Positions 1-64,000 of a stretch of DNA of 64,000 nt are shown here, piece after piece. Position 1 is the stretch's first letter, and every line of letters starts with the position of its first letter. The position numbers and the translations under genes were made by a program. Origin of the DNA: Flavobacteriaceae bacterium. GTDB taxonomy: Bacteria > Bacteroidota > Bacteroidia > Flavobacteriales > Flavobacteriaceae. The notes beneath the pieces are model-generated. The model had not been told where the DNA came from. It worked only from the letters and a program-made list of their open reading frames with translations, and did not search any database. Location: contig JAQWIL010000026.1 in the NCBI GenBank assembly GCA_029248885.1, positions 1 through 64,000 on the forward strand, written 5' to 3'.

Positions 1-2083
1 ACGGATTTGATTTTAGATCAAAACCATTGTCTGTTTGGTAGCCTATAAAAGAAACTGCTTGCTGATTGCTGTCGTAACCCGAAATGATATAATCAATATC
101 ACCGTCACTGTCTAAATCTCCAAAGTCAACCTGAGTTTCTAATAAATCAGGAAAGCTGTATGTAGTGTTTTCTTCAAAATAGCGCACCAATCCATCTGTT
201 TTACTTTCATATAAAATTGAGGTTGGCAGACCTGTTGTTTGGCTTAAGCCAGAAACAAACAAATCAATGTATCCATCTTTATTTAAATCTACCCATTTGA
301 GCGTTCCATAACCAATTTTTTCAAAGTTTTGGTTGGAATTTACAAACTGACGAACCCCATTGACTACATCATTTCTATAGATAAGCGTTTCAAGGCCGTT
401 ACCTTTGTCTCCCATGATAGCTACATCGAAATCCCCATCCAAATCATAATCACCCCATGCAAAAGATGCATTGTTAAAGCCAACAAACATGTCCTCCTTG
501 AGTGTAAAGCTAGTAGCAACATCCAAAATATCGATTGAAAATGAAGAAGCTGAAATTAGGTTGGCGTTGGTGACTTGCGGTGTTATGGTTAGTACTTCGT
601 CTCCTTCTGTAATACCATCTTCTATTCCTTTCACTAAAATCGATGCAGAAGTTTGACCTGATTTAATGGTAAATGAATCTAAGGCAATATCATTAAAAAC
701 CTTTGTGCCCATATAAACATTATTGAAAGTTCCCAAGTTTTGCCAATTCTGCTCATCACTAGACACCAAAACACTAAACGACATATCCCAACCATTTCCT
801 AAAATTTCAATTCTATCTAAACTATAGGCTTGTTCTAAGTCTACCACAATATAATGTGGGTTGTTTTCATCGGGTCCTGGATCATCACGATCACTAGACC
901 ATCTACCTCCATCATTACAATCGGTAACATTATTGCCATTACTTGACCAGTCTCCCCATTCGTAACTATTGGCATAGCCCGATTTACCACAGGCTACGTT
1001 GGTGCCGTCTTTCGTAAACGCTTTGATTTCATTTAAGTTGACTTGACCAGAATCGGAGCTGTAGTATGCTTCAAATTTTATGTAGCGAACCCCTCCAGCT
1101 TCTGAAAACAAATTATAATCATCTGTTGAAGCTGTTCCACTTACGCTACTAAAATCAATTTCAACATCATACGGCCCAGGACTACTTAATGAGGCAGTAA
1201 TTGTTGCTGTGTCATGCTCTCCAATTTGGTTCTTATCAATTAAGAAAGAGATATCTGGGGTATCATATACATTTATCGTAATTGTTGATTCGTTACTGTC
1301 AAAAGTCCCATCATTAGCTTTGTAAGTAAATGTGTCCGTTCCTGTAAAATTAGTATTGGGTGTATAGGTAACAATATAATTGTCAAGAGAATAGGAACCA
1401 TTTGAAGGTTCTGTTGTTAACACATAGGTTAAAACATCATTAGTATTCACATCAGTTCCTAAAAGTTGAATTTCTTTTACGCTATTTCTTTCAATGGTTA
1501 TGTTTACGTCTTGAGTAACAGGGGGAGTTGGTTCAAAAGTATTTTTGGCAAAGTACCAGTTGTCAATAAAGAAAGTTCCATTTCGAGCTTCAGGATCCTC
1601 TAATAAAATAGCGTTAATTTTGGTGATATCGACAGTAATTTCAGTTAAATCAACTACCCCTCTTCGCCAGGAATTAGAATTAACATCATCGATTTTTAAT
1701 CGTACATCCTGATAATTTTCTGATGTATCTGCATCATCTAAAACTAAAAATAACTCCGTTCCATCTGTGATTTCTGTACTCCAATAATCAATATACATTT
1801 TCTCCATCATTGATAAATTTAATGTATCAAGGATTCCGATGTAATTAAAATCATTCATTTGCCATACATTATTTCCCTCAATCTGAATTTCATTTACTGT
1901 AGTTGATTGACCCCAATTTGGAAAGTATTCATAAAAAACATGGTTGTTGTAACTATCACTATAGATTGAAATTACATCTGCAGAATTTCGAGGAGGTGGA
2001 TCAGGAGCTGCAGTTGTGGGAGATGATTGCCCAACTACTGATGAGCTTAAAAAAATTAAATAAAAGAGAATGACATTTTTCAT
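1..2083 (-). CDS. Secreted multidomain surface protein, discoidin + FG-GAP repeats (3' end outside window)
   Basis: The frame opens at the ATG at 2083 and is still open at base 1, so only the first 694 residues are visible. Seen: signal peptide MKNVILFYLIFLSSSVVGQ; a module at about 35-170 starting ADVISIYSDSYNN, of a kind often attached to flavobacterial beta-glucanases; a cadherin-like beta domain at about 190-275; a Calx-beta-like domain opening near 278 (GTASTDDY) and closing near 490 (GITEGDEVL); between those two Calx-beta halves an F5/8 type C (discoidin) domain at about 327-460; then three FG-GAP/VCBS-type calcium motifs (DYDLDGDFD, DLNKDGYID, DLDSDGDID) from about 540 on. Inference: an exported carbohydrate-binding surface protein, probably T9SS-sorted, though the C-terminus is not visible. 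It shares the strand of the glucan locus but is separated from it by the VWA/MoxR cassette. No catalytic domain is visible; one could lie beyond the edge. Confidence 0.85.
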   Translation of the reverse strand, partial: MKNVILFYLIFLSSSVVGQSSPTTAAPDPPPRNSADVISIYSDSYNNHVFYEYFPNWGQSTTVNEIQIEGNNVWQMNDFNYIGILDTLNLSMMEKMYIDYWSTEITDGTELFLVLDDADTSENYQDVRLKIDDVNSNSWRRGVVDLTEITVDITKINAILLEDPEARNGTFFIDNWYFAKNTFEPTPPVTQDVNITIERNSVKEIQLLGTDVNTNDVLTYVLTTEPSNGSYSLDNYIVTYTPNTNFTGTDTFTYKANDGTFDSNESTITINVYDTPDISFLIDKNQIGEHDTATITASLSSPGPYDVEIDFSSVSGTASTDDYNLFSEAGGVRYIKFEAYYSSDSGQVNLNEIKAFTKDGTNVACGKSGYANSYEWGDWSSNGNNVTDCNDGGRWSSDRDDPGPDENNPHYIVVDLEQAYSLDRIEILGNGWDMSFSVLVSSDEQNWQNLGTFNNVYMGTKVFNDIALDSFTIKSGQTSASILVKGIEDGITEGDEVLTITPQVTNANLISASSFSIDILDVATSFTLKEDMFVGFNNASFAWGDYDLDGDFDVAIMGDKGNGLETLIYRNDVVNGVRQFVNSNQNFEKIGYGTLKWVDLNKDGYIDLFVSGLSQTTGLPTSILYESKTDGLVRYFEENTTYSFPDLLETQVDFGDLDSDGDIDYIISGYDSNQQAVSFIGYQTDNGFDLKSNP

Positions 2084-2533
2084 TTCTAAAATTTTAATAA
2101 AAATAAATAAAATCATTCAACCCACTGATTATTTATAAATACGCAATAGAGATTTAGATAAATTCTTTTAAAAAAATTTCAAATTATTACATCAATTGAT
2201 TACAATATTATAGTGAGAAGATTTAGAAATGGTTTTCTCAAACTATTTATTTTCTAAGTTTGAACATGTAATTGGATTTGAAAAAACAATAATTGTAAGA
2301 GATTATAATTTCACACAAATCGTTTTGAAAATAGTTCGACTTTACTCCCTTCTTCTCCACAAATCATTCCCAAAAATAATTTTTTGTTTTTGGAAATAAA
2401 TATTTCATGTCAACTCAAATTACTTAGTGTAGCATTTTTTAATGAATTTATATCATTAACTGTAAGTTATAATTTAAGTTTCAAATTTTTAATCAAAAAA
2501 AATTTAGAATGATTTTAGTACATTTACAGTGCT
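2084..2533. other. Divergent intergenic region, AT-rich, holds repeat copy A
   Basis: These 450 bases separate the minus-strand surface protein from the plus-strand VWA gene. The DNA is very AT-rich. It holds copy A of the four-copy intergenic repeat (2330-2360), followed by an imperfect hairpin (ATTCCCAAAAA near 2365 against TTTTTGGAA near 2388). I see no convincing ORF, RNA gene or full TTG-N20-TAnnTTTG promoter. TACATTTA at about 2519 is a near match to a -7 box for the VWA gene. Confidence 0.6.
2330..2360 (+). repeat. Intergenic direct repeat, copy A
   Basis: This is the most diverged of four same-orientation copies. It reads AATAGTTCGACTTTACTCCC followed by TTCTTCTCCAC and aligns without gaps to copies B, C and D. 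It lies about 170 bp upstream of the VWA gene. The left flank (CAAATC about 10 nt before the core) is shared with copies C and D. Function unknown. Confidence 0.7.
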
Positions 2534-3658
2534 ATGAAACTAAACTTATCCACTACTGGGATTAGATTTACACGACATGTTTCCAACGACCAAACGCCAT
2601 TCGAGCGTCTTTTTGAAATTTTTAAGGAGTTGATTACACACACTTCTGGTGACTTTGATGAAGCCATTGATTGGCTGCGTGAATTGGATCAGGAATATGG
2701 GTTAACCAATGAAGAATATACCATAGATGATTTTATCGAAGATCTCTTACAACGTGCTTATATACAGCCAAAAAGAGATGGTGCAGGAGACGATACTGGC
2801 ATGTCCCTCACTGCTAAAACAGAAAAACTTTTGCGCGAACACGCATTGAAGCAAATTTTTGGAAAACTCAAAAAAGCAGGAAGCGGCAACCACAAAACCA
2901 AAAGTACTGGTCAAGGCGCAGACGATACAGGCGAATTTAAAGCCTATCAATTCGGCGACCCACTTGAGAAAATATCCATGACCGAAAGCCTTCGAAATGC
3001 ACAAATACGATCGGCGGGAGTTGACTTTACATTACAGCAAGACGACCTTGTTGTGGAAGACAGTTATTACAATACACAAATGAGTACTGTTTTGATGATT
3101 GATATCAGTCATAGTATGATTTTGTATGGTGAAGATCGCATTACGCCAGCCAAAAAAGTTGCCATGGCACTGGCAGAGTTTATCACCACTCGATACCCAA
3201 AAGACACAATCGATATTTTGGTGTTTGGAAATGATGCTTGGCCCATTGCACTGAAAGACATCCCCTACTTGCAAGTAGGACCTTATCATACAAATACTGT
3301 TGCAGGACTGACTTTGGCTATGGATTTGTTGCGACGAAGAAAAAATAGCAATAAGCAGATTTTTATGATTACAGATGGAAAGCCAAGTTGTTTAAAAAAC
3401 CCCGATGGCACCTATTACAAAAACAGTATGGGACTTGACGACCATATTGTGGATAAGTGTTACAATATGGCGCGACAAGCACGAAAACTTCACATCCCCA
3501 TCACTACATTTATGATTGCACAAGACCCCTATCTTAAAGAGTTTATCCGAAAATTTACAGAAGCCAACAAAGGAAAGGCATTCTTTACAGGATTAAAGGG
3601 CTTAAGCGAAATGATTTTTGAAGACTATGAACAGAACAGAAAAAAAAGATTGAGATAA
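2534..3658 (+). CDS. VWA-domain protein (MoxR partner)
   Basis: A 374-residue protein without signal peptide or membrane segment, so probably cytoplasmic. The C-terminal half is a von Willebrand factor A domain: the MIDAS motif DISHS is at residues 190-194 and the later TDG at 280-282, so metal binding looks intact. The N-terminal 150 residues are acidic and helical with no domain I recognise. The stop codon (3656-3658) is directly followed by the ATG of the MoxR-like ATPase, so the two are surely co-transcribed. In the MoxR/VWA and Mg-chelatase families the AAA+ ATPase remodels targets together with the VWA protein. The target here is unknown. The pair is bracketed by repeat copies A and B. 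Confidence 0.85.
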   Translation: MKLNLSTTGIRFTRHVSNDQTPFERLFEIFKELITHTSGDFDEAIDWLRELDQEYGLTNEEYTIDDFIEDLLQRAYIQPKRDGAGDDTGMSLTAKTEKLLREHALKQIFGKLKKAGSGNHKTKSTGQGADDTGEFKAYQFGDPLEKISMTESLRNAQIRSAGVDFTLQQDDLVVEDSYYNTQMSTVLMIDISHSMILYGEDRITPAKKVAMALAEFITTRYPKDTIDILVFGNDAWPIALKDIPYLQVGPYHTNTVAGLTLAMDLLRRRKNSNKQIFMITDGKPSCLKNPDGTYYKNSMGLDDHIVDKCYNMARQARKLHIPITTFMIAQDPYLKEFIRKFTEANKGKAFFTGLKGLSEMIFEDYEQNRKKRLR

Positions 3659-5116
3659 ATGAAAAAGGGGACTACACTAGGGGAATTAAAAAAATCAGAT
3701 TACAAACCCCTTTCCATTCAACAAGAACTTACACAAAACCTCAGGGTGCGTATGCAAAGTGGACAACCAACATTTGAAGGGCTTTTGGGCTATGAAAATA
3801 CGGTTATTCCCGACGTAGAACGTGCATTGCTTTCGGGGCATAGCATCAACCTACTTGGCTTGAGAGGACAGGCCAAAACAAGATTGGCACGACAGCTCAC
3901 GCAATTGTTGGACGAGTGGGTACCTGTAGTCGAAGGCTCTGAAATAAACGATGACCCCTTAGAACCAGTCAGTAATTTTGCTAAGGAACGAATTGCAGAA
4001 AAAGGAGATGATACGCCCATCACTTGGCTGCATCGAGACGATCGTTTCTTTGAAAAACTTGCAACCCCAGACGTAAGTGTAGCCGATTTGATTGGCGACG
4101 TTGATCCCATCAAGGCAGCGAACCTGAAGCTATCCTATGCCGATGAGCGTGTGATTCATTTTGGTATGATTCCAAGAGCACACAGATGTATATTTGTACT
4201 GAATGAGCTGCCTGACTTACAAGCAAGAATACAAGTAGCGCTTTTCTCTATATTGCAGGAAAAAGAAATTCAAATTCGAGGGTTTAAACTCCGATTGCCA
4301 ATTGAAACCCAATTTGTCTTTACAGCCAACCCTGAGGATTATACCAATCGTGGAAGTATCGTCACCCCACTGAAAGATCGTATTGGTTCCCAAATTTTAA
4401 CGCACTATCCACATAACTTGGAAACAGCTAAGGCCATAACCCGGCAAGAGACACAGACAAATAAAGCAGTCCAACAGGTCATTCACGTTCCTGAATTGGC
4501 ACGTGATATTTTGGAGCAGATCGGTTTTGAAGCCAGAAAAAGTGAATACGTAGATTCAAAAAGTGGCGTGAGCGCGCGAATGAGCATCACGGCTTTTGAA
4601 AACCTTATGAGTACTGCTGAACGGCGTATACTGATGTCTGGCGAAAAAAACACCTGTATTAGAATGTCTGACTTTTTAGGGATTATCCCTGCCATTAATG
4701 GGAAAGTGGAATTGGTTTATGAAGGTGAACAAGAAGGTGCCGAACAGATTTCATTTCACCTGATCAATCAAGCTGTAAAAACCTTATTTCCTATATATTT
4801 TCCTGAGATCAAAAAACTTGAAAAGCAAGATGTTGCAGGTCCTTATGACCAACTACTGGGTTGGTTTTATGGCGATAACGAATTGTTTTTGGAAGACAGT
4901 TTACCAGACAATGTCTATCAAGATACCTTAATGGGTGTCCCTCACTTGAAAAAACTAGTTGCAACTCATCAAGCAGATTGTCCGGCCGAAGAGCTGTTTT
5001 TTATGATGGAACTTTTGTTGTGGGGACTGGAGGCAAACAAAAAGCTAAATAAATACAGAACGATGGAGGGCTTTCAGTTTAAAGATGGTCTTGGAAATTT
5101 GTTATCAGGAATTTAA
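3659..5116 (+). CDS. MoxR-like / Mg-chelatase-type AAA+ ATPase
   Basis: A 485-residue AAA+ ATPase. Walker A is GLRGQAKT at residues 67-74 (GxxGxxKT). The Walker B strand reads CIFVLNE, so the usual Asp-Glu is Asn-Glu, and a sensor region FTANPEDYTNRGS follows. It begins immediately after the stop of the VWA gene (zero spacing). Family knowledge: MoxR-type ATPases act as chaperones with VWA partners; proteins like this are often annotated magnesium chelatase, but there is no bacteriochlorophyll context. Repeat copy B begins 10 nt after the stop codon. Confidence 0.85.
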   Translation: MKKGTTLGELKKSDYKPLSIQQELTQNLRVRMQSGQPTFEGLLGYENTVIPDVERALLSGHSINLLGLRGQAKTRLARQLTQLLDEWVPVVEGSEINDDPLEPVSNFAKERIAEKGDDTPITWLHRDDRFFEKLATPDVSVADLIGDVDPIKAANLKLSYADERVIHFGMIPRAHRCIFVLNELPDLQARIQVALFSILQEKEIQIRGFKLRLPIETQFVFTANPEDYTNRGSIVTPLKDRIGSQILTHYPHNLETAKAITRQETQTNKAVQQVIHVPELARDILEQIGFEARKSEYVDSKSGVSARMSITAFENLMSTAERRILMSGEKNTCIRMSDFLGIIPAINGKVELVYEGEQEGAEQISFHLINQAVKTLFPIYFPEIKKLEKQDVAGPYDQLLGWFYGDNELFLEDSLPDNVYQDTLMGVPHLKKLVATHQADCPAEELFFMMELLLWGLEANKKLNKYRTMEGFQFKDGLGNLLSGI

Positions 5117-5126
5117 ACGCTGTTCA

Positions 5127-5159
5127 AAATCGTTCGATTTCACTCCCCTAGCCTCCACT
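5127..5159 (+). repeat. Intergenic direct repeat, copy B
   Basis: The core is AAATCGTTCGATTT followed by CACTCCCCTAGCCTCCACT. It matches copies C and D at nearly every position and starts 10 nt after the MoxR-like stop codon. It is the left member of the pair (B, C) that brackets the whole glucan utilisation locus. Confidence 0.8.
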
Positions 5160-5204
5160 ATTTATCCACTCAACACTATAAGATATTGAATATCATTTTG
5201 AGAT

Positions 5205-5220
5205 AGCGTTTCGCTTTTTT
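5205..5220 (+). terminator. Weak terminator-like hairpin after the MoxR-like gene
   Basis: AGCG (5205-5208), loop TTT, CGCT (5212-5215), then a T run. The stem is only 4 bp, so this is a weak call. It is placed about 90 nt after the MoxR-like gene. Confidence 0.3.
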
Positions 5221-5442
5221 TATTCTCACAAAGCCCTGAGGTTCTCTTAGTTAGCTCAAACAACAAATGCGTTTCAGGAGTTTGAACTCGGTCATTTACC
5301 TTATTGTAAGTCGCTCCTTTGGTAAATACAAATTGTTGATGTTCATTTTTTTATCAAAGAATATGTTTACTGAAATCATGTAAAACAACGAATGCTTTGG
5401 TCACATTTTATTGCACACAAAAACGTTTAAAATTTGATCTCC

Positions 5443-8043
5443 TTACCTACGAATAAGCTGTTTGATATAGGACTTTGAACCAGAAACAACTTCGACAAGA
5501 TAAGTGCTTTGAGACAGGTTGTTCATCACAAAGACATCTCTATTTTTAGAGCTCCTAAAGGATGAAATGAGTTTTCCCTCCAAGCTGTAAACATTTACCT
5601 TTTCAATCTGTTGACCATTCGTTAGACTGATATACAAGTATTTTGTAAATGGGTTTGGATAGATAAATAATTGACTTTCGTTGGAATCGCTAATCGATAA
5701 ATTATTATAATCAAATGATCTAGTCCAACTCAAAGCTTGACTATTATCAACCCCTAAATTATTCAAAACGAGGTGTGCTCCTGCCCCATCTGCTTCTACT
5801 GGCCACGGCGTCTCGTCTCTATAAGTTACAGAGTCAATCAAATTCCCAAAGCCGTCTAGCAATCTAATTTCTTGGCTGCTATTTGATAACTTCCTAGAAT
5901 ATTCATCAAAAGGTGTTTTTCCGTAGAATGACAAAAATACATCTGCATTATTTGCCAATAAAACTGACTGATTAGGCCCAATTGATGAGCCTGGAGGAAA
6001 CTGATATGACAACCCTAGACCGCCAAAATAGATCCCAGTAGTATTTACGGTGATGCTGCTGTTATTGGTAATCTCTATAAATTCATAATCCCCATCATCA
6101 CTCTGTGGCGGATGGTAATGAATTTTGCTAATCACAAGCGGTGGCGTGGTAATTTGGTCGCACAAAGACGTATCCGAAAGTTCGGTAGACAACCAAGCGA
6201 TTCGTTGTGTCACAAACGTTTTCATAGCGTTAATACGGTTTGTGAAATCGATGTCAAAATCCCATTGCAACTCTTGACGATCAACAGCTTCAGTGATCAG
6301 AGACACGGTTTGATCGATTAGCTCAAAAACCTTGTTCTTAGAAAGTGGTTGGCCCGTTTCTGTGAGCTCATTCCATCGTCGAGCTAAATAACATTTGAAA
6401 TGGGTTTCGTTAAACAGGTTTTGCCAAAATTTCGAACCGACATTTCCATCCATGAACTGCCATACATTGTACTTGCTCCTGTCGAATCCCCAAAAAAACA
6501 AATCATTTCCATAGGAAAGATTTAAATCCCAAATTGGACCTGCTCTAAGTTTACCACGTCGGTCTTTGTGGAAAAAAGTGCTAAACTGATATGCATCTGG
6601 GTTAGATGCCAACTCGTTGATTAAAATAAAATCCACAAAGGAAGGAATGTCAATTATGGAAGGATAACCTTCTGACAAAGAAATATTGGCATCCAGAGAC
6701 TTTTGATCTAAATCAAAAAATACATCTTGAATATAATCATGTTGACCGGTTGTTACTTCATCTGGTTTTGGATGCTCATGAGCATACTTTGTTTCCCAAC
6801 CTGCATAATTTGGCATCTCCCAAGCTTGAATCTCCTCTCCCTCAATTTTATCTGCTTTTGTAATATATCCTCCTGTTATATTAGGTATTGTATTATCGTC
6901 CTCATCTACTTTTTTGATATCAATTCTACTATCATCTGCTTTAAGCTTTTCTAACAGCATATAAATACCTTTGTATTCTCCATTTAGAAGGAGTTCGCAG
7001 TATTCTGCTCTAGATGCATATTGACCGATTGAGTTAGATAACTTATAGCTCACAAAATCACGAACAAAAGTCGTATCAAATGCAAGACCACTTAAGATCC
7101 AATCATTTTCTTTAGGCATCCCCAATAACTTTACATTGTCTTTTTCTCCTGCATCATCATAGGTTGTTAAGGCATATTGTTTTTTTGAAAATAGTGATGA
7201 ACTAGAACCTCTTACCTCAATCTGTATAGGGCCTTCATAATCAACAAAATTATTGTTGTTTTGATCAGTGATATAATTTCTTTCATTGTTTGGACGTTTA
7301 ATAATTTTTATTGATGCTGATATTTTGGGTTCATTTGGGATTTCATCGCCGTTGGTATCTAGCATCACAATGGGTAAGTTTGAAGATACAAAGTTTATCT
7401 CGACGAGTTCTGGTGTTGGCTCTTGAAACCATACAGGCGTTTCATTATAAATTTGCTCATTTCCAAATACTTCAACTGAAATGACTGGTAAGGCACTCAT
7501 GTCTGAGGAATCGGGTGATTGATTATGAACCTGAACAGCGAGGGTGTTTGTTCCATTTTCCAAAAGAGATTTATCTAAAAAAACTCGATCTGGAGTATTT
7601 CCTTGATACAGCATTGCTTCATGATATCCCTCTGCCAAATCATTGAAATTAATCGTACTTCCTGATAATAAATTTCGTCCGATTTCAACTCCATTTAAAT
7701 AGGCGATGTATGCGTCATCATAGTCGATGTCTAAAAGTATTCTCTTGATCTGTGAGGTATCTAGTACTTGAAACTCCTTTAGCATGTATACAGAAATTGA
7801 CTGCGGTATTACTGTCGCATCGTCCCCATCACCATATCCAATTCCAGAGGGACCTTCTAACCATGACGATGTGTCAAAACTTTGATTTTTCCAACTGTCC
7901 GATGGCTGGGTATTTGGAAGTATATACTTCCAAGTTGTTCCTGCTGATACAATCGTCTCCCAGTGAGTTTGTTGTGCATTCAACGAGAACAAAAGAAAAA
8001 ATGCAGAGCAGTTCAGAAATATAGTATATCTTATAAAAATCAC
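5443..8043 (-). CDS. CotH-like kinase-fold surface protein with lamin-tail and T9SS domains
   Basis: An 866-residue secreted protein, last gene of the glucan operon. The start is GTG at 8043, 14 nt after the GH5 stop; no in-frame ATG lies nearby. Signal peptide 1-24 (ends LNAQQ), beta-rich N-terminal module (about 25-190), CotH domain (about 240-620) with RGSSS near 276, KKQYA near 285, NGEYKGIYMLLEK near 350 and PIWDLNLSYGND near 504, lamin-tail domain (about 634-740), and a T9SS type A sorting domain (from IYPNPF, about 795-866). CotH of Bacillus spores is an atypical protein kinase; the activity of bacteroidetal surface CotH proteins is not established. Its place in the operon suggests a role at the cell surface during glucan use, possibly binding or modification. 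The kinase activity is inference. Confidence 0.85.
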   Translation of the reverse strand: MIFIRYTIFLNCSAFFLLFSLNAQQTHWETIVSAGTTWKYILPNTQPSDSWKNQSFDTSSWLEGPSGIGYGDGDDATVIPQSISVYMLKEFQVLDTSQIKRILLDIDYDDAYIAYLNGVEIGRNLLSGSTINFNDLAEGYHEAMLYQGNTPDRVFLDKSLLENGTNTLAVQVHNQSPDSSDMSALPVISVEVFGNEQIYNETPVWFQEPTPELVEINFVSSNLPIVMLDTNGDEIPNEPKISASIKIIKRPNNERNYITDQNNNNFVDYEGPIQIEVRGSSSSLFSKKQYALTTYDDAGEKDNVKLLGMPKENDWILSGLAFDTTFVRDFVSYKLSNSIGQYASRAEYCELLLNGEYKGIYMLLEKLKADDSRIDIKKVDEDDNTIPNITGGYITKADKIEGEEIQAWEMPNYAGWETKYAHEHPKPDEVTTGQHDYIQDVFFDLDQKSLDANISLSEGYPSIIDIPSFVDFILINELASNPDAYQFSTFFHKDRRGKLRAGPIWDLNLSYGNDLFFWGFDRSKYNVWQFMDGNVGSKFWQNLFNETHFKCYLARRWNELTETGQPLSKNKVFELIDQTVSLITEAVDRQELQWDFDIDFTNRINAMKTFVTQRIAWLSTELSDTSLCDQITTPPLVISKIHYHPPQSDDGDYEFIEITNNSSITVNTTGIYFGGLGLSYQFPPGSSIGPNQSVLLANNADVFLSFYGKTPFDEYSRKLSNSSQEIRLLDGFGNLIDSVTYRDETPWPVEADGAGAHLVLNNLGVDNSQALSWTRSFDYNNLSISDSNESQLFIYPNPFTKYLYISLTNGQQIEKVNVYSLEGKLISSFRSSKNRDVFVMNNLSQSTYLVEVVSGSKSYIKQLIRR

Positions 8044-8057
8044 AAAAGAATTATTAG

Positions 8058-11000
8058 TTATTGAATCAATAATTTTTTTATTGAATGTTTATTGAATTTT
8101 AACAAATATAATCCTTTTGGCAATTTAGGTTTAATTGAAAAATTGGTTTTGTTATCAATCAACAAACGATCAATCTGTTTTCCGTTGATACTGAAGATTT
8201 CAATAGTATCAATCGGGAATTCAGATTTAACAAAGATGTTTCCAGCTGAAGGGTTTGGGAAAAGTGATATCTCTTGAGAAGAAAAAATAGAATTACTAAG
8301 AGGACCTATAAGGTCAAATTCTATCCAATTTAAGTTAAACTCGTTGCCGATTACATTCATCGTCAACTCATAAGACCCTTGTATCAATTCAAAATCTTTT
8401 TCAACTGTTTGCCAATTTTGCCAGCCACCCGTGTTGGGAACTTGAAAATTGTTAAGGATCGTATCATCTGAGCTATCATCAGAGAGCACAAGATTGAATA
8501 ACCCACCTGAATAGCTACTAGAAACCCTAGCTTTAATCTTATAATGCCCAGATTCTCCAACATGAACAAGGTATTTTGCATAATCCCCTTGGTTCATATA
8601 TGACAGGTTTTGACCACCCCCAACATCATAGCAATTTTCTATGTTAAGACCACTTTCATCCCAGTAATCTTCAGCTTGCAATTTTCCAGGAATTTGAATT
8701 CCACCATTTTCATCATGAACAAACTCAAACCAGTTGACATTGAAAGTGCCTTCTAAAACATTAAAATTTAATTTATAATCCCCTTCTTTTATTAGAATCG
8801 TTATCCCCTCAGTGTCCTGCCAATTTTGCCATCCATTTGTTTTGGGGGTAGTAAATTCATGTAAAATTTCATCTGGATTATTGTCACTTGATAAAGACAA
8901 ATTGAATCGACTTTCGTCATAACCCGAAACTCTTGCTTTGATGGTGAAGTACCCTGTATTGGGTACGTGGACCAAGTAGTTTGTGAAATCACCAGGGTTT
9001 AAGTAACTAATATTCTTCCCTCCTCCTATGTCATTACAATTTTCAGTATTTGTCCCATAATGACTAAAAAAATCTTCTGCTTCTATTTTTCCAGAAAGTG
9101 TTGTGGGCTGCATATTATTCGACTCAAAAATGAAGTTGTACCAATTGATGTTTACCTCTGACTCAATTGAAGTCATTTTGAGATCATAATTTCCCTTAGG
9201 AACGACGACTTGCTGCTCTACTGTTTGCCAATTATTCCAACCTCCAGTGTTATTTGGCTTCACCTGAGATATTGTATAAGTCTTGCCGTCCGAACTAATG
9301 AGATCAAGATTGTATTGTGCACCATTATAAGTAGTAGCCACTCGGTTTTGTAAATTGTATGTTCCTTGTTGTTCAACACGAACATCATAAATTGCAAAAT
9401 CGCCAGAGTTTAAATAGCCGAGTCCACTACCTGCATCAATATCGGAATTAGATAAAACGGCTAGACCCTCCTGAAGTGTGAAATCCTCCGCTTCAATAAT
9501 CCCTGGGATAGATTTTCGATTTGTATCGTTTATTAGCGTGAAGTTAAGCCAGTTAAGGTTGAATTCATTATCCATAGGCCTGAAAACGAGCTCAAATTTT
9601 CCAGGCTCTAAATCCAATTCTTTTGAAATCGTCTGCCAATTTTGCCAACCACCTGTATTGCTAAATGAAATAGAAGTGTAAAATTCCATTGTTTCACCAT
9701 TTCGGAGTTCCAAACTGAATGAGACACTGTCTCTTATTGTAGCTACTCTACACTCGACCATATAATTTCCCCCTTCACGGATATCAATCTCATAACTTGC
9801 GAAGTCTCCTGGATGCAAATCTTTAATATTTGTACCAAGTCCAATATCAGTGGTGTCCTCGACACCTATTCCAATTTGATCATCAAATCGTTCTGCCTCA
9901 ATTTTTCCGGGTATAAGATTGATTTTATCTAACAAATTAACAATCTCAAAATTTGAAAATCCTAGTAAACTATCATTTGAAGACGAAATTAGAGTGCCAG
10001 AGCTTGCACTAACAGTAATTTGGTCATAAAACGACAAATAATCAGTCAAAGTTAATACTAGCACATTATTGTTACTAACCATCGCTGCATCAGCAATTTC
10101 AATTTCTTCACCATTGACCAAAAGAGTGAATTCGTTCTTGTCTATGGACGATGGAAGAATAGATTTATTAAATGTGAGTGAAACTTGCTTGTCGTTCGAA
10201 TTGATAACGCCACCTATAATTTTAAATGCAGGTGATTGATTTGATGATAAATTAAAAGTAAAAGATTCGAGATTAAACTCCTTATCACCTAAAACACGAA
10301 TTTTTAGTTGATATTCACCTGAAAAAAGATATGGTGTTTCGGTAGTTATTGTTTCAAAATTTGAAAAACTTCCTGTAGAATTCAATGATAAAGCAGCTGT
10401 AATTATGTTATCATTCATTTCGAATTGAATTTTACCTCCTGAATCATCTGCAGCATATGTGGATTTTATATCGTAATACCCATCTTGTAGAACGTTAACC
10501 GTGTATTTTATCCACTCCCTGTCACGAACATATCCAACAGAATACCCGTTTGAATTGCTCCCTCCAGAATTGGATGTAGAGATATCTACACCATCATTTC
10601 GAAAAACCCAACCTCTATTCCAAGTGGTTGTACCTCCAGAACCACTGTAATTTCCGTACTCAGTGTCATAATAAGCAAGCCCTTGAGAACCCATATCATA
10701 ATGTGTAGCGTGGACAACTCCTGGAATCGAGTGATTCGCAAAGGGTTTTAACTCTTCAGAGTTTGGCTGGCGTAACATCGCGTCAATAACATCTTTTCGG
10801 TACTGACAATTTTGAATTTTTGAGGCCTCTGCAATTTCGAGCAACCCTTGATAGGCAGCTGATACGCTTGGCGCACTCGCATTGCCTTTAAAATACTCAA
10901 CAACTGCATTATAATTGGAGTTAGATGTGATTGAAAATGACGATACAGTGGTTTCTATTCTTTTCCAAGGCCACCATGCCCAACCAATATCATTATCCTC

Positions 11001-11969
11001 AAAAAGCGAAATTGCTTCTTTGAACCACACATTGGAGTTTTCACCACTTTCTCCCATCCACAAAGGAACATTGTACTGGTCTCGCATATCCAATACCCAT
11101 TGAATGGTGCTTTGCGTATTGACATTCCAGTATTTATGAAAGCTGTAAACCATATTGTCATCCCAAGGAGGTGTGAGCCCAGTGTAATCATTTGCAAACC
11201 AGTTCCCCTCAATAAAAATAATATGATTGGTATCATGGGAGCGAATTGCATTGGTGACTTGCACATAGAGGTTTTTGATTTCGGACCCACTCAAATTCCA
11301 GTTGGGTTCGTTTAAAATATCATACCCACCTATCCATTCCTCATTTTTGTAGCGTTCAGCCAATTTGTCCCATAAAGCCACCATTTTTTGTTTGTTTGCA
11401 TCGCTCTCCCACAAGGATGGTTTGCTGGTATCATAGTCTGAAATGCCTTGGTCATATCCCTGACCACCGGGCGCAGCATGAAGATCAAGTATCAGATAAA
11501 GCTGGTTGTCCTCACACCATTCTAATAAATCATCTACCATTTCAAACCCTTTGTCAAGCCAGGTGTTTTGTCCAGCTTCTTCTTGTTCGGTGGGAAGTGT
11601 GAACAAATTGTAATGCATGGGCAATCGAACACTATTAAACCCCCAACTTGCTAGGGAATCAATATCGGTTTTCGTCACAAAATTGTCAAGCCATTTATTA
11701 TAAAATTCTTGTGTATTTGCTTCTCCAATTAATGACTCTAACTTAGATCTAAACTGTTGCTGATTATCCGCTCCGCCAACAAAATTCATCATGTAGGGCT
11801 CCTGTAACATCCAGCCCCCAAGGCCAACCCCACGTAAGATTATTGGATTTCCATTTTTATCTAAAATTTGCTTCCCAGAAGTTGTAAGAAATTGGGCATT
11901 AGCAAAAACCCCAAAAAATAATATTAAAAGTACAGACAGTTTGCTAATAACATTATACAAGTTTTTCAT
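8058..11969 (-). CDS. GH5 glycoside hydrolase with five CBM6-like modules, T9SS-secreted
   Basis: A 1303-residue secreted enzyme. Signal peptide 1-25, then a GH5 catalytic domain (about 27-375) with acid/base Glu221 in YDILNEPNW and nucleophile Glu307 in WMGESGE. Five CBM6-like modules follow at about 413-570, 685-812, 820-947, 956-1085 and 1090-1222, the last four in tandem and each opening with an SGKIEAEDF/IPGKLQAED-type strand. A beta-sandwich at about 575-683 separates the first from the rest. A T9SS sorting domain (LFPNPS onwards, about 1235-1303) ends the protein. Many CBM6 bind beta-1,3-glucan and GH5 includes beta-1,3- and beta-1,6-glucanases, so an outer-surface glucanase is likely. 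I cannot assign the GH5 subfamily. Both catalytic glutamates are present. Confidence 0.92.
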   Translation of the reverse strand: MKNLYNVISKLSVLLILFFGVFANAQFLTTSGKQILDKNGNPIILRGVGLGGWMLQEPYMMNFVGGADNQQQFRSKLESLIGEANTQEFYNKWLDNFVTKTDIDSLASWGFNSVRLPMHYNLFTLPTEQEEAGQNTWLDKGFEMVDDLLEWCEDNQLYLILDLHAAPGGQGYDQGISDYDTSKPSLWESDANKQKMVALWDKLAERYKNEEWIGGYDILNEPNWNLSGSEIKNLYVQVTNAIRSHDTNHIIFIEGNWFANDYTGLTPPWDDNMVYSFHKYWNVNTQSTIQWVLDMRDQYNVPLWMGESGENSNVWFKEAISLFEDNDIGWAWWPWKRIETTVSSFSITSNSNYNAVVEYFKGNASAPSVSAAYQGLLEIAEASKIQNCQYRKDVIDAMLRQPNSEELKPFANHSIPGVVHATHYDMGSQGLAYYDTEYGNYSGSGGTTTWNRGWVFRNDGVDISTSNSGGSNSNGYSVGYVRDREWIKYTVNVLQDGYYDIKSTYAADDSGGKIQFEMNDNIITAALSLNSTGSFSNFETITTETPYLFSGEYQLKIRVLGDKEFNLESFTFNLSSNQSPAFKIIGGVINSNDKQVSLTFNKSILPSSIDKNEFTLLVNGEEIEIADAAMVSNNNVLVLTLTDYLSFYDQITVSASSGTLISSSNDSLLGFSNFEIVNLLDKINLIPGKIEAERFDDQIGIGVEDTTDIGLGTNIKDLHPGDFASYEIDIREGGNYMVECRVATIRDSVSFSLELRNGETMEFYTSISFSNTGGWQNWQTISKELDLEPGKFELVFRPMDNEFNLNWLNFTLINDTNRKSIPGIIEAEDFTLQEGLAVLSNSDIDAGSGLGYLNSGDFAIYDVRVEQQGTYNLQNRVATTYNGAQYNLDLISSDGKTYTISQVKPNNTGGWNNWQTVEQQVVVPKGNYDLKMTSIESEVNINWYNFIFESNNMQPTTLSGKIEAEDFFSHYGTNTENCNDIGGGKNISYLNPGDFTNYLVHVPNTGYFTIKARVSGYDESRFNLSLSSDNNPDEILHEFTTPKTNGWQNWQDTEGITILIKEGDYKLNFNVLEGTFNVNWFEFVHDENGGIQIPGKLQAEDYWDESGLNIENCYDVGGGQNLSYMNQGDYAKYLVHVGESGHYKIKARVSSSYSGGLFNLVLSDDSSDDTILNNFQVPNTGGWQNWQTVEKDFELIQGSYELTMNVIGNEFNLNWIEFDLIGPLSNSIFSSQEISLFPNPSAGNIFVKSEFPIDTIEIFSINGKQIDRLLIDNKTNFSIKPKLPKGLYLLKFNKHSIKKLLIQ
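8310..9915 (-). repeat. Four tandem CBM6-coding modules within the GH5 gene
   Basis: Four modules of about 130 residues follow each other with a period of about 390-410 bp. Each shows the order (I/L)xGK/I-xAE(D/R), (D/Y)xGxGxN, L/MNxGDF/Y, TGGWQNWQ and FNxNWxxF. The repeats are similar in protein but clearly diverged in DNA, so they are not a recent duplication. Confidence 0.8.
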
Positions 11970-11979
11970 CTAGAATGAA

Positions 11980-12858
11980 TTAAATGAGACTTTCGTGCTT
12001 GACCCAATCTACTTCCATGACCCACTCTCCATCCATAGGAGAGTCTGTAATTTTTGCAAAATTTAAAATAGCAAACATCGGCTCAGGGTAATTGTCTCCT
12101 AATCCTTCATTGCGATAGACCTCTTTATCATTCAAACGATAGACCAAGTCCCTGCCTTCCCATTCTACTGAATAGGTATTGAAGTCACTAAGTATCGTGT
12201 CAGCAGACGTACGTAAACTCCACCAATCTCCATTATCGCATTCTCCTAAGTTTTTAATTGCTCCAGTAGTGTAATGTCCACTACCATAATCTCCATGATG
12301 TTCAAATATGTCAATTTCACCAGAGCCAGTAAGCGGCCAACAAATATTTTCGTCGGGTTCTTGAACTGGCGGCTCGTTATTTTGAGCACCTAATATCCAC
12401 CAAGCTGGAAACATGGAAGGTTGGCTTTCACCATGAATACGCAGGCGGGCTGTCCATTTACCTTTTATAAACTCTTTCCGATTTTTGGATGCAATACGGC
12501 CTGCAACGTAATAGGTCTCTGGATGTTGGTTGCCATGCTTGTCCATATTATCGCATTCGATCTTTTCGCCAATATTAATGATCTTAATTTTCAGAGTGCC
12601 ATCACTGACTTCACGAGTTTCATATTGATTATCTGGAACATAACACTGTTTTTCATTGTTCACCCAAATGCGTTGATCTTGCCAATTGTCGGGATTAAAT
12701 GAATCAAAATCATCAAAAAAATCAATATTCCATTCTGAATTGCCTTCTACACCATTGTCAGTACTAGAAGATTCTAAAACGGAGATATCTGAAAACAAAT
12801 AAACTGCAATGAATGTTAAACCGACTAGCAGAATAGATAATATATTTCGTTTTTTCAT
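11980..12858 (-). CDS. GH16 beta-glucanase (laminarinase-like)
   Basis: A 292-residue GH16 enzyme. The catalytic motif EIDIFE (residues 181-186) is the ExDxxE type with the beta-bulge seen in laminarinases and lichenases; nucleophile Glu181, acid/base Glu186. The N-terminus has one hydrophobic segment (about 5-23) with no lipobox cysteine and no T9SS tail, so it is either periplasmic or anchored by an uncleaved segment, unlike its GH5 neighbour. It starts 18 nt after the GH30 stop and ends 10 nt before the GH5 start. Role by family: endo-hydrolysis of beta-1,3-glucan. Other GH16 activities cannot be excluded from sequence alone. Confidence 0.9.
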   Translation of the reverse strand: MKKRNILSILLVGLTFIAVYLFSDISVLESSSTDNGVEGNSEWNIDFFDDFDSFNPDNWQDQRIWVNNEKQCYVPDNQYETREVSDGTLKIKIINIGEKIECDNMDKHGNQHPETYYVAGRIASKNRKEFIKGKWTARLRIHGESQPSMFPAWWILGAQNNEPPVQEPDENICWPLTGSGEIDIFEHHGDYGSGHYTTGAIKNLGECDNGDWWSLRTSADTILSDFNTYSVEWEGRDLVYRLNDKEVYRNEGLGDNYPEPMFAILNFAKITDSPMDGEWVMEVDWVKHESLI

Positions 12859-12876
12859 TAACAGTTTTTAAATGAA

Positions 12877-14313
12877 TTAAGGCAAGTGATCAAATACGAT
12901 TGTCTGTATTGAATGCTTAGGGATTTTTAATTGTGTTGATTTATCACCAATTGTGAGAAAATAATCTACTGCTTCTACTTCTTCATTAAGGGCAATAACA
13001 ACAAGACTGCCGTCTTCATTCATAAAAGAAGTTGAACTAATTCTATTTGATGTGGTTCCAGATGAAACTCTTCTGGCACCAGGGCGAATAAATTTTGAAA
13101 AATGACCGATATAGTAGTAGGAATTTGTAAACAACAGCTCACCTGAAGATGAGTCGCCATGAACAGGTGCAAAACAAAAATTACCTACATGGTTAGGTCC
13201 ACCATATTCATTTAATAAAATATTCCAGTCTGTCCATGCAACTGTGCCATTATTAAAGTCGTTTATCATGGCTTTGGCATATCTTTCTGGGAGTTTTGGG
13301 TCTTGTATTCGATTGATATCAAAACCTTCATTACAACCTTCAGTAAAAATCAATTTCTTGTCTGGGAATGCTGTGGCGACCTTGCCAACATTATTGAACA
13401 TCGGCTTGCCATCTTTCCAATCCTCATACCAATGAAATCCTGTACCCCATACATATTTATTTGCTACGGGGTCATTTAATATTACACTTGCCCTATCAAA
13501 AAGCAAATCTCTGTTATGGTCCCAGACTATGATTTTCTTGTGCTGTAAGCCTTCACGCTCTAAAGTAGGTCCAAGATGATATTTCAGAAAATCACGCTCT
13601 TCTTCTGCAGTAAAAATACACGACTCCCAACGCTGAACAGCCATGGGTTCATTTTGAATCGTTAGTCCCCATATAGGAATCCCTTCATTTTCATAAGCCT
13701 TAATAAACTTTGCAAAATAATTTGCCCAAGCGGGATAATATTCTTGCTTTAATTTACCTCCATACAACATGTTGTTGTTTGTTTTCATAAATGCTGGGGG
13801 GCTCCATGGACTCGCATAAACAACAATATCTTTGGTGGCTACATCCAAAATCCTCTTGGTAAATGGGATCCTATATTTTAAATCTCTTTCAATTGAAAAT
13901 GTTTCTAGACTTTCGTCTCCCTCTTCAATGTATGTATAGCTTTCAGAAGAGAAATCACAACTGTGAATAATGGTTCTAGCAAGGGTATAACCAATCCCTT
14001 TATCTATCGAGAAATAAGATTCTAAGAAAAGCTCCTGCTGATCTTTGTTAAGCTTATAAAAAGTTTCCGCAGCGGCATCAGTAAGAGCTGCTCCAATTCC
14101 TACAAAAGTTTGAAAAGTGACTTTTGGGTTTACGAAAATTCCAGAATGAACTTCTTTTGGCTGCTGAATAGAAGTAAATTTTGGGACGATATTGGATTGT
14201 GCCAGCTTGATATTGGATTGGCTTTCGGTTGTATAAATCCGAACGTTAGACTCTAATTGTAGAGTGTCTAATGTACAAGTTAACGAAGAAAAGAGTATAA
14301 AAATTGAAAGCAT
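12877..14313 (-). CDS. GH30 glycoside hydrolase (probable beta-1,6-glucosidase/glucanase)
   Basis: A 478-residue GH30 enzyme. Acid/base Glu222 lies in TIQNEPMAVQRWE and nucleophile Glu325 in IFTEGCNEG; ASPWSPPAFMK (about 167-177) is also typical. The N-terminus MLSIFILFSSLTC is a short hydrophobic export signal; Cys13 may be lipid-modified, but the lipobox (SLTC) is non-standard. A TAA lies in frame just upstream of the ATG at 14313, which fixes the start. GH30 in laminarin loci removes beta-1,6-linked side glucose. It sits between the SusE-like lipoprotein (9 nt gap) and GH16. Confidence 0.9.
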   Translation of the reverse strand: MLSIFILFSSLTCTLDTLQLESNVRIYTTESQSNIKLAQSNIVPKFTSIQQPKEVHSGIFVNPKVTFQTFVGIGAALTDAAAETFYKLNKDQQELFLESYFSIDKGIGYTLARTIIHSCDFSSESYTYIEEGDESLETFSIERDLKYRIPFTKRILDVATKDIVVYASPWSPPAFMKTNNNMLYGGKLKQEYYPAWANYFAKFIKAYENEGIPIWGLTIQNEPMAVQRWESCIFTAEEERDFLKYHLGPTLEREGLQHKKIIVWDHNRDLLFDRASVILNDPVANKYVWGTGFHWYEDWKDGKPMFNNVGKVATAFPDKKLIFTEGCNEGFDINRIQDPKLPERYAKAMINDFNNGTVAWTDWNILLNEYGGPNHVGNFCFAPVHGDSSSGELLFTNSYYYIGHFSKFIRPGARRVSSGTTSNRISSTSFMNEDGSLVVIALNEEVEAVDYFLTIGDKSTQLKIPKHSIQTIVFDHLP

Positions 14314-14322
14314 TTTGGTGAA

Positions 14323-15537
14323 TTATAAGTTGTCTATTCCAAATAGTGAAATTTCTGATCCGTGACAAAATGAATCACTACCAAAATTGGAAGTAATACT
14401 AAACTTTAGATACCTGAACTCTGGGGATATCGCATCTAAATTAAAATTGTGCCCTGCTACAGCTTCGTCCAATAAGGGTTGAGAAATATCTCCATTTGTA
14501 GGTTCTTCAATTTGAAAACTTCCCAACAAAGCCCATTCGCTCTTATCCATACTCACAAATAAGTCAAAGCTTCTGAGATTTTCAGACTGATAGTAATAAG
14601 GCTGATCACCTGGGCCATCATACCAAAATGCTCGTTGCCATACCTTAAATCGATTAATCTTTACTTTTTTATTCAAGTCAATGACTATGTCTAAAGGCCA
14701 TCGTAGGACCCCACCATTGTCATTGCGATTGATAATAAAATAGCTGTTATCTGAATCCGTCTCGAATGTATCGACTACATCATCCCAAAAATTGACTGTA
14801 GCTCCCTCGTAGGCATTACCATCAATAGAAAGGTTACTGACCAGAGTCCATGTGTCTTTGTTGATTTTTTCTTCAAATAAGGGAGTAAAATATCCCTCAT
14901 CTATCAAAGAAGTGATATTCCCATCAAAATCTTCCACTTTTGTAGAAAAACCCAATTCTTTAGCCTCCAAACCACGAACAAAAATATTCTCGGTGGCATT
15001 TGATGATGATAAGATTCTTAGTTCTTCTTCATCGCCATCTGCTATGTGTAAGTAAATAAATACTGTTTTTTCTTCTATGTTTTCCCAGCTGACTTGCACT
15101 CCACCTAAATCTGGCACTATTTCAACGCTTTCTTGAACCAAATAGATAAACGATTGCAAGGGACGTATTTCATGCTCGACAGACTTGGACTTGTTTTGAT
15201 TTTCGTCAACTACAGTCAAACTTATTGTCACATCTTCTTCAACAACAAAGCCTGACACTTCAATTTGATTCACATGTTTACTCACAGTTCTAAAAACGGC
15301 CTCCCCTTTACCATTGGTGTAATCAGCACGTACAAATAAAATATCGTCATCGTTGGGAAGTGTATATGAAATGATTGCACCGCCGTAAGTGGCTTCAGTA
15401 CTCGTTATTGTCAGTTCGCCTGGGGGTGTGGTATCCTTTTTATCTTCCGATTCACAAGAAACTACCATAGAGATAAGCAGTAGCAAAATTGGAATACAAA
15501 TTATATTTCTCACGATAGATGTTTTTGAAGCTACCAT
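14323..15537 (-). CDS. SusE-position surface glycan-binding lipoprotein (DUF4959/DUF5126/DUF5000 type)
   Basis: A 404-residue lipoprotein. The signal peptide ends ISMVVSC, with the lipid-modified Cys at about 28 followed by acidic residues, as in surface-exposed lipoproteins. Beta-sandwich domains follow, and the C-terminal third (about 250-404, YEGATVNFWDD and RYLKFSI) resembles the discoidin-like DUF5000 domain. Its ATG overlaps the SusD stop by 7 bp, so the two are translationally coupled. By position it is the surface glycan-binding protein of the SusC/D complex. No catalytic residues are evident. Confidence 0.8.
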   Translation of the reverse strand: MVASKTSIVRNIICIPILLLLISMVVSCESEDKKDTTPPGELTITSTEATYGGAIISYTLPNDDDILFVRADYTNGKGEAVFRTVSKHVNQIEVSGFVVEEDVTISLTVVDENQNKSKSVEHEIRPLQSFIYLVQESVEIVPDLGGVQVSWENIEEKTVFIYLHIADGDEEELRILSSSNATENIFVRGLEAKELGFSTKVEDFDGNITSLIDEGYFTPLFEEKINKDTWTLVSNLSIDGNAYEGATVNFWDDVVDTFETDSDNSYFIINRNDNGGVLRWPLDIVIDLNKKVKINRFKVWQRAFWYDGPGDQPYYYQSENLRSFDLFVSMDKSEWALLGSFQIEEPTNGDISQPLLDEAVAGHNFNLDAISPEFRYLKFSITSNFGSDSFCHGSEISLFGIDNL

Positions 15538-17444
15538 TGTGGATTCTGAATTAAATTAGGGTTTGTTACAAGTTCGCTTGTTTGAATTGGATGTAGGTAA
15601 TCTCTTGGCGTTTCAAAGGATCTAATACCAACGTCAATTACTTTGTAAAAATTTGCATCTGAATTTTCATCAACAGACCAACCACGAACATTGGAATTAA
15701 AGTACTGGTCAGCTAATTTCCATCTTCTAATATCATTATATCTGTGTCCTTCAAAAGCGAGTTCTATCATTCGTTCTTGCCGAATAATTTCCCTGAGGCC
15801 GCTCTGGGTCGTATGTTTGTTTACATTTTTTGCCAAAGAGGCGTTGCTCCAAACCACCTCAACATCTGGGATACCTGCTCTACTTCGAACAACATTAAGG
15901 GCATCATAAACTGCTTGGCTTGGACCATAGGCTTCGTTTAATGCTTCGGCATAATTGAGGTATAGCTCAGCCAGTCGTGCGTTTGGCCAAGGATATCGAA
16001 TTAACTTATCATATGCATCCCCCTCAGAATCAGGGTGAATAAGCTTTTTTAACGAAAATCCAGTAATTAAATAATCACTTGAGTTGGCTATTCGACCATG
16101 CGTTTGACCCTTTTTCATTCGAAGGTTCCAAAGCTCTCCCCAAGCTCTGTACTGACCAGCATCAAAACCAATAGAAGAGTAAAACCTTGGTTCTCTATGT
16201 AGATGTAATTTTGCTGTCTTAAGGCCTGGAAGCGCATACATTTTTTGCGAACTGGAAACTCTTACTGTACTGAATTTATCAGAAAAGTCATGCATTAAAT
16301 CTTCCTCAATTGGAAGCCCATTTTCGGTATAATATAACTCGGCCATTCTCATGGTTGGTGCTACCCATTGCCATGCAGCCTGAACCGAAGACGCTGTTGG
16401 ATCTTTCATCAACGCACCTGATTGAAGGCGCCACCAGTCGTTTACAGGATTCGAATCGCCCCACAGGACTTCTGAATTCCATTTATCTACTATTGAATAC
16501 TTTATATCATAGAGTGTTCTAATTGTTATATATTGGAAATTTGACTGGTCATGTCGAGGAACGCTCCCTGTGTATTTATACAACTCTGCTCCTTGTGCCA
16601 ATGCAGCAGCTATTGCATCCTCAGCAGATATTGCTGCTGTTTCCCACTTACTTATTTCATTGTTTTGATTAAAGAAGTGAACACCCTCATGATTTAAGAA
16701 ATCACTGTAAAACTCCGAATTTCCATTAAAAAATGGGCTAGCTGCATAGAGGCTTACTTTTGATTTAATCGCATGAGCAATCACCTGATCCATACGCCCC
16801 AAATCATTACTTCCTGTCACACGTTCAGGCAAATCAGAAATCGAAAGGTCTAAAGTGTTCAAAATATATGTGACTACTTCATCAACTGTATTTCTGTGAA
16901 CTCGTAACTCCTCATCTGATGCATCAATTGGGAGATTCACATCAACAGTTGGAATAGGACCATAATAGTTGAGCAGTAAAAAGTGGTAATATGCTTTCAA
17001 TACTGTTGCCTCTGCTTTCCAAGTATTTTTTTCAACTTGGGTCATGTCCACTGCCTGATCAATATTGGCAATGAGGGTGTTACACGCCCGAATTCCATCC
17101 CACAACGAACCCTGTCCTCTTCCACTAGCACCATAACCAGACCAAAAACTCATGATAGGATTGTCCGCTACTTGCTGACCTTTCATCAGTTTAATGGAAT
17201 TTGGCTCTTTTGCTAATGGCGTTGTAAGCTCGTCACTCGCCAATGTGAAAGTTGCATATAAGCCATCATTTTGAGGGAGATAGCTGTAACATGTAACTAA
17301 AGCTGGATATGCTGCTTCTTTGCGCTGAAACATTAAAGAAACTTCTTGCGTTTTGTCAGGAACGATATCTAAATATTTATCACAACCTAATAACCCAAGC
17401 AAAACAAATGAGCAAAAAACGATATGTTGTATTGTCTTTTTCAT
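15531..17444 (-). CDS. susD: SusD/RagB-family glycan-binding lipoprotein
   Basis: A 637-residue SusD homologue. The lipoprotein signal MKKTIQHIVFCSFVLLGLLG is followed by Cys21 and DKYLDIVPD, the usual SusD N-terminus. The C-terminal half has PNARLAELYLNYAEALNEA and EIIRQERMIELAFEGHRY, both hallmark SusD/RagB segments. It caps the SusC transporter on the outer membrane and delivers oligosaccharide to it. Its start lies 2 nt after the SusC stop, as in nearly all SusC/D pairs. Confidence 0.95.
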   Translation of the reverse strand: MKKTIQHIVFCSFVLLGLLGCDKYLDIVPDKTQEVSLMFQRKEAAYPALVTCYSYLPQNDGLYATFTLASDELTTPLAKEPNSIKLMKGQQVADNPIMSFWSGYGASGRGQGSLWDGIRACNTLIANIDQAVDMTQVEKNTWKAEATVLKAYYHFLLLNYYGPIPTVDVNLPIDASDEELRVHRNTVDEVVTYILNTLDLSISDLPERVTGSNDLGRMDQVIAHAIKSKVSLYAASPFFNGNSEFYSDFLNHEGVHFFNQNNEISKWETAAISAEDAIAAALAQGAELYKYTGSVPRHDQSNFQYITIRTLYDIKYSIVDKWNSEVLWGDSNPVNDWWRLQSGALMKDPTASSVQAAWQWVAPTMRMAELYYTENGLPIEEDLMHDFSDKFSTVRVSSSQKMYALPGLKTAKLHLHREPRFYSSIGFDAGQYRAWGELWNLRMKKGQTHGRIANSSDYLITGFSLKKLIHPDSEGDAYDKLIRYPWPNARLAELYLNYAEALNEAYGPSQAVYDALNVVRSRAGIPDVEVVWSNASLAKNVNKHTTQSGLREIIRQERMIELAFEGHRYNDIRRWKLADQYFNSNVRGWSVDENSDANFYKVIDVGIRSFETPRDYLHPIQTSELVTNPNLIQNPQW

Positions 17445-17446
17445 TG

Positions 17447-20400
17447 TTAAAAGTTTATTTGTAATCCAATATTCATAATTCGTTGAGGTGGATAACCCAG
17501 ACCATTTCCGCCCATTTCAATATCCCATAAATCAAACTTGCTTATTGTAAAAAGGTTTTGACCACTGGCGTAAAAACGCGTACTCAAATTTTTAATACTA
17601 AGCCATTGTTCAGGGAGCGTATATCCAAGCTCAATTGATTTTAGTCTTAAAAAGTCACCATCTCTCAACCACCAAGTGGAATCTAGATTATTGTTGAGTA
17701 CCTCTTCTGTTGATAGTCTTGGCCAAAAGGCATAAGGATCAGGGTTATTTTCCGACCAATGATTGTTACTTATAATACTCAATGCATTTCTTTCATTTAT
17801 AAAAGGAGAAATATTAGATGGTTGGATAAAGAATGATGATTTTGCTGCCCCTTGGAAAAAAAAGGAAAAATCGATGTTTTTATAGCCCATAGATGCACCA
17901 AAACCATATATAATTTCAGGCACAAATGGGTTGCCAATTGGTGTTTTATCAAGCTCACTGATTTTGCCATCGCCGTTCAGGTCTTTGTACTTGATGTCAC
18001 CAGGGAGATATGCGTTCTCGTTAGATGAAAGTCCATTAAATTGCTCTGGAGAATTAAGTATATCTGATTCATCAATAAACAAGCGTTCAGCAACATATCC
18101 TCTTGGTTGGTTGGTGTGATAGCCAATAGCACTCAAATATGAGTTGGGATACTGAGGTTCATTTTTAACCATTACCTCATTGGTGGCATAAGTAAATGTC
18201 CCACGACCTGTGATGTAGAACCCATTGGCATACGAACGATTATAGTCTATGGCAATGTCGATACCCTCCGAAAAAACCTGCCCAGAATTGCTACTGACTG
18301 TGGAAGTCAAACCAGCTGTTTTTGGATAAACAGGGCGCTCCTCATATATTTTTTTTCGATTTTCGGTAAAATAATCCAACTGCAAAACGAAGTCTTCATT
18401 TATGCCTAACTCAACACCATAATTTGATTTTTCAGCAACTTCCCATGTGACATTTGCGTTTGGATAGCTGTTTATATTGTAACCATTATAGTAATTGTTG
18501 TAATCAGCACCCCAAGCATAACCACGTCCACCATCACCAAGATTTACATCAGATAAGTAGAAAAATCGGGAGCTGCCAATATTATCATTCCCGACAAGGC
18601 CGTAGGTGTATTTTAACTTAAGTAATGAAATCGATGGAAATGTGTTCTTGAAAAAATCTTCGTTTGACACAATCCATCCCAAGCCTGCAGATGGAAAAAA
18701 ACCAAATCGATTGTCTTTGACAAACTTTTCAGACCCATTATAACCAAAATTCAGCTCTAAAAAATAACGATCATCATATCCATAGGTTCCCCTTCCAGAT
18801 AAACCCATATTTCGGGCAGGTAGCGAAGCAAAAACTGAATTGTTAGAATACTTATTAAGCGCCTCATTAAAGTTGAAAACCAACAATCCCCCCAATTGAT
18901 GCTTATCCTTAAACAATCGATCGTATTGGGTTGTAAACTCGTAATAATAGTTACTATTTACTGCGTTGGAAGTACTATTGTTACTTAAAAATTCTGTACC
19001 CTCTTGTATTTGATATAATCTATTGACAATACCAAGTTCTGTTTGTGACTCTTCGATTCCATAATAGAATGGATTAAAGCTACGTTCGTTTTGTGTTGCC
19101 GAATAACCTTTAACTGCCACCAATGCTCTAAATGAAAGTCCTTCTGTAATGAAATCCAGGTCTTGTTTCAATTGGATTTGTGATAAAATCGTTGCACTAA
19201 AACGATCTTTATATCCTCGCACCATGTCTGCATAAGGGTTCGGAAAACCTCCATTTCCTTTATTTCCAAAAAGAGTGTGATTGTATTGGCTAAATTGATT
19301 TTCGAAAGTGTAAAACTTTGGGAAATTGACAGGGTTTGCCTGTGCTACTTTCCCAAAAATATCATTTGCACTCTCGATCGGGCCATTATAACGTTCAAAG
19401 AATGAGTTGAACTTGACAGCAATATTTGTGGTTTTGGTTAAATTGATATTAATATTTGCCCGAAGGTTAGACCGATTGATATTGATGTTATTGTTAAAAT
19501 TATTCAAAGGGTCAACTTTTAGCAGCCCTGTGTCATTTGTATGTGAAACAGAAAGATAATATTGCGAAACATCTCCACCGCCATTCACGTTGAGATTAAA
19601 TTTTTTGTTGATGGTATTATTTTCAAACAATTCATCATACCAATTGAGGTTTGGATAAATATTTGGATCTGGATTGTTTCTAGTGGCCTCAATTTTATTT
19701 TTACTGTAATACAATGGAGCTGATGGGTCACGCATACGGAGTGCTCTATTGTAGAGCTCCATATATTCTACTCCATCTAAAAAGCTAGATATTTGTGTGG
19801 GAGCAGAAAACTTCGTTTCATAGCGAAAAGCAACTTTTGCTTTTCCTTTATTACCCTCTTTGGTTGTAATTAAGATAACTCCATTTGCACCACGTGCTCC
19901 ATACAATGATGTTGCTGTAGCATCTTTCATCACAGAAAAACTGGCAATGTTGTCTGGTTCTATACGAGCTAGATCGTCAGTGGTCACTTCCAATCCATCG
20001 ATAAGGATCAGCGGACTGTTCGAGTAGCCAAAAGAAGTGACGCCACGAACAAAGAATTCTGCATTGTCTGCCCCTGGTTCTCCCGAACGTTGGTACGAGA
20101 TTACACCAGAAATTCTACCTGCAATTGATGCAGATAGATTTGAGTTTGGCTGATTTAATTCGGCTGGTTTTATAGTGGTTATCGAACCGATAACACTATT
20201 TTTCTTTTGTTTTTGAAAGGCAACAACCTGAACTTCTTCTAGTGCTTCAGCAGATTCTGATAGGATAACATCTAGATATCTATTTTCAGTTACAGGAACT
20301 TCTTTGGTTTCAAATCCTAGGTATGAAAAAATTAATGTTGCGTTTGCTGATGAAACCGTAAGAATATAATTCCCATCTAAATCGGTTACAACTCCATTGG

Positions 20401-20548
20401 AGGTGTCTTGCTCAAAAACGGTTACGCCTGGAAGGGAAACACCTTGATTGTCAACAACAGTACCTGAGACTAAAAAACCTTGCGCACAGATTGTTTCCAA
20501 AAAAAGAGCCATGAGAGCTATAAGCGGAAATAATATTTTTTTGTGCAT
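17447..20548 (-). CDS. susC: SusC/RagA-family TonB-dependent outer-membrane transporter
   Basis: A 1033-residue SusC homologue. Signal peptide (ends ETICAQ), carboxypeptidase-regulatory-like domain at about 27-105 (SGTVVDNQGVSLPGVTVFEQ), TonB-box region EEVQVVAF, plug domain at about 120-240 (DATATSLYGARGANGVI), then the beta-barrel ending with a C-terminal aromatic-rich strand (IMNIGLQINF). There is no N-terminal STN domain, so it does not look like an anti-sigma-coupled receptor. It imports glucan oligosaccharides with TonB energy. A strong hairpin lies just before its start codon. Confidence 0.95.
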   Translation of the reverse strand: MHKKILFPLIALMALFLETICAQGFLVSGTVVDNQGVSLPGVTVFEQDTSNGVVTDLDGNYILTVSSANATLIFSYLGFETKEVPVTENRYLDVILSESAEALEEVQVVAFQKQKKNSVIGSITTIKPAELNQPNSNLSASIAGRISGVISYQRSGEPGADNAEFFVRGVTSFGYSNSPLILIDGLEVTTDDLARIEPDNIASFSVMKDATATSLYGARGANGVILITTKEGNKGKAKVAFRYETKFSAPTQISSFLDGVEYMELYNRALRMRDPSAPLYYSKNKIEATRNNPDPNIYPNLNWYDELFENNTINKKFNLNVNGGGDVSQYYLSVSHTNDTGLLKVDPLNNFNNNININRSNLRANININLTKTTNIAVKFNSFFERYNGPIESANDIFGKVAQANPVNFPKFYTFENQFSQYNHTLFGNKGNGGFPNPYADMVRGYKDRFSATILSQIQLKQDLDFITEGLSFRALVAVKGYSATQNERSFNPFYYGIEESQTELGIVNRLYQIQEGTEFLSNNSTSNAVNSNYYYEFTTQYDRLFKDKHQLGGLLVFNFNEALNKYSNNSVFASLPARNMGLSGRGTYGYDDRYFLELNFGYNGSEKFVKDNRFGFFPSAGLGWIVSNEDFFKNTFPSISLLKLKYTYGLVGNDNIGSSRFFYLSDVNLGDGGRGYAWGADYNNYYNGYNINSYPNANVTWEVAEKSNYGVELGINEDFVLQLDYFTENRKKIYEERPVYPKTAGLTSTVSSNSGQVFSEGIDIAIDYNRSYANGFYITGRGTFTYATNEVMVKNEPQYPNSYLSAIGYHTNQPRGYVAERLFIDESDILNSPEQFNGLSSNENAYLPGDIKYKDLNGDGKISELDKTPIGNPFVPEIIYGFGASMGYKNIDFSFFFQGAAKSSFFIQPSNISPFINERNALSIISNNHWSENNPDPYAFWPRLSTEEVLNNNLDSTWWLRDGDFLRLKSIELGYTLPEQWLSIKNLSTRFYASGQNLFTISKFDLWDIEMGGNGLGYPPQRIMNIGLQINF

Positions 20549-20564
20549 GAGGAGAAATAAATCA

Positions 20565-20591
20565 ACAGGGGGAAGTTGAACAACCCCCTGT
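20565..20591 (-). promoter_or_regulatory. Perfect 8-bp hairpin in the susC leader
   Basis: ACAGGGGG (20565-20572) and CCCCCTGT (20584-20591) pair perfectly across an 11-nt loop. The element lies in the 75-bp gap between the PKD protein stop and the susC ATG, ending 16 nt before the ATG. No T run follows on the minus strand, so it is more likely an mRNA-stability, attenuation or small-RNA target element than a plain terminator. Confidence 0.7.
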
Positions 20592-20623
20592 CAATTTAGG
20601 CATTTAGTTTAGTTTTATTTGCT

Positions 20624-22237
20624 TTATTTAATAATCAATCTTTGAACTTGAGACTTAATTTTTAAGAAATACAATCCCCTGTCCAGTTTGTCAACAGCAA
20701 GTTTGTTCTTAACAATAACCTCATTTAAGTGCTCACGCCCTAGTACATCAAATACCTGAACAACCTCACCTTCAACATTGCCAACAAAGGTCAGCTGTGT
20801 ACTAGCAGGGTTTGGGTAAAAGGCAAATGATGGAACAAAAATCTCATTTACATCCAAAGTACTCGAGCTAGGGATAAGTATTGGATTACTTGCTGACATA
20901 ATTCCATTAACGTCATCAGTAGTAATTGATCCATATGTTCCACCTCCAGCTTTTATCACTAAATAATAAGTGCCAGAAGTACTAACTGTGAAGAATCCAT
21001 TGTCTGGGGTAAGAGTGGTATTATTTTCTGTTGTAGCCCAACCTTCATCAGCTCCTATGTTAGTAGCGTAATCATCAGCTGATTTAACAGATCCCCAACC
21101 GTGGGCAATTTTCAACAATTTGGTGTCATCATCTCCATAGTCAGCTGGATCGGTTGGCTGAGCTACTCCAAGATGAGCTTCAAACCAAACATCTGAAATG
21201 TCAGCGTATTTACCTTTAACATCAAATTGATAAGTTCCTGCATCCAAGTTAACAGCTTGATATATTCCATATCCACTCCATTCGCCACCATCAGGGCTTT
21301 TAATAAATGAAACTTCGCCATTTCCAAATGAGACGCTTGCTCGCGTATTATCATCTGAGTCTGTATTAAAGGTAGTCCACCCAGTGCCATCGTTCCATGC
21401 TGTATTGGTTAGCATATTTTCACTAGCACCTATTGTAATCCAATCAACAGTTGATTGAGATTCATTTGCACTACTCGAGGTTGCAGTAAGTTTAACATAG
21501 TAATCCCCATCAGCACCATATGTGTGTGTAGGACTTGCTTCAGTAGAAGTATTTCCATCACCAAAATCCCAAGTATAAGAGTCTGCAGAAGATGAAGTAT
21601 TTGTAAATAAAACTGTGCTTGCATTGACACTTGACGTAAAACTTGAAGATGGAGAGCTCGCCAATTCGTAAAGTGTGAAATTATCAAATGAGTGATTTCC
21701 ATAACAGGAACCTCCGGTTCTGTACAAAAAGTAATAAGTGCCATCCGCTGAGACTTCAAAAATACCGGTTTCTCCTGCACCACTAACTCTACCTGACTCA
21801 CTCATTTTACCAGAGTAGGATGGTTTAACTTCATTACCAAGAAAAGTAAATAAGCGACCATCACCATTATACTCAGCATTGTTTTGAGGCTCAGTAGAAC
21901 CCCAATAGAATTCTCCCCAACCATCATTGTAGTCTGAAAGTGTAATATCACAATCCAATTGATATCTTCCAGCAGTAAGTGTTACACTTGTATAAAAAGC
22001 TACATGATGCCATGACTCGCACACATCAGAAACTTCAATAGCACCATTATTAACACCTAATAATACACTCTCTGGAGGAGTAGGTGTGCCATCTACATCG
22101 ACTGTACTATCAGTGCCATACATGTTCAAAAAAGTCCAACCAGTTTCATCATCGACTGTACCATTAGTCAATAGATTTGTTTGTGCATTTATGGATAATG
22201 ACAAAAACATTGTAATTAATAAGTAAAAATTCTTCAT
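20624..22237 (-). CDS. PKD-containing surface glycan-binding protein, T9SS-sorted
   Basis: A 537-residue secreted protein, first structural gene of the locus. Signal peptide 1-18 (LSINAQ); CBM4-like beta-sandwich at about 20-190 (NLLTNGTVDDETGW, tryptophan-rich); PKD domain at about 195-270 (SYTWDFGDGNTSTEASPTHTY); second CBM4-like module at about 275-435 (NMLTNTAWNDGTGW); T9SS sorting domain at about 468-537 (FYPNPAS). The two outer modules share the TNG/TNT-x-W opening and TYYFLYRTGG/TYYLVIKAGG strands, so they arose by duplication. No catalytic motif is seen. Proteins with this PKD arrangement occur in flavobacterial laminarin loci as binding proteins; that assignment is by context. Confidence 0.85.
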   Translation of the reverse strand: MKNFYLLITMFLSLSINAQTNLLTNGTVDDETGWTFLNMYGTDSTVDVDGTPTPPESVLLGVNNGAIEVSDVCESWHHVAFYTSVTLTAGRYQLDCDITLSDYNDGWGEFYWGSTEPQNNAEYNGDGRLFTFLGNEVKPSYSGKMSESGRVSGAGETGIFEVSADGTYYFLYRTGGSCYGNHSFDNFTLYELASSPSSSFTSSVNASTVLFTNTSSSADSYTWDFGDGNTSTEASPTHTYGADGDYYVKLTATSSSANESQSTVDWITIGASENMLTNTAWNDGTGWTTFNTDSDDNTRASVSFGNGEVSFIKSPDGGEWSGYGIYQAVNLDAGTYQFDVKGKYADISDVWFEAHLGVAQPTDPADYGDDDTKLLKIAHGWGSVKSADDYATNIGADEGWATTENNTTLTPDNGFFTVSTSGTYYLVIKAGGGTYGSITTDDVNGIMSASNPILIPSSSTLDVNEIFVPSFAFYPNPASTQLTFVGNVEGEVVQVFDVLGREHLNEVIVKNKLAVDKLDRGLYFLKIKSQVQRLIIK

Positions 22238-22354
22238 TTTTTTATTTTTAGATTTTGTTATAAAATTCTTAATGCTTAAACAATAAAATTTTTATATTGA
22301 AAATTATTACAATGCAATTTTATAAATTTCTTAATGTAAGAAAAAAAGTATACG

Positions 22355-22391
22355 CCCTAAAGAAACCCTACATAGTTGATTAAAAACCCTA
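22355..22391 (-). promoter_or_regulatory. Three helically phased TAGGG boxes upstream of the glucan operon
   Basis: On the minus strand TAGGG starts at 22391, 22370 and 22359, i.e. spaced 21 and 11 bp, two turns and one turn of the helix. The first two extend to TAGGGTTT. A weak -7 box (TACTTTTT, 22343-22350) lies just downstream, and no TTG is present at the -33 distance, as expected of an activator-dependent promoter. Candidate operator for the LuxR-type regulator encoded next door. Confidence 0.5.
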
Positions 22392-22416
22392 TAAATACAC
22401 TACAAGAGTGTTGATA

Positions 22417-25257
22417 CTAAAGTGAACATATATAGTTGTACAGATCAGACCTCTCAGCTAATCCAAGCTTTTTTCGGAGTCTATATCGCGTCATTTCCAA
22501 GCTTTTTGGATTAATATTTAGTAAAGAAGCCATTTGTTTGTTAGGAATGTTTAATTTGATAAAGGCACAAATACGAATATCATTGGGTGTAAGATCGGGA
22601 TGTAATTCGTCGAGTTTACTAAAAAAGTTAGGGTTTGATTTTTTAAAATGAAATTCAAATTTAACCCAATCGTAAGTTTCTTTCAGATCGATATCAATTC
22701 TTTTGACAATTGATCTCATCTTAGGACTTAACTCTTTTCCCTTTTTTACATCATTTAGTTTAAAAATGTGATTTTTTAAATTGATAAGTAAATCGTTTTT
22801 CTTTATATTATTGTAGGTGGTAAAAGCCAGTTCTTGGTTTCTATTTTTGATTTCCAATTGAAGCTTGTCTTGCTCAAGAGCCAACATTGTTTTTTCATCC
22901 TTTAGCTTTTGTAATTCCAGTCTATTAATTCTCTCTTTCTGTTTTCGCTTTTCCTTTTTGATTAAACGTTCACTTTTCTTTTTGTTCCTTATTTCCTGCC
23001 TTACTGTTACAATTAAAAAGAATCCCATAGTTAAAACTGCGTAGATCATAAATGCAGCTGTTGACAAGTACCATTTGGGTTGGATTTTAAATTCAAATTC
23101 GATATTGTCAGAAAAGTTTCCTTGTTGATCATTTGTTCTGATGTAAAACTTATAATTATTTGTTTCAAGCCCATTTATTTTTATAACTAAATTATCATCG
23201 GCTTCAAACCATTTGCCCTCATCATTTACTTTGTATTCAACGACATGAGTTGAACTACCCAAGTAATTTGGAAGTTGTGCCTGAATTGAAAGCGAGTTGC
23301 TTGCATACGGAAAGGACTTGATATTGTCCTGTACAATAGTATGCTGAATGGTATCATTTATCCCTACAAATTTGACTGTCTTGATCAGTGGTTTTTGAAC
23401 AACACTATCCCTCCCTTGTCGGGCAATCGCTTCTTCATTAAATACAAACACTTGGTCTTCTGAATTAAACAAGACATACTTTTCGTTGAGGCGTTTAAAT
23501 TTTGAAAAATCACCAAGAGTTTTGATTTTTTTATTTTTAAACAATGTTGATTTACGAAGCTCCAAATCAAACAATCCGATGTGTTTGTTGGTCGAGAACC
23601 ACAAAGAGTTATCAAGTTGTTTTACAAAACTTAGGTCACTTATACCCTTAAACAGTTCGGTCACAGCACTGCTTTTATAAAATGCTTTGTCTGTATCGTC
23701 GTATTTATAAAACCCCTGAGGATTATAAAATATCAATGCATCGTTTAGTTTAAAAAAGTAGTTGTAAAACAGTTCATCATCAGAATCGAAGTTCTTTAAA
23801 AATTCAAAGGACTTTATATTTTCAAGGTTATCGCTTAATCCTAATTTGAAAAAGCCTTTAGCAGGGTGACAAACCCACAAATAATTGCTGTCAAACTCCA
23901 TAAATCGAGAAGAGTCATAAAATCCATCCAGACGCTTGTAAAATGACCATTTCCCATTGTTTTTCTTTAGTATAAGAATTCCATTATATGTACCACAGTA
24001 GATCAAATCTTTTCTGCTGTCATGTTGTTTAAAATCCCATACACCATTGACAGGGTGTAATAATCTCAGTGAATTGTCACGTTCGTAAATGAATATCCCT
24101 TTTTCGTGACCAACAAAAACAGTATTATCTATTTTTTCAATGTGCCAATTAACGCCTTGGCTATTTTTTACCAAGGATGCAAGACTGCTTTTTGACCTTA
24201 TATCTGTGCTAAATAAGCCTTGGTTTGTCGCGTTTAAAAATAGATTATTATGAAGTATAAAACCATGACTCTGCCCTTGATTTTTGGATTCTTTTATATA
24301 ATGAACTACATTGTTTTGTTTTATATTATGAATCACTTTATCACTAATTGCCCAAAGGTTCTCTTGAGCGTCCTCATAAAGTCCGTTTATATAATTTGAT
24401 TGGAGACCATCTGTGTCAGTAATTGTTTTCTTGGGTCTAAATTGGTTGTCAAGAATATAAATCCCATTTTGATTTGTTCCAATGACGATTTGATTGTTTT
24501 TGTTACGTATTGCGGTATTTATAACAATAGATTTTAAATTGGCTACATTTCGAGTTGAAGTTCCTTTTTTTGACCAAACTTGGCCATTTTTAAAAATAAA
24601 AACGAAATCATTTTGGGCAATTTCAAAAACGTTAATAAGATCACTGACTGTTTGCTTGAAGTCATCAAACAGCGTCATGTCATCCCCTTGAATAGTATAA
24701 ATACTGCCTTGGAAATCGCTAAAGAATAAATATGATGAAGTCTTAAATATATTTTTGTAGTATTCAGGTGCTTTGAGAGTCGTGATGTTTCCATCTTTTG
24801 GATTGAAAAAGAACAACTGATCTTGGGATTTAAACACCATGTGGTTTTCATGTGATACGATATTGCTAAATATTGGCTGTAAATAATCTTCTTTTGTGGG
24901 GGCTACATAGTGTAAACTTGTATATTCAAAACGACCATATTCATTCTTTTCCCAAAGCCCAAAGCCACCAATTCCAGCGCTATAGATTAGCTTGTCAGAA
25001 AAAATATAAATCGAGGTTAGATTTGTAAGCTTTCCCTTTCTGTACAAAAAGTGATTGACACCATCGGTTTCCAACAAACCTTTAGATGTTGCCATATAAT
25101 AAAGACCATTCTCGGCTTGTTTCAGTTGCTCAACATTTCGAACACCCATTTCAGAGATGTTAAAGCTCGTAATAAATGGTGCAGTTACTTTATCTAATTG
25201 GCAGAAACCTACAGAGCAATGAATAAAAAATACAGTAAATAATAAAAGAAACTTCAT
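22417..25257 (-). CDS. Membrane-spanning LuxR-type regulator with periplasmic propeller and Y_Y_Y domain
   Basis: A 946-residue sensor-regulator. Signal peptide 1-19, a periplasmic beta-propeller region (about 25-640) with two-component-regulator-propeller-like motifs, a Y_Y_Y domain (about 650-735), one membrane helix (about 738-757, AAFMIYAVLTMGFFLIVTV), a charged coiled coil (about 760-830), and a C-terminal LuxR-type helix-turn-helix (about 885-946; LTPNDIRICAFIKLNIPNKQ, then LNINPKSLEMTRYRLRKKLG). There is no histidine kinase, ATPase or receiver domain, so it would be a one-component regulator that binds glucan fragments outside and DNA inside, comparable to SusR. It lies upstream of the operon on the same strand with a 179-bp gap. 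Confidence 0.88.
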   Translation of the reverse strand: MKFLLLFTVFFIHCSVGFCQLDKVTAPFITSFNISEMGVRNVEQLKQAENGLYYMATSKGLLETDGVNHFLYRKGKLTNLTSIYIFSDKLIYSAGIGGFGLWEKNEYGRFEYTSLHYVAPTKEDYLQPIFSNIVSHENHMVFKSQDQLFFFNPKDGNITTLKAPEYYKNIFKTSSYLFFSDFQGSIYTIQGDDMTLFDDFKQTVSDLINVFEIAQNDFVFIFKNGQVWSKKGTSTRNVANLKSIVINTAIRNKNNQIVIGTNQNGIYILDNQFRPKKTITDTDGLQSNYINGLYEDAQENLWAISDKVIHNIKQNNVVHYIKESKNQGQSHGFILHNNLFLNATNQGLFSTDIRSKSSLASLVKNSQGVNWHIEKIDNTVFVGHEKGIFIYERDNSLRLLHPVNGVWDFKQHDSRKDLIYCGTYNGILILKKNNGKWSFYKRLDGFYDSSRFMEFDSNYLWVCHPAKGFFKLGLSDNLENIKSFEFLKNFDSDDELFYNYFFKLNDALIFYNPQGFYKYDDTDKAFYKSSAVTELFKGISDLSFVKQLDNSLWFSTNKHIGLFDLELRKSTLFKNKKIKTLGDFSKFKRLNEKYVLFNSEDQVFVFNEEAIARQGRDSVVQKPLIKTVKFVGINDTIQHTIVQDNIKSFPYASNSLSIQAQLPNYLGSSTHVVEYKVNDEGKWFEADDNLVIKINGLETNNYKFYIRTNDQQGNFSDNIEFEFKIQPKWYLSTAAFMIYAVLTMGFFLIVTVRQEIRNKKKSERLIKKEKRKQKERINRLELQKLKDEKTMLALEQDKLQLEIKNRNQELAFTTYNNIKKNDLLINLKNHIFKLNDVKKGKELSPKMRSIVKRIDIDLKETYDWVKFEFHFKKSNPNFFSKLDELHPDLTPNDIRICAFIKLNIPNKQMASLLNINPKSLEMTRYRLRKKLGLAERSDLYNYICSL

Positions 25258-25277
25258 GTATTTCTCTGATGATTAAA

Positions 25278-25308
25278 CAAATGTAAACAAAAGCAATAGA
25301 TCACTCAA
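25278..25308 (-). promoter_or_regulatory. Promoter of the LuxR-type regulator gene
   Basis: On the minus strand TTG (25308-25306), a 20-nt spacer, then TACATTTG (25285-25278), an exact TAnnTTTG -7 box. The ATG at 25257 lies about 20 nt downstream. Spacing and both boxes match the Bacteroidetes vegetative promoter. Confidence 0.65.
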
Positions 25309-25462
25309 TTTATTCAAAAATATAAGCTTTGCATTTTTAGTTTTGTAGTTTATAATAATTAGCCGAACACTACATTTTGTAGATTATTCTATTTGACAAG
25401 CTGATAATTTGGAACAAAATCACGATCACAAAGTATTGGTTGTTTTCGTCAAATCATCCTCA

Positions 25463-25495
25463 AAATAATTCGATTTCGCTCCCCTATCCTCCACT
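25463..25495 (+). repeat. Intergenic direct repeat, copy C
   Basis: The core is AAATAATTCGATTT followed by CGCTCCCCTATCCTCCACT. It shares the left flank CAAATC with copies A and D. It lies between the regulator and the YHYH/sulfatase cassette and forms the right-hand bracket of the glucan locus. Confidence 0.8.
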
Positions 25496-25598
25496 GATTA
25501 TTTCCTGGGATAATAATTTATTCTTGAGAATGTTTTTTTTACAATTTCTAAAACTTTACTAGCTTTAAAAGGTCTAATAGATTAACTCAAGATAACAA

Positions 25599-26576
25599 AT
25601 GAATCTTAGAATTGTAATTATACTAATTGGATTGTTATTCATGTCATGTGAAAAAAATGATTCTTCATCACAAAAAGATGAAGAAACTACAAATTGTTCA
25701 ACAGGAACATCTACAGCGAATGTTTTGATAAATATTGATGAAGAAATTTTCAATGATGACGAATCTGTTTTGGCGCTTAGCAAGTATTCGTGGTCATCAG
25801 ACGGAACAAACAGAATCTTGAACGGAAATGGCATTCCGAATCATGAAGTAGGCACCTTCCCTAGTTCAAATAATCCAAACAGCATTAGCGCACAAAATGT
25901 TAGTGAAAGTTTTACGCTTTGTCCTTCAATAATTTATGAAAGTGGTCTTGAGGTGGTTGGTCCTGCCATGGCTATTGCTTATGCGTTAAACAGTGTAAAA
26001 TTTGATCCCGCTACTGCAGGTAGATGCAATGATGCTGGCGAATGTAGTTTAGCTCGTGGAGAGGGAAACTGGAATATTGAAGCTTTGGGACATGATACCT
26101 TTGATTTTGGAGATGATATGAATCATGCGCATGTTCAACCCAATGGTGCCTATCATTATCATGGAATCCCTGAGCTACTTATTGATTTTTTAGGAGATAA
26201 AGATGGTATGACCCTAGTTGGATGGGCATCCGATGGATTTCCAGTCTATGCAAGGTATGGCTACGCTGACCCAGAAAATTCACAAAGTCAATCAAAAGCG
26301 CTAACCACCAGCTATCGATTGAAATCTCAACCTGATGAAAATCGGCCAAACACACTAACGGCAATTCTTGGTGGGCCAAACGCAAATAGTAATATCAATA
26401 AACCCATTCCAATGGGTGCATTTACGCAAGACTATGAATATATAGAAGGGCTTGGAGATTTAGATGAATGTAACGGAAGGTTTGGCGCTACTCCTGAATT
26501 TCCTAATGGGATTTACTACTATGTTGTTACTGATGATTTCCCCTTCTTTACACGTTGTTTAAAAGGGGGTGCTTAA
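25599..26576 (+). CDS. YHYH-domain lipoprotein
   Basis: A 325-residue lipoprotein: signal MNLRIVIILIGLLFMS with Cys17, followed by EKNDSSSQKDEE, a charged linker typical of surface lipoproteins. The diagnostic segment NHAHVQPNGAYHYHG lies at about 172-186 (YHYH family), with several other His, Asp and Cys residues, suggesting a metal- or ligand-binding site. The biochemical function of the family is not established. The sulfatase gene starts 3 nt after its stop, so the two form one transcription unit bracketed by repeats C and D. Confidence 0.85.
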   Translation: MNLRIVIILIGLLFMSCEKNDSSSQKDEETTNCSTGTSTANVLINIDEEIFNDDESVLALSKYSWSSDGTNRILNGNGIPNHEVGTFPSSNNPNSISAQNVSESFTLCPSIIYESGLEVVGPAMAIAYALNSVKFDPATAGRCNDAGECSLARGEGNWNIEALGHDTFDFGDDMNHAHVQPNGAYHYHGIPELLIDFLGDKDGMTLVGWASDGFPVYARYGYADPENSQSQSKALTTSYRLKSQPDENRPNTLTAILGGPNANSNINKPIPMGAFTQDYEYIEGLGDLDECNGRFGATPEFPNGIYYYVVTDDFPFFTRCLKGGA

Positions 26577-26579
26577 AAA

Positions 26580-27926
26580 ATGAAGACAATCAAGCATCTC
26601 AGCAAGAATTACAAACAAGGTTTTTTAGCTCAGTCTACAATCTTTGTACTGCTTATCATCTTCTTTTGTAATTCCTGCGAAAAACAGCCAGTAAATACCT
26701 CTGAAGCCCCAGAAAAACCTGAAAGTGTCTTGCCAAACATTTTATTAGTCATTGCCGATGATATCGGAAAAGATGCTTTTCCAAATTATCCCGAAGGGCA
26801 GGAAAAGCCACAATTACCAATACTGAACAACTTAATGGTTAGTGGAATTACATTCGATAACTTGTGGACTTACTCTGTTTGTTCACCTACAAGAGCTTCC
26901 ATATTGACCGGAAAATTGGGGCATCATACAGGAGTAATGGAAGTAGAGCAAGATATTTCACTGAATGAGGAGTCTTTACACGACTTTTTGAAAGACCAAA
27001 CAAACGGTGGCTATGACACAGCATTAATCGGCAAATGGCATTTGTCAAACACATTTACTGATCCAAATTCCATGGGGGTAGATTATTATTCAGGTATTAT
27101 AGGAGGAGGTGTGTCCTCATATACAAACTGGAATAGAGTGACAAATGGAGAAAGAGAGTCAGCGACTACTTACACCACCACCGAATTTTCTAATCAAGCA
27201 ATTCAATGGGTTAGTCAACGAACAAAGCCTTGGTTTTTATGGCTTGCCTACAATGCGCCACATACACCATTCCATCTTGCCCCAACAAATTTACATAGTC
27301 AAGGGAGTTTATCTGAAGATGAAGCTGTTATAGAAGCAGCCCCCTTGCCGTATTATTTTTCTGCAATCGAATCCCTTGACGCTGAGTTGGGTCGAATTAT
27401 TGAATCAATTCCAAATGGTCTTGAGAACACTATTGTGGTATTTTTAGGGGATAACGGAACTCCTGGTAAGGTTGTTCAATTTCCTTATCGAAAAAGAAGA
27501 GCGAAGGGGAGTATTTTTCAAGGTGGTATAAATGTTCCTATGGTTATTTCTGGAGCAGGAATAACTAGAAAAGGAGAACGTGAGGATGCGTTAATTCAAT
27601 CTACAGACTTATTTACTACAATTGCGCAAATGGCAGGTTCTACTATTTCAGAAAAACACAACAGTAAAAGTTTCCACCCCTTACTTAGCGACCCAAATGC
27701 TACTTCAAGAACATATGCGTATGCAGAGAATTCAACAGACGGAAATGTGAGCTATACAGTTAGAGATTCTAAGCACAAGCTAATCGTCGATGCCGATGGA
27801 ACAGAATCGATTTACGATTTAATTAGTGACCCTTACGAAAGCAATAATTTGCTGACCAATCCATCGCCAACAATAAACGTGGTCCGGAATATTTTATTTC
27901 AAGAAGCTTTACGAATTCGAAAATAA
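26580..27926 (+). CDS. S1-type (arylsulfatase-like) lipoprotein sulfatase
   Basis: A 448-residue sulfatase. The motif CSPTRASILTGK starts at Cys101; CxPxR is the site where Cys is converted to formylglycine. Metal-site segments ADDIG (59-63) and FLGDNG are present. The N-terminus has an export segment ending FFCNSC with a Cys at about 33, probably a lipoprotein. It is expected to remove sulfate esters, likely from algal polysaccharide, in the periplasm or on the surface. Laminarin carries no sulfate, so its substrate is probably different from that of the neighbouring glucan locus. The activating enzyme is not in the window. Confidence 0.9.
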   Translation: MKTIKHLSKNYKQGFLAQSTIFVLLIIFFCNSCEKQPVNTSEAPEKPESVLPNILLVIADDIGKDAFPNYPEGQEKPQLPILNNLMVSGITFDNLWTYSVCSPTRASILTGKLGHHTGVMEVEQDISLNEESLHDFLKDQTNGGYDTALIGKWHLSNTFTDPNSMGVDYYSGIIGGGVSSYTNWNRVTNGERESATTYTTTEFSNQAIQWVSQRTKPWFLWLAYNAPHTPFHLAPTNLHSQGSLSEDEAVIEAAPLPYYFSAIESLDAELGRIIESIPNGLENTIVVFLGDNGTPGKVVQFPYRKRRAKGSIFQGGINVPMVISGAGITRKGEREDALIQSTDLFTTIAQMAGSTISEKHNSKSFHPLLSDPNATSRTYAYAENSTDGNVSYTVRDSKHKLIVDADGTESIYDLISDPYESNNLLTNPSPTINVVRNILFQEALRIRK

Positions 27927-27986
27927 GCTCAGTACACGATTGTAATTCTCCTCGATTGATCTAAAATTTTAAACAAATCCTTTCCC

Positions 27987-28019
27987 AAATAGTTTGATCT
28001 CACTCCCCTATCCTCCACT
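27987..28019 (+). repeat. Intergenic direct repeat, copy D
   Basis: The core is AAATAGTTTGATCT followed by CACTCCCCTATCCTCCACT; the last 19 bases match the consensus exactly. It lies 60 nt after the sulfatase stop codon and marks the right end of the accessory region. Confidence 0.8.
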
Positions 28020-28053
28020 TTGAACCACAGCAAAGCTGTTGATAAAAGCATAA

Positions 28054-28083
28054 AAAGCCCTGTAAATGTATTTTAAGGGCTTT
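28054..28083. terminator. Hairpin terminator between convergent genes
   Basis: AAAGCCCT (28054-28061) pairs perfectly with AGGGCTTT (28076-28083) around a 14-nt loop. T-rich DNA follows on the plus strand, and the complement begins with an A-rich run that gives T residues on the minus strand, so it could serve both flanking genes. Confidence 0.5.
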
Positions 28084-28306
28084 GTTGATTTTAGACACCT
28101 GAACTGAAAGGACAGTTTGCTGTATTTCCTAAAAGGGGTTCGCGTGAACAACCCATAGTTAATCCTCCGACTCCATAAAATCAATTTTAGGTGTTCAATT
28201 TAAACACGGTAAAAACAATCTATAAAATTCTAATTTTCATTTGCATCTATTATGCTGTGACTTGGGTTTGACTGATGCGACTATTCTAATAAAAACTATA
28301 ATTCTA

Positions 28307-29614
28307 TCAGTCCAATATCGGTGTTTGGCTAATCAATTGCATTTCTGGAAGGTTTGAGATATCGTACTGGTATAAATCTGTATCGCCCACAATCAAAGCA
28401 TGCGGATAATCAATAATCACATCGTAGGCAAACTGAATGGGTGAGCTATTTACGATGTTTGGTTTTGTTGCAATACTCACGTCGACTATTTTGATGCCTG
28501 CTGTTCCGTCACAAATGATGAGATGGTTGTTGTAGATTCCCAAACCATGAGGATTATACATATCCTTTCGAGAGACTATTGAAAGATTTTGAGGGTCTTG
28601 AATGTCTATGATTTGAAGCTCATTGATATCGGTAAAACAATTGGTGCCTCCACGCAGCGTCACATAGGCATAGTTTGCATCTGCCACAACAGGGTCGCAG
28701 CTTCTCATATGTTCAATTCGGTTGATGAAGTCAGGGCTTGCAGCATCTGAAACGTCATACACAAGCATACCATTGACTGAGCCGACAAACAGCAAGTCAT
28801 TCAATTGAAATAAGGTTTCAGCCTGGGTTTGGGTATTTTTTTTGATCCATGGGCTTGGACGGTAATCACTTCCGATCTGGAAGAGAACCAACTCATTAAA
28901 GTTAATCGTGTATAAATAGCCATTTATCGGCAAAAACCGCGTCATAGAACCCGCTGTGCTTGTTAGTTGGACTCCATCTATATTTCCATCTTCATTAGAA
29001 AGCAATACGTCTTCTAACGCACCATCGTTAAGATAACGATAGTCATACAAATTTCGTTTTTCACGTACGATTTCAGTTTGCCAATCCACAACAATCCCCT
29101 TGGTTTTATCGGGATATTCCCGATATTCAATATATGAGTTGGGATCTTCCCAAATCTCAACTGGAAAGTTCCAAAAGGCATCGTAGTCAAATACGTTTTC
29201 AATAGTGAAGCCTTCTTTAAACTTCGGAGATAACACATCACGAATGTCAAACACTGCTAAAGAAGAAAACATATCGACATAAAGATGATCATCGACAATA
29301 GACATGTCCAAATTACCAGGGATGGAGAGAAAAGAAAGGTTTGTCGGATTTGAAGAGTCAGTATGATCAACGATGTGTATTCCTTCCATCGGCTCGTTGA
29401 CAAAAACATAATTTTGATAGGTAATAATTTTACCTAGAGACGTTTGTTCTTTAGGTTCTTCAATATCAACTTGATCTGCAAGTGTGGATGCGGTTTCATA
29501 TACTGGTGTAACATAGGTCACATCCACCCATTCTTCGTCGCTGATGTTGGCACTGTCCCACTCACAGGATACAGTAAAGAAAATGGCGATTAAACATAAG
29601 AGTTGTGGTTTCAT
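28307..29614 (-). CDS. LVIVD-repeat beta-propeller lipoprotein
   Basis: A 435-residue lipoprotein (MKPQLLCLIAIFFTVS then Cys17). It has repeated blades of the LVIVD type, with segments such as GIHIVDHTDSSNPTNLS, LAVFDIRDVLSPK, MLVYDVSDAASPDFIN, LQIIDIQDPQNLSIV and IKIVDVSIATKPNIV, which together would close a propeller. It is an outer-membrane or surface lipoprotein; no catalytic motif is seen and the function is unknown. Its gene is separated from the next one upstream by 61 nt. Confidence 0.85.
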   Translation of the reverse strand: MKPQLLCLIAIFFTVSCEWDSANISDEEWVDVTYVTPVYETASTLADQVDIEEPKEQTSLGKIITYQNYVFVNEPMEGIHIVDHTDSSNPTNLSFLSIPGNLDMSIVDDHLYVDMFSSLAVFDIRDVLSPKFKEGFTIENVFDYDAFWNFPVEIWEDPNSYIEYREYPDKTKGIVVDWQTEIVREKRNLYDYRYLNDGALEDVLLSNEDGNIDGVQLTSTAGSMTRFLPINGYLYTINFNELVLFQIGSDYRPSPWIKKNTQTQAETLFQLNDLLFVGSVNGMLVYDVSDAASPDFINRIEHMRSCDPVVADANYAYVTLRGGTNCFTDINELQIIDIQDPQNLSIVSRKDMYNPHGLGIYNNHLIICDGTAGIKIVDVSIATKPNIVNSSPIQFAYDVIIDYPHALIVGDTDLYQYDISNLPEMQLISQTPILD

Positions 29615-29675
29615 CGATTCGTTGGTTTACAACAAATAGACCAAATACCATGCCGCATTATCTGTAACAATTTAA

Positions 29676-31688
29676 CTATTCTGGATACACTTCACGTAAA
29701 TGATGAGCATTTATCAGCTTCTCAATCAAGACTTTTTTGATACGTTCAATTTCACGTAAACTGATGTCTGCCTCAGCAAATTGATTTTCCTCCGCTTGTT
29801 CTTCAATGATTTTTTCGACAAAGTTTGCGATTCCCTCTGCTGTTGGTTCTTGTAAACTATTTGATGCCGCCTCAACACTATCTGCCATCATCAAAATTGC
29901 AGTTTCTTTAGAATATGGCTTTGGTCCTGGATAGCAAAACAAAGCTTTATCTATATTTTCATCTTCCTTTTTCGCCTTGTGGTAAAAATAACGTGTAGGT
30001 GAGGTACCATGATGAGTGCGGATAAAATCAATTACACGGTCTGGTAAATTATTTCGTTTAGCAATTTCAATACCTTCCGTGACATGATTTAAAATCAATC
30101 GACTACTCTCAAGTGGATCAAGCTCGTGGTGAGGGTTATAGTTGGTGGATTGATTTTCACTAAAATACAATGGGTTATTCATTTTTCCAATGTCATGATA
30201 TAAGGCTCCAACTCGAACGAGTAAGGCATTTGCATCAACCTCATTAGCGGCCGCCTCGGCTATATTTGCAACCTGCAAAGAGTGATGAAATGTACCCGGT
30301 GCCTTCTCTGATAGGGTTCGAAGTAGTTTCGAATTGGTATCTGAAAGCTCGAGAAGGGATAAATCAGAAACTAGCCCAAAAATCTTTTCAAACACATAAA
30401 CCAAAGGGTGCACAAAAAGAATTCCCAATCCATTAATCAACAAAAATCCAAGATGATCCAGCGATACAGTTGAGAGGTTTGCTTCATATATCAAATGGAA
30501 AGACACATAGGAAATCACATAAGAAGTAACAATAAGTACTACAACCACAAAGAGATTGGCGCGCTTATATAAATCTGTGACAGACAAGGTAGCGATTGCT
30601 CCAGCTACGAGCTGCATAAACAAAAATGAAAAGTCACTCGGTACCATAAAACCAATGAGCAACAAGCCCATTAAGAATACAAAAAAGGCAAGTCGTGTAT
30701 CAAAGAAAGTTTTGAGAAGCAATGGCACGATGCAGAGAGGGACTATATACACAAAATTGATGTTGTTTGCCATGGCCAATTTGATGGCTGCTACCATAAT
30801 TAAAATTGTTGAAAACACAAAAACCAACTTGGTGTTATTTTCATAAACCAATGGGCGATAGCGCCATAGAAATAAAAAAATGAGAAATATAATTAGTGAG
30901 ACCAGAAGAGTATATCCTACAACGATTGACTGCTCACTGGAAGCCCATAAATCATTGAGGTATTCAATTTTCAAGGAGTTCAAAATTTGATACCTTCTTT
31001 GATCGACTACCTCCCCTTGCGCAATGATGCGCTCACCTTCAGCAACTATTCCACGGGTAGGAAGAATAAGCGACAATGATTCTTCTAACTTTTGTCTTGT
31101 CAGGATAGAGTCAAGCACAAGGTTTGACTCGATATATTCGTTTAAAATCAATCGATTGGAGGCGTTGGCAATGACACTGTCCAGGAGAGGACTTTGATTT
31201 GAAAACGGAAGAGTGTCATTGATTTTTAAATCTGAAAATATCAGTTTTTGTGCACTGTTATCTTTAACGAGTAAAATTGGCTTTGTGCTTTGCACAGCAA
31301 ACGAAGCATCAACAAGCCCAGGTGTGTAGAGGCTGGTCAGGTAACGATCCCATGCCCGCAATAGAACTGATGAGGAAATCGGAGTTCCTTGTTGTCTAAT
31401 CCACTTTGTCGTTCGCTCAGAAGATCGTTGTTCAGCTAGGGTATCCCTTGTAAAGATAAGCGGGCTTTCTTGTTCTATCGCAAGACGTTCCGTAGTCAAT
31501 TCCTCCTCTGATTTAGCAATTGGAAAATCAAAAGGAGCGAGTAGTGTTTCGTATGGCCAGGGCTTTCCGGTTTGGAAACTATACTTAAATCCTCCACTAC
31601 GCGGAAATAGATAAACTAAACAGACCGTCGTGATCAAAAAAAGGATGATCTTATAGATTAAAGACTGGTGTTTGTAGAAAAATTGCAT
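29676..31688 (-). CDS. 7TM-HD family phosphodiesterase (PgpH/YqfF-like)
   Basis: About 670 residues. An N-terminal membrane helix (near 15-32), an extracytoplasmic 7TMR-HDED-type region (about 40-260), seven membrane helices (about 265-450), and a C-terminal HD domain with HDIGKMNNP and the TH/HH metal ligands (HHSLQVANIAEA, TEGIEIAK, THHGTS). Homologues hydrolyse cyclic di-AMP at the inner membrane; activity here is by homology. The ATG at 31688 (MQFFYKHQ) is preferred; the frame extends to a TTG at 31706 with no support. Divergent from the NlpC/P60 gene. Confidence 0.9.
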   Translation of the reverse strand: MQFFYKHQSLIYKIILFLITTVCLVYLFPRSGGFKYSFQTGKPWPYETLLAPFDFPIAKSEEELTTERLAIEQESPLIFTRDTLAEQRSSERTTKWIRQQGTPISSSVLLRAWDRYLTSLYTPGLVDASFAVQSTKPILLVKDNSAQKLIFSDLKINDTLPFSNQSPLLDSVIANASNRLILNEYIESNLVLDSILTRQKLEESLSLILPTRGIVAEGERIIAQGEVVDQRRYQILNSLKIEYLNDLWASSEQSIVVGYTLLVSLIIFLIFLFLWRYRPLVYENNTKLVFVFSTILIMVAAIKLAMANNINFVYIVPLCIVPLLLKTFFDTRLAFFVFLMGLLLIGFMVPSDFSFLFMQLVAGAIATLSVTDLYKRANLFVVVVLIVTSYVISYVSFHLIYEANLSTVSLDHLGFLLINGLGILFVHPLVYVFEKIFGLVSDLSLLELSDTNSKLLRTLSEKAPGTFHHSLQVANIAEAAANEVDANALLVRVGALYHDIGKMNNPLYFSENQSTNYNPHHELDPLESSRLILNHVTEGIEIAKRNNLPDRVIDFIRTHHGTSPTRYFYHKAKKEDENIDKALFCYPGPKPYSKETAILMMADSVEAASNSLQEPTAEGIANFVEKIIEEQAEENQFAEADISLREIERIKKVLIEKLINAHHLREVYPE

Positions 31689-31753
31689 AGCTGTATTGTC
31701 TGTCAAAAATACGTTTTCTCCTATTCTTTCGCCAATCGATTACAATTTGTTTG

Positions 31754-31761
31754 TATTTTTG
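31754..31761 (+). promoter_or_regulatory. -7 box (TATTTTTG) just before the NlpC/P60 ATG
   Basis: TATTTTTG matches TAnnTTTG exactly and ends 4 nt before the ATG at 31766, which would make the message leaderless. There is no clear TTG at the -33 distance; TTTC at 31727-31730 is the nearest. Confidence 0.45.
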
Positions 31762-31765
31762 GAAT

Positions 31766-32515
31766 ATGCAATATGGAATTTGCCCACTGAGTATTGTCCC
31801 TTTACGGGCAGAACCAAAAAGCGCTAGCGAACAAACTTCACAACTGCTCTACGGAGAATTTTTTACCATTCTAGACTATCAAAAATCGTGGTCAAAAATT
31901 CAAAATGAAGGTGATCAATATGAGGGTTGGATCAACAATAAACATTTTCAATTTATTGAAAAAAGCGTATTCGAAAAACTCCAAGTTACCAAAAAGAGAT
32001 ATGCAGAGGAGTTGGTTGATTTTATCTGGAAAGGTGCTGATATACTCTTTCCGACCCCAATCGGGAGTTTGGTGAGTTCAGCCCAAATCCTCGGTCATCG
32101 ATTTGAGGGAAAAGAGCTAGTTGAAACCAAGCCAAAAAGCAGTCTTGTCAGTACAGCACTTCACTACCTGAATAGCCCTTATCTATGGGGTGGCAAATCG
32201 CCTTTTGGTATTGATTGTTCTGGCTTTGTGCAATGTGTATATCAACTACATGGAATCCAGCTACCACGGGATGCCTATCTCCAAGCTGTACACGGAGAAA
32301 CCCTTGGGTTTATTGACGAAAGTGAGCCTGGCGATCTGGCATTTTTTGATGATCAGGAGGGAAAGATCACCCATGTGGGTATCATTATGCCTGATTACCA
32401 TATTATTCATGCATTTGGGCAAGTGAGAATCGATCGTTTAGATCAAACCGGCATTTTTAACAACTCTCTCAATACGCACACACACAAACTTCGTGTGATC
32501 AAGAAAATTTTGTAG
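31766..32515 (+). CDS. NlpC/P60 peptidoglycan hydrolase with SH3-like domain
   Basis: A 249-residue protein. Start at the ATG at 31766 (MQYGICPLSIVPLRAEP), as in flavobacterial relatives. N-terminal bacterial SH3-like domain (about 1-65), linker, NlpC/P60 domain (about 125-245) with catalytic Cys151 in FGIDCSGFVQ, His203 in THVGI and a further His at 212 or 215. The family cuts D-gamma-glutamyl-diaminopimelate bonds in cell-wall peptides. No signal peptide is seen, which points to a cytoplasmic role in recycling muropeptides. Confidence 0.88.
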   Translation: MQYGICPLSIVPLRAEPKSASEQTSQLLYGEFFTILDYQKSWSKIQNEGDQYEGWINNKHFQFIEKSVFEKLQVTKKRYAEELVDFIWKGADILFPTPIGSLVSSAQILGHRFEGKELVETKPKSSLVSTALHYLNSPYLWGGKSPFGIDCSGFVQCVYQLHGIQLPRDAYLQAVHGETLGFIDESEPGDLAFFDDQEGKITHVGIIMPDYHIIHAFGQVRIDRLDQTGIFNNSLNTHTHKLRVIKKIL

Positions 32516-32532
32516 AAAGAATGATTTAGAAA

Positions 32533-33789
32533 CTATTGCCCTAAGGCTTCGAGCTTATCTTTCGTCTTTTTAAAGTTGGCAGCATCGCCAATCGTGCCAA
32601 AAATATTTTTCAACGTAGTCAATGCCTCAACATTTGAAGGGTCGATTTCAGTAAGGTTTTCTAAAACTGGCACAGCTTCAAGAAACAGACCCTCTCTTTG
32701 CTTTTGCAATTGTTCGTATTTGATATTATCGGCCCGGGAATTGCCCAGTGAGTTCATCTTTTCAACCAACTCTGGCTCGCCGTCCAATATCAGTGCTGCC
32801 AGGTTGAGGTATGATGCACCGTAAGATGGATCTAGTTCAATGGCACTCTCGTAATAGGAGCGGGCTTTAGCTCGATCGCCTTGCTCGGCTGTTATCACAC
32901 CAAGATTGAAGTAGAGAATGTGATTATTCGGATCTTTCTCAATCGCCTCTTTCATCAAATCAGCAAACTTTTTCTTATCACCCAATTGAATGTATAAATT
33001 TGCCTCTGTAAGAATCAGACCAACATCTAAAGGGTTTACTGCTCGAGCATCTTGAATTGCATCGATCGCCAAATCATTTCGTTTTTGCTGAACATAGATA
33101 AGCGCAATGTTTTTGATGATTTCTGGAAGTTTAGATTCTGTCATTTCCGTTCTGAAATTCGAATACTCTTTCAACTTTTGAAATAGAACGTAATTTTCCG
33201 CAGAAAGTTCAAGCTCTTCTCCAGTTTCATTTTCAGTAGCATAAAACTTTTCAACCGAACCCGTATAATCTAGATCTTTGAGTTCTTGATAATAAGCAAG
33301 AGCCCGATCATAATCCCCTCCATTCACAGCACTAGAAGCAGCATAATACAAATAGTCTAAATTTTTCTCTTTGTCAATATTGTAAACCAAAACTAACAGT
33401 TCCGCAGCCTCGGCGTAATTCTCATTCTGATTTTCGTCAATCGCTTTGTTAACCGCTTCAGTACTAAGATTGTTCATCAATTTGTCGATCTCTGCTGTGT
33501 ATTTAGAAGACCCATGATCAGATTCGAGTTGCCTAGCAGACTCAAATGCGGCAAAAGCGGCTTTAAAATCTTTTTGACCGCCATAAATTTTGCCAGCTAA
33601 AAACTGGTATTGCGTCTGATATTTTATCTCCGAGCCCTCTACAACAGACTGCAGGGACAACAATTGATTCAAAGCAGTATCATAATCTTGACTCTCCACG
33701 AGTTTACCTACTTCTTTTAGCTCTTTTTTTTGCCCATAAACGGAAAGAGATAGAATCAAAATAAAAGGAAAAAGGATTTGCTTGTACAT
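32533..33789 (-). CDS. Exported TPR-repeat protein
   Basis: A 418-residue protein. Signal peptide MYKQILFPFILILSLSVYGQ (start at the ATG at 33789; the frame extends upstream only to a TTG). Tetratricopeptide repeats fill the rest, clearest in NHILYFNLGVITAEQGDRAK and SYGASYLNLAALILDGEPE. Periplasmic scaffold or binding protein of unknown partner. It lies about 26 nt downstream of gyrA on the same strand and may be co-transcribed with it. Confidence 0.85.
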   Translation of the reverse strand: MYKQILFPFILILSLSVYGQKKELKEVGKLVESQDYDTALNQLLSLQSVVEGSEIKYQTQYQFLAGKIYGGQKDFKAAFAAFESARQLESDHGSSKYTAEIDKLMNNLSTEAVNKAIDENQNENYAEAAELLVLVYNIDKEKNLDYLYYAASSAVNGGDYDRALAYYQELKDLDYTGSVEKFYATENETGEELELSAENYVLFQKLKEYSNFRTEMTESKLPEIIKNIALIYVQQKRNDLAIDAIQDARAVNPLDVGLILTEANLYIQLGDKKKFADLMKEAIEKDPNNHILYFNLGVITAEQGDRAKARSYYESAIELDPSYGASYLNLAALILDGEPELVEKMNSLGNSRADNIKYEQLQKQREGLFLEAVPVLENLTEIDPSNVEALTTLKNIFGTIGDAANFKKTKDKLEALGQ

Positions 33790-33815
33790 GATATTCAATT
33801 TAGGTATATATATAT

Positions 33816-36320
33816 TTAAGATTCATTTTCAGGTTCAGAAGTCATATCGACATCAATATTTTCAACGTCTTCAATATCGTCATCATCTTTCAGCACTTTT
33901 GCGACAGCGGCAATTGTGTCATCATCACGAAGATTGATTAAGCGAACCCCTTGGGTTGCTCTACCCATAACTCGGAGGCTTTCGACCTCCATGCGAATGG
34001 CAATACCTGATCGGTTGATAATCATCAAGTCATCGCTGTCTGAAACATTTTTGATCGATACAAGACTCCCCGTTTTATCAGTAATCGAAATGGTCTTGAC
34101 TCCTTTTCCTCCCCGGTTCGTCATACGGTAGTCTTCTAATTTGGATCGCTTTCCATAGCCGTTTTCAGAAACAACTAATATGTCAGAATCCATATCATTT
34201 ACAGAAACCATACCGATAACCTCATCTGCATCATTTGCCAATCGGATTCCGCGAACACCTGAAGCGTTACGACCCATTGGTCTGGTTTTGTTTTCTTCAA
34301 AGCGAATCGCTTTACCAGATTTCACCGCCAACACAACTTGCGATTGACCTGTCGTCAACTTTGCTTCCAACAAAACATCCCCATCCTTGATCGTAATGGC
34401 ATTAATTCCATTTGATCGAGGTCTTGAATATTGCTCCAAAGAAGTCTTTTTTACTTGACCTTTCTTTGTCGCCATGATGACGTAGTGGGTGTTAATGTAA
34501 TCCTCATCTTTCAGGTCTTGCGTGCAAATAAATGCCATGACCTTATCATCTTGTTCGATATTGATCAAATTTTGGATGGCGCGGCCTTTTGATGTTTTGG
34601 ATCCTTCTGGAATCTCAAAAACACGAAGCCAAAAACATCTCCCTTTTTGGGTAAAAAACAGCATATATTGGTGATTGGTACCAACAAATAAATGTTCTAA
34701 AAAGTCTTCATTTCTTGTCGTCGATCCTTTTTGACCAACACCTCCACGGTTTTGCGTTTTGTATTCTACCAAAGGAGTCCTTTTAATGTACCCCGCATGA
34801 GATATGGTAATCACAACCTTTTCATCTGGAATCATATCCTCAATGCGGAAGGAGCCGCCTACAAAGTTGATTTCTGATCGACGATCATCACCGTATTTTT
34901 CAACAACATGATTGGTTTCCGTTTTGATGATACCCATACGGCGTTCTTTGTTGTCTAGAATATCCTTCAAATCTTCAATCGTAGAAAGCAGTTCGTCATA
35001 TTCTGCACGCAATTTGTTTTGCTCCAATCCTGTCAACTGGCGTAAGCGCATTTCAACAATGGCTTTCGCTTGCACCTCCGAAAGGCTAAATTTTGCAATT
35101 AACTTTTGTCGGGCTTCTTCTGCATTAGACGATGCTTTGATCAATGCAATGACCTCATCAATATTGTCAGAAGCGATAATCATTCCCTGGAGGATATGTG
35201 CTCGCTCTTCTGCTTTTTTGAGCTCAAAAGTCGTTCGGCGTACAACCACTTCGTGACGGTGGTCAATAAAATGCCCAATAAGTTGCTTGAGGTTTAATAA
35301 TTCAGGACGGCCATTGACCAATGCGATATTGTTTACACTGAAAGAGGATTGCAAAGAGGTATACTTGTACAGCATATTGAGAACAATATTGGGTACAGCA
35401 TCTCTTTTCAGAATGTAAACGATTCTCATTCCCTTTCGATCAGACTCATCACGAATGTTTGAAATCCCGTCAATTTTTTTGTCATTGACAAGTTCTGCGG
35501 TCTTGCGAATCATTTCTGCCTTATTGACCTGATAAGGGATTTCAGTTACAATAATACACTCACGACCATCTACCTCTTGAATATCTGCCTTCGCTCGAAG
35601 CACAACACGACCTCTACCCGTGTGGAAGGCTTCCTTGACTCCCTCGTAACCATAGATAATTCCACCTGTTGGAAAGTCAGGAGATTTAACATGAGTTATC
35701 AACTCGTCAATTGTAATATCAGGGTTATCAATTTGCGCAATAATCCCTTCTGAGACTTCTTTGAGGTTGTGTGGTGGCATATTGGTCGCCATACCAACAG
35801 CAATTCCTGAAGCACCATTGATCAACAAGTTTGGTACTCGTGTTGGAAGAACGGTTGGCTCTTTCAGAGTGTCATCAAAATTGAGCTGGTGATCCACGGT
35901 ATCCTTATCGATATCGGCGAGCATTTCTTCCGAAATTTTTTGCATCCTTGCCTCGGTATAACGCATAGCTGCTGGGCTATCGCCGTCAATCGAACCAAAG
36001 TTCCCTTGGCCATCAACCATCAAGTAACGCAAACTCCACGACTGCGCCATCCGAACCATAGTGTCGTAAACAGAGCTGTCACCATGTGGGTGATATTTCC
36101 CCAACACTTCTCCAACTATACGTGCAGATTTTTTATAAGAACTATTCGAACGAACACCCAAATCGTGCATACCGTACAAAACGCGGCGATGAACGGGCTT
36201 CATTCCGTCACGAACATCTGGCAATGCACGTGATACGATGACAGACATTGAATAATCAATATATGCCGACTTCATTTCATCCTCAATGTTGATTGGGATT
36301 AGTTTATCTTTGGTGGACAT
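33816..36320 (-). CDS. gyrA: DNA gyrase subunit A
   Basis: An 834-residue GyrA. The catalytic Tyr121 lies in [10 protein letters not shown]. The quinolone-determining region reads [10 protein letters not shown] with Ser82 and Asp86, the residues found in sensitive enzymes. The GyrA-box-like segment [10 protein letters not shown] opens the C-terminal DNA-wrapping propeller, and an acidic tail ends the protein. It cuts and rejoins DNA with GyrB to add negative supercoils. Divergent from clpC across 218 bp. Confidence 0.97.
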
Positions 36321-36538
36321 AAAATACTATGTGATTTAATAGGTTTTAAAGGTATTGCTAATGTACTGATTCGTTATGTATTTGCTGATTGATATTTTGA
36401 TGTTTTTAAACAAATTTATTAACATATTATTTAAAAAAACCAGTCAATTTTTATTCATTTTTCCATTGTGTTTCTATATTTTTTTTGTTGATTAGCATAT
36501 GAATGACTAGATTGTGAAGTCGAAAAAGAGAATTTAAT

Positions 36539-39091
36539 ATGGATGATAACTTTTCTCCGCGTGTAAAAGACGTGATTAGCTACAGTAAGGAAGAGGCACT
36601 CCGACTCGGCCATGACTTTATTGGCACTGAGCATCTAATGCTTGGCATATTGCGTGATGGAAGTGGCAAGGCCATATCTATTTTAAGTGCCTTGGAAATT
36701 GATTTAGATTACTTGAGACGAAAGGTTGAAATCCTTAGTCCTGCCAATTCTTCACAGGATCAATTGGCCAACAACAAAAAGAATTTGCACCTAACTCGTC
36801 AAGCTGAACGCGCTTTAAAAACAACTTTTTTAGAAGCTAAACTTTTTCAAAATCCATCCATCAATACAGCGCATTTACTCTTGTGTATCTTGCGAAACGA
36901 AAACGATCCCACAACCAAATTACTTCACAAACTGCAGGTTGATTATGAGACGGTGAAAGATCAATTTAAATTGATTTCATCTGACGAAAGCGAAGAAATT
37001 ATGGATATATCTATGTCATCGCCAATGTCAGAAGAATCAGAAGACGAAGAAAGTCCAAAAAAAAGTAACCCATTTACTTCAACAGACTCAAAATCGAATA
37101 AAAAATCGAGCACCCCTGTACTTGACAATTTTGGTAGAGACCTCACTGCTTTAGCAATCGAAAATAAGCTCGATCCTGTTATCGGTCGATCGAAAGAAAT
37201 TGAGCGTGTCTCACAGGTTTTGAGTCGACGCAAGAAAAACAATCCTTTGTTAATTGGAGAACCAGGAGTTGGTAAATCGGCTATCGCTGAAGGACTCGCA
37301 CTTCGCATTACCCAAAAGAAAGTTGCCCGAATTCTCTACAACAAGCGAGTCGTCACCCTTGATCTGGCAAGTATTGTCGCTGGCACCAAATACAGAGGAC
37401 AGTTTGAGGAGCGCATGAAAGCTGTGATGAACGAGTTGGAAAAAAACGATAATATCATTCTATTTATCGACGAAATTCACACCATAGTTGGCGCTGGTGG
37501 AGCAACTGGAAGTCTGGACGCTTCAAATATGTTTAAACCTGCACTGGCGCGAGGAGAAATTCAATGTATCGGAGCGACTACTCTAGATGAGTATCGACAG
37601 CATATCGAAAAAGATGGCGCACTCGAACGTAGGTTTCAAAAGGTAATCGTTGAGCCAACTTCTGTTGATGAAACCATTGAAATCCTCCAAAATATTAAAG
37701 ACAAATACGAATCACATCACAATGTAAATTACACCGAAGAGGCAATTATGGCTTGTGTAAAACTCACCAATCGGTATATGTCTGAACGGTTTTTACCAGA
37801 TAAAGCAATTGACGCTTTGGATGAGGCGGGTTCACGAGTGTATATCAACAATATGGATGTACCTGAAGAGATTATTGATCTTGAACAGAAACTCGAAGAT
37901 GTTCGTGAAGAAAAAAATAGCGTCGTCAAGAAACAGAAATACGAAGAAGCAGCCAAACTTCGCGATGATGAAAAACGAATCGAAAAGGAACTGATCCTCG
38001 CACAAGAAGAATGGCAAGAATCGCAAAAAGAAAATCGAGTTACCGTAAACGAATCAGATATCGCTGATGTCGTTTCTATGATGACAGGAATCCCCGTCAA
38101 CCGGGTAGCTGAATCGGAAGGCATTCGTTTGACAAATCTAGCTGATGAGATTAAAAGCAAAATCATCGGGCAAGATCAAGTTGTTGAAAAAGTAGTTCGT
38201 GCGATCCAAAGGAATCGAGCTGGCTTGAAAAACCCTAAAAAACCGATCGGCTCTTTTATCTTTCTAGGACAAACGGGAGTTGGCAAAACACAATTGGCAA
38301 AAGTCTTAACGACCACTCTATTTAATACTCCAGATGCCCTGATTCGCATCGATATGAGTGAATACATGGAAAAGTTTGCGATTTCGAGATTGATCGGAGC
38401 ACCTCCAGGGTATGTGGGATATGAAGAAGGGGGACAACTTACCGAGAAGATCAGAAGAAAGCCCTATTCAGTTGTTCTACTCGACGAAATTGAAAAGGCA
38501 CACCCAGATGTATTTAATATGTTGCTTCAAATTCTCGACGATGGTTTCATTACAGATTCTCTTGGCAGACGTGTTGATTTCAGAAATACAATTATCATCA
38601 TGACCTCAAATATCGGAGCTCGTCAGGTGAAAGATTTCGGTTTAGGAGTTGGATTTGGAACGGCAGCTATTAAAGCCCAAGCCAATGACCACACAAAGAG
38701 CGTTATTCAAAATGCATTGAAGAAAACATTCGCTCCTGAATTCTTAAATCGAATTGACGATGTTGTGATTTTTAACAGTCTTCAGAAAGAACATATTGCT
38801 GAAATCATCAAAATCGAATTACAAGAACTGGAAGGTAGGATTCACGAACTTGGTTTTTCACTGAGTTTGTCAAAGAAAGCAATCTCTTTTCTAAATGAAA
38901 AGGGCTTTGATGCTGAATTTGGTGCTCGTCCACTCAGTCGTGCCATTCAAAAGTATATCGAGGATGTTCTTGCAGAGGAAATCGTCAATCGCAAAATACA
39001 AGATGGTGCTTTGCTTCAATTTGATTGGGATGGAAAAAGTGAGAATTTAACTCTTTCGATTGCGCATGAAAAGAACCCTGCAAAGTCGTAA
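36539..39091 (+). CDS. clpC: ATP-dependent Clp protease ATP-binding subunit ClpC
   Basis: An 850-residue class I Clp ATPase. N-terminal double repeat domain (about 1-145), acidic/serine linker (about 148-195), first AAA+ domain with GEPGVGKS at 240-247, UVR-like middle helices (about 420-480), second AAA+ domain with GQTGVGKT at 577-584, and a C-terminal D2-small domain. The UVR-type middle segment marks ClpC rather than ClpB. It unfolds proteins for ClpP. No adaptor gene (mcsB/mecA-like) is adjacent. Confidence 0.95.
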
Positions 39092-39109
39092 TCCATCGTC
39101 ATTTTGATG

Positions 39110-39131
39110 CCAAATCTTTGGTTTCTTTTTT
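39110..39131 (+). terminator. Terminator after clpC
   Basis: CCAAA-TC-TTTGG (39110-39121) followed directly by TTTCTTTTTT. The stem is short (5 bp), but the T run and position 18 nt after the clpC stop support termination. Confidence 0.45.
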
Positions 39132-39180
39132 GACTGACATTATTTTTTAAAAATCCTAGCATTTCAACCTTAAAAATTGA

Positions 39181-39188
39181 TATTTTTG
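39181..39188 (+). promoter_or_regulatory. -7 box of the thrABC operon
   Basis: TATTTTTG is an exact TAnnTTTG box, 54 nt before the thrA ATG, giving a leader of about 50 nt. No TTG is seen at the -33 distance. Confidence 0.45.
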
Positions 39189-39197
39189 CGCTTTGCT

Positions 39198-39223
39198 AAG
39201 CCAACAGTTTGTTTCTGTGGCTT
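39198..39223 (+). promoter_or_regulatory. Hairpin in the thrA leader
   Basis: AAGCC-A-ACAG pairs with CTGT-GGCTT around a TTTGTTT loop: a 9-bp stem with one bulged A. It ends 19 nt before the thrA ATG. A three-codon frame ATG-ACC(Thr)-TAA lies at 39231-39239 between hairpin and gene. Possible site of translational control; no terminator T run follows. Confidence 0.5.
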
Positions 39224-39242
39224 GTTCGCAATGACCTAAAAT

Positions 39243-41684
39243 ATGATAATAGCAAAATTTGGTGGAACTTCAGTTGCCGATAGTAGCTGTATTTCAAATG
39301 TACTAGACATCATTCAAAACAATCCCGAACAACAAGTTGTTGTCGTCTCAGCTTTAGGCGGCATCACAAATATGATTCAGGAATCTGCGCAATGCGCAGC
39401 AAATGGAGATTTAAAATACCAAGGGATTATTTCTAAAATTGAAGAGCGTCATTTTACTTGTATAAAAGAATTGATCCCTATCAAGGCACAAAGTCAAGTC
39501 TTGAGTCATATCAAACAACAAATCAACGCGTTGAGTACGCTCCACGAGGGGGTTTACCTCCTGCGAGAATTATCGCCAAGAACCAAAGATCATATGCTTG
39601 GCTTTGGAGAACTCCTCTCCTACTACATTATCGCCAAAACAGCAATTGCGCGAAATTTAGATGTTGGTTTTGAAAATGCCAGACACCTCATCTTCACCAA
39701 AAATGATATCGAAAAAAATAGGGTTGATCACCAAAAAACATTCGAATCTATCCGATCCTATTTCAAAAAACCAAAGCACCGTGTGACCATTGTTCCTGGT
39801 TTTGTCGCGAGTGATGAGGAAGGTGCCCCAACCACACTTGGTCGTGGTGGATCCGACCTCACTGCAGCACTAATCGCAAGTGCCTTGGGTGCCAAACAGC
39901 TTGAAATCTGGACAGATGTGAGCGGTATGTTTACTGCTCATCCGAAATACGTCAAGCAAGCACGTGCTATTAAACAGTTGTCCTACCACGAAGCAATGGA
40001 ACTTTCACACTTTGGCGCAAAGGTGATTTATCCACCTACACTCCAGCCCGTTACCAAAAAGAATATCCCGGTCATTGTAAAAAATACATTTTACCCCGAA
40101 GACGAAGGAACACTAATTACAAATGGAAATACTTCGAACGGACAGGCGGTGCGTGGCATCAGTTACATCGAAAACATTGCTTTGCTCACGCTAGAGGGAA
40201 GTGGAATGATTGGGATTCCAGGGTACTCCAAAAAACTTCTGTCCGTTCTTGCAAAAGAAAAAATCAATGTGATTATGATGACACAGGCCTCATCTGAGCA
40301 TTCGATTTGCATTGGGATTGAAAGTAGTATGGCTCCTCTTGCAAAAAAAATGATTGAAGACGATTTTGCCTATGAGATTGAGTCGCAACGAATCAATCCA
40401 ATCTCCGTTGAAGACGAGCTTTCGATTATTGCTCTTGTAGGAGAGAATATGAAAAGTCATCAAGGGATCAGTGGGAAAATGTTTAGTGCACTCGGACGAA
40501 ACAATGTCAACGTTAAGGCAATTGCGCAAGGGGCATCGGAGAGAAATATTACTGCAGTTATTGACTCATCCAACACAAAACAGGCGCTGAATATCTTACA
40601 CGAGGTGTTCTTTGAAAAACATATCAAACAAATCAACCTATTTATCACAGGGGTTGGAAATGTCGGCAGTAAGCTGATTGAGCAACTTCATAATCAAAGT
40701 GAATACTTGAAAAGTCAATTGAAGTTAAGTGTTAAAGTGACAGGCCTTTCAAACTCCCGAAAAATGTTGACCGATGCCGAAGGGATAGACTTGAGCAATT
40801 GGGAAGACCAGCTCGCCAAGGGCGAAAAAGCGGATTCAGATGCATTTTTTCAAATTGCGAAAGGGCTTCACCTCCGTAATTCGATTTATGTAGACAATAC
40901 CGCCAACGAAAAAATTGCGCATACGTACCCGCCTTACCTTAAGTCTAGTATTTCTGTGGTAACTTGCAATAAGATCGCTGCCGCTGAAACCTATGCGTAT
41001 TACAGCAATCTCAAGCAACTAGCTCGAACCTATAACGCGCCCTACTTATTTGAAACAAATGTAGGGGCTGGTCTTCCAATCATCGATACCCTCAACCACT
41101 TGATTGCGTCTGGCGATAAAGTCAATACCATTCAAGCCATCCTTTCAGGAAGTTTGAACTTTGTGTTTAATGAGTTCAACGAAAAAACAACTTTCAGACA
41201 GGTTGTTCAGCAAGCGATGGATGCTGGGTTTACAGAGCCAGATCCGAAGATTGACTTAAGTGGGGTTGATGTCGCACGCAAGATTTTGATTTTAGCTCGT
41301 GAAAGTGGTTTGGAAATGGAGCTTTCGGATATCGAAAACGAGTCCTTTTTACCAAAAGCTTGTTTAGAAACCAAAGACAATGACAGCTTTTTATCCTCTT
41401 TAGATGATCACAATGACCACTTTGAGAAGTTGTTCACATCAGCTGCGTCCAAAAATTGTCGCTTAAAATATGTAGCAGAACTTGTCGATAACAAAGCTAA
41501 GGTTGGCTTAAAAGAGATACCCGTTGGACACGACTTCTACAATTTGTCGGGCAGTGATAATATCGTTTTATTCTATACCGATCGCTATAAAGATCAACCG
41601 CTTATTGTCAAGGGAGCGGGTGCTGGTGGCGAAGTAACTGCCTCTGGTATTTTTGCAGATATCATTCGAATTGCAAAACAGTAG
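39243..41684 (+). CDS. thrA: Bifunctional aspartate kinase / homoserine dehydrogenase
   Basis: An 813-residue fusion. Aspartate kinase at about 1-300 ([28 protein letters not shown]), two ACT domains at about 310-455 for amino-acid feedback, homoserine dehydrogenase at about 460-813 ([19 protein letters not shown](P)-binding loop; [21 protein letters not shown]). It performs the first and third steps from aspartate to threonine and methionine. First gene of the thrA-thrB-thrC operon, 2 nt before thrB. Confidence 0.97.
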
Positions 41685-41686
41685 CT

Positions 41687-42607
41687 ATGAGTCGTGTTTC
41701 TGTTTTTGCTCCTGCTAGTGTTGCCAATATCTCATGTGGTTTTGACGTTTTGGGTGTTTGCCTAGATAACGTAGGGGACATACTTCACATTGAAGAAGTT
41801 TCAAAGTCAGGGATAGAAATTACAGAAATTATCGGTCAAGATTTGCCTCTAAAAGCAACACAAAATGTGGCTGGTGTAGCTGGTCTTGCTCTTTTGGCTG
41901 ATTATGGCCACAATAAAGGTTTTCAAATCCAAATCGAAAAAGGGATTAAACCTGGAAGTGGGATTGGAAGCTCTTCTGCAAGCGCAGCTGGTGCCGTGGT
42001 TGGAATCAACCATCTTCTGGGAAACCCCTATACAAGAGAGCAACTGATTGCTTTTGCTATGGAAGGCGAACGCGTTGCATGCGGAACTGCACATGCAGAT
42101 AATGTTTCACCAGTTCTTCTCGGCGGTTTTACTCTAGTTCGCAGCGTTAATCCATTAGATGTTGTCACACTTAACTCGCCACTGGAATTGGTGTTTACCA
42201 TCATTCACCCTGAAATTGAGGTAAAAACTGCTGACGCAAGGGCAGTTTTACTGGACAAGCTACATCTCAAACAAGCCGTAGCGCAAACTGCGAATCTCGG
42301 TGCACTAGTGACTGGTTTATTTAAAGAAGACTACGAGCTCATCCGCCGTTCGTTGGTTGATCATATTGTTGAACCTGTGCGGTCTATGCTTATTCCGGGG
42401 TTTAATGAACTTAAAAATAGAGCAAACGAAGCTGGTGCTCTAGGAACTGGTATCTCTGGATCTGGACCTTCAGTCTTCGCACTATCAAAAGGGATGGATA
42501 CCGCCCAGAAAGTTGGTTTGGCCATGCAAGAAGTCTATGATGAAATTGGGGTGCCCTATAACACTCACATCAGTCCAATCAATGCGAAAGGCGTAAAAAT
42601 ACTGTAA
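41687..42607 (+). CDS. thrB: Homoserine kinase
   Basis: A 306-residue GHMP kinase. The ATP-binding motif [18 protein letters not shown] is at about 90-107 and the C-terminal GHMP loop [14 protein letters not shown] at about 256-269. It phosphorylates homoserine for ThrC. It starts 2 nt after thrA and ends 5 nt before thrC. Confidence 0.97.
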
Positions 42608-42612
42608 GGAAA

Positions 42613-43920
42613 ATGAGATACTTCAGTTTAAACAACAATGCCAAAGCAGTTGGCTTTGAAAAAGCAGTGCGATCAGGGCTTGCTCCAGATCGAGGGTTGT
42701 ATTACCCACAACAAATCAATCCGCTAACAGATTCGTTTTGGGACAACTTCCTGTCCATGAATCACCATGAGATTGCGCTTGCTGCCATTGCGCAATTTGT
42801 AGGAGATGAGATTCCAAAACAAGAATTACAAAAAATTGTCGAGGACACGTTAACCTTCCCATTTCCAGTTGTTGAACTCAATCAAAATCTAGCAACACTA
42901 GAGCTTTTCCACGGACCTACAATGGCCTTCAAAGACGTCGGTGGGCGTTTTATGGCGCGTTGCCTGGGGTATTTCAATCGAACATCAACAGAAAAAGTTA
43001 CAGTTCTCGTTGCAACCTCAGGAGATACGGGGGGTGCAGTTGCCAACGGTTTTTTGGGTGTTCCGGGAGTTGAAGTTGTAATTCTTTACCCAAAAGAGAA
43101 AGTAAGTCATGTCCAAGAGCTACAGTTGACAACACAAGGTCAGAATATCACAGCATTGGAGGTTAACGGTGTATTTGACGATTGCCAAGAAATGGTCAAA
43201 ACGGCTTTTCTCGATGAATCATTAAAACCACATCGCAATTTGACTTCTGCCAACTCCATCAATGTTGCACGTTGGCTACCACAATCCTTTTACTACTTTT
43301 TTGCGGTACAGGAATTAATGAAAAGAAGGGTCAACAATCCATTTGTGTTCTCTGTTCCGAGTGGAAATTTTGGAAATATCTGTGCCGGGTTTATTGCTAG
43401 AGAATTGGGACTACCGATTTCTCATTTTATCGCGAGTACGAATCAAAATGACACCTTCCCACGATATATGGAAAATGGAATCTTTGAACCAAAACCATCT
43501 GTTCAAACCATTTCAAATGCGATGGATGTTGGGAACCCGAGTAATTTTGACCGTATAAGTAAACTTTTTAACCAAGATTTATATCGACTCAAAAACATTT
43601 GCTCTTCCTATCGTTTCTCTGATAAAGAAACACAAAAAGCAATGCAAGACCTCTACGAAAACGCTGGCTATATCGCAGATCCTCACGGGGCTGTCGGATA
43701 CTTGGGCTTGCAAAAATATTGCAAAGACAATCCAGATGTTTATGGGGTGTTTTTAGAGACGGCACACCCTGTCAAGTTCTTGGATGTTGTTGAAAAAGCA
43801 ATCAAAACAAAAGTGAATATACCGCCACAAATCGAAGAAATCTTGGGTCGGATTCCTGAAAAAACTTCAATATCTTCTTATAGCGAACTCAAAGATTTCC
43901 TAATCGATAATGCTGTCTAA
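42613..43920 (+). CDS. thrC: Threonine synthase
   Basis: A 435-residue pyridoxal-phosphate enzyme. The cofactor Lys107 is in GPTMAFKDVG; ATSGDTGGAV forms the phosphate-binding loop. It converts phosphohomoserine to threonine, the last step of the operon's pathway. Its last 21 bp overlap the 3' end of the convergent M24 peptidase gene. Confidence 0.97.
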   Translation: MRYFSLNNNAKAVGFEKAVRSGLAPDRGLYYPQQINPLTDSFWDNFLSMNHHEIALAAIAQFVGDEIPKQELQKIVEDTLTFPFPVVELNQNLATLELFHGPTMAFKDVGGRFMARCLGYFNRTSTEKVTVLVATSGDTGGAVANGFLGVPGVEVVILYPKEKVSHVQELQLTTQGQNITALEVNGVFDDCQEMVKTAFLDESLKPHRNLTSANSINVARWLPQSFYYFFAVQELMKRRVNNPFVFSVPSGNFGNICAGFIARELGLPISHFIASTNQNDTFPRYMENGIFEPKPSVQTISNAMDVGNPSNFDRISKLFNQDLYRLKNICSSYRFSDKETQKAMQDLYENAGYIADPHGAVGYLGLQKYCKDNPDVYGVFLETAHPVKFLDVVEKAIKTKVNIPPQIEEILGRIPEKTSISSYSELKDFLIDNAV

Positions 43921-45342
43921 AACTGGCAATACAAACTCATCCAGGGGGCTATCCTGTGCAATCATTTTTTCGATTTTGTCAATTTCTCGAGGCGCTGCAG
44001 CTGATAGGTTTACAGGTCCGCTTTGCGTGATGAGAATATCATCTTCAATACGTATTGCTATGCCCCACCATTTTGGGTCGCATGGACTGTTTGGCGGGAT
44101 ATAAATCCCTGGCTCAACTGTAATGACTGAATTGGCTTGTAAGGGGCCATAAGTCCCAGGGTCATGAACATCGAGACCGATATAATGAGATGTTCCGTGG
44201 GGGAAGTAAGTTCGAACCTCTTCTGCTGTTTGTATAATGCCCAGTTCAGTTAAGCCATGTTGGATGACAGAACGAGCCACGCGATGGGGGTCAGAAAATG
44301 AAGCACCAACTACAGATGCTTCTATCCCTGCATTTTGTGCTGCTAACACAAGATTATATATTTCAGCTTGCTCTTTTGTAAATTTTCCATTTGCAGGAAT
44401 TGTTCTAGTTACATCAGCAGTGTAGTTCTGAAATTCAGCACCTACATCCATCAACACAAGTTGATTACCAACCTGATCAGAGGTGTTTGCAGTGTAGTGA
44501 AGTACACAACCATGGGCACCTGCACCAACAATTGAGGGATAACCAACGTGTTTTGCACCATATTTTTTAAACACAAACTCATGTATTCCTTGCAGCTCAC
44601 GCTCTGAAATTTCTGGGTGAATTGCTCTCATCACCTCAATCTGTCCAATTGCTGACATCGCAACGGCCTGTTTGAGTATGGCAATTTCTTGTTCGGTTTT
44701 AATTTCTCGTAAAGAACCTACAATTGCTGGCAAAACCTCCTGGTCTATTGTTACCACACTGTCCTCAGGCTTAGAAAGTTCGGTTTGATCAACAATAAAT
44801 TCTGTAAACGCTGTCTGAAGAGCAAACAAGTCAAATGTATTTCTGGGATGATCTCGAACATCGTTGAACAGTGGGAAATGATATATGGTATTCACCCCTT
44901 GTAATGAAGATAAAAAAGAGGAAAAGCGAGTCGTACTCAACACCTTATCAATTCCAAATTCTCTTTGCGTGGCTTCTGCGCCTTTGATGTCTCCCTCCCA
45001 TAACGCATAGTATGGATCACGATCACGAACAAAAAGGATCTCTTGAAATGATGAGCCCTCAATTTCAGTTGGTGAGCCAAGTAAAACAAGAACCGAATGA
45101 GCTTCTTGAAAACCCGTGAGATAGTAAAAATTTGGATTCTGATGGTATGGATGGTCTACATCATTTGATCTGTTGCGAATTGGAGAAGAAAAAATTACTG
45201 AAATACTATTTGGGGGAAGTTTATCAAGTACCATTTTCCTGCGTTCTTTATGAAAACTGACATCAAGAGCAGGTTGTGCTTCTGGCTGAGATTGAAGAGA
45301 GAAGATAGGCAAGAAAAGGAAAAAAGAGAAAAGACGAAACAT
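43900..45342 (-). CDS. Exported Xaa-Pro aminopeptidase (M24 family)
   Basis: A 480-residue peptidase counted from the ATG at 45342, which gives signal peptide MFRLFSFFLFLPIFSLQSQ; the open frame continues upstream, but that extension has no export signal and runs into the gcvT promoter. N-terminal creatinase-like domain (about 30-190), then the M24 domain with metal ligands in LMDVGAEFQNYTADVTRTI, FPHGTSHYIGLDVHD, ITVEPGIYI and RIEDDILIT. It removes N-terminal residues before proline in the periplasm or outside the cell. Convergent 21-bp overlap with thrC. Confidence 0.92.
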   Translation of the reverse strand: MFRLFSFFLFLPIFSLQSQPEAQPALDVSFHKERRKMVLDKLPPNSISVIFSSPIRNRSNDVDHPYHQNPNFYYLTGFQEAHSVLVLLGSPTEIEGSSFQEILFVRDRDPYYALWEGDIKGAEATQREFGIDKVLSTTRFSSFLSSLQGVNTIYHFPLFNDVRDHPRNTFDLFALQTAFTEFIVDQTELSKPEDSVVTIDQEVLPAIVGSLREIKTEQEIAILKQAVAMSAIGQIEVMRAIHPEISERELQGIHEFVFKKYGAKHVGYPSIVGAGAHGCVLHYTANTSDQVGNQLVLMDVGAEFQNYTADVTRTIPANGKFTKEQAEIYNLVLAAQNAGIEASVVGASFSDPHRVARSVIQHGLTELGIIQTAEEVRTYFPHGTSHYIGLDVHDPGTYGPLQANSVITVEPGIYIPPNSPCDPKWWGIAIRIEDDILITQSGPVNLSAAAPREIDKIEKMIAQDSPLDEFVLPVLDSIID

Positions 45343-45377
45343 TATTAACATTTCGTCTAAATTACACAAAATCCACT

Positions 45378-45385
45378 TATTTTTG
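45378..45385 (+). promoter_or_regulatory. -7 box of gcvT
   Basis: TATTTTTG, an exact TAnnTTTG box, ends 11 nt before the gcvT ATG, giving a leader of only a few bases. No clear -33 TTG is visible. Confidence 0.4.
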
Positions 45386-45396
45386 AAAAAACCCAA

Positions 45397-46473
45397 ATGA
45401 GAAAAACACCACTTTATCAGTCTCATATAGCACTTGATGCCAAGATGGTTCCTTTTGCTGGATTTGAAATGCCTGTGCAGTACACGGGAGTCGTACGAGA
45501 ACATCTCGCAGTTCGTCATCAAGCAGGGCTTTTTGATGTTTCACACATGGGAGAGTTTTTGGTCAGTGGGCCACAAGCGATCAATCTCATCCAATATGTA
45601 TTTAGCAATGACATTGAACGATTGGATATCGGACAAGCACAATATGGCTATATGCCAAATGCAAAAGGGGGGATCATTGATGATTTACTCGTGTATCGAA
45701 TTGACAACAAAAGCTACTTACTCGTTGTAAATGCAGCAAATATTGAAAAGGATTGGAATTGGTTGGTTACGCACAACAAGGTGTTTGGCGCTTCGCTTCA
45801 AAACCAGTCCGACCAATGGAGTCTACTGGCCTTGCAAGGTCCACAGGCAACATCTGTACTTGAAGAACTTACAGACACAGATATCGGTAGCATTCCATTT
45901 TATCGTTTTGCTTACGGAAAGGTGGCTGGAATTGATCGGGTTTTGATTTCTGCAACGGGCTATACGGGATCTGGTGGCTATGAATTGTACATCCCCAATG
46001 AAGGGGCAGAAAAAATTTGGAATTCCCTAATCCAAAACGGAGCGGAACCATGTGGACTAGCTGCTCGAAATACTCTTCGAATCGAAATGGGCTATTGTCT
46101 TTACGGAAATGATATTGACGATACCACTTCTCCCTTATCTGCTGGCTTGAGTTGGTGTACCGCATTCTCCAAGGACTTTGTCAGTAAAGATCAAATTGAA
46201 CAACAAAAAGAAGCTGGTATTCCCAAAAAGAGAGTTGGATTTGTCCTCAATGAACGTGGGATCCCTCGACAGGGCTATGCTTTGGCAGATGAAAGTGGGA
46301 ATGACATCGGTATCGTGACGTCTGGAACACAATCTCCATCGCTAGAAAAAGGGATTGGTATGGGCTATATTGATCGAGAACAAGCAATAGTCGGAAACAC
46401 CATTTATGTCGTTATTCGAAACAAGCAGGTTCCCGCTACAATCACTTCACTACCTTTTTATCATGCACAATGA
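45397..46473 (+). CDS. gcvT: Aminomethyltransferase (glycine cleavage T protein)
   Basis: A 358-residue GcvT. N-terminal [20 protein letters not shown] and [20 protein letters not shown] are typical; [11 protein letters not shown] and [14 protein letters not shown] form the folate site. It transfers the aminomethyl carbon from the H protein to tetrahydrofolate. The other glycine-cleavage genes are not in the window. The next gene overlaps its stop by 4 bp (ATGA). Confidence 0.95.
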
Positions 46474-47300
46474 AACGAGTTTTACTTTTTGGCGGAAGTG
46501 GGTTTTTGGGGCGCGCGCTCTTCAAGGAGTTACACCCCTATATGGATGTGTATGGCACGTATTGTAGTCAAACCCGTTTCGCAAACAACAAACGCTATAC
46601 GCATTATGACTACCGTGAAGATTCTCCATTAAAAGTATTAAACAAGGTCAAGCCAGATGTGATTATTTCTTGTCTTCGTGGCGATGTTGATGAGCAATTT
46701 GTTGCGCACGATATGATCATAGATTTTGCTTTCAAAAACGAATCAAAATTCATTTTTTTATCCTCTGCCAATGTTTTTGATGCTTTTTGGCACTACCCCA
46801 GCTATGAACATGATAAAACTTATTCTGAAAGCACCTATGGTCTTCTCAAAATCAAAATCGAAAATAAGGTTATGCGAATGCCGCCTTTTAGTTGGGCAAT
46901 TGCGCGTTTGCCGATGGTTTTTGGGGCAAATACACCGCGAGTCTTAGATCTAAAAAAGGCAATCGATGAACAAAGCCCATATGAGATCTTTCCAAATACG
47001 GTAATCAATCTCACAACAGATTATTTTGTCACCCAACAACTGCATTACATTATCAATCGGAATTTATGGGGAATTTTTCATTTGGGGAGTTCAGATTTAA
47101 TTCACCACGATGAATTTATTTTTCAGCTTGTCGATGGTCTTAATCTCAACACAAAACCCTTATACAAACATGTATATGCAAGTAACCAGGACCGCTATAT
47201 TGTGGCACTGCCAAGAGACAATAGTCTTCCTGAGCATCTCCGCTTTTGTTGTGATCAAGTAATATCGGATACACTCCAAAAAACGACTAAAAACAACTAA
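46470..47300 (+). CDS. NAD(P)-dependent SDR/epimerase-like protein (RmlD-like)
   Basis: A 276-residue extended short-chain dehydrogenase-like protein. The Rossmann loop is GGSGFLG at 8-14; SSANVFD (about 98-104) and YGLLKIKIE (about 122-130, YxxxK) provide the catalytic Ser/Tyr/Lys pattern. It resembles dTDP-4-dehydrorhamnose reductases; the substrate is unknown. Starts within the gcvT stop (ATGA overlap), so it is co-translated with gcvT despite no obvious pathway link. Confidence 0.8.
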   Translation: MKRVLLFGGSGFLGRALFKELHPYMDVYGTYCSQTRFANNKRYTHYDYREDSPLKVLNKVKPDVIISCLRGDVDEQFVAHDMIIDFAFKNESKFIFLSSANVFDAFWHYPSYEHDKTYSESTYGLLKIKIENKVMRMPPFSWAIARLPMVFGANTPRVLDLKKAIDEQSPYEIFPNTVINLTTDYFVTQQLHYIINRNLWGIFHLGSSDLIHHDEFIFQLVDGLNLNTKPLYKHVYASNQDRYIVALPRDNSLPEHLRFCCDQVISDTLQKTTKNN

Positions 47301-47304
47301 ATTT

Positions 47305-47312
47305 TACATTTG
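47305..47312 (+). promoter_or_regulatory. -7 box of the MBOAT-SGNH pair
   Basis: TACATTTG, an exact TAnnTTTG box, 4 nt after the SDR gene stop and 58 nt before the MBOAT ATG. No good -33 element is visible. Confidence 0.4.
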
Positions 47313-47370
47313 AAATCAATTTATAAAATCTTTATAAATTAAAACACATTTTCAATGAAGAAAATAATGT

Positions 47371-48819
47371 ATGCTTTTTAATTCTCTAGATTTTGCAATT
47401 TTTTTACCAATTGTATTTTGCGTTTACTGGTTTGTGGCAAAAAACGACACACAGAAGCAAAATTTAGTTATTGTTATTTCAAGTATCGTTTTCTATTGTT
47501 GGTGGGATTGGCGTTTTATGTCATTAGTTTTAATGAGTTCAGTAGTTGATTTTTTAGTAGGTAATCAACTAAAAAATGAAACAAATAGTTTAAAACGAAA
47601 GTCACTGCTTTGGGTTAGCTTGTCAGTTAACCTTGGACTATTGTGCCTCTTTAAATATTTCAACTTCTTTGTCGAAAACTTTATAGAGGTTTTCTCTCTT
47701 TTTGGAAAGGATATCAAGTCAAACACCTTACATCTTATTCTACCATTAGGAATAAGTTTTTATACCTTTCAAACCTTAAGTTACACTATTGACGTGTATA
47801 AAAGGAAATGTGACCCTACCAAAAACTTTATTGCATTCTTTGCATTTGTAAGTTTCTTTCCACAAATTGTTGCTGGACCAATTGAAAGGGCCACAAATTT
47901 ACTTCCTCAGTTCTATAAGTCACGCTCGTTTAATTATCAAGAAGCTGTTGATGGAATGAGGCAAATCCTTTGGGGTTTATTCAAGAAGATTGTCATTGCA
48001 GATAATTGTGGCGGATTTGTTGATGAAATTTTCAATAACTATACCGAATATAATGGTAGCACATTACTGCTAGGTGCCATCTTTTTTGCATTTCAAATTT
48101 ATGGGGATTTCTCAGGGTACTCAGATATTGCAATCGGTAGTTCTAGGTTATTTGGGATAAATCTTAAACAAAATTTTGCTTTTCCCTATTTTTCAAGAGA
48201 CTTTGCCGAGTTTTGGAGACGGTGGCATATCTCACTTTCAAGTTGGTTCAAAGACTATCTTTATATCCCTTTAGGTGGTAGCCGAATAGGGTTATGGCAT
48301 AAAATCAGGAATGTTTTTGTTGTTTTTTTAATAAGTGGTTTTTGGCATGGAGCAAACTGGACATTTATATTTTGGGGTGCTTTGAATGCCATTTATTTTT
48401 TACCCCTACTACTAACAAATAGAAATAGGCGGCATTTAGACACTGTAGCATTCGGAAAACAATTCCCAAGCATGAGAGAACTTATCCAAATTAGTATCAC
48501 TTTTGGACTAACAGTCTTAGCATGGGTATTTTTTCGAGCTGAAACCATAGGGCAAGCATTCCACTTCATTTCGGAGCTGTTTTCTTTTTCTATTTTTGAT
48601 ATTCCTTTTTTTCCTAGAAGAAGACATGCGTTAACATTAATTTCATTAATCATGTTTTTTATAATAATTGAATGGGAAGGACGTGAAAAGCAGTACGCCA
48701 TTGAAAATCTTGGAGTTGATTGGAAACCGATCAAAAGAGGTGTGATATATTTTGCAATTGTTTTTTCAATTTTTTGGTTTGGCGGGAGTGAACAACAATT
48801 TATCTATTTTCAATTTTAG
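47371..48819 (+). CDS. MBOAT-family O-acyltransferase (AlgI-like)
   Basis: A 482-residue polytopic membrane protein with about 10-12 helices. The MBOAT signature runs from RDFAEFWRRWHISLSSWFKD to the active-site His in SGFWHGANWTFIFWG. AlgI-type MBOATs move acetyl groups across the inner membrane for exopolysaccharide O-acetylation. The partner gene follows after 2 nt. Confidence 0.92.
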   Translation: MLFNSLDFAIFLPIVFCVYWFVAKNDTQKQNLVIVISSIVFYCWWDWRFMSLVLMSSVVDFLVGNQLKNETNSLKRKSLLWVSLSVNLGLLCLFKYFNFFVENFIEVFSLFGKDIKSNTLHLILPLGISFYTFQTLSYTIDVYKRKCDPTKNFIAFFAFVSFFPQIVAGPIERATNLLPQFYKSRSFNYQEAVDGMRQILWGLFKKIVIADNCGGFVDEIFNNYTEYNGSTLLLGAIFFAFQIYGDFSGYSDIAIGSSRLFGINLKQNFAFPYFSRDFAEFWRRWHISLSSWFKDYLYIPLGGSRIGLWHKIRNVFVVFLISGFWHGANWTFIFWGALNAIYFLPLLLTNRNRRHLDTVAFGKQFPSMRELIQISITFGLTVLAWVFFRAETIGQAFHFISELFSFSIFDIPFFPRRRHALTLISLIMFFIIIEWEGREKQYAIENLGVDWKPIKRGVIYFAIVFSIFWFGGSEQQFIYFQF

Positions 48820-48821
48820 TT

Positions 48822-49877
48822 ATGAATATTAAAAAATTCATTTTAAAGTCAAGTTTATTTGTCCTCCCTTTTCTACTTTGCCACATCGCTAATCTTCTGT
48901 TTTATGACCCAAATGAAGGAGACTTAATTCGGATTGGGTATATCTACGGCAACTCTTCTCCAATTTCTAGTATTACAAGTCAATACAATCTCCCAAAAAT
49001 GTACACATCTTTGTCAGAACTAGACTTTAATGAAAATAAAAAATTTGATCTGTTTGTCATAGGGGACTCCTTTTCTAATCAAGGTTCAAGATGTTACAAA
49101 AATTTTCTTGCCAATAAAAATATTTCAGTGCTACACGCAGACCCTAAACTTGTTGATGGACGCCCAATTCAATTTACAGTCGAAACATTAAATTCTTCAT
49201 TCTTTGATACCGTAGATGTAGATTATATTGTATTGCAATCTGTTCTTCGGGAATTCAACCAACGGAACGAAAACCTAAATCTAGATCAAAAAATGGATGT
49301 TAATTCCTTGTCAATTCGTTTGAAAAATACATCTAGAGAGTCATGGTTCAACGAAATGTTATTTTTTTCTGATGCAACGGTAAAAGCACCCTTATCATTT
49401 CTTCAGTACAAGCTTTTTTCTAAGACGAAACTTTATGACACCTATCGACTCAGGTCGATAAGAGATGACTTGTTTTCAAATAACCCGAAAGATTTATTAT
49501 TTTATAAAAATGATATTGAAAATATGAACTTTAAAAATGATCCTGCTAGGGTTGCTAACAGTGTCTCCACATTAAACAAAATCCACAGTCTAGCAAAAAA
49601 AAAGGGAATTAAAATCATCGTTTTGATTAGCCCTGACAAATATGATCTTTACTACCCATTTATAGAAAACAAAGAAAATCAACCAGAACCATTATTTTTT
49701 TCTTTCTATGATAATATGTCAAAAAAATATCTTAATGTGGATACTTACTCATTGTTAACAAGTATGATTCAAACAACTAATGATGTATATTTTTATGATG
49801 ATACACACTGGTCTCCTAAAGCAGCTGAAAAAATCGCAGAAGAGATATTCATAACAATTAATAAAGAAAATATGTAA
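48822..49877 (+). CDS. AlgX/AlgJ-like SGNH hydrolase-fold O-acetyltransferase
   Basis: A 351-residue protein with one N-terminal signal-anchor helix (about 7-22). SGNH motif I is FVIGDSFSNQG (Ser near 82), and the Asp-x-x-His of block V is FYDDTHWSPKAA near the C-terminus. It lies directly downstream of the MBOAT gene, the arrangement in which the MBOAT supplies acetyl groups and the periplasmic SGNH enzyme puts them on a polysaccharide. Substrate unknown. Confidence 0.82.
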   Translation: MNIKKFILKSSLFVLPFLLCHIANLLFYDPNEGDLIRIGYIYGNSSPISSITSQYNLPKMYTSLSELDFNENKKFDLFVIGDSFSNQGSRCYKNFLANKNISVLHADPKLVDGRPIQFTVETLNSSFFDTVDVDYIVLQSVLREFNQRNENLNLDQKMDVNSLSIRLKNTSRESWFNEMLFFSDATVKAPLSFLQYKLFSKTKLYDTYRLRSIRDDLFSNNPKDLLFYKNDIENMNFKNDPARVANSVSTLNKIHSLAKKKGIKIIVLISPDKYDLYYPFIENKENQPEPLFFSFYDNMSKKYLNVDTYSLLTSMIQTTNDVYFYDDTHWSPKAAEKIAEEIFITINKENM

Positions 49878-49987
49878 AAAAATATTATGTTTGATTGATT
49901 CGCACCAAATCTATTCTGCAACCATGACAAAACCGTAGCATCAATTCTTATTTTCACTGGCGTATATTGTAAAATTGATTCGAGTTA

Positions 49988-50003
49988 GGTTTTCATGAAA
50001 ACC
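49988..50003. promoter_or_regulatory. Perfect 16-bp palindrome upstream of the HMA-like gene
   Basis: GGTTTTCATGAAAACC is identical to its reverse complement. It lies 41 bp before the ATG at 50045, a usual place for the operator of a dimeric regulator. It could also fold into a 6-bp RNA stem with a CATG loop. Confidence 0.45.
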
Positions 50004-50044
50004 AGATTATAATTGGTGAATTTAAATCTATAAAAATCACAATT

Positions 50045-50305
50045 ATGAGCTTATTATCTGAAAATGTAATCCCAGGAAATCATGGGAAAGTGTTTGGCAC
50101 AAATGCAAAAGAGCCACAAACCCTAGAAAAAATCAAATCTGCTTTAGAGCTAATCGACGGCATCAAGGATGTGATCCTACATCTCGATGTGTATCCGAGA
50201 GAGTTGACCATACATACCTCTAAAATGGTAACCGTTAAAGAAATTGAAGATGCTGTGAAGGCCATTGGCTTTCACGCCATTCCAAAGCATGATTACCCAA
50301 TATGA
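50045..50305 (+). CDS. Small HMA-like (ferredoxin-fold) protein without CxxC
   Basis: An 86-residue cytoplasmic protein. The spacing of strands and helices (LEKIKSALELIDGIKDVIL, ELTIHTSKMVTVKEIEDAV, IGFHAIPKHDYPI) follows the heavy-metal-associated domain, but the metal loop normally bearing CxxC reads GTNAKEPQ and the protein has no cysteine. Metal binding of the usual kind is therefore unlikely. Role unknown; possibly a regulatory or structural relative. Confidence 0.7.
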   Translation: MSLLSENVIPGNHGKVFGTNAKEPQTLEKIKSALELIDGIKDVILHLDVYPRELTIHTSKMVTVKEIEDAVKAIGFHAIPKHDYPI

Positions 50306-50361
50306 GTAAATCTATCTTTTCCTTGGCTTTCAAGTTATGGGTTTTTGCTTTGAAAAAAAGA

Positions 50362-50396
50362 AAAGCATATTCACATTTCATTATGAATTATGCTTT
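50362..50396. terminator. 8-bp inverted repeat, T run on the minus strand
   Basis: AAAGCATA (50362-50369) pairs with TATGCTTT (50389-50396). Read on the minus strand the stem is followed by TCTTTTTTTC, as in an intrinsic terminator, though no minus-strand gene lies upstream. On the plus strand it could still mark the end of the HMA-like transcript. Confidence 0.35.
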
Positions 50397-50522
50397 GTAA
50401 AATGAATTACATTTGAGTTTGAGCTGTCCAAGTCTGCTTAACCTTTGATGATCTTTTTCAATTGCAGCCTTCCTGAATAGCCATTTGATTGTAAATTTCT
50501 TTTTAACCTTAAAACCTAAATC

Positions 50523-51266
50523 ATGAAATCATTTATCAGATCATTCTTCATCACGTTAACACTATTTTTAATGACTTTTGGACATGCCCAGTTCTGGAAC
50601 CATAAAAAAGTAACAGGTAATGGAAATCTAAGCACAAAGACAATCGAAACCCCACCATATGACCACATCAAATCCGTGGGCTTTATGGACGTAAAACTCA
50701 TCCAAGGAAAGGAGGGAGAAATCGCTGTAAAAACTGATGAAAACCTACACGAATGGATTGAAATCAAAGTAAAAAAGAATACTTTGATTTTGGACATCAA
50801 AGACAACGTTAATATTCATACAAAGAAAGGGGTTCATATCACGGTTCCATTTGAAGAGATCTCGGGTGTAAGCTTGGTTGGTTCTGGGGATATCCACACC
50901 GAAGATATGATAAAGACATCTGCATTCGAAACTGAGCTTGTTGGTTCTGGAGACATTGATTTGACAATCCATACATCGATAGTAAAGGCAAAAGTTACGG
51001 GATCAGGCGACATGACATTATCGGGATCTACAGACGCACTTCAGATACATGTGACAGGCAGTGGCGACTTTGATGGAGAGAGTTTAACGTCAAATCGTAC
51101 AGATGTATCCTGTACAGGATCGGGAGATGCTGTGGTCGTTGCCAACACCAATCTAAATGCCAAGATCCATGGTTCTGGAGATATTGAATATAAGGGAACG
51201 CCAAGTCAAAAAGATGTTCGCATATTTGGATCGGGAGATGTTGATCAGCGCACCGATGACTTTTAG
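50523..51266 (+). CDS. Head-GIN domain protein (DUF2807)
   Basis: A 247-residue exported protein (signal MKSFIRSFFITLTLFLMTFG, then HAQ). The rest is a repetitive beta-helix with seven GSGD turns spaced about 17-22 residues apart (for example LVGSGDIHTED, KVTGSGDMTLSG, KIHGSGDIEYKG). DUF2807 proteins are exported and sometimes called putative autotransporter adhesins; the function is not established. No T9SS tail. Confidence 0.88.
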   Translation: MKSFIRSFFITLTLFLMTFGHAQFWNHKKVTGNGNLSTKTIETPPYDHIKSVGFMDVKLIQGKEGEIAVKTDENLHEWIEIKVKKNTLILDIKDNVNIHTKKGVHITVPFEEISGVSLVGSGDIHTEDMIKTSAFETELVGSGDIDLTIHTSIVKAKVTGSGDMTLSGSTDALQIHVTGSGDFDGESLTSNRTDVSCTGSGDAVVVANTNLNAKIHGSGDIEYKGTPSQKDVRIFGSGDVDQRTDDF

Positions 51267-51317
51267 TACTTGCTCTTCAAACTGTCAACAATAGGTGCAA
51301 CAACTCGTTTTGCTGTA

Positions 51318-51350
51318 TTTGCATAAACACGCATGGCTTTTTTATCTTTG
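51318..51350 (+). promoter_or_regulatory. Promoter of yebC, probably leaderless
   Basis: TTTG (51318-51321), a 21-nt spacer and TATCTTTG (51343-51350) match both boxes of the Bacteroidetes promoter. The ATG of yebC begins 6 nt after the last G, so the start of transcription should fall at or next to the start codon. Confidence 0.65.
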
Positions 51351-51355
51351 TGGGC

Positions 51356-52063
51356 ATGGGAAGGGCATTTGAATTTCGCAAAGCACGAAAAATGAAGCGT
51401 TGGTCGGCCATGGCCAAAACCTTCACGCGCATCGGAAAAGATATTGCGATGTCAGTCAGAGATGGCGGATCCAATCCGGAAACCAACTCACGTCTTCGAG
51501 CGGTTATTCAAAATGCCAAAGCCGCCAATATGCCGAAAGACAATATTGAGCGTGCCATCAAACGGGCGTCTGATAAAAGCACCGAAAACTATAAAGAGGT
51601 ACTCTTTGAGGGGTATGGCCCACACGGGATTGCGATTCTGGTCGAAACTGCAACTGACAACAACAACCGAACGGTTGCCAATATCCGTAGCTATTTTAAT
51701 AAGTGTAATGGAAATCTAGGCACCTCTGGATCAGTGGAGTTTATGTTTGATCACACTTGTAATTTTCGCATATCACCCGATGGTTTAGATGTTGAAGAAC
51801 TCGAACTGGAGTTTATTGACCATGGAGTTGATGAAGTGTTTGTCGATGATGATGGGATTTTACTATATGCCCCGTTTGAATATTTTGGCGCCATTCAAAA
51901 AGAACTCGAGCAGCGAGAAATTCCCATTCTTTCTTCTGGCTTTGAACGCATACCAACAACCACCAAATCACTTCCCCCAGAACAGACGGAGGAGGTAGAA
52001 AAATTACTCGAGAAAATTGAAGAGGATGATGACGTACAAAACGTTTATCATACCATGGTCTAG
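51356..52063 (+). CDS. yebC: YebC/PmpR-family regulatory protein
   Basis: A 235-residue protein. Start at the ATG at 51356 (MGRAFEFRKARKMKRWSAMA), the usual bacteroidetal N-terminus; the frame extends only to a GTG two codons earlier. KTFTRIGKDIAMSVRDGG and NNRTVANIRSYFNKCNGNLG are family hallmarks. YebC proteins act as DNA-binding regulators or, as recently shown for some, aid translation of proline stretches; which applies here is unknown. The 3' end overlaps kdsB by 4 bp. Confidence 0.93.
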   Translation: MGRAFEFRKARKMKRWSAMAKTFTRIGKDIAMSVRDGGSNPETNSRLRAVIQNAKAANMPKDNIERAIKRASDKSTENYKEVLFEGYGPHGIAILVETATDNNNRTVANIRSYFNKCNGNLGTSGSVEFMFDHTCNFRISPDGLDVEELELEFIDHGVDEVFVDDDGILLYAPFEYFGAIQKELEQREIPILSSGFERIPTTTKSLPPEQTEEVEKLLEKIEEDDDVQNVYHTMV

Positions 52064-52782
52064 GATATCAATTTTTTGGCGCGTTCCAAATCATCAGGAA
52101 CATCAATTCCCACACCCTCAAATTGTGTTTCGATCATTTGAATTGTTTTTCCCATTTCCAAATACCGAATGGCTTCGATTTGTTCAGCCAATTCCAAGGG
52201 GGTTGGGGCATGCTCGTAAAAATCGATCAATGCATTTTTGCGAAATGCATATACCCCCACATGCTTGTAGAATGTGTTATGGGTTTCTTTTGCTCGTTGG
52301 TGAGGAATGGCAGAACGCGAAAAATACAACGCTCGATTGCATAAGTCTGTGATAACCTTAACAACATTGGGATTGTCTATTTCGTCGGAAATTGGGATCA
52401 TTAATGATGCAAGATCGATATCTTTTTTGGTGTCGGATTTAAATACCTCAATTAGAGACGCTAATCCTTCGGGCCGTATAAATGGCTCATCCCCTTGCAC
52501 ATTGATGACGATATCAACATCCAAATCAAAAACTGCCTCCGCAATGCGGTCACTGCCACATTGATGATCTTTTTGACTGCGAACGACATCACCCCCAAAG
52601 CCCAATACAACCGATTCGATTTCGCTGTTATCAGTGACTATAATTACGCGGTCAAACAAACCCGATTGGCGTACCTTCTCATAGGTGTGTTGGATCACGG
52701 GTTTGCCACACAAGTCGGCAAGTAGTTTACCAGGGAATCGACTGGCAGCATATCGAGCGGGTATGGCGGCAATAACTTTCAT
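52060..52782 (-). CDS. kdsB: 3-deoxy-manno-octulosonate cytidylyltransferase
   Basis: A 240-residue KdsB. The N-terminus KVIAAIPARYAASRFPGKLL carries the nucleotide-binding RxxSxRxPxK loop; NVQGDEPFI is the second signature. It activates Kdo as CMP-Kdo for lipopolysaccharide. It converges with yebC (4-bp overlap) and lies 19 nt downstream of the helicase gene. Confidence 0.96.
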   Translation of the reverse strand: MKVIAAIPARYAASRFPGKLLADLCGKPVIQHTYEKVRQSGLFDRVIIVTDNSEIESVVLGFGGDVVRSQKDHQCGSDRIAEAVFDLDVDIVINVQGDEPFIRPEGLASLIEVFKSDTKKDIDLASLMIPISDEIDNPNVVKVITDLCNRALYFSRSAIPHQRAKETHNTFYKHVGVYAFRKNALIDFYEHAPTPLELAEQIEAIRYLEMGKTIQMIETQFEGVGIDVPDDLERAKKLIS

Positions 52783-52786
52783 ATGA

Positions 52787-52816
52787 CAAAATTAAGACAA
52801 ATCAATCGTTGACAAA
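52787..52816 (-). promoter_or_regulatory. kdsB promoter boxes, probably leaderless
   Basis: On the minus strand TTTG (52816-52813), 18-nt spacer, TAATTTTG (52794-52787), an exact TAnnTTTG box that ends 4 nt before the kdsB ATG. The -33 part lies in the 3' end of the helicase gene. The spacer is slightly short. Confidence 0.45.
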
Positions 52817-54217
52817 GTCTTCTTCTTTAAAACCAATGAGAAATAGGTGTTCAGACGCTCTTGTAATTGCTGTATATAGCCAACGATAATAGTCAGCAGA
52901 AGGCCCATCTGGCAAATACGGTTTTTCAATAAAAACACGCTTCCATTGTCCACCCTGTGCTTTGTGACAGGTTAAGGTATAGGCGAATTTGACCTGTAAA
53001 GCATTAAAAAATAGATTTTTCTTAACCTCTGGATATTGCTTGTATTTCGGTAAATGTGAATAGTCTTGACGAACCTTTTTATACAGTTCATTTGATTGTT
53101 CATAGGTCAATGCATGCCCTTCGGCATCCAAAGCATCTAAAATCAAAACGGTATCAAAAGGGTCTTGATCGGGATAATCAACCATCTTTACATGAACCTT
53201 TGCAAAGCGAAAACCGTATAGCTCCTGAAAAGATAAAATTCGCAAGATTTCAATCACATCACCATTCGCAATAAAGCCCGCTTGACTATCAGGCGTTAGC
53301 CAGAAGTAATTGTTTTTAACCACCAACAGCAGGTCTCCAACTGCCAAGTCATTTTCCAAACTCATGATTTGTGTACGAATTTGACGATTGTACTGATTAG
53401 CCCTTTTATTCGAACGCACAATGATGGTGGTCTCTGTCCGCCCCACTTCTCTGTAGCCATCCTCAAGTGCGCCTTGAATATCATTACCATCCTGCAAATG
53501 GGTAATATCGGTTTTATTTCGAATCAGAAATTGAAAATGATCATCGATATTATTATGCATAAGATTTCTCAAATTCGTGGCATTGTGAAGGATTCCAGAA
53601 AAGGCATCTTGTCGATGAACTTCTGAAAGTTCAGCCTCTGAAACATCAGCAGAAAAATGAAGGGATAAATAGTTTTGGTTTAAAGCTGGACTCTGCTCTT
53701 GTTTTACTGGGGGCAATTGGGCGATGTCGCCCACAAAAACAAGCTTACATTGATGTCCCTGTTGCACATAAGAGATTAAATCTTGCAAAAGTGAACCGTT
53801 TTGAAAAAGTTGAGAAGAAGACTGTTCGTCGCCAATCATGGATGCCTCATCAACAATAAAAACCGCTTTTCTAAACTTGTTTTTCTGCAGGGTAAATTGA
53901 ATTCCGCCTTGCTTATTTTGTTGGGCGAAATAAATTCTTTTATGGATGGTATTGGCCTTGGTTTTGGCATACGTTGACATGACTTTGGCCGCACGACCTG
54001 TTGGTGCCATGAGCACCACTTTATACCCCTGTTTTTGAAGTGGTTTGAGCCAGGAAGCGATTAGGGTTGTCTTACCTGTACCAGCATATCCTTTGAGCAA
54101 AAAAATAGAAGCGGAAGAGTCTTGCTCCACAAAAGCAGAAAATCGGCGAATTGCTTCGATTTGGTCCGCGGTTGGTGGATAAGGGAATTCTTTCTGAACG
54201 TGCTGCTGGAGACTCAT
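52802..54217 (-). CDS. RecD-like superfamily 1 DNA helicase
   Basis: A 471-residue SF1B-type helicase. Walker A GYAGTGKTTLIAS (about 44-56), Walker B VFIVDEASMIGDE, motif III VFVGDIAQLPPV, late motifs TLTCHKAQGGQWKRV and WLYTAITRASEHLFLIG. It is short compared with full RecD2 and lacks the long N-terminal region. It probably works in DNA repair as a 5'-3' helicase; RecB/RecC are not nearby. Confidence 0.9.
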   Translation of the reverse strand: MSLQQHVQKEFPYPPTADQIEAIRRFSAFVEQDSSASIFLLKGYAGTGKTTLIASWLKPLQKQGYKVVLMAPTGRAAKVMSTYAKTKANTIHKRIYFAQQNKQGGIQFTLQKNKFRKAVFIVDEASMIGDEQSSSQLFQNGSLLQDLISYVQQGHQCKLVFVGDIAQLPPVKQEQSPALNQNYLSLHFSADVSEAELSEVHRQDAFSGILHNATNLRNLMHNNIDDHFQFLIRNKTDITHLQDGNDIQGALEDGYREVGRTETTIIVRSNKRANQYNRQIRTQIMSLENDLAVGDLLLVVKNNYFWLTPDSQAGFIANGDVIEILRILSFQELYGFRFAKVHVKMVDYPDQDPFDTVLILDALDAEGHALTYEQSNELYKKVRQDYSHLPKYKQYPEVKKNLFFNALQVKFAYTLTCHKAQGGQWKRVFIEKPYLPDGPSADYYRWLYTAITRASEHLFLIGFKEEDFVND

Positions 54218-54276
54218 GAGTTGATGTGAGCTGTAAAAGTAAGTCCTTTTTCACTTTATCTATTCAAAAAAAATTG

Positions 54277-54284
54277 TAGTTTTG
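54277..54284 (+). promoter_or_regulatory. -7 box (TAGTTTTG) before the DUF3822-rsmD cluster
   Basis: TAGTTTTG matches TAnnTTTG and lies 22 nt before the ATG at 54307. No clear TTG is present at -33. Confidence 0.4.
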
Positions 54285-54306
54285 TTAGCATTCAAATTCA
54301 AAAATC

Positions 54307-54957
54307 ATGAAAGTCGGCATTCAAGCAGTACTCTGGATTTTATGTGTCTTCTTTGCTTATAAAATTTACGACTCCATCAATGGTCCAATCGCATTTAACA
54401 ATATCAAAACCGAACGGTACGCAAAGGTAATTGCGAAACTCAAAGATATCGGAAATGCACAAGCAGCTCACAAAGATATATTGGGATATTATAGCGATAA
54501 TCTTGATAGTCTAGTCGCATTCATTGACACAGCACAATACACCTTAACTCAAAAGAGAGATTCCAGTTATTTGGAGTTTGACAAAGTCTATCGTATAGAT
54601 ATGCTTCGTGAAGTGATTGTCGTTGATACGCTCGGTTTTGCATCTGTAAAAGATTCCTTATTTAACGATTCAGAGCGCTATAAAAATATGATGTATATAC
54701 CCATCAAAGGGCAGGAAGATGCCCGCTTTATGCTCAAAACCGATATTTTGGATAACAACGGCTATCGACTCCCTGTATTTGAAGTCAAAGTCAACAAGGA
54801 TGTTATCCTTCACGATCAAGATAAACACCTTGTCGCTCTCGAAAAAGAAGTTGTCTCTGTTGATGGTGTGAATGGCCCCGAAATAACGCTTGGTTCATTA
54901 ACCGAAGTAAGTACAAGCGGAAATTGGCCAACAACCTATGACTCAGCAAAAGAATAA
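54307..54957 (+). CDS. Membrane-anchored protein of unknown function
   Basis: A 216-residue protein I do not recognise by function. One N-terminal membrane helix (MKVGIQAVLWILCVFFAYKI), then a periplasmic part with RYAKVIAKLKDIGNAQAAHK and GYYSDNLDSLVAFID, a pattern resembling the helical N-terminal part of pseudopilin-like proteins, and a mixed beta C-terminal part. There is no prepilin cleavage site. It overlaps the next gene (DUF3822) by 20 bp and so belongs with the rsmD cluster. Confidence 0.75.
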   Translation: MKVGIQAVLWILCVFFAYKIYDSINGPIAFNNIKTERYAKVIAKLKDIGNAQAAHKDILGYYSDNLDSLVAFIDTAQYTLTQKRDSSYLEFDKVYRIDMLREVIVVDTLGFASVKDSLFNDSERYKNMMYIPIKGQEDARFMLKTDILDNNGYRLPVFEVKVNKDVILHDQDKHLVALEKEVVSVDGVNGPEITLGSLTEVSTSGNWPTTYDSAKE

Positions 54958-55774
54958 TATCGATTCGAATACAAACCATGCATTGTCCATTCTGATCAAT
55001 AGGAGTGGACTTTCTTTTTTGATATCTGACACCAATCGCAATGATGTTATTTCTCTAAAATCTCACGATTTCGTCGATCACTCTCCAGAAGAAGAATTAC
55101 ATCACTTTATTTATAAATACCTCACTGAGCAAGAGGTTATTGGACAGTCTTTTTCAGATGTTCGTGTTTGTGTCGTAAACAACCTTTCTTCTTTTGTGCC
55201 CCTACCCCTATTCGATAAAAACAAAAAAGCCTCATACTTGGAAAGTCATGCAGACGTTAGAAAGCAAGACTATATCTCATTTGATTCCCTACCATCTGCT
55301 CAAGTTGCGAATGTCTATATCCCTTATGTCAATGTAAACAATATGTTGCTCGAGTCATTTGGTAAGTTTTCCTATGTCCATTGCAGTAGCTTACTTCTTG
55401 AAGTCCTGTCCAATCAAGACATTGACAAAAATGAACCTTATTGGTTTGTTCATGTACAGTATGATATGGCCTATTTCTATCTAATGAAAAAGGGGAAACT
55501 GCATTTTTACAATGCTTTCCAGTGGAAGAGTGAAAAAGATTTATTGTACTATACAATGGCGATTGCAAAAGATAATGCGATTGAATTGGAGAAAGCAATC
55601 CTATGGATAAGTGGGCGTGTACGGCCTGGAGACGAAATCCATCAACTCTTGTCAAACTATGTGTACAAGACAAATTTTTTCACCCCTTCTAAAGACCTCC
55701 ATTTTTCGAGTTCAAAACCATTGCACCCACATATCCATACGCTACTACTCGAACTTCCGATATGCGCATTATAG
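54938..55774 (+). CDS. DUF3822 family protein
   Basis: A 278-residue cytoplasmic protein. The order ILINRSGLSFLISD, FSDVRVCVVNNLSSFVPLPLF, AQVANVYIPYVNVNNML and AYFYLMKKGKLHFYNAFQWKSEKD follows DUF3822, an actin/ASKHA-like fold family of Bacteroidetes typically found beside rsmD, as here. Function unknown. It overlaps both neighbours (20 bp upstream, 13 bp into rsmD), implying coupled translation. Confidence 0.8.
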   Translation: MTQQKNNIDSNTNHALSILINRSGLSFLISDTNRNDVISLKSHDFVDHSPEEELHHFIYKYLTEQEVIGQSFSDVRVCVVNNLSSFVPLPLFDKNKKASYLESHADVRKQDYISFDSLPSAQVANVYIPYVNVNNMLLESFGKFSYVHCSSLLLEVLSNQDIDKNEPYWFVHVQYDMAYFYLMKKGKLHFYNAFQWKSEKDLLYYTMAIAKDNAIELEKAILWISGRVRPGDEIHQLLSNYVYKTNFFTPSKDLHFSSSKPLHPHIHTLLLELPICAL

Positions 55775-56304
55775 CTGGAACACATAAGGGAAGACGATTA
55801 AGAATCCCAAAAAATCTCCCTGTTAGACCCACAACAGATCGAGCCAAAGAAGCGTTGTTTAGCATTCTGAATCATAAAGTGAATTTTGAATCTGCTCGGG
55901 TTCTTGATTTATACAGTGGTACTGGAAGTATTGGATTTGAGTTCTTCTCGAGAGGTTGCCCTGATGTGACTGCAGTAGACGCAGATCGTAAGTGTTCAGG
56001 ATTTATTGCGAAAACTGCAGAAGAATTCGGACTCGCTATACAATCCATTCAATCAACCGTCCAGAACTACCTGAGTAAATGTGTTACAGATTTTGATATC
56101 ATATTTGCTGATCCACCTTATGAAGGTGGACAAGAGGAGTTTCAAATGATAAAAGACAACATACAAACACGGAAACTCCTTCGATCTGGGGGTTGGCTGA
56201 TATTTGAGCATACCGAACAACTGAGTTTTAGTTCTGATGAAGCATTTATAGAAGCGCGAAAATATGGGAGTTCGGTGTTTAGCTTTTTTCAATTCACAGC
56301 TTAA
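55762..56304 (+). CDS. rsmD: 16S rRNA (guanine966-N2)-methyltransferase RsmD
   Basis: A 180-residue methyltransferase. MRIIAGTHKGRRLRIPKN and RPTTDRAKEALFSILNH are the RsmD N-terminus; VLDLYSGTGSIGFEFFSRG is the SAM site and IIFADPPYEGG the catalytic DPPY motif. It methylates 16S rRNA. The end overlaps the convergent rhomboid gene by 4 bp. Confidence 0.95.
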   Translation: MRIIAGTHKGRRLRIPKNLPVRPTTDRAKEALFSILNHKVNFESARVLDLYSGTGSIGFEFFSRGCPDVTAVDADRKCSGFIAKTAEEFGLAIQSIQSTVQNYLSKCVTDFDIIFADPPYEGGQEEFQMIKDNIQTRKLLRSGGWLIFEHTEQLSFSSDEAFIEARKYGSSVFSFFQFTA

Positions 56305-57167
56305 GACTTGCCTGCGCGAAATAAAAGCTCTTTTTCTTCCTTGGTTAAGCTCGCATAACCAGATTGACTAATCTTATCTAGAATCTCATCTATTTTTTCT
56401 TGATTTACGTCTTTCTGTTTTGGTTTTGGCTTTGGCTTTGGTGATCGATATACTTTGCGAACCCGAGTTCTTTTGAATGTAAACAGGTCGGAAACAGACT
56501 TCCAAAACCTTGAAATCCATTGACCAAAATCATTTCCTCGAACGATGTTTCGTTGATATAAAAATCCGATTAGTGCACCACCCAAGTGTGCCAAGTGACC
56601 TCCGGCGTTATTGACAGGGATTTGAACCAAGTCCAAGGCAATAAAAAACAAGCCGATGTAGATCAATTTGATGTTGAATACAAATATTCTAACGTCTTTA
56701 TATGGCATATAGCTACACATAAAAATCAGAACTGCCATGACGCCTGCAGAAGACCCGATCAATCGAGGAGATTGCCCTTGAAATGCTGGAAAAAAATTGT
56801 AACTCAAAACAAAGGTTGCTCCACCTACCAAGACCCCTAAAAAGAAGGTGTTGACAAAGAGCTGTGGCTTGAAGAGGTTTACCATCATGCGACCGGCAAA
56901 GTGAAGTAAAATTAGATTCCAAAAAATATGCCCAAAATCACCATGAAAAAAAGCATAGGTAACCATTGTCCACGGACGATAAAGTAAGTCCTCAAAACTA
57001 GCGGATAGTTGAAACCATGTAAAAAACTGATCGAAGGGAATAGTAAACAGAAATAAAAACGTTCGAAGGAGAAAAGGCAATACAAAACATACAACCAAGA
57101 TGACGATAAGCCGCTCGACCACGCCAAAAGATTGATAACGATATTTCATCTGGTCAATGAAATTCAT
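56301..57167 (-). CDS. Rhomboid-family intramembrane serine protease with cytoplasmic tail
   Basis: A 288-residue membrane protein counted from the ATG at 57167, which overlaps the stop of the upstream rhomboid gene as ATGA; the frame extends upstream only to a TTG. Six helices, with catalytic Ser140 in LIGSSAGVM and His194 in HLAHLGGALIG, and the early WxxVT region (RPWTMVTYAFFHGDFGH). After the last helix a basic Pro-Lys stretch (PKPKPKPKQK) leads to a helical C-terminal tail (about 245-288, DEILDKISQSGYASLTKEEK), a DUF6576-like extension. Confidence 0.9.
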   Translation of the reverse strand: MNFIDQMKYRYQSFGVVERLIVILVVCFVLPFLLRTFLFLFTIPFDQFFTWFQLSASFEDLLYRPWTMVTYAFFHGDFGHIFWNLILLHFAGRMMVNLFKPQLFVNTFFLGVLVGGATFVLSYNFFPAFQGQSPRLIGSSAGVMAVLIFMCSYMPYKDVRIFVFNIKLIYIGLFFIALDLVQIPVNNAGGHLAHLGGALIGFLYQRNIVRGNDFGQWISRFWKSVSDLFTFKRTRVRKVYRSPKPKPKPKQKDVNQEKIDEILDKISQSGYASLTKEEKELLFRAGKS

Positions 57168-57904
57168 AAATCCCAACGGTTATTGTTGAACTGCTGTCTC
57201 TTCCAGTACCACATCATTGCGTAGCCTGTTACGGCTCCACCGAGGTGGGCGAAATGCGCAATTGGGCCTAACGAATACGAGCTAAATCCAAAAAAGAGAT
57301 CACTCCCTAAAAGAATCGGAACAAAGTATTTGGCTTTAATGGGGATGGGTAGAAAAATAATCATCAACTCCGTATTTGGAAAGAGGAAGGCGAATGCCAC
57401 AAGAATCCCATAGAGTGCACCAGAAGCACCAACCATAGACATATTGAATGCGGTCAGAAGTTGTGTGAGTTGACTTTGCGAAATTTCATTTAACCAAGCG
57501 GTATTATATTGTCCCGCCTGCAATGTCTTTGTCAGGTCAGAGGCGGAAAAACCAGCACCGACAAGTTCGTCCACAACTTCGTTAATCTGCAAATAATTAA
57601 TTCCAAGCTGAAGAGCAGCAGCCCCAATACCGGTAGAAAAATAGAAAAACAAAAACTTATTCCTCCCCCACATTTGAGCTAGTGTACCGCCAAACATCCA
57701 TAAGCCAAACATATTAAACAAAATATGATTGACTCCTCCGTGCATAAACATATGAGTTGCAATTTGCCAAGGCGCAAACTTTGGATTTTGTGGGTAGTGT
57801 AATGCCAATAAGTCATAAGCTGATCCTCCCAAACTCATAGAACCCAAAAAAAACAGCACATTAACAATGATCAGTTGCTTGACAATATCGGGAAGGGATC
57901 TCAT
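57164..57904 (-). CDS. Rhomboid-family intramembrane serine protease
   Basis: A 246-residue six-helix membrane protein. Catalytic Ser161 lies in MVGASGALYG (GxSG) and His220 in AHFAHLGGAVTG; HMFMHGGVNHILFNMFGLW is the early conserved helix. Shorter than its downstream partner and without a C-terminal tail. The ATG overlaps the mutL stop by 4 bp (ATGA). Confidence 0.92.
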   Translation of the reverse strand: MRSLPDIVKQLIIVNVLFFLGSMSLGGSAYDLLALHYPQNPKFAPWQIATHMFMHGGVNHILFNMFGLWMFGGTLAQMWGRNKFLFFYFSTGIGAAALQLGINYLQINEVVDELVGAGFSASDLTKTLQAGQYNTAWLNEISQSQLTQLLTAFNMSMVGASGALYGILVAFAFLFPNTELMIIFLPIPIKAKYFVPILLGSDLFFGFSSYSLGPIAHFAHLGGAVTGYAMMWYWKRQQFNNNRWDL

Positions 57905-59673
57905 AGATTCAATTTGTTTTTGATGTCTTTATCTGTCATCGATGCAAATATAGCTTTTCCTTCTGGGCATCTTGAAGGCTCATCACAAGAAAACAAATCT
58001 TCGATCAATCGGCTTTGAGCCGAAGGATGTAGCTCCGTACCAGTCCCAATGGAACCATATTTAGATATTGTTTTTGCCATCGTCTGGCTAAGGTGACTCT
58101 CCTCGACTGTGGGATCGTTGTCTAGATTCTCCAACATATTGGACAAAAACTCAGGAACGGAGTTCGGGGATAAGCTACTGTGGATCGCTGTAATTTCTAA
58201 GGAATTAGAATCGGTATTTCCAAAGGAGAACCCCATTAGCTCGAGGGTTTTTTGATGGGGCGTAAACTCAGCAAATTGTTGTTGGTTCATTTCGACCTCA
58301 ATAGGAAAAGCAAGCACCTGAGAGGGAACACTTCTCTGTTTGATTTGACGAATCAGAGATTCATACAAAACCCGTTGGTGAGCACGTTGTTGATGAATGA
58401 TAATCAAACCCTCTGCACGTGTGGTAATGATGTATTTTTTATGGAATTGCAGTGTGGGGGAATGGGTATTTATACGATCATCATTAAAGATTTGCTCTTT
58501 CTGCGAAGGAATTGTCACATCCTGTAAACCTTCATACAATGGTTCCCAATCGTTTCCTTTTTGATGCTCGTTAAAGGGATTAAAATTTCGATCAACCTGT
58601 ATGCTAGGTGATTGTGTTGGCGGTTTGCTTCCCACAGGAATGTCAAAGGATTGATTGCGATCAAAATCGAGTACAGGGCTGACATTAAACTGTCCCAAAC
58701 TGTGCTTGAGAGCCGACCGTATAATGGCATAGAGTGCATGGTCATCTTCAAATTTGACTTCCGTTTTTGTAGGATGTATATTGACATCAATTGTTTCGGT
58801 GGGCACTGTCAAGTAAAGCATATAACCAGGTTGCATATTTGGCCCAAGCAGCCCTTCAAAAGCTGCTAAAACAGCATGATGGAGATAGGCGCTTTTGATA
58901 AATCGATCATTGACAAAAAAGAACTGATGTTGTCGTGACTTTTTTGAAAACTCTGGTTTAAAAATAAATCCATTCAACTGTAAAATATCGGTTGATTCTT
59001 GGACTGGAACTAGTTTTTCGTTGGTGTTTTTGCCAAACACCTGAACGATTCGCTGCCGTAAATTACCCGGCTCCAATTGGAACAGAACTGCATCATTACT
59101 GAATAACTCAAATCGGATTTGAGGATGCACTAAAGCAACGCGCTGAAATTCATCTATGATATGTCGCTGCTCGACATTGTTTGATTTTAAAAAATTTCGT
59201 CTGGCGGGTATATTGTAAAACAGATTCCGAACTGCCATTGAACAACCTGTTTCTGTTGCGACTGCTTGCTGGTCTTTAACTTCACTTGCTTCAATACTGA
59301 TTTCACTTCCAATTTCTGCATTCTTGGTTTTTGTACGCAGACGAACCTGTGAAATCGCAGCGATACTTGCCAATGCCTCTCCTCGAAAACCTTTTGTGGT
59401 AATTGAAAACAAATCTTCTGCCTTTTTGATTTTTGAAGTCGCATGTCGTTCAAAACACAAACGCGCATCGGTTGTCGTCATTCCCTTGCCGTTGTCGATG
59501 ACCTGAATCAGGGTTTTACCGCCATCCTTTATAATAAGTTTGATTGATGTTGCTCCTGCATCAACTGCGTTTTCAAGCAACTCTTTCACCACTGAAGCTG
59601 GCCGCTGTACGACTTCGCCAGCAGCGATCTGATTGGCAACATGATCAGGTAATAAAGAAATGATGTCAGGCAT
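57901..59673 (-). CDS. mutL: DNA mismatch repair protein MutL
   Basis: A 590-residue MutL. The N-terminal GHL ATPase (about 1-330) has ELLENAVDAGA, DNGKGM and TKGFRGEALASIA intact. The C-terminal dimerisation domain reads HQQRAHQRVLYE (near 425) where endonuclease MutL proteins carry DQHAxxERxxYE, and CPEGKA near the end where CPHGRP is usual, so the metal site of the endonuclease looks altered. Second gene of an operon (95-residue membrane protein, mutL, two rhomboids) with 2-nt or overlapping spacing. Confidence 0.95.
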   Translation of the reverse strand: MPDIISLLPDHVANQIAAGEVVQRPASVVKELLENAVDAGATSIKLIIKDGGKTLIQVIDNGKGMTTTDARLCFERHATSKIKKAEDLFSITTKGFRGEALASIAAISQVRLRTKTKNAEIGSEISIEASEVKDQQAVATETGCSMAVRNLFYNIPARRNFLKSNNVEQRHIIDEFQRVALVHPQIRFELFSNDAVLFQLEPGNLRQRIVQVFGKNTNEKLVPVQESTDILQLNGFIFKPEFSKKSRQHQFFFVNDRFIKSAYLHHAVLAAFEGLLGPNMQPGYMLYLTVPTETIDVNIHPTKTEVKFEDDHALYAIIRSALKHSLGQFNVSPVLDFDRNQSFDIPVGSKPPTQSPSIQVDRNFNPFNEHQKGNDWEPLYEGLQDVTIPSQKEQIFNDDRINTHSPTLQFHKKYIITTRAEGLIIIHQQRAHQRVLYESLIRQIKQRSVPSQVLAFPIEVEMNQQQFAEFTPHQKTLELMGFSFGNTDSNSLEITAIHSSLSPNSVPEFLSNMLENLDNDPTVEESHLSQTMAKTISKYGSIGTGTELHPSAQSRLIEDLFSCDEPSRCPEGKAIFASMTDKDIKNKLNL

Positions 59674-59675
59674 TC

Positions 59676-59963
59676 TTAGGATTTAAAAATGGAAAGATCA
59701 AAGTCAAGGATATACAAGGTGATTAGAATGAGTGTGGCAAGTATTATGAAAAACAAGCGAGAAAACCCCCTATTCGACCTGTTGCGACTGTCATGTCGAG
59801 CAGCTTGCCATTGTGCTCCGAAATCATTTTGATTGCTCATATCTCTATATTTCGAAAATGTAGAGTCAAAATCGTAAGGGGTAACATCTTTTTTCCCTTT
59901 ATAAAACCTTGGTGTGTAATTAAAACGTCGGTTGGTTCGTTGTTTGAAAAAATTGATGCGCAC
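59676..59963 (-). CDS. Small tail-anchored basic protein upstream of mutL
   Basis: A 95-residue protein. A basic, aromatic N-terminus (RTNRRFNYTPRFYKGKKD) is followed by a polar segment and a C-terminal membrane helix (about 70-88, LFFIILATLILITLYI). The start is GTG at 59963, since a TAA lies in frame four codons upstream. Relatives beside mutL in flavobacteria are sometimes labelled riboflavin synthase subunit beta, for which I see no support. Function unknown. Confidence 0.75.
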   Translation of the reverse strand: MRINFFKQRTNRRFNYTPRFYKGKKDVTPYDFDSTFSKYRDMSNQNDFGAQWQAARHDSRNRSNRGFSRLFFIILATLILITLYILDFDLSIFKS

Positions 59964-59994
59964 AGTCTGAGGTTAGATGATTGATATCAAAATC

Positions 59995-60028
59995 CAAAAA
60001 TACAAAATGTAACGTGTTTACTGACAAA
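59995..60028 (-). promoter_or_regulatory. Promoter of the mutL-rhomboid operon
   Basis: On the minus strand TTTG (60028-60025), 22-nt spacer, TATTTTTG (60002-59995). The first gene starts about 31 nt downstream. The spacer is one base above the usual 19-21. Confidence 0.45.
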
Positions 60029-60053
60029 CAATCATTGCGTATCTTAGCGATCT

Positions 60054-61073
60054 ATGAAAATCGAAAATATAAAGGGCTTACAATCTCTATTGGAGACCCC
60101 AAAACAGGTGGTCATTATTCCCCATACCAATCCTGACGGTGATGCCATCGGAAGCAGTCTGGGTTTCATGCATTTTCTTCGTCAAAACAAGCATGATGCG
60201 CAAGTGATTAGTCCAAATCAATATCCTGATTTTTTGAAATGGGTTCCCGGCTCATCCAGTTTGTCTATCTATGAGGAAAATCCAATCATTGCAAATGAAA
60301 AAATTGCACAAGCAGACCTTATTTTTACTCTCGATTTCAACACCCTGACCAGAATTGGAGAAATGGGAGTCCAAGTCGCAGCAAGCCAAGCACAAAAAAT
60401 TATTATTGACCACCATCAAGAGCCAGACGACTTTGCAGACCTTACATTTTCATACCCTTCATTGGGCTCAACTTGTGAGTTGGTTTACCACATCATTGAT
60501 ACCCTTGGGGGTAAAGGCCAAATTAATACTGATTTGGCCACCGCCCTGTATCTCGGTATTTTGACCGATACGGGCTCTTTTCGGTTTCCCTCTGTGACTC
60601 CCACAACACATCGAGTAGTTGCGAAACTTATCGAAAATGGAGCAAACCCCAGTGAAATTAATCGCCGTGTTAGTGACAATGCTCATCTGGGAAGACTTCA
60701 ACTTTTGGGAATTGCCCTCAATAATTTACAATACGATGACAGTCTGCGTACTGCAACCATTACCCTTAGCCATGAAGAGTTGAAAAAATGTAATTTCCAA
60801 AAAGGAGACTCAGAAGGAATCGTCAATTATGGGTTAAGCATTTCAAACTGTGTATTGGCTGTGTTGATGATCGAACACCCTTCAGATGGTTTTGTAAAAA
60901 TGTCATTTCGATCAAAAGGAGACTTTTCTGTTAATGAGTTTGCACGTGAACATTTTTCAGGTGGTGGACACACCAATGCTGCTGGCGGAAAATCGGATCT
61001 TTCATTGCATGAAACCCATAACCTTCTTCTTAAAAAACTAAAACAATGTCAGCAAGACTTACAACAAGCATAG
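60054..61073 (+). CDS. nrnA: DHH/DHHA1 phosphoesterase (NrnA-like)
   Basis: A 339-residue DHH-family enzyme. PHTNPDGDAIGSS (about 23-35), LDFN, IIIDHHQEPDDF (DHH motif) and the DHHA1 glycine motif FSGGGHTNAAGGK near the C-terminus are all intact. NrnA removes nanoRNA and pAp. Its 3' end overlaps gldI by 28 bp. Confidence 0.93.
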   Translation: MKIENIKGLQSLLETPKQVVIIPHTNPDGDAIGSSLGFMHFLRQNKHDAQVISPNQYPDFLKWVPGSSSLSIYEENPIIANEKIAQADLIFTLDFNTLTRIGEMGVQVAASQAQKIIIDHHQEPDDFADLTFSYPSLGSTCELVYHIIDTLGGKGQINTDLATALYLGILTDTGSFRFPSVTPTTHRVVAKLIENGANPSEINRRVSDNAHLGRLQLLGIALNNLQYDDSLRTATITLSHEELKKCNFQKGDSEGIVNYGLSISNCVLAVLMIEHPSDGFVKMSFRSKGDFSVNEFAREHFSGGGHTNAAGGKSDLSLHETHNLLLKKLKQCQQDLQQA

Positions 61074-61576
61074 TCTTTCTCTATTTTGTCTTTTTCCTAA
61101 CTGCTTGTGATCATCAACAAGCACGAAGACCCATACAACAATCCAAAAGCCAACATGTTGAAAATTCTGTTCAAAAGAATCAAATTCAATTGGCTCACGA
61201 GATTGAAATCATCGAACATTGGGTGCTATCTCAGGAATCTGTATTTTCACAAACCTCGCATGGTGTATTTTACAGCTTTGACAATCCGAGGAATCGCCCC
61301 ATCCTAGCGGCTGAAAGTCTACAAAAAATATATGTCCGTTTTGAGCAATTCGATGGCATGCCAATCTACGATTGGAAGGTCTTCCAAAAGCCAATGACCA
61401 ATCAAGATGTGCCGCAAGGTGTTGTTTTGTCTTTGCCCTATATTCCCATTGGTGTAGAAAGCACACTTGTCTTAACATCTTTTCTAGCATTTGGATCGTC
61501 TGGTGATGGGTCGTTAATTGCTCCTTACACACCAATTGTTGCGCGTATTTATATACCTTTAAACCAAAATAAATAA
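61046..61576 (+). CDS. gldI: GldI-like gliding-motility lipoprotein (FKBP-type)
   Basis: A 176-residue lipoprotein: signal ending FFLTA then Cys21, and the GldI-like start [13 protein letters not shown]. The C-terminal part follows a diverged FKBP fold ([18 protein letters not shown], then [14 protein letters not shown]) with few canonical active-site residues, so isomerase activity is doubtful. Family role: accessory to the gliding/T9SS machinery in flavobacteria. Position between nrnA and a PPIase gene supports the call. Confidence 0.8.
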
Positions 61577-61578
61577 TC

Positions 61579-62604
61579 ATGAAAGTCAAATACCTCTTTA
61601 CAGGGATTCTATTCGTAACCTTAGCAAGCTGTTCTCCCAAGCTTGAAGACGGCTTGTATGCCAAAGTCGACACCAATAAGGGAGAAATTCAATTGAAATT
61701 AACTTTTGATCAAACCCCTGTTACCGTAGCCAATTTTGTGTCTTTGGCTGAGGGTACAAACCGACAAGTAGATTCTATATTTACTGGAAAAGCTTACTAC
61801 GATGGATTGATTTTTCATCGTGTCATTGCTGATTTTATGATTCAGGGTGGAGACCCTACGGGAACAGGCCAAGGAGGCCCTGGCTACAAATTTGAAGATG
61901 AAATTGTTACCGATCTCAAACATGATGGTCCTGGGATATTATCAATGGCAAATGCAGGTCCTGGCACAAATGGGAGTCAGTTTTTTATTACACACAAAGA
62001 AACCCCTTGGCTCGATGGAAAACACACGGTTTTTGGTCGTGTTACAGCGGGACAATCGGTTGTGGACTCGATAGCGCCAAACGATACCATAATCTCGGTT
62101 CGCATCATCAGAAAGGGAAAAGAGGCGAGAAAGTTTGATGCAGCAGCTACCTTTGAAAACTATTTTCTGGAAAAAGACAAGGTCAAAAACCAAAAGCGGG
62201 ATGCCTTGTCAGCATTGGAACAATCAGCGACATACACAGAAAGTGGTCTGGGTTATGTGATTACCACAGAGGGTGATGGCGAAGCGGTTGCAATAGACAA
62301 AACTGTACTGACTCACTATGCCGTATATTTTGAGGATGGGCGTTTGCTCGACACCAGTATTGAGGAAATTGCAAAATCCTATAAAATGTACAACTCCAAA
62401 CGTCCCTATCAGCCACTCCCTGCCCGCGTCGATCCTGATGCTGGGATGATTACTGGGTTTAAAGAAGGACTGCTTCTTTTATCGGTTGGTGATAAGGCAA
62501 CACTTTATTTACCCTACGAATTGGCATATGGTGCCAATGGTGGACGTGGCATTCCACCTCAAACCAATCTGATTTTTGAGGTCGAAGTGGTTGGGTTGGA
62601 ATAA
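61579..62604 (+). CDS. Cyclophilin-FKBP fusion peptidyl-prolyl isomerase lipoprotein
   Basis: A 341-residue lipoprotein (signal ending TLAS, Cys18). Cyclophilin domain at about 25-180 with [33 protein letters not shown] and [10 protein letters not shown]; linker helix; FKBP domain at about 225-341 with [20 protein letters not shown] and [17 protein letters not shown]. Both catalytic cores look intact. A periplasmic folding catalyst, starting 2 nt after gldI. Confidence 0.93.
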
Positions 62605-62614
62605 AAATCGTGCT

Positions 62615-63643
62615 TTGCGCATCTACAAATATTTTGCGTTTTCCATCATTCCCCAATGGCTATTGTTACAGTGGATAAAGCGCAACCCGGAAATTGTTGA
62701 TCAGTTTTACACACAAGGCGTTTTTGTATGGCTTTCTAAACTCACCCTTCAAGCGACTGCGTGGATCCCTTTTTCAGTTGGTGATGTTTTCTATGCGGTT
62801 GCAATTGCTTACATTCTAAAAAGCATCTGGCATTTTAGGCGTTTGCTTCGTTGGTCAACGCTGATCAAAATTCTCGGCGGCTTTGGTTTTCTTTTTTTTC
62901 TGTTCCATATTCAATGGGGGCTACATTACCATCAAACGAGTTTGTCCTCTCGGGTCAACGCTCCTTCTGACTACTCTTCTTCGGAGTTGGAGGAGTTTAC
63001 ACATCACCTCATTCAGCAAACAAATCAATTGCACAAAAATCTTTCTCAAAATGATTCTATCCCTGTTAGAGTCCCCTACACAACAGACAAAATTTTTGAT
63101 ATTGCAACAGAAACCATTCGAAATCAACATCACTACCCAGTCTCAAATATCAAAAAATCGATATTCAGTTTTCCCCTGAGCTATATGGGCTATGGCGGAT
63201 ACATAAACCCCTTTACGTTAGAGGCGCAAGTCAATGCATATCAGCCCAAATTGCGATTGCTCACAACTTCTGCTCATGAGATTGCACACCAATTGGGCTA
63301 TGCAGCAGAAGAGGAAGCAAACTTTATTGCGATTTATGCGGGCCTTCAATCAGAAGATCTGTATATGCAATATGCAGGCTATCATCTGGCTTTGGGGTAT
63401 GCCCTAGCCGATTGTCGAAAGAGAAAAGACATTGATTACAAAACGCTTTACCAAAAACTGAATGTAGGGGTTTTAAAGCAGTATCAGCAAGTCTCTGCAT
63501 TTTGGCAAAGCTACCAAAATCCCCTTGAACCCTTGTTCAAGAAAAGTTATGACACTTACCTCAAAGCAAATAACCAAACCGAAGGCATAAAAAGCTATAA
63601 TTTGGTGGTTGGATTGCTGTTAAATCAAACCCAAAACAAGTAG
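62615..63643 (+). CDS. DUF3810 membrane metalloprotease-like protein, non-ATG start
   Basis: About 342 residues. N-terminal hydrophobic segments (about 5-20, 40-65 and 85-105), then a domain with the zinc-protease motif HEIAHQ (HExxH, bases 63274-63288) and a downstream Glu-rich segment AAEEEANFIA that may give the third metal ligand. No in-frame ATG exists near the start. TTG at 62615 puts the N-terminus where family members begin; TTG at 62591 or 62576 would overlap the PPIase stop. Substrate unknown. Confidence 0.82.
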   Translation: MRIYKYFAFSIIPQWLLLQWIKRNPEIVDQFYTQGVFVWLSKLTLQATAWIPFSVGDVFYAVAIAYILKSIWHFRRLLRWSTLIKILGGFGFLFFLFHIQWGLHYHQTSLSSRVNAPSDYSSSELEEFTHHLIQQTNQLHKNLSQNDSIPVRVPYTTDKIFDIATETIRNQHHYPVSNIKKSIFSFPLSYMGYGGYINPFTLEAQVNAYQPKLRLLTTSAHEIAHQLGYAAEEEANFIAIYAGLQSEDLYMQYAGYHLALGYALADCRKRKDIDYKTLYQKLNVGVLKQYQQVSAFWQSYQNPLEPLFKKSYDTYLKANNQTEGIKSYNLVVGLLLNQTQNK

Positions 63644-63735
63644 TTGCGTGGTGTAACGCACCAAGTTGTTGAATCCTTATTGAACAAAATTACTTAACTT
63701 GCATATCGCATAGACTCCAAATCTGTTCCATACGC

Positions 63736-63954
63736 ATGAAAAACCTACTGTCTTTCTTTACTTCACTTCGGAGTCCTTCTCTGCAGATTTTTAAAAAGAA
63801 TCTTGCAAATAACTTTCCGCTTTTAGGTTTGTTATTGGATCGTCAACATCTTGAAAATAAGGTGATTAGTGCAGATTCCTTTTCAAAACATATAAAAGAA
63901 ATAAACGCAATATGCGGATATATACAAGTTGTGGTGCATTATGAAACTGACTGA
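63736..63954 (+). CDS. Small conserved-looking protein of unknown function
   Basis: A 72-residue protein with a basic N-terminus and no membrane segment (MKNLLSFFTSLRSPSLQIFK; ends ICGYIQVVVHYETD). I do not recognise it. It overlaps the next gene by 14 bp, which supports real translation. Confidence 0.55.
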   Translation: MKNLLSFFTSLRSPSLQIFKKNLANNFPLLGLLLDRQHLENKVISADSFSKHIKEINAICGYIQVVVHYETD

Positions 63955-64000
63955 AATGAAAGAGCGTTTAATTATAATCTCTGATTTATGGGGAAGGGAA
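63941..64000 (+). CDS. Start of a probable alpha/beta-hydrolase (5' end only)
   Basis: From the ATG at 63941 (or 63956) the frame reads MKLTEMKERLIIISDLWGRE and is open to the right edge. The strand IIISDLWG resembles the first strand of flavobacterial alpha/beta-hydrolases found in this neighbourhood. Only 20 residues are visible, so the family call is tentative. Confidence 0.4.
   Translation, partial: MKLTEMKERLIIISDLWGRE

Follow-up and report, generated by a model that had tools for sequence, protein, structure and literature searches.

Four direct-repeat TAGKG boxes spaced 11, 21 and 11 bp apart lie on the minus strand between a regulator gene and the operon that follows it in the window, the 64,000-nucleotide stretch of Flavobacteriaceae DNA (contig JAQWIL010000026.1) analysed here; about 75 related loci were compared overall. 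This array is probably the operator of an activator-dependent promoter for a beta-glucan operon, controlled by the adjacent membrane-type LuxR/NarL-fold regulator, where we infer both binding and the direction of control from sequence.

Box array, operon and regulator

The array lies within the 179-bp intergenic region that separates the regulator stop codon from the operon's first gene, which starts at 22237; the array begins 14 bases past the stop codon. Three minus-strand TAGGG boxes were found at 22387-22391, 22366-22370 and 22355-22359 (spacings of 21 and 11 bp), exactly where the initial annotation had described them. Its count of three was too low, however, as the orthologous loci revealed a conserved fourth box, TAGTG at 22398-22402, situated 11 bp upstream of the first TAGGG. 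Numbered in the direction of transcription, boxes 1 to 4 are predicted to lie at -92 to -88, -81 to -77, -60 to -56 and -49 to -45, respectively, relative to the transcription start proposed below. They form two pairs of adjacent boxes with equivalent positions 32 bp apart, about on one face of the helix, and the same-strand box distances in the window are 11, 21 and 32 bp, plus one of 43 bp.

As a word, TAGGG is about as frequent in the window as expected (63 copies compared with 60). Dinucleotide shuffles of the whole window produced at least three same-strand TAGGG words within 37 bp in 2 of 300 cases and the exact 21/11 phasing in none of 300, while at least three same-strand copies in the 179-bp intergenic region arose in 1 of 20,000 local shuffles. 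The three-box pattern is unique in the window's genome (a 1.5-Mb, 78%-complete assembly), which holds no second site without mismatch; with two mismatches allowed there were four matches including the window site, no more than for the reversed control (19). Among 399 genomes of the bacterial family the window-type array was found in the window only, together with one match resembling a simple repeat.

Regulator and operon are co-directional on the minus strand. The first operon gene (20624-22237) encodes a PKD-domain surface protein with a T9SS sorting domain, and is followed on the same strand by genes for a SusC/RagA-type TonB-dependent transporter (17447-20548; TIGR04056), a SusD-type glycan-binding lipoprotein (15531-17444; PF07980), a likely surface glycan-binding protein (14323-15537; DUF4959/DUF5126/DUF5000), a GH30 enzyme (12877-14313) whose closest model is an endo-1,6-beta-glucanase of the BT3312 type, below that model's cut-off, a probable beta-glucanase (11980-12858) with weak matches to the EglC and BglS models and a GH16-like appearance by eye, and a GH5 enzyme with CBM6 modules and a T9SS sorting domain (8058-11969). 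The presence of the GH30 enzyme, the probable beta-glucanase and the GH5-CBM6 enzyme beside SusC/SusD makes "glucan operon" a fair name. A YHYH-domain protein and a sulfatase are encoded on the opposite strand beside the regulator (25599-27926). GC content is 0.31-0.33 over the regulator gene and promoter (22001-26000) compared with 0.35-0.42 over most of the window, and another dip occurs at 48001-50000.

The regulator gene (22417-25257, minus strand) encodes a protein of 946 aa with a weak propeller repeat in its sensor part, one membrane helix that runs into a coiled coil, and a C-terminal LuxR/NarL-type helix-turn-helix (HTH). An AlphaFold model of the C-terminal part (mean pLDDT 85.6) comprises a long helix, corresponding to the membrane segment running into the coiled coil, then a helical region and a four-helix HTH (helices at 164-174, 179-185, 190-204 and 212-218 in the model). 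The best structural relatives of the HTH found by Foldseek were the DNA-binding domains of StyR, VraR, FixJ, LiaR, NarL, DosR and GerE, with probabilities of up to 0.99 and E-values that are weak because the domain is short; for LiaR, NarL, VraR and DosR these values are about 0.98 and 0.2-1, respectively. Against NarL (1je8), LiaR (4wt0), VraR (7ve5), DosR (1zlk) and GerE (6jqs), approximately 58 residues could be aligned with a target TM-score near 0.7. PF00196 (GerE) was detected in 25 of 30 family members (best 2.8e-7), the window member falling below the Pfam cut-off. By its model, its structural matches and the PF00196 hits of its family, this four-helix C-terminal HTH of GerE fold belongs to the LuxR/NarL (GerE) DNA-binding domains. 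No histidine kinase, receiver or AraC-type HTH was matched by Pfam in the regulator even at E-values up to 5, and a single-sequence search of the PDB gave no match.

Orthologous loci and distant homologs

A scan of the genome collection recovered five regulators closely related to that of the window (70-92% identity), four of which had enough downstream DNA for alignment; the fifth (L034, 70%) was left out because its contig ends 6 bases past the regulator. A whole-genome search for further close orthologs found none beyond a relative of the same genus (G309). TAGKG boxes at 11-21-11 are present in the window and in all four aligned orthologs, with the single exception of a TGGGG at box 2 of L031, where the other loci have TAGGG. 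Box 1 reads TAGTG or TAGGG in each of the four orthologs as well as in L036, and boxes 3 and 4 are TAGGG or TAGTG in the orthologs. Across the five loci, mean pairwise identity reaches 90% in the box cores, 78% in the whole array and 80% in the -7 element, but falls to 58% in the 21-bp spacer, to 49% in the stretch that separates box 4 from the -7 element, and to 46% in the leader. The boxes came through the comparison with orthologous loci by which the initial annotation had proposed to check them. In the same-genus genome the regulator shares 37% identity with that of the window, and its gene leads directly into TAGGG-11-TAGGG-20-TAGTA-11-TAGGG, beyond which lies a different gene.

Two orthologous loci, L032 and L033, retain the array although their first operon gene encodes a different surface protein. 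With the regulator, the array and (in L032) SusC kept while the first-gene product (window 20624-22237) is exchanged, this arrangement amounts to cassette exchange behind a constant operator. We also noted a transposase-like ORF upstream of the orthologous regulator in L032 (2758-3444), and the orthologous locus there may therefore have moved as a unit.

Of 300 genomes sampled from the bacterial family, 179 gave matches to more distant members of the regulator family (about 30% identity), most of which immediately precede a co-directional SusC gene. The DNA past the stop codon of 25 discovery loci suggested a family box, TTGT(A/T)(G/T)NGG, in the intergenic region; 40 more loci were fetched, and the count was made on all 65. 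In these loci the box matched 258 times, and in shuffles 43 times. Pairs on the same strand were 11, 21 and 32 bp apart in 44, 22 and 25 cases (shuffles 0, 0.05 and 0.15), made up of 17, 9 and 10 in the discovery loci and 27, 13 and 15 in the 40 held-out loci, although the loci are related to one another and the counts are not independent. In a control on 25 loci, 36 pairs at these three distances were found downstream of the regulator, whereas the remaining test regions gave 2, 0 and 3.

The 5-base boxes of the window match the family 9-mer only partially. Most distant loci (L006-L030 and L041-L080) have inverted boxes at approximately +2, +23 and +34 past the stop codon in addition to a forward pair near the promoter, a different arrangement that makes the four-box forward array particular to the window's subgroup. 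Distances from the inverted boxes to the promoter pair cluster near 112, 123-124, 134 and 145 bp with a period near 11 bp (39 loci), a clustering reached in 0 of 2000 trials under two null models, both of which ignore relatedness; it suggests helical phasing and possibly looping.

The box sequence itself varies with the recognition helix of the regulator: SLEMT occurs with TAGKG, SVEQ with TAGAG, and SVE[VI]K with TTGTTGAGG or TTGTAGTGG. This correspondence between box class and helix class is suggestive only, as it involves three clades in which each class is confounded with phylogeny.

Promoter element and its link to the regulator

A putative -7 element, TAAAATTG, lies at 22315-22322 on the minus strand, 31 bp past box 4 when the distance is counted from the 9-mer frame of that box. 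It has one mismatch to the consensus TAnnTTTG and its position is conserved. Across the family the element takes the form TAnnTTTA/G, and among 53 loci with a forward 11-bp pair it was found exactly 31 bp past the second box in 41; all other offsets contributed five further matches (46 in total over 70 offsets). At 31 bp the best -7 score of the window and SVEQ groups was also obtained, with 5 of 6 bases in 9 of 10 loci compared with 2 of 10 at the next offset. The 31-bp spacer is only 39-49% identical among the family promoters, whereas identity reaches 83% in the boxes and 88% in the -7 bases; such poor conservation of the spacer makes it unlikely that the constant length merely reflects shared descent.

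Mapped flavobacterial promoters have TAnnTTTG at -12 to -5 (PMC9723704), a placement that predicts transcription of the operon to start at about 22310 (minus strand, about 2 bp either way). The boxes would then span about -45 to -92 and stand clear of the -33 position on its upstream side, instead of covering it as the initial annotation had it. Its proposed start near 22336 is about 26 bp away from the one predicted from the conserved TAAAATTG, and we rejected that start, with boxes over -33, because the TATACTTT found there is unconserved in the orthologs. Its remark that no TTG is present is correct for the relevant stretch, 22323-22353 on the minus strand, where we found none at -33. The window promoter therefore shares with flavobacterial housekeeping (sigma-A) promoters (PMC9723704) the -7-like element but not the -33 TTG, and has instead a box array that ends a fixed 31 bp upstream. 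A scan for E. coli-type promoters returned nothing. In six of the family loci (L047, L052, L056, L057, L077 and L079) the 31-bp position is taken by TAnnTTG-type boxes, for example TACATTGT, TACCTTGT and TAATTTGC, which resemble the SM5 motif (TAnnTTGY) of Flavobacterium psychrophilum and perhaps point to another sigma factor.

Searching 120 genomes for the box pair followed by N31 and TAnnTTT gave 27 matches, compared with one for the reversed pattern. Coordinates compared by hand placed 19 of the 27 just downstream of a regulator homolog, five on the regulator's contig and strand but 8-21 kb distant, and three elsewhere. A regulator homolog is present in 68 of 119 genomes, and the 25 that yielded a match all belong to these (8e-8 if genomes are independent). 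The copies at 8-21 kb, in G034, G028, G045, G071 and G061, are second copies of the promoter pattern and probably represent a second promoter of the same locus or a second operon in the same regulon.

Mode of regulation and relation to known systems

The initial annotation had read its boxes as a candidate operator at a promoter that depends on an activator, namely the LuxR-type regulator encoded next to it. That core survives, with the array following the regulator across orthologs and distant homologs, the box class following the recognition helix, and the distance to the -7 element fixed at 31 bp; the number of boxes, the start and the overlap with -33 had to be revised. In the mechanism we propose, the periplasmic sensor part of the regulator would meet a glucan fragment, which would lead to binding of the array. 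The C-terminal LuxR/NarL-fold domain would bind one box per monomer, such that two dimers or one tetramer would occupy the four boxes, and the regulator would recruit RNA polymerase from -45 to -92 in replacement of the missing -33 contact.

Three things favour activation over repression: where the boxes lie, the lack of a -33 element, and analogy. Box position alone leaves the direction unfixed, and LuxR/NarL-type proteins can activate as well as repress, so the regulator might instead bind the array as a repressor, or use it both ways, with glucan derepressing the operon. We consider this unlikely, as the last box is separated from the -7 element by 31 bp, a placement that is typical of activators and leaves both -7 and +1 uncovered, and as basal activity should be low in the absence of a -33 TTG. 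The SusR-type systems studied are also activators (PMC3878776).

It is less likely still that the array is the site of another, global regulator, such as a Crp-like or catabolite factor, and that its place next to this regulator is coincidental. Control of many polysaccharide loci is layered, and the link between array and regulator comes from sequence comparison; but a global factor is at odds with an array that occurs once in the window's genome and to which 399 family genomes add only the simple-repeat-like match, with a box variant that follows the recognition-helix class, and with a family promoter pattern confined to genomes that have a regulator homolog. A role of the boxes in RNA, as part of a terminator of the regulator gene or as a leader element, would fit the start of the array so soon after the stop codon, but is very improbable: we rejected it because no terminator-like hairpin was found and RNA folding is not unusual (z = -0.22), and the repeats are direct and not inverted, with a helical spacing and fixed 31 bp to the -7 element that point to DNA. 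A chance cluster in AT-rich DNA, for which the ordinary frequency of TAGGG in the window might speak, is contradicted by the shuffles, the orthologous conservation and the family-wide spacing rule, and is the least credible explanation of all.

An operator of the adjacent activator, as we favour, has partial parallels among known polysaccharide-utilization regulators. As with SusR and SusR-like proteins of Bacteroides, the regulator lies beside susC/susD genes and its predicted sites repeat in one orientation along a single helix face, and the GH30 enzyme here recalls the Bacteroides 1,6-beta-glucan locus, in which the SusR-type regulator BT3309 occurs with a GH30 1,6-beta-glucanase (PMC5481569). 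Predicted SusR sites, however, consist of two repeats 67 or 77 bp apart (PMC3878776), distances not found among the 11, 21, 32 and 43 bp of the window. HTCS sites are direct repeats with an average spacing of 21 bp (PMC3878776), equal to that between boxes 2 and 3, and HTCS share a propeller-type sensor. In contrast to their two repeats there are four boxes here, with only one spacing of 21 bp, and in place of the kinase, receiver and AraC-type HTH of HTCS, none of which was detected, there is a LuxR/NarL-like domain. That domain has the C-terminal four-helix HTH of LuxR/NarL/GerE proteins, but is carried on a membrane-type propeller protein and not on a receiver or acyl-homoserine-lactone protein, and its operator is a tandem array with an 11-bp period. 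With the tested HTCS features and the SusR operator spacing both failing, the array appears to be a distinct variant of the direct-repeat operators of polysaccharide-utilization regulators, set apart from SusR by spacing.

We tentatively extend this to the family, in which flavobacterial membrane-type LuxR/NarL regulators could share an operator code of 11-bp box units on one helix face, with exactly 31 bp between the boxes and the -7 element downstream. Most members have in addition the phased inverted set directly past the stop codon, so that the membrane-anchored regulator would loop the DNA or span both sites, and the window array would be a compact, non-looping version. In the literature we found motif work on Bacteroides SusR and HTCS and no described binding site for this regulator family, an absence that is no proof of novelty. 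A concrete code of box, spacing and fixed -7 distance makes it possible to predict the sugar-utilization promoters under each regulator and their transcription starts. It also gives a straightforward way to test how a one-protein regulator of membrane type gains access to RNA polymerase. The hosts of this regulator family, in which the regulator is often found beside susC, are the main marine polysaccharide degraders.
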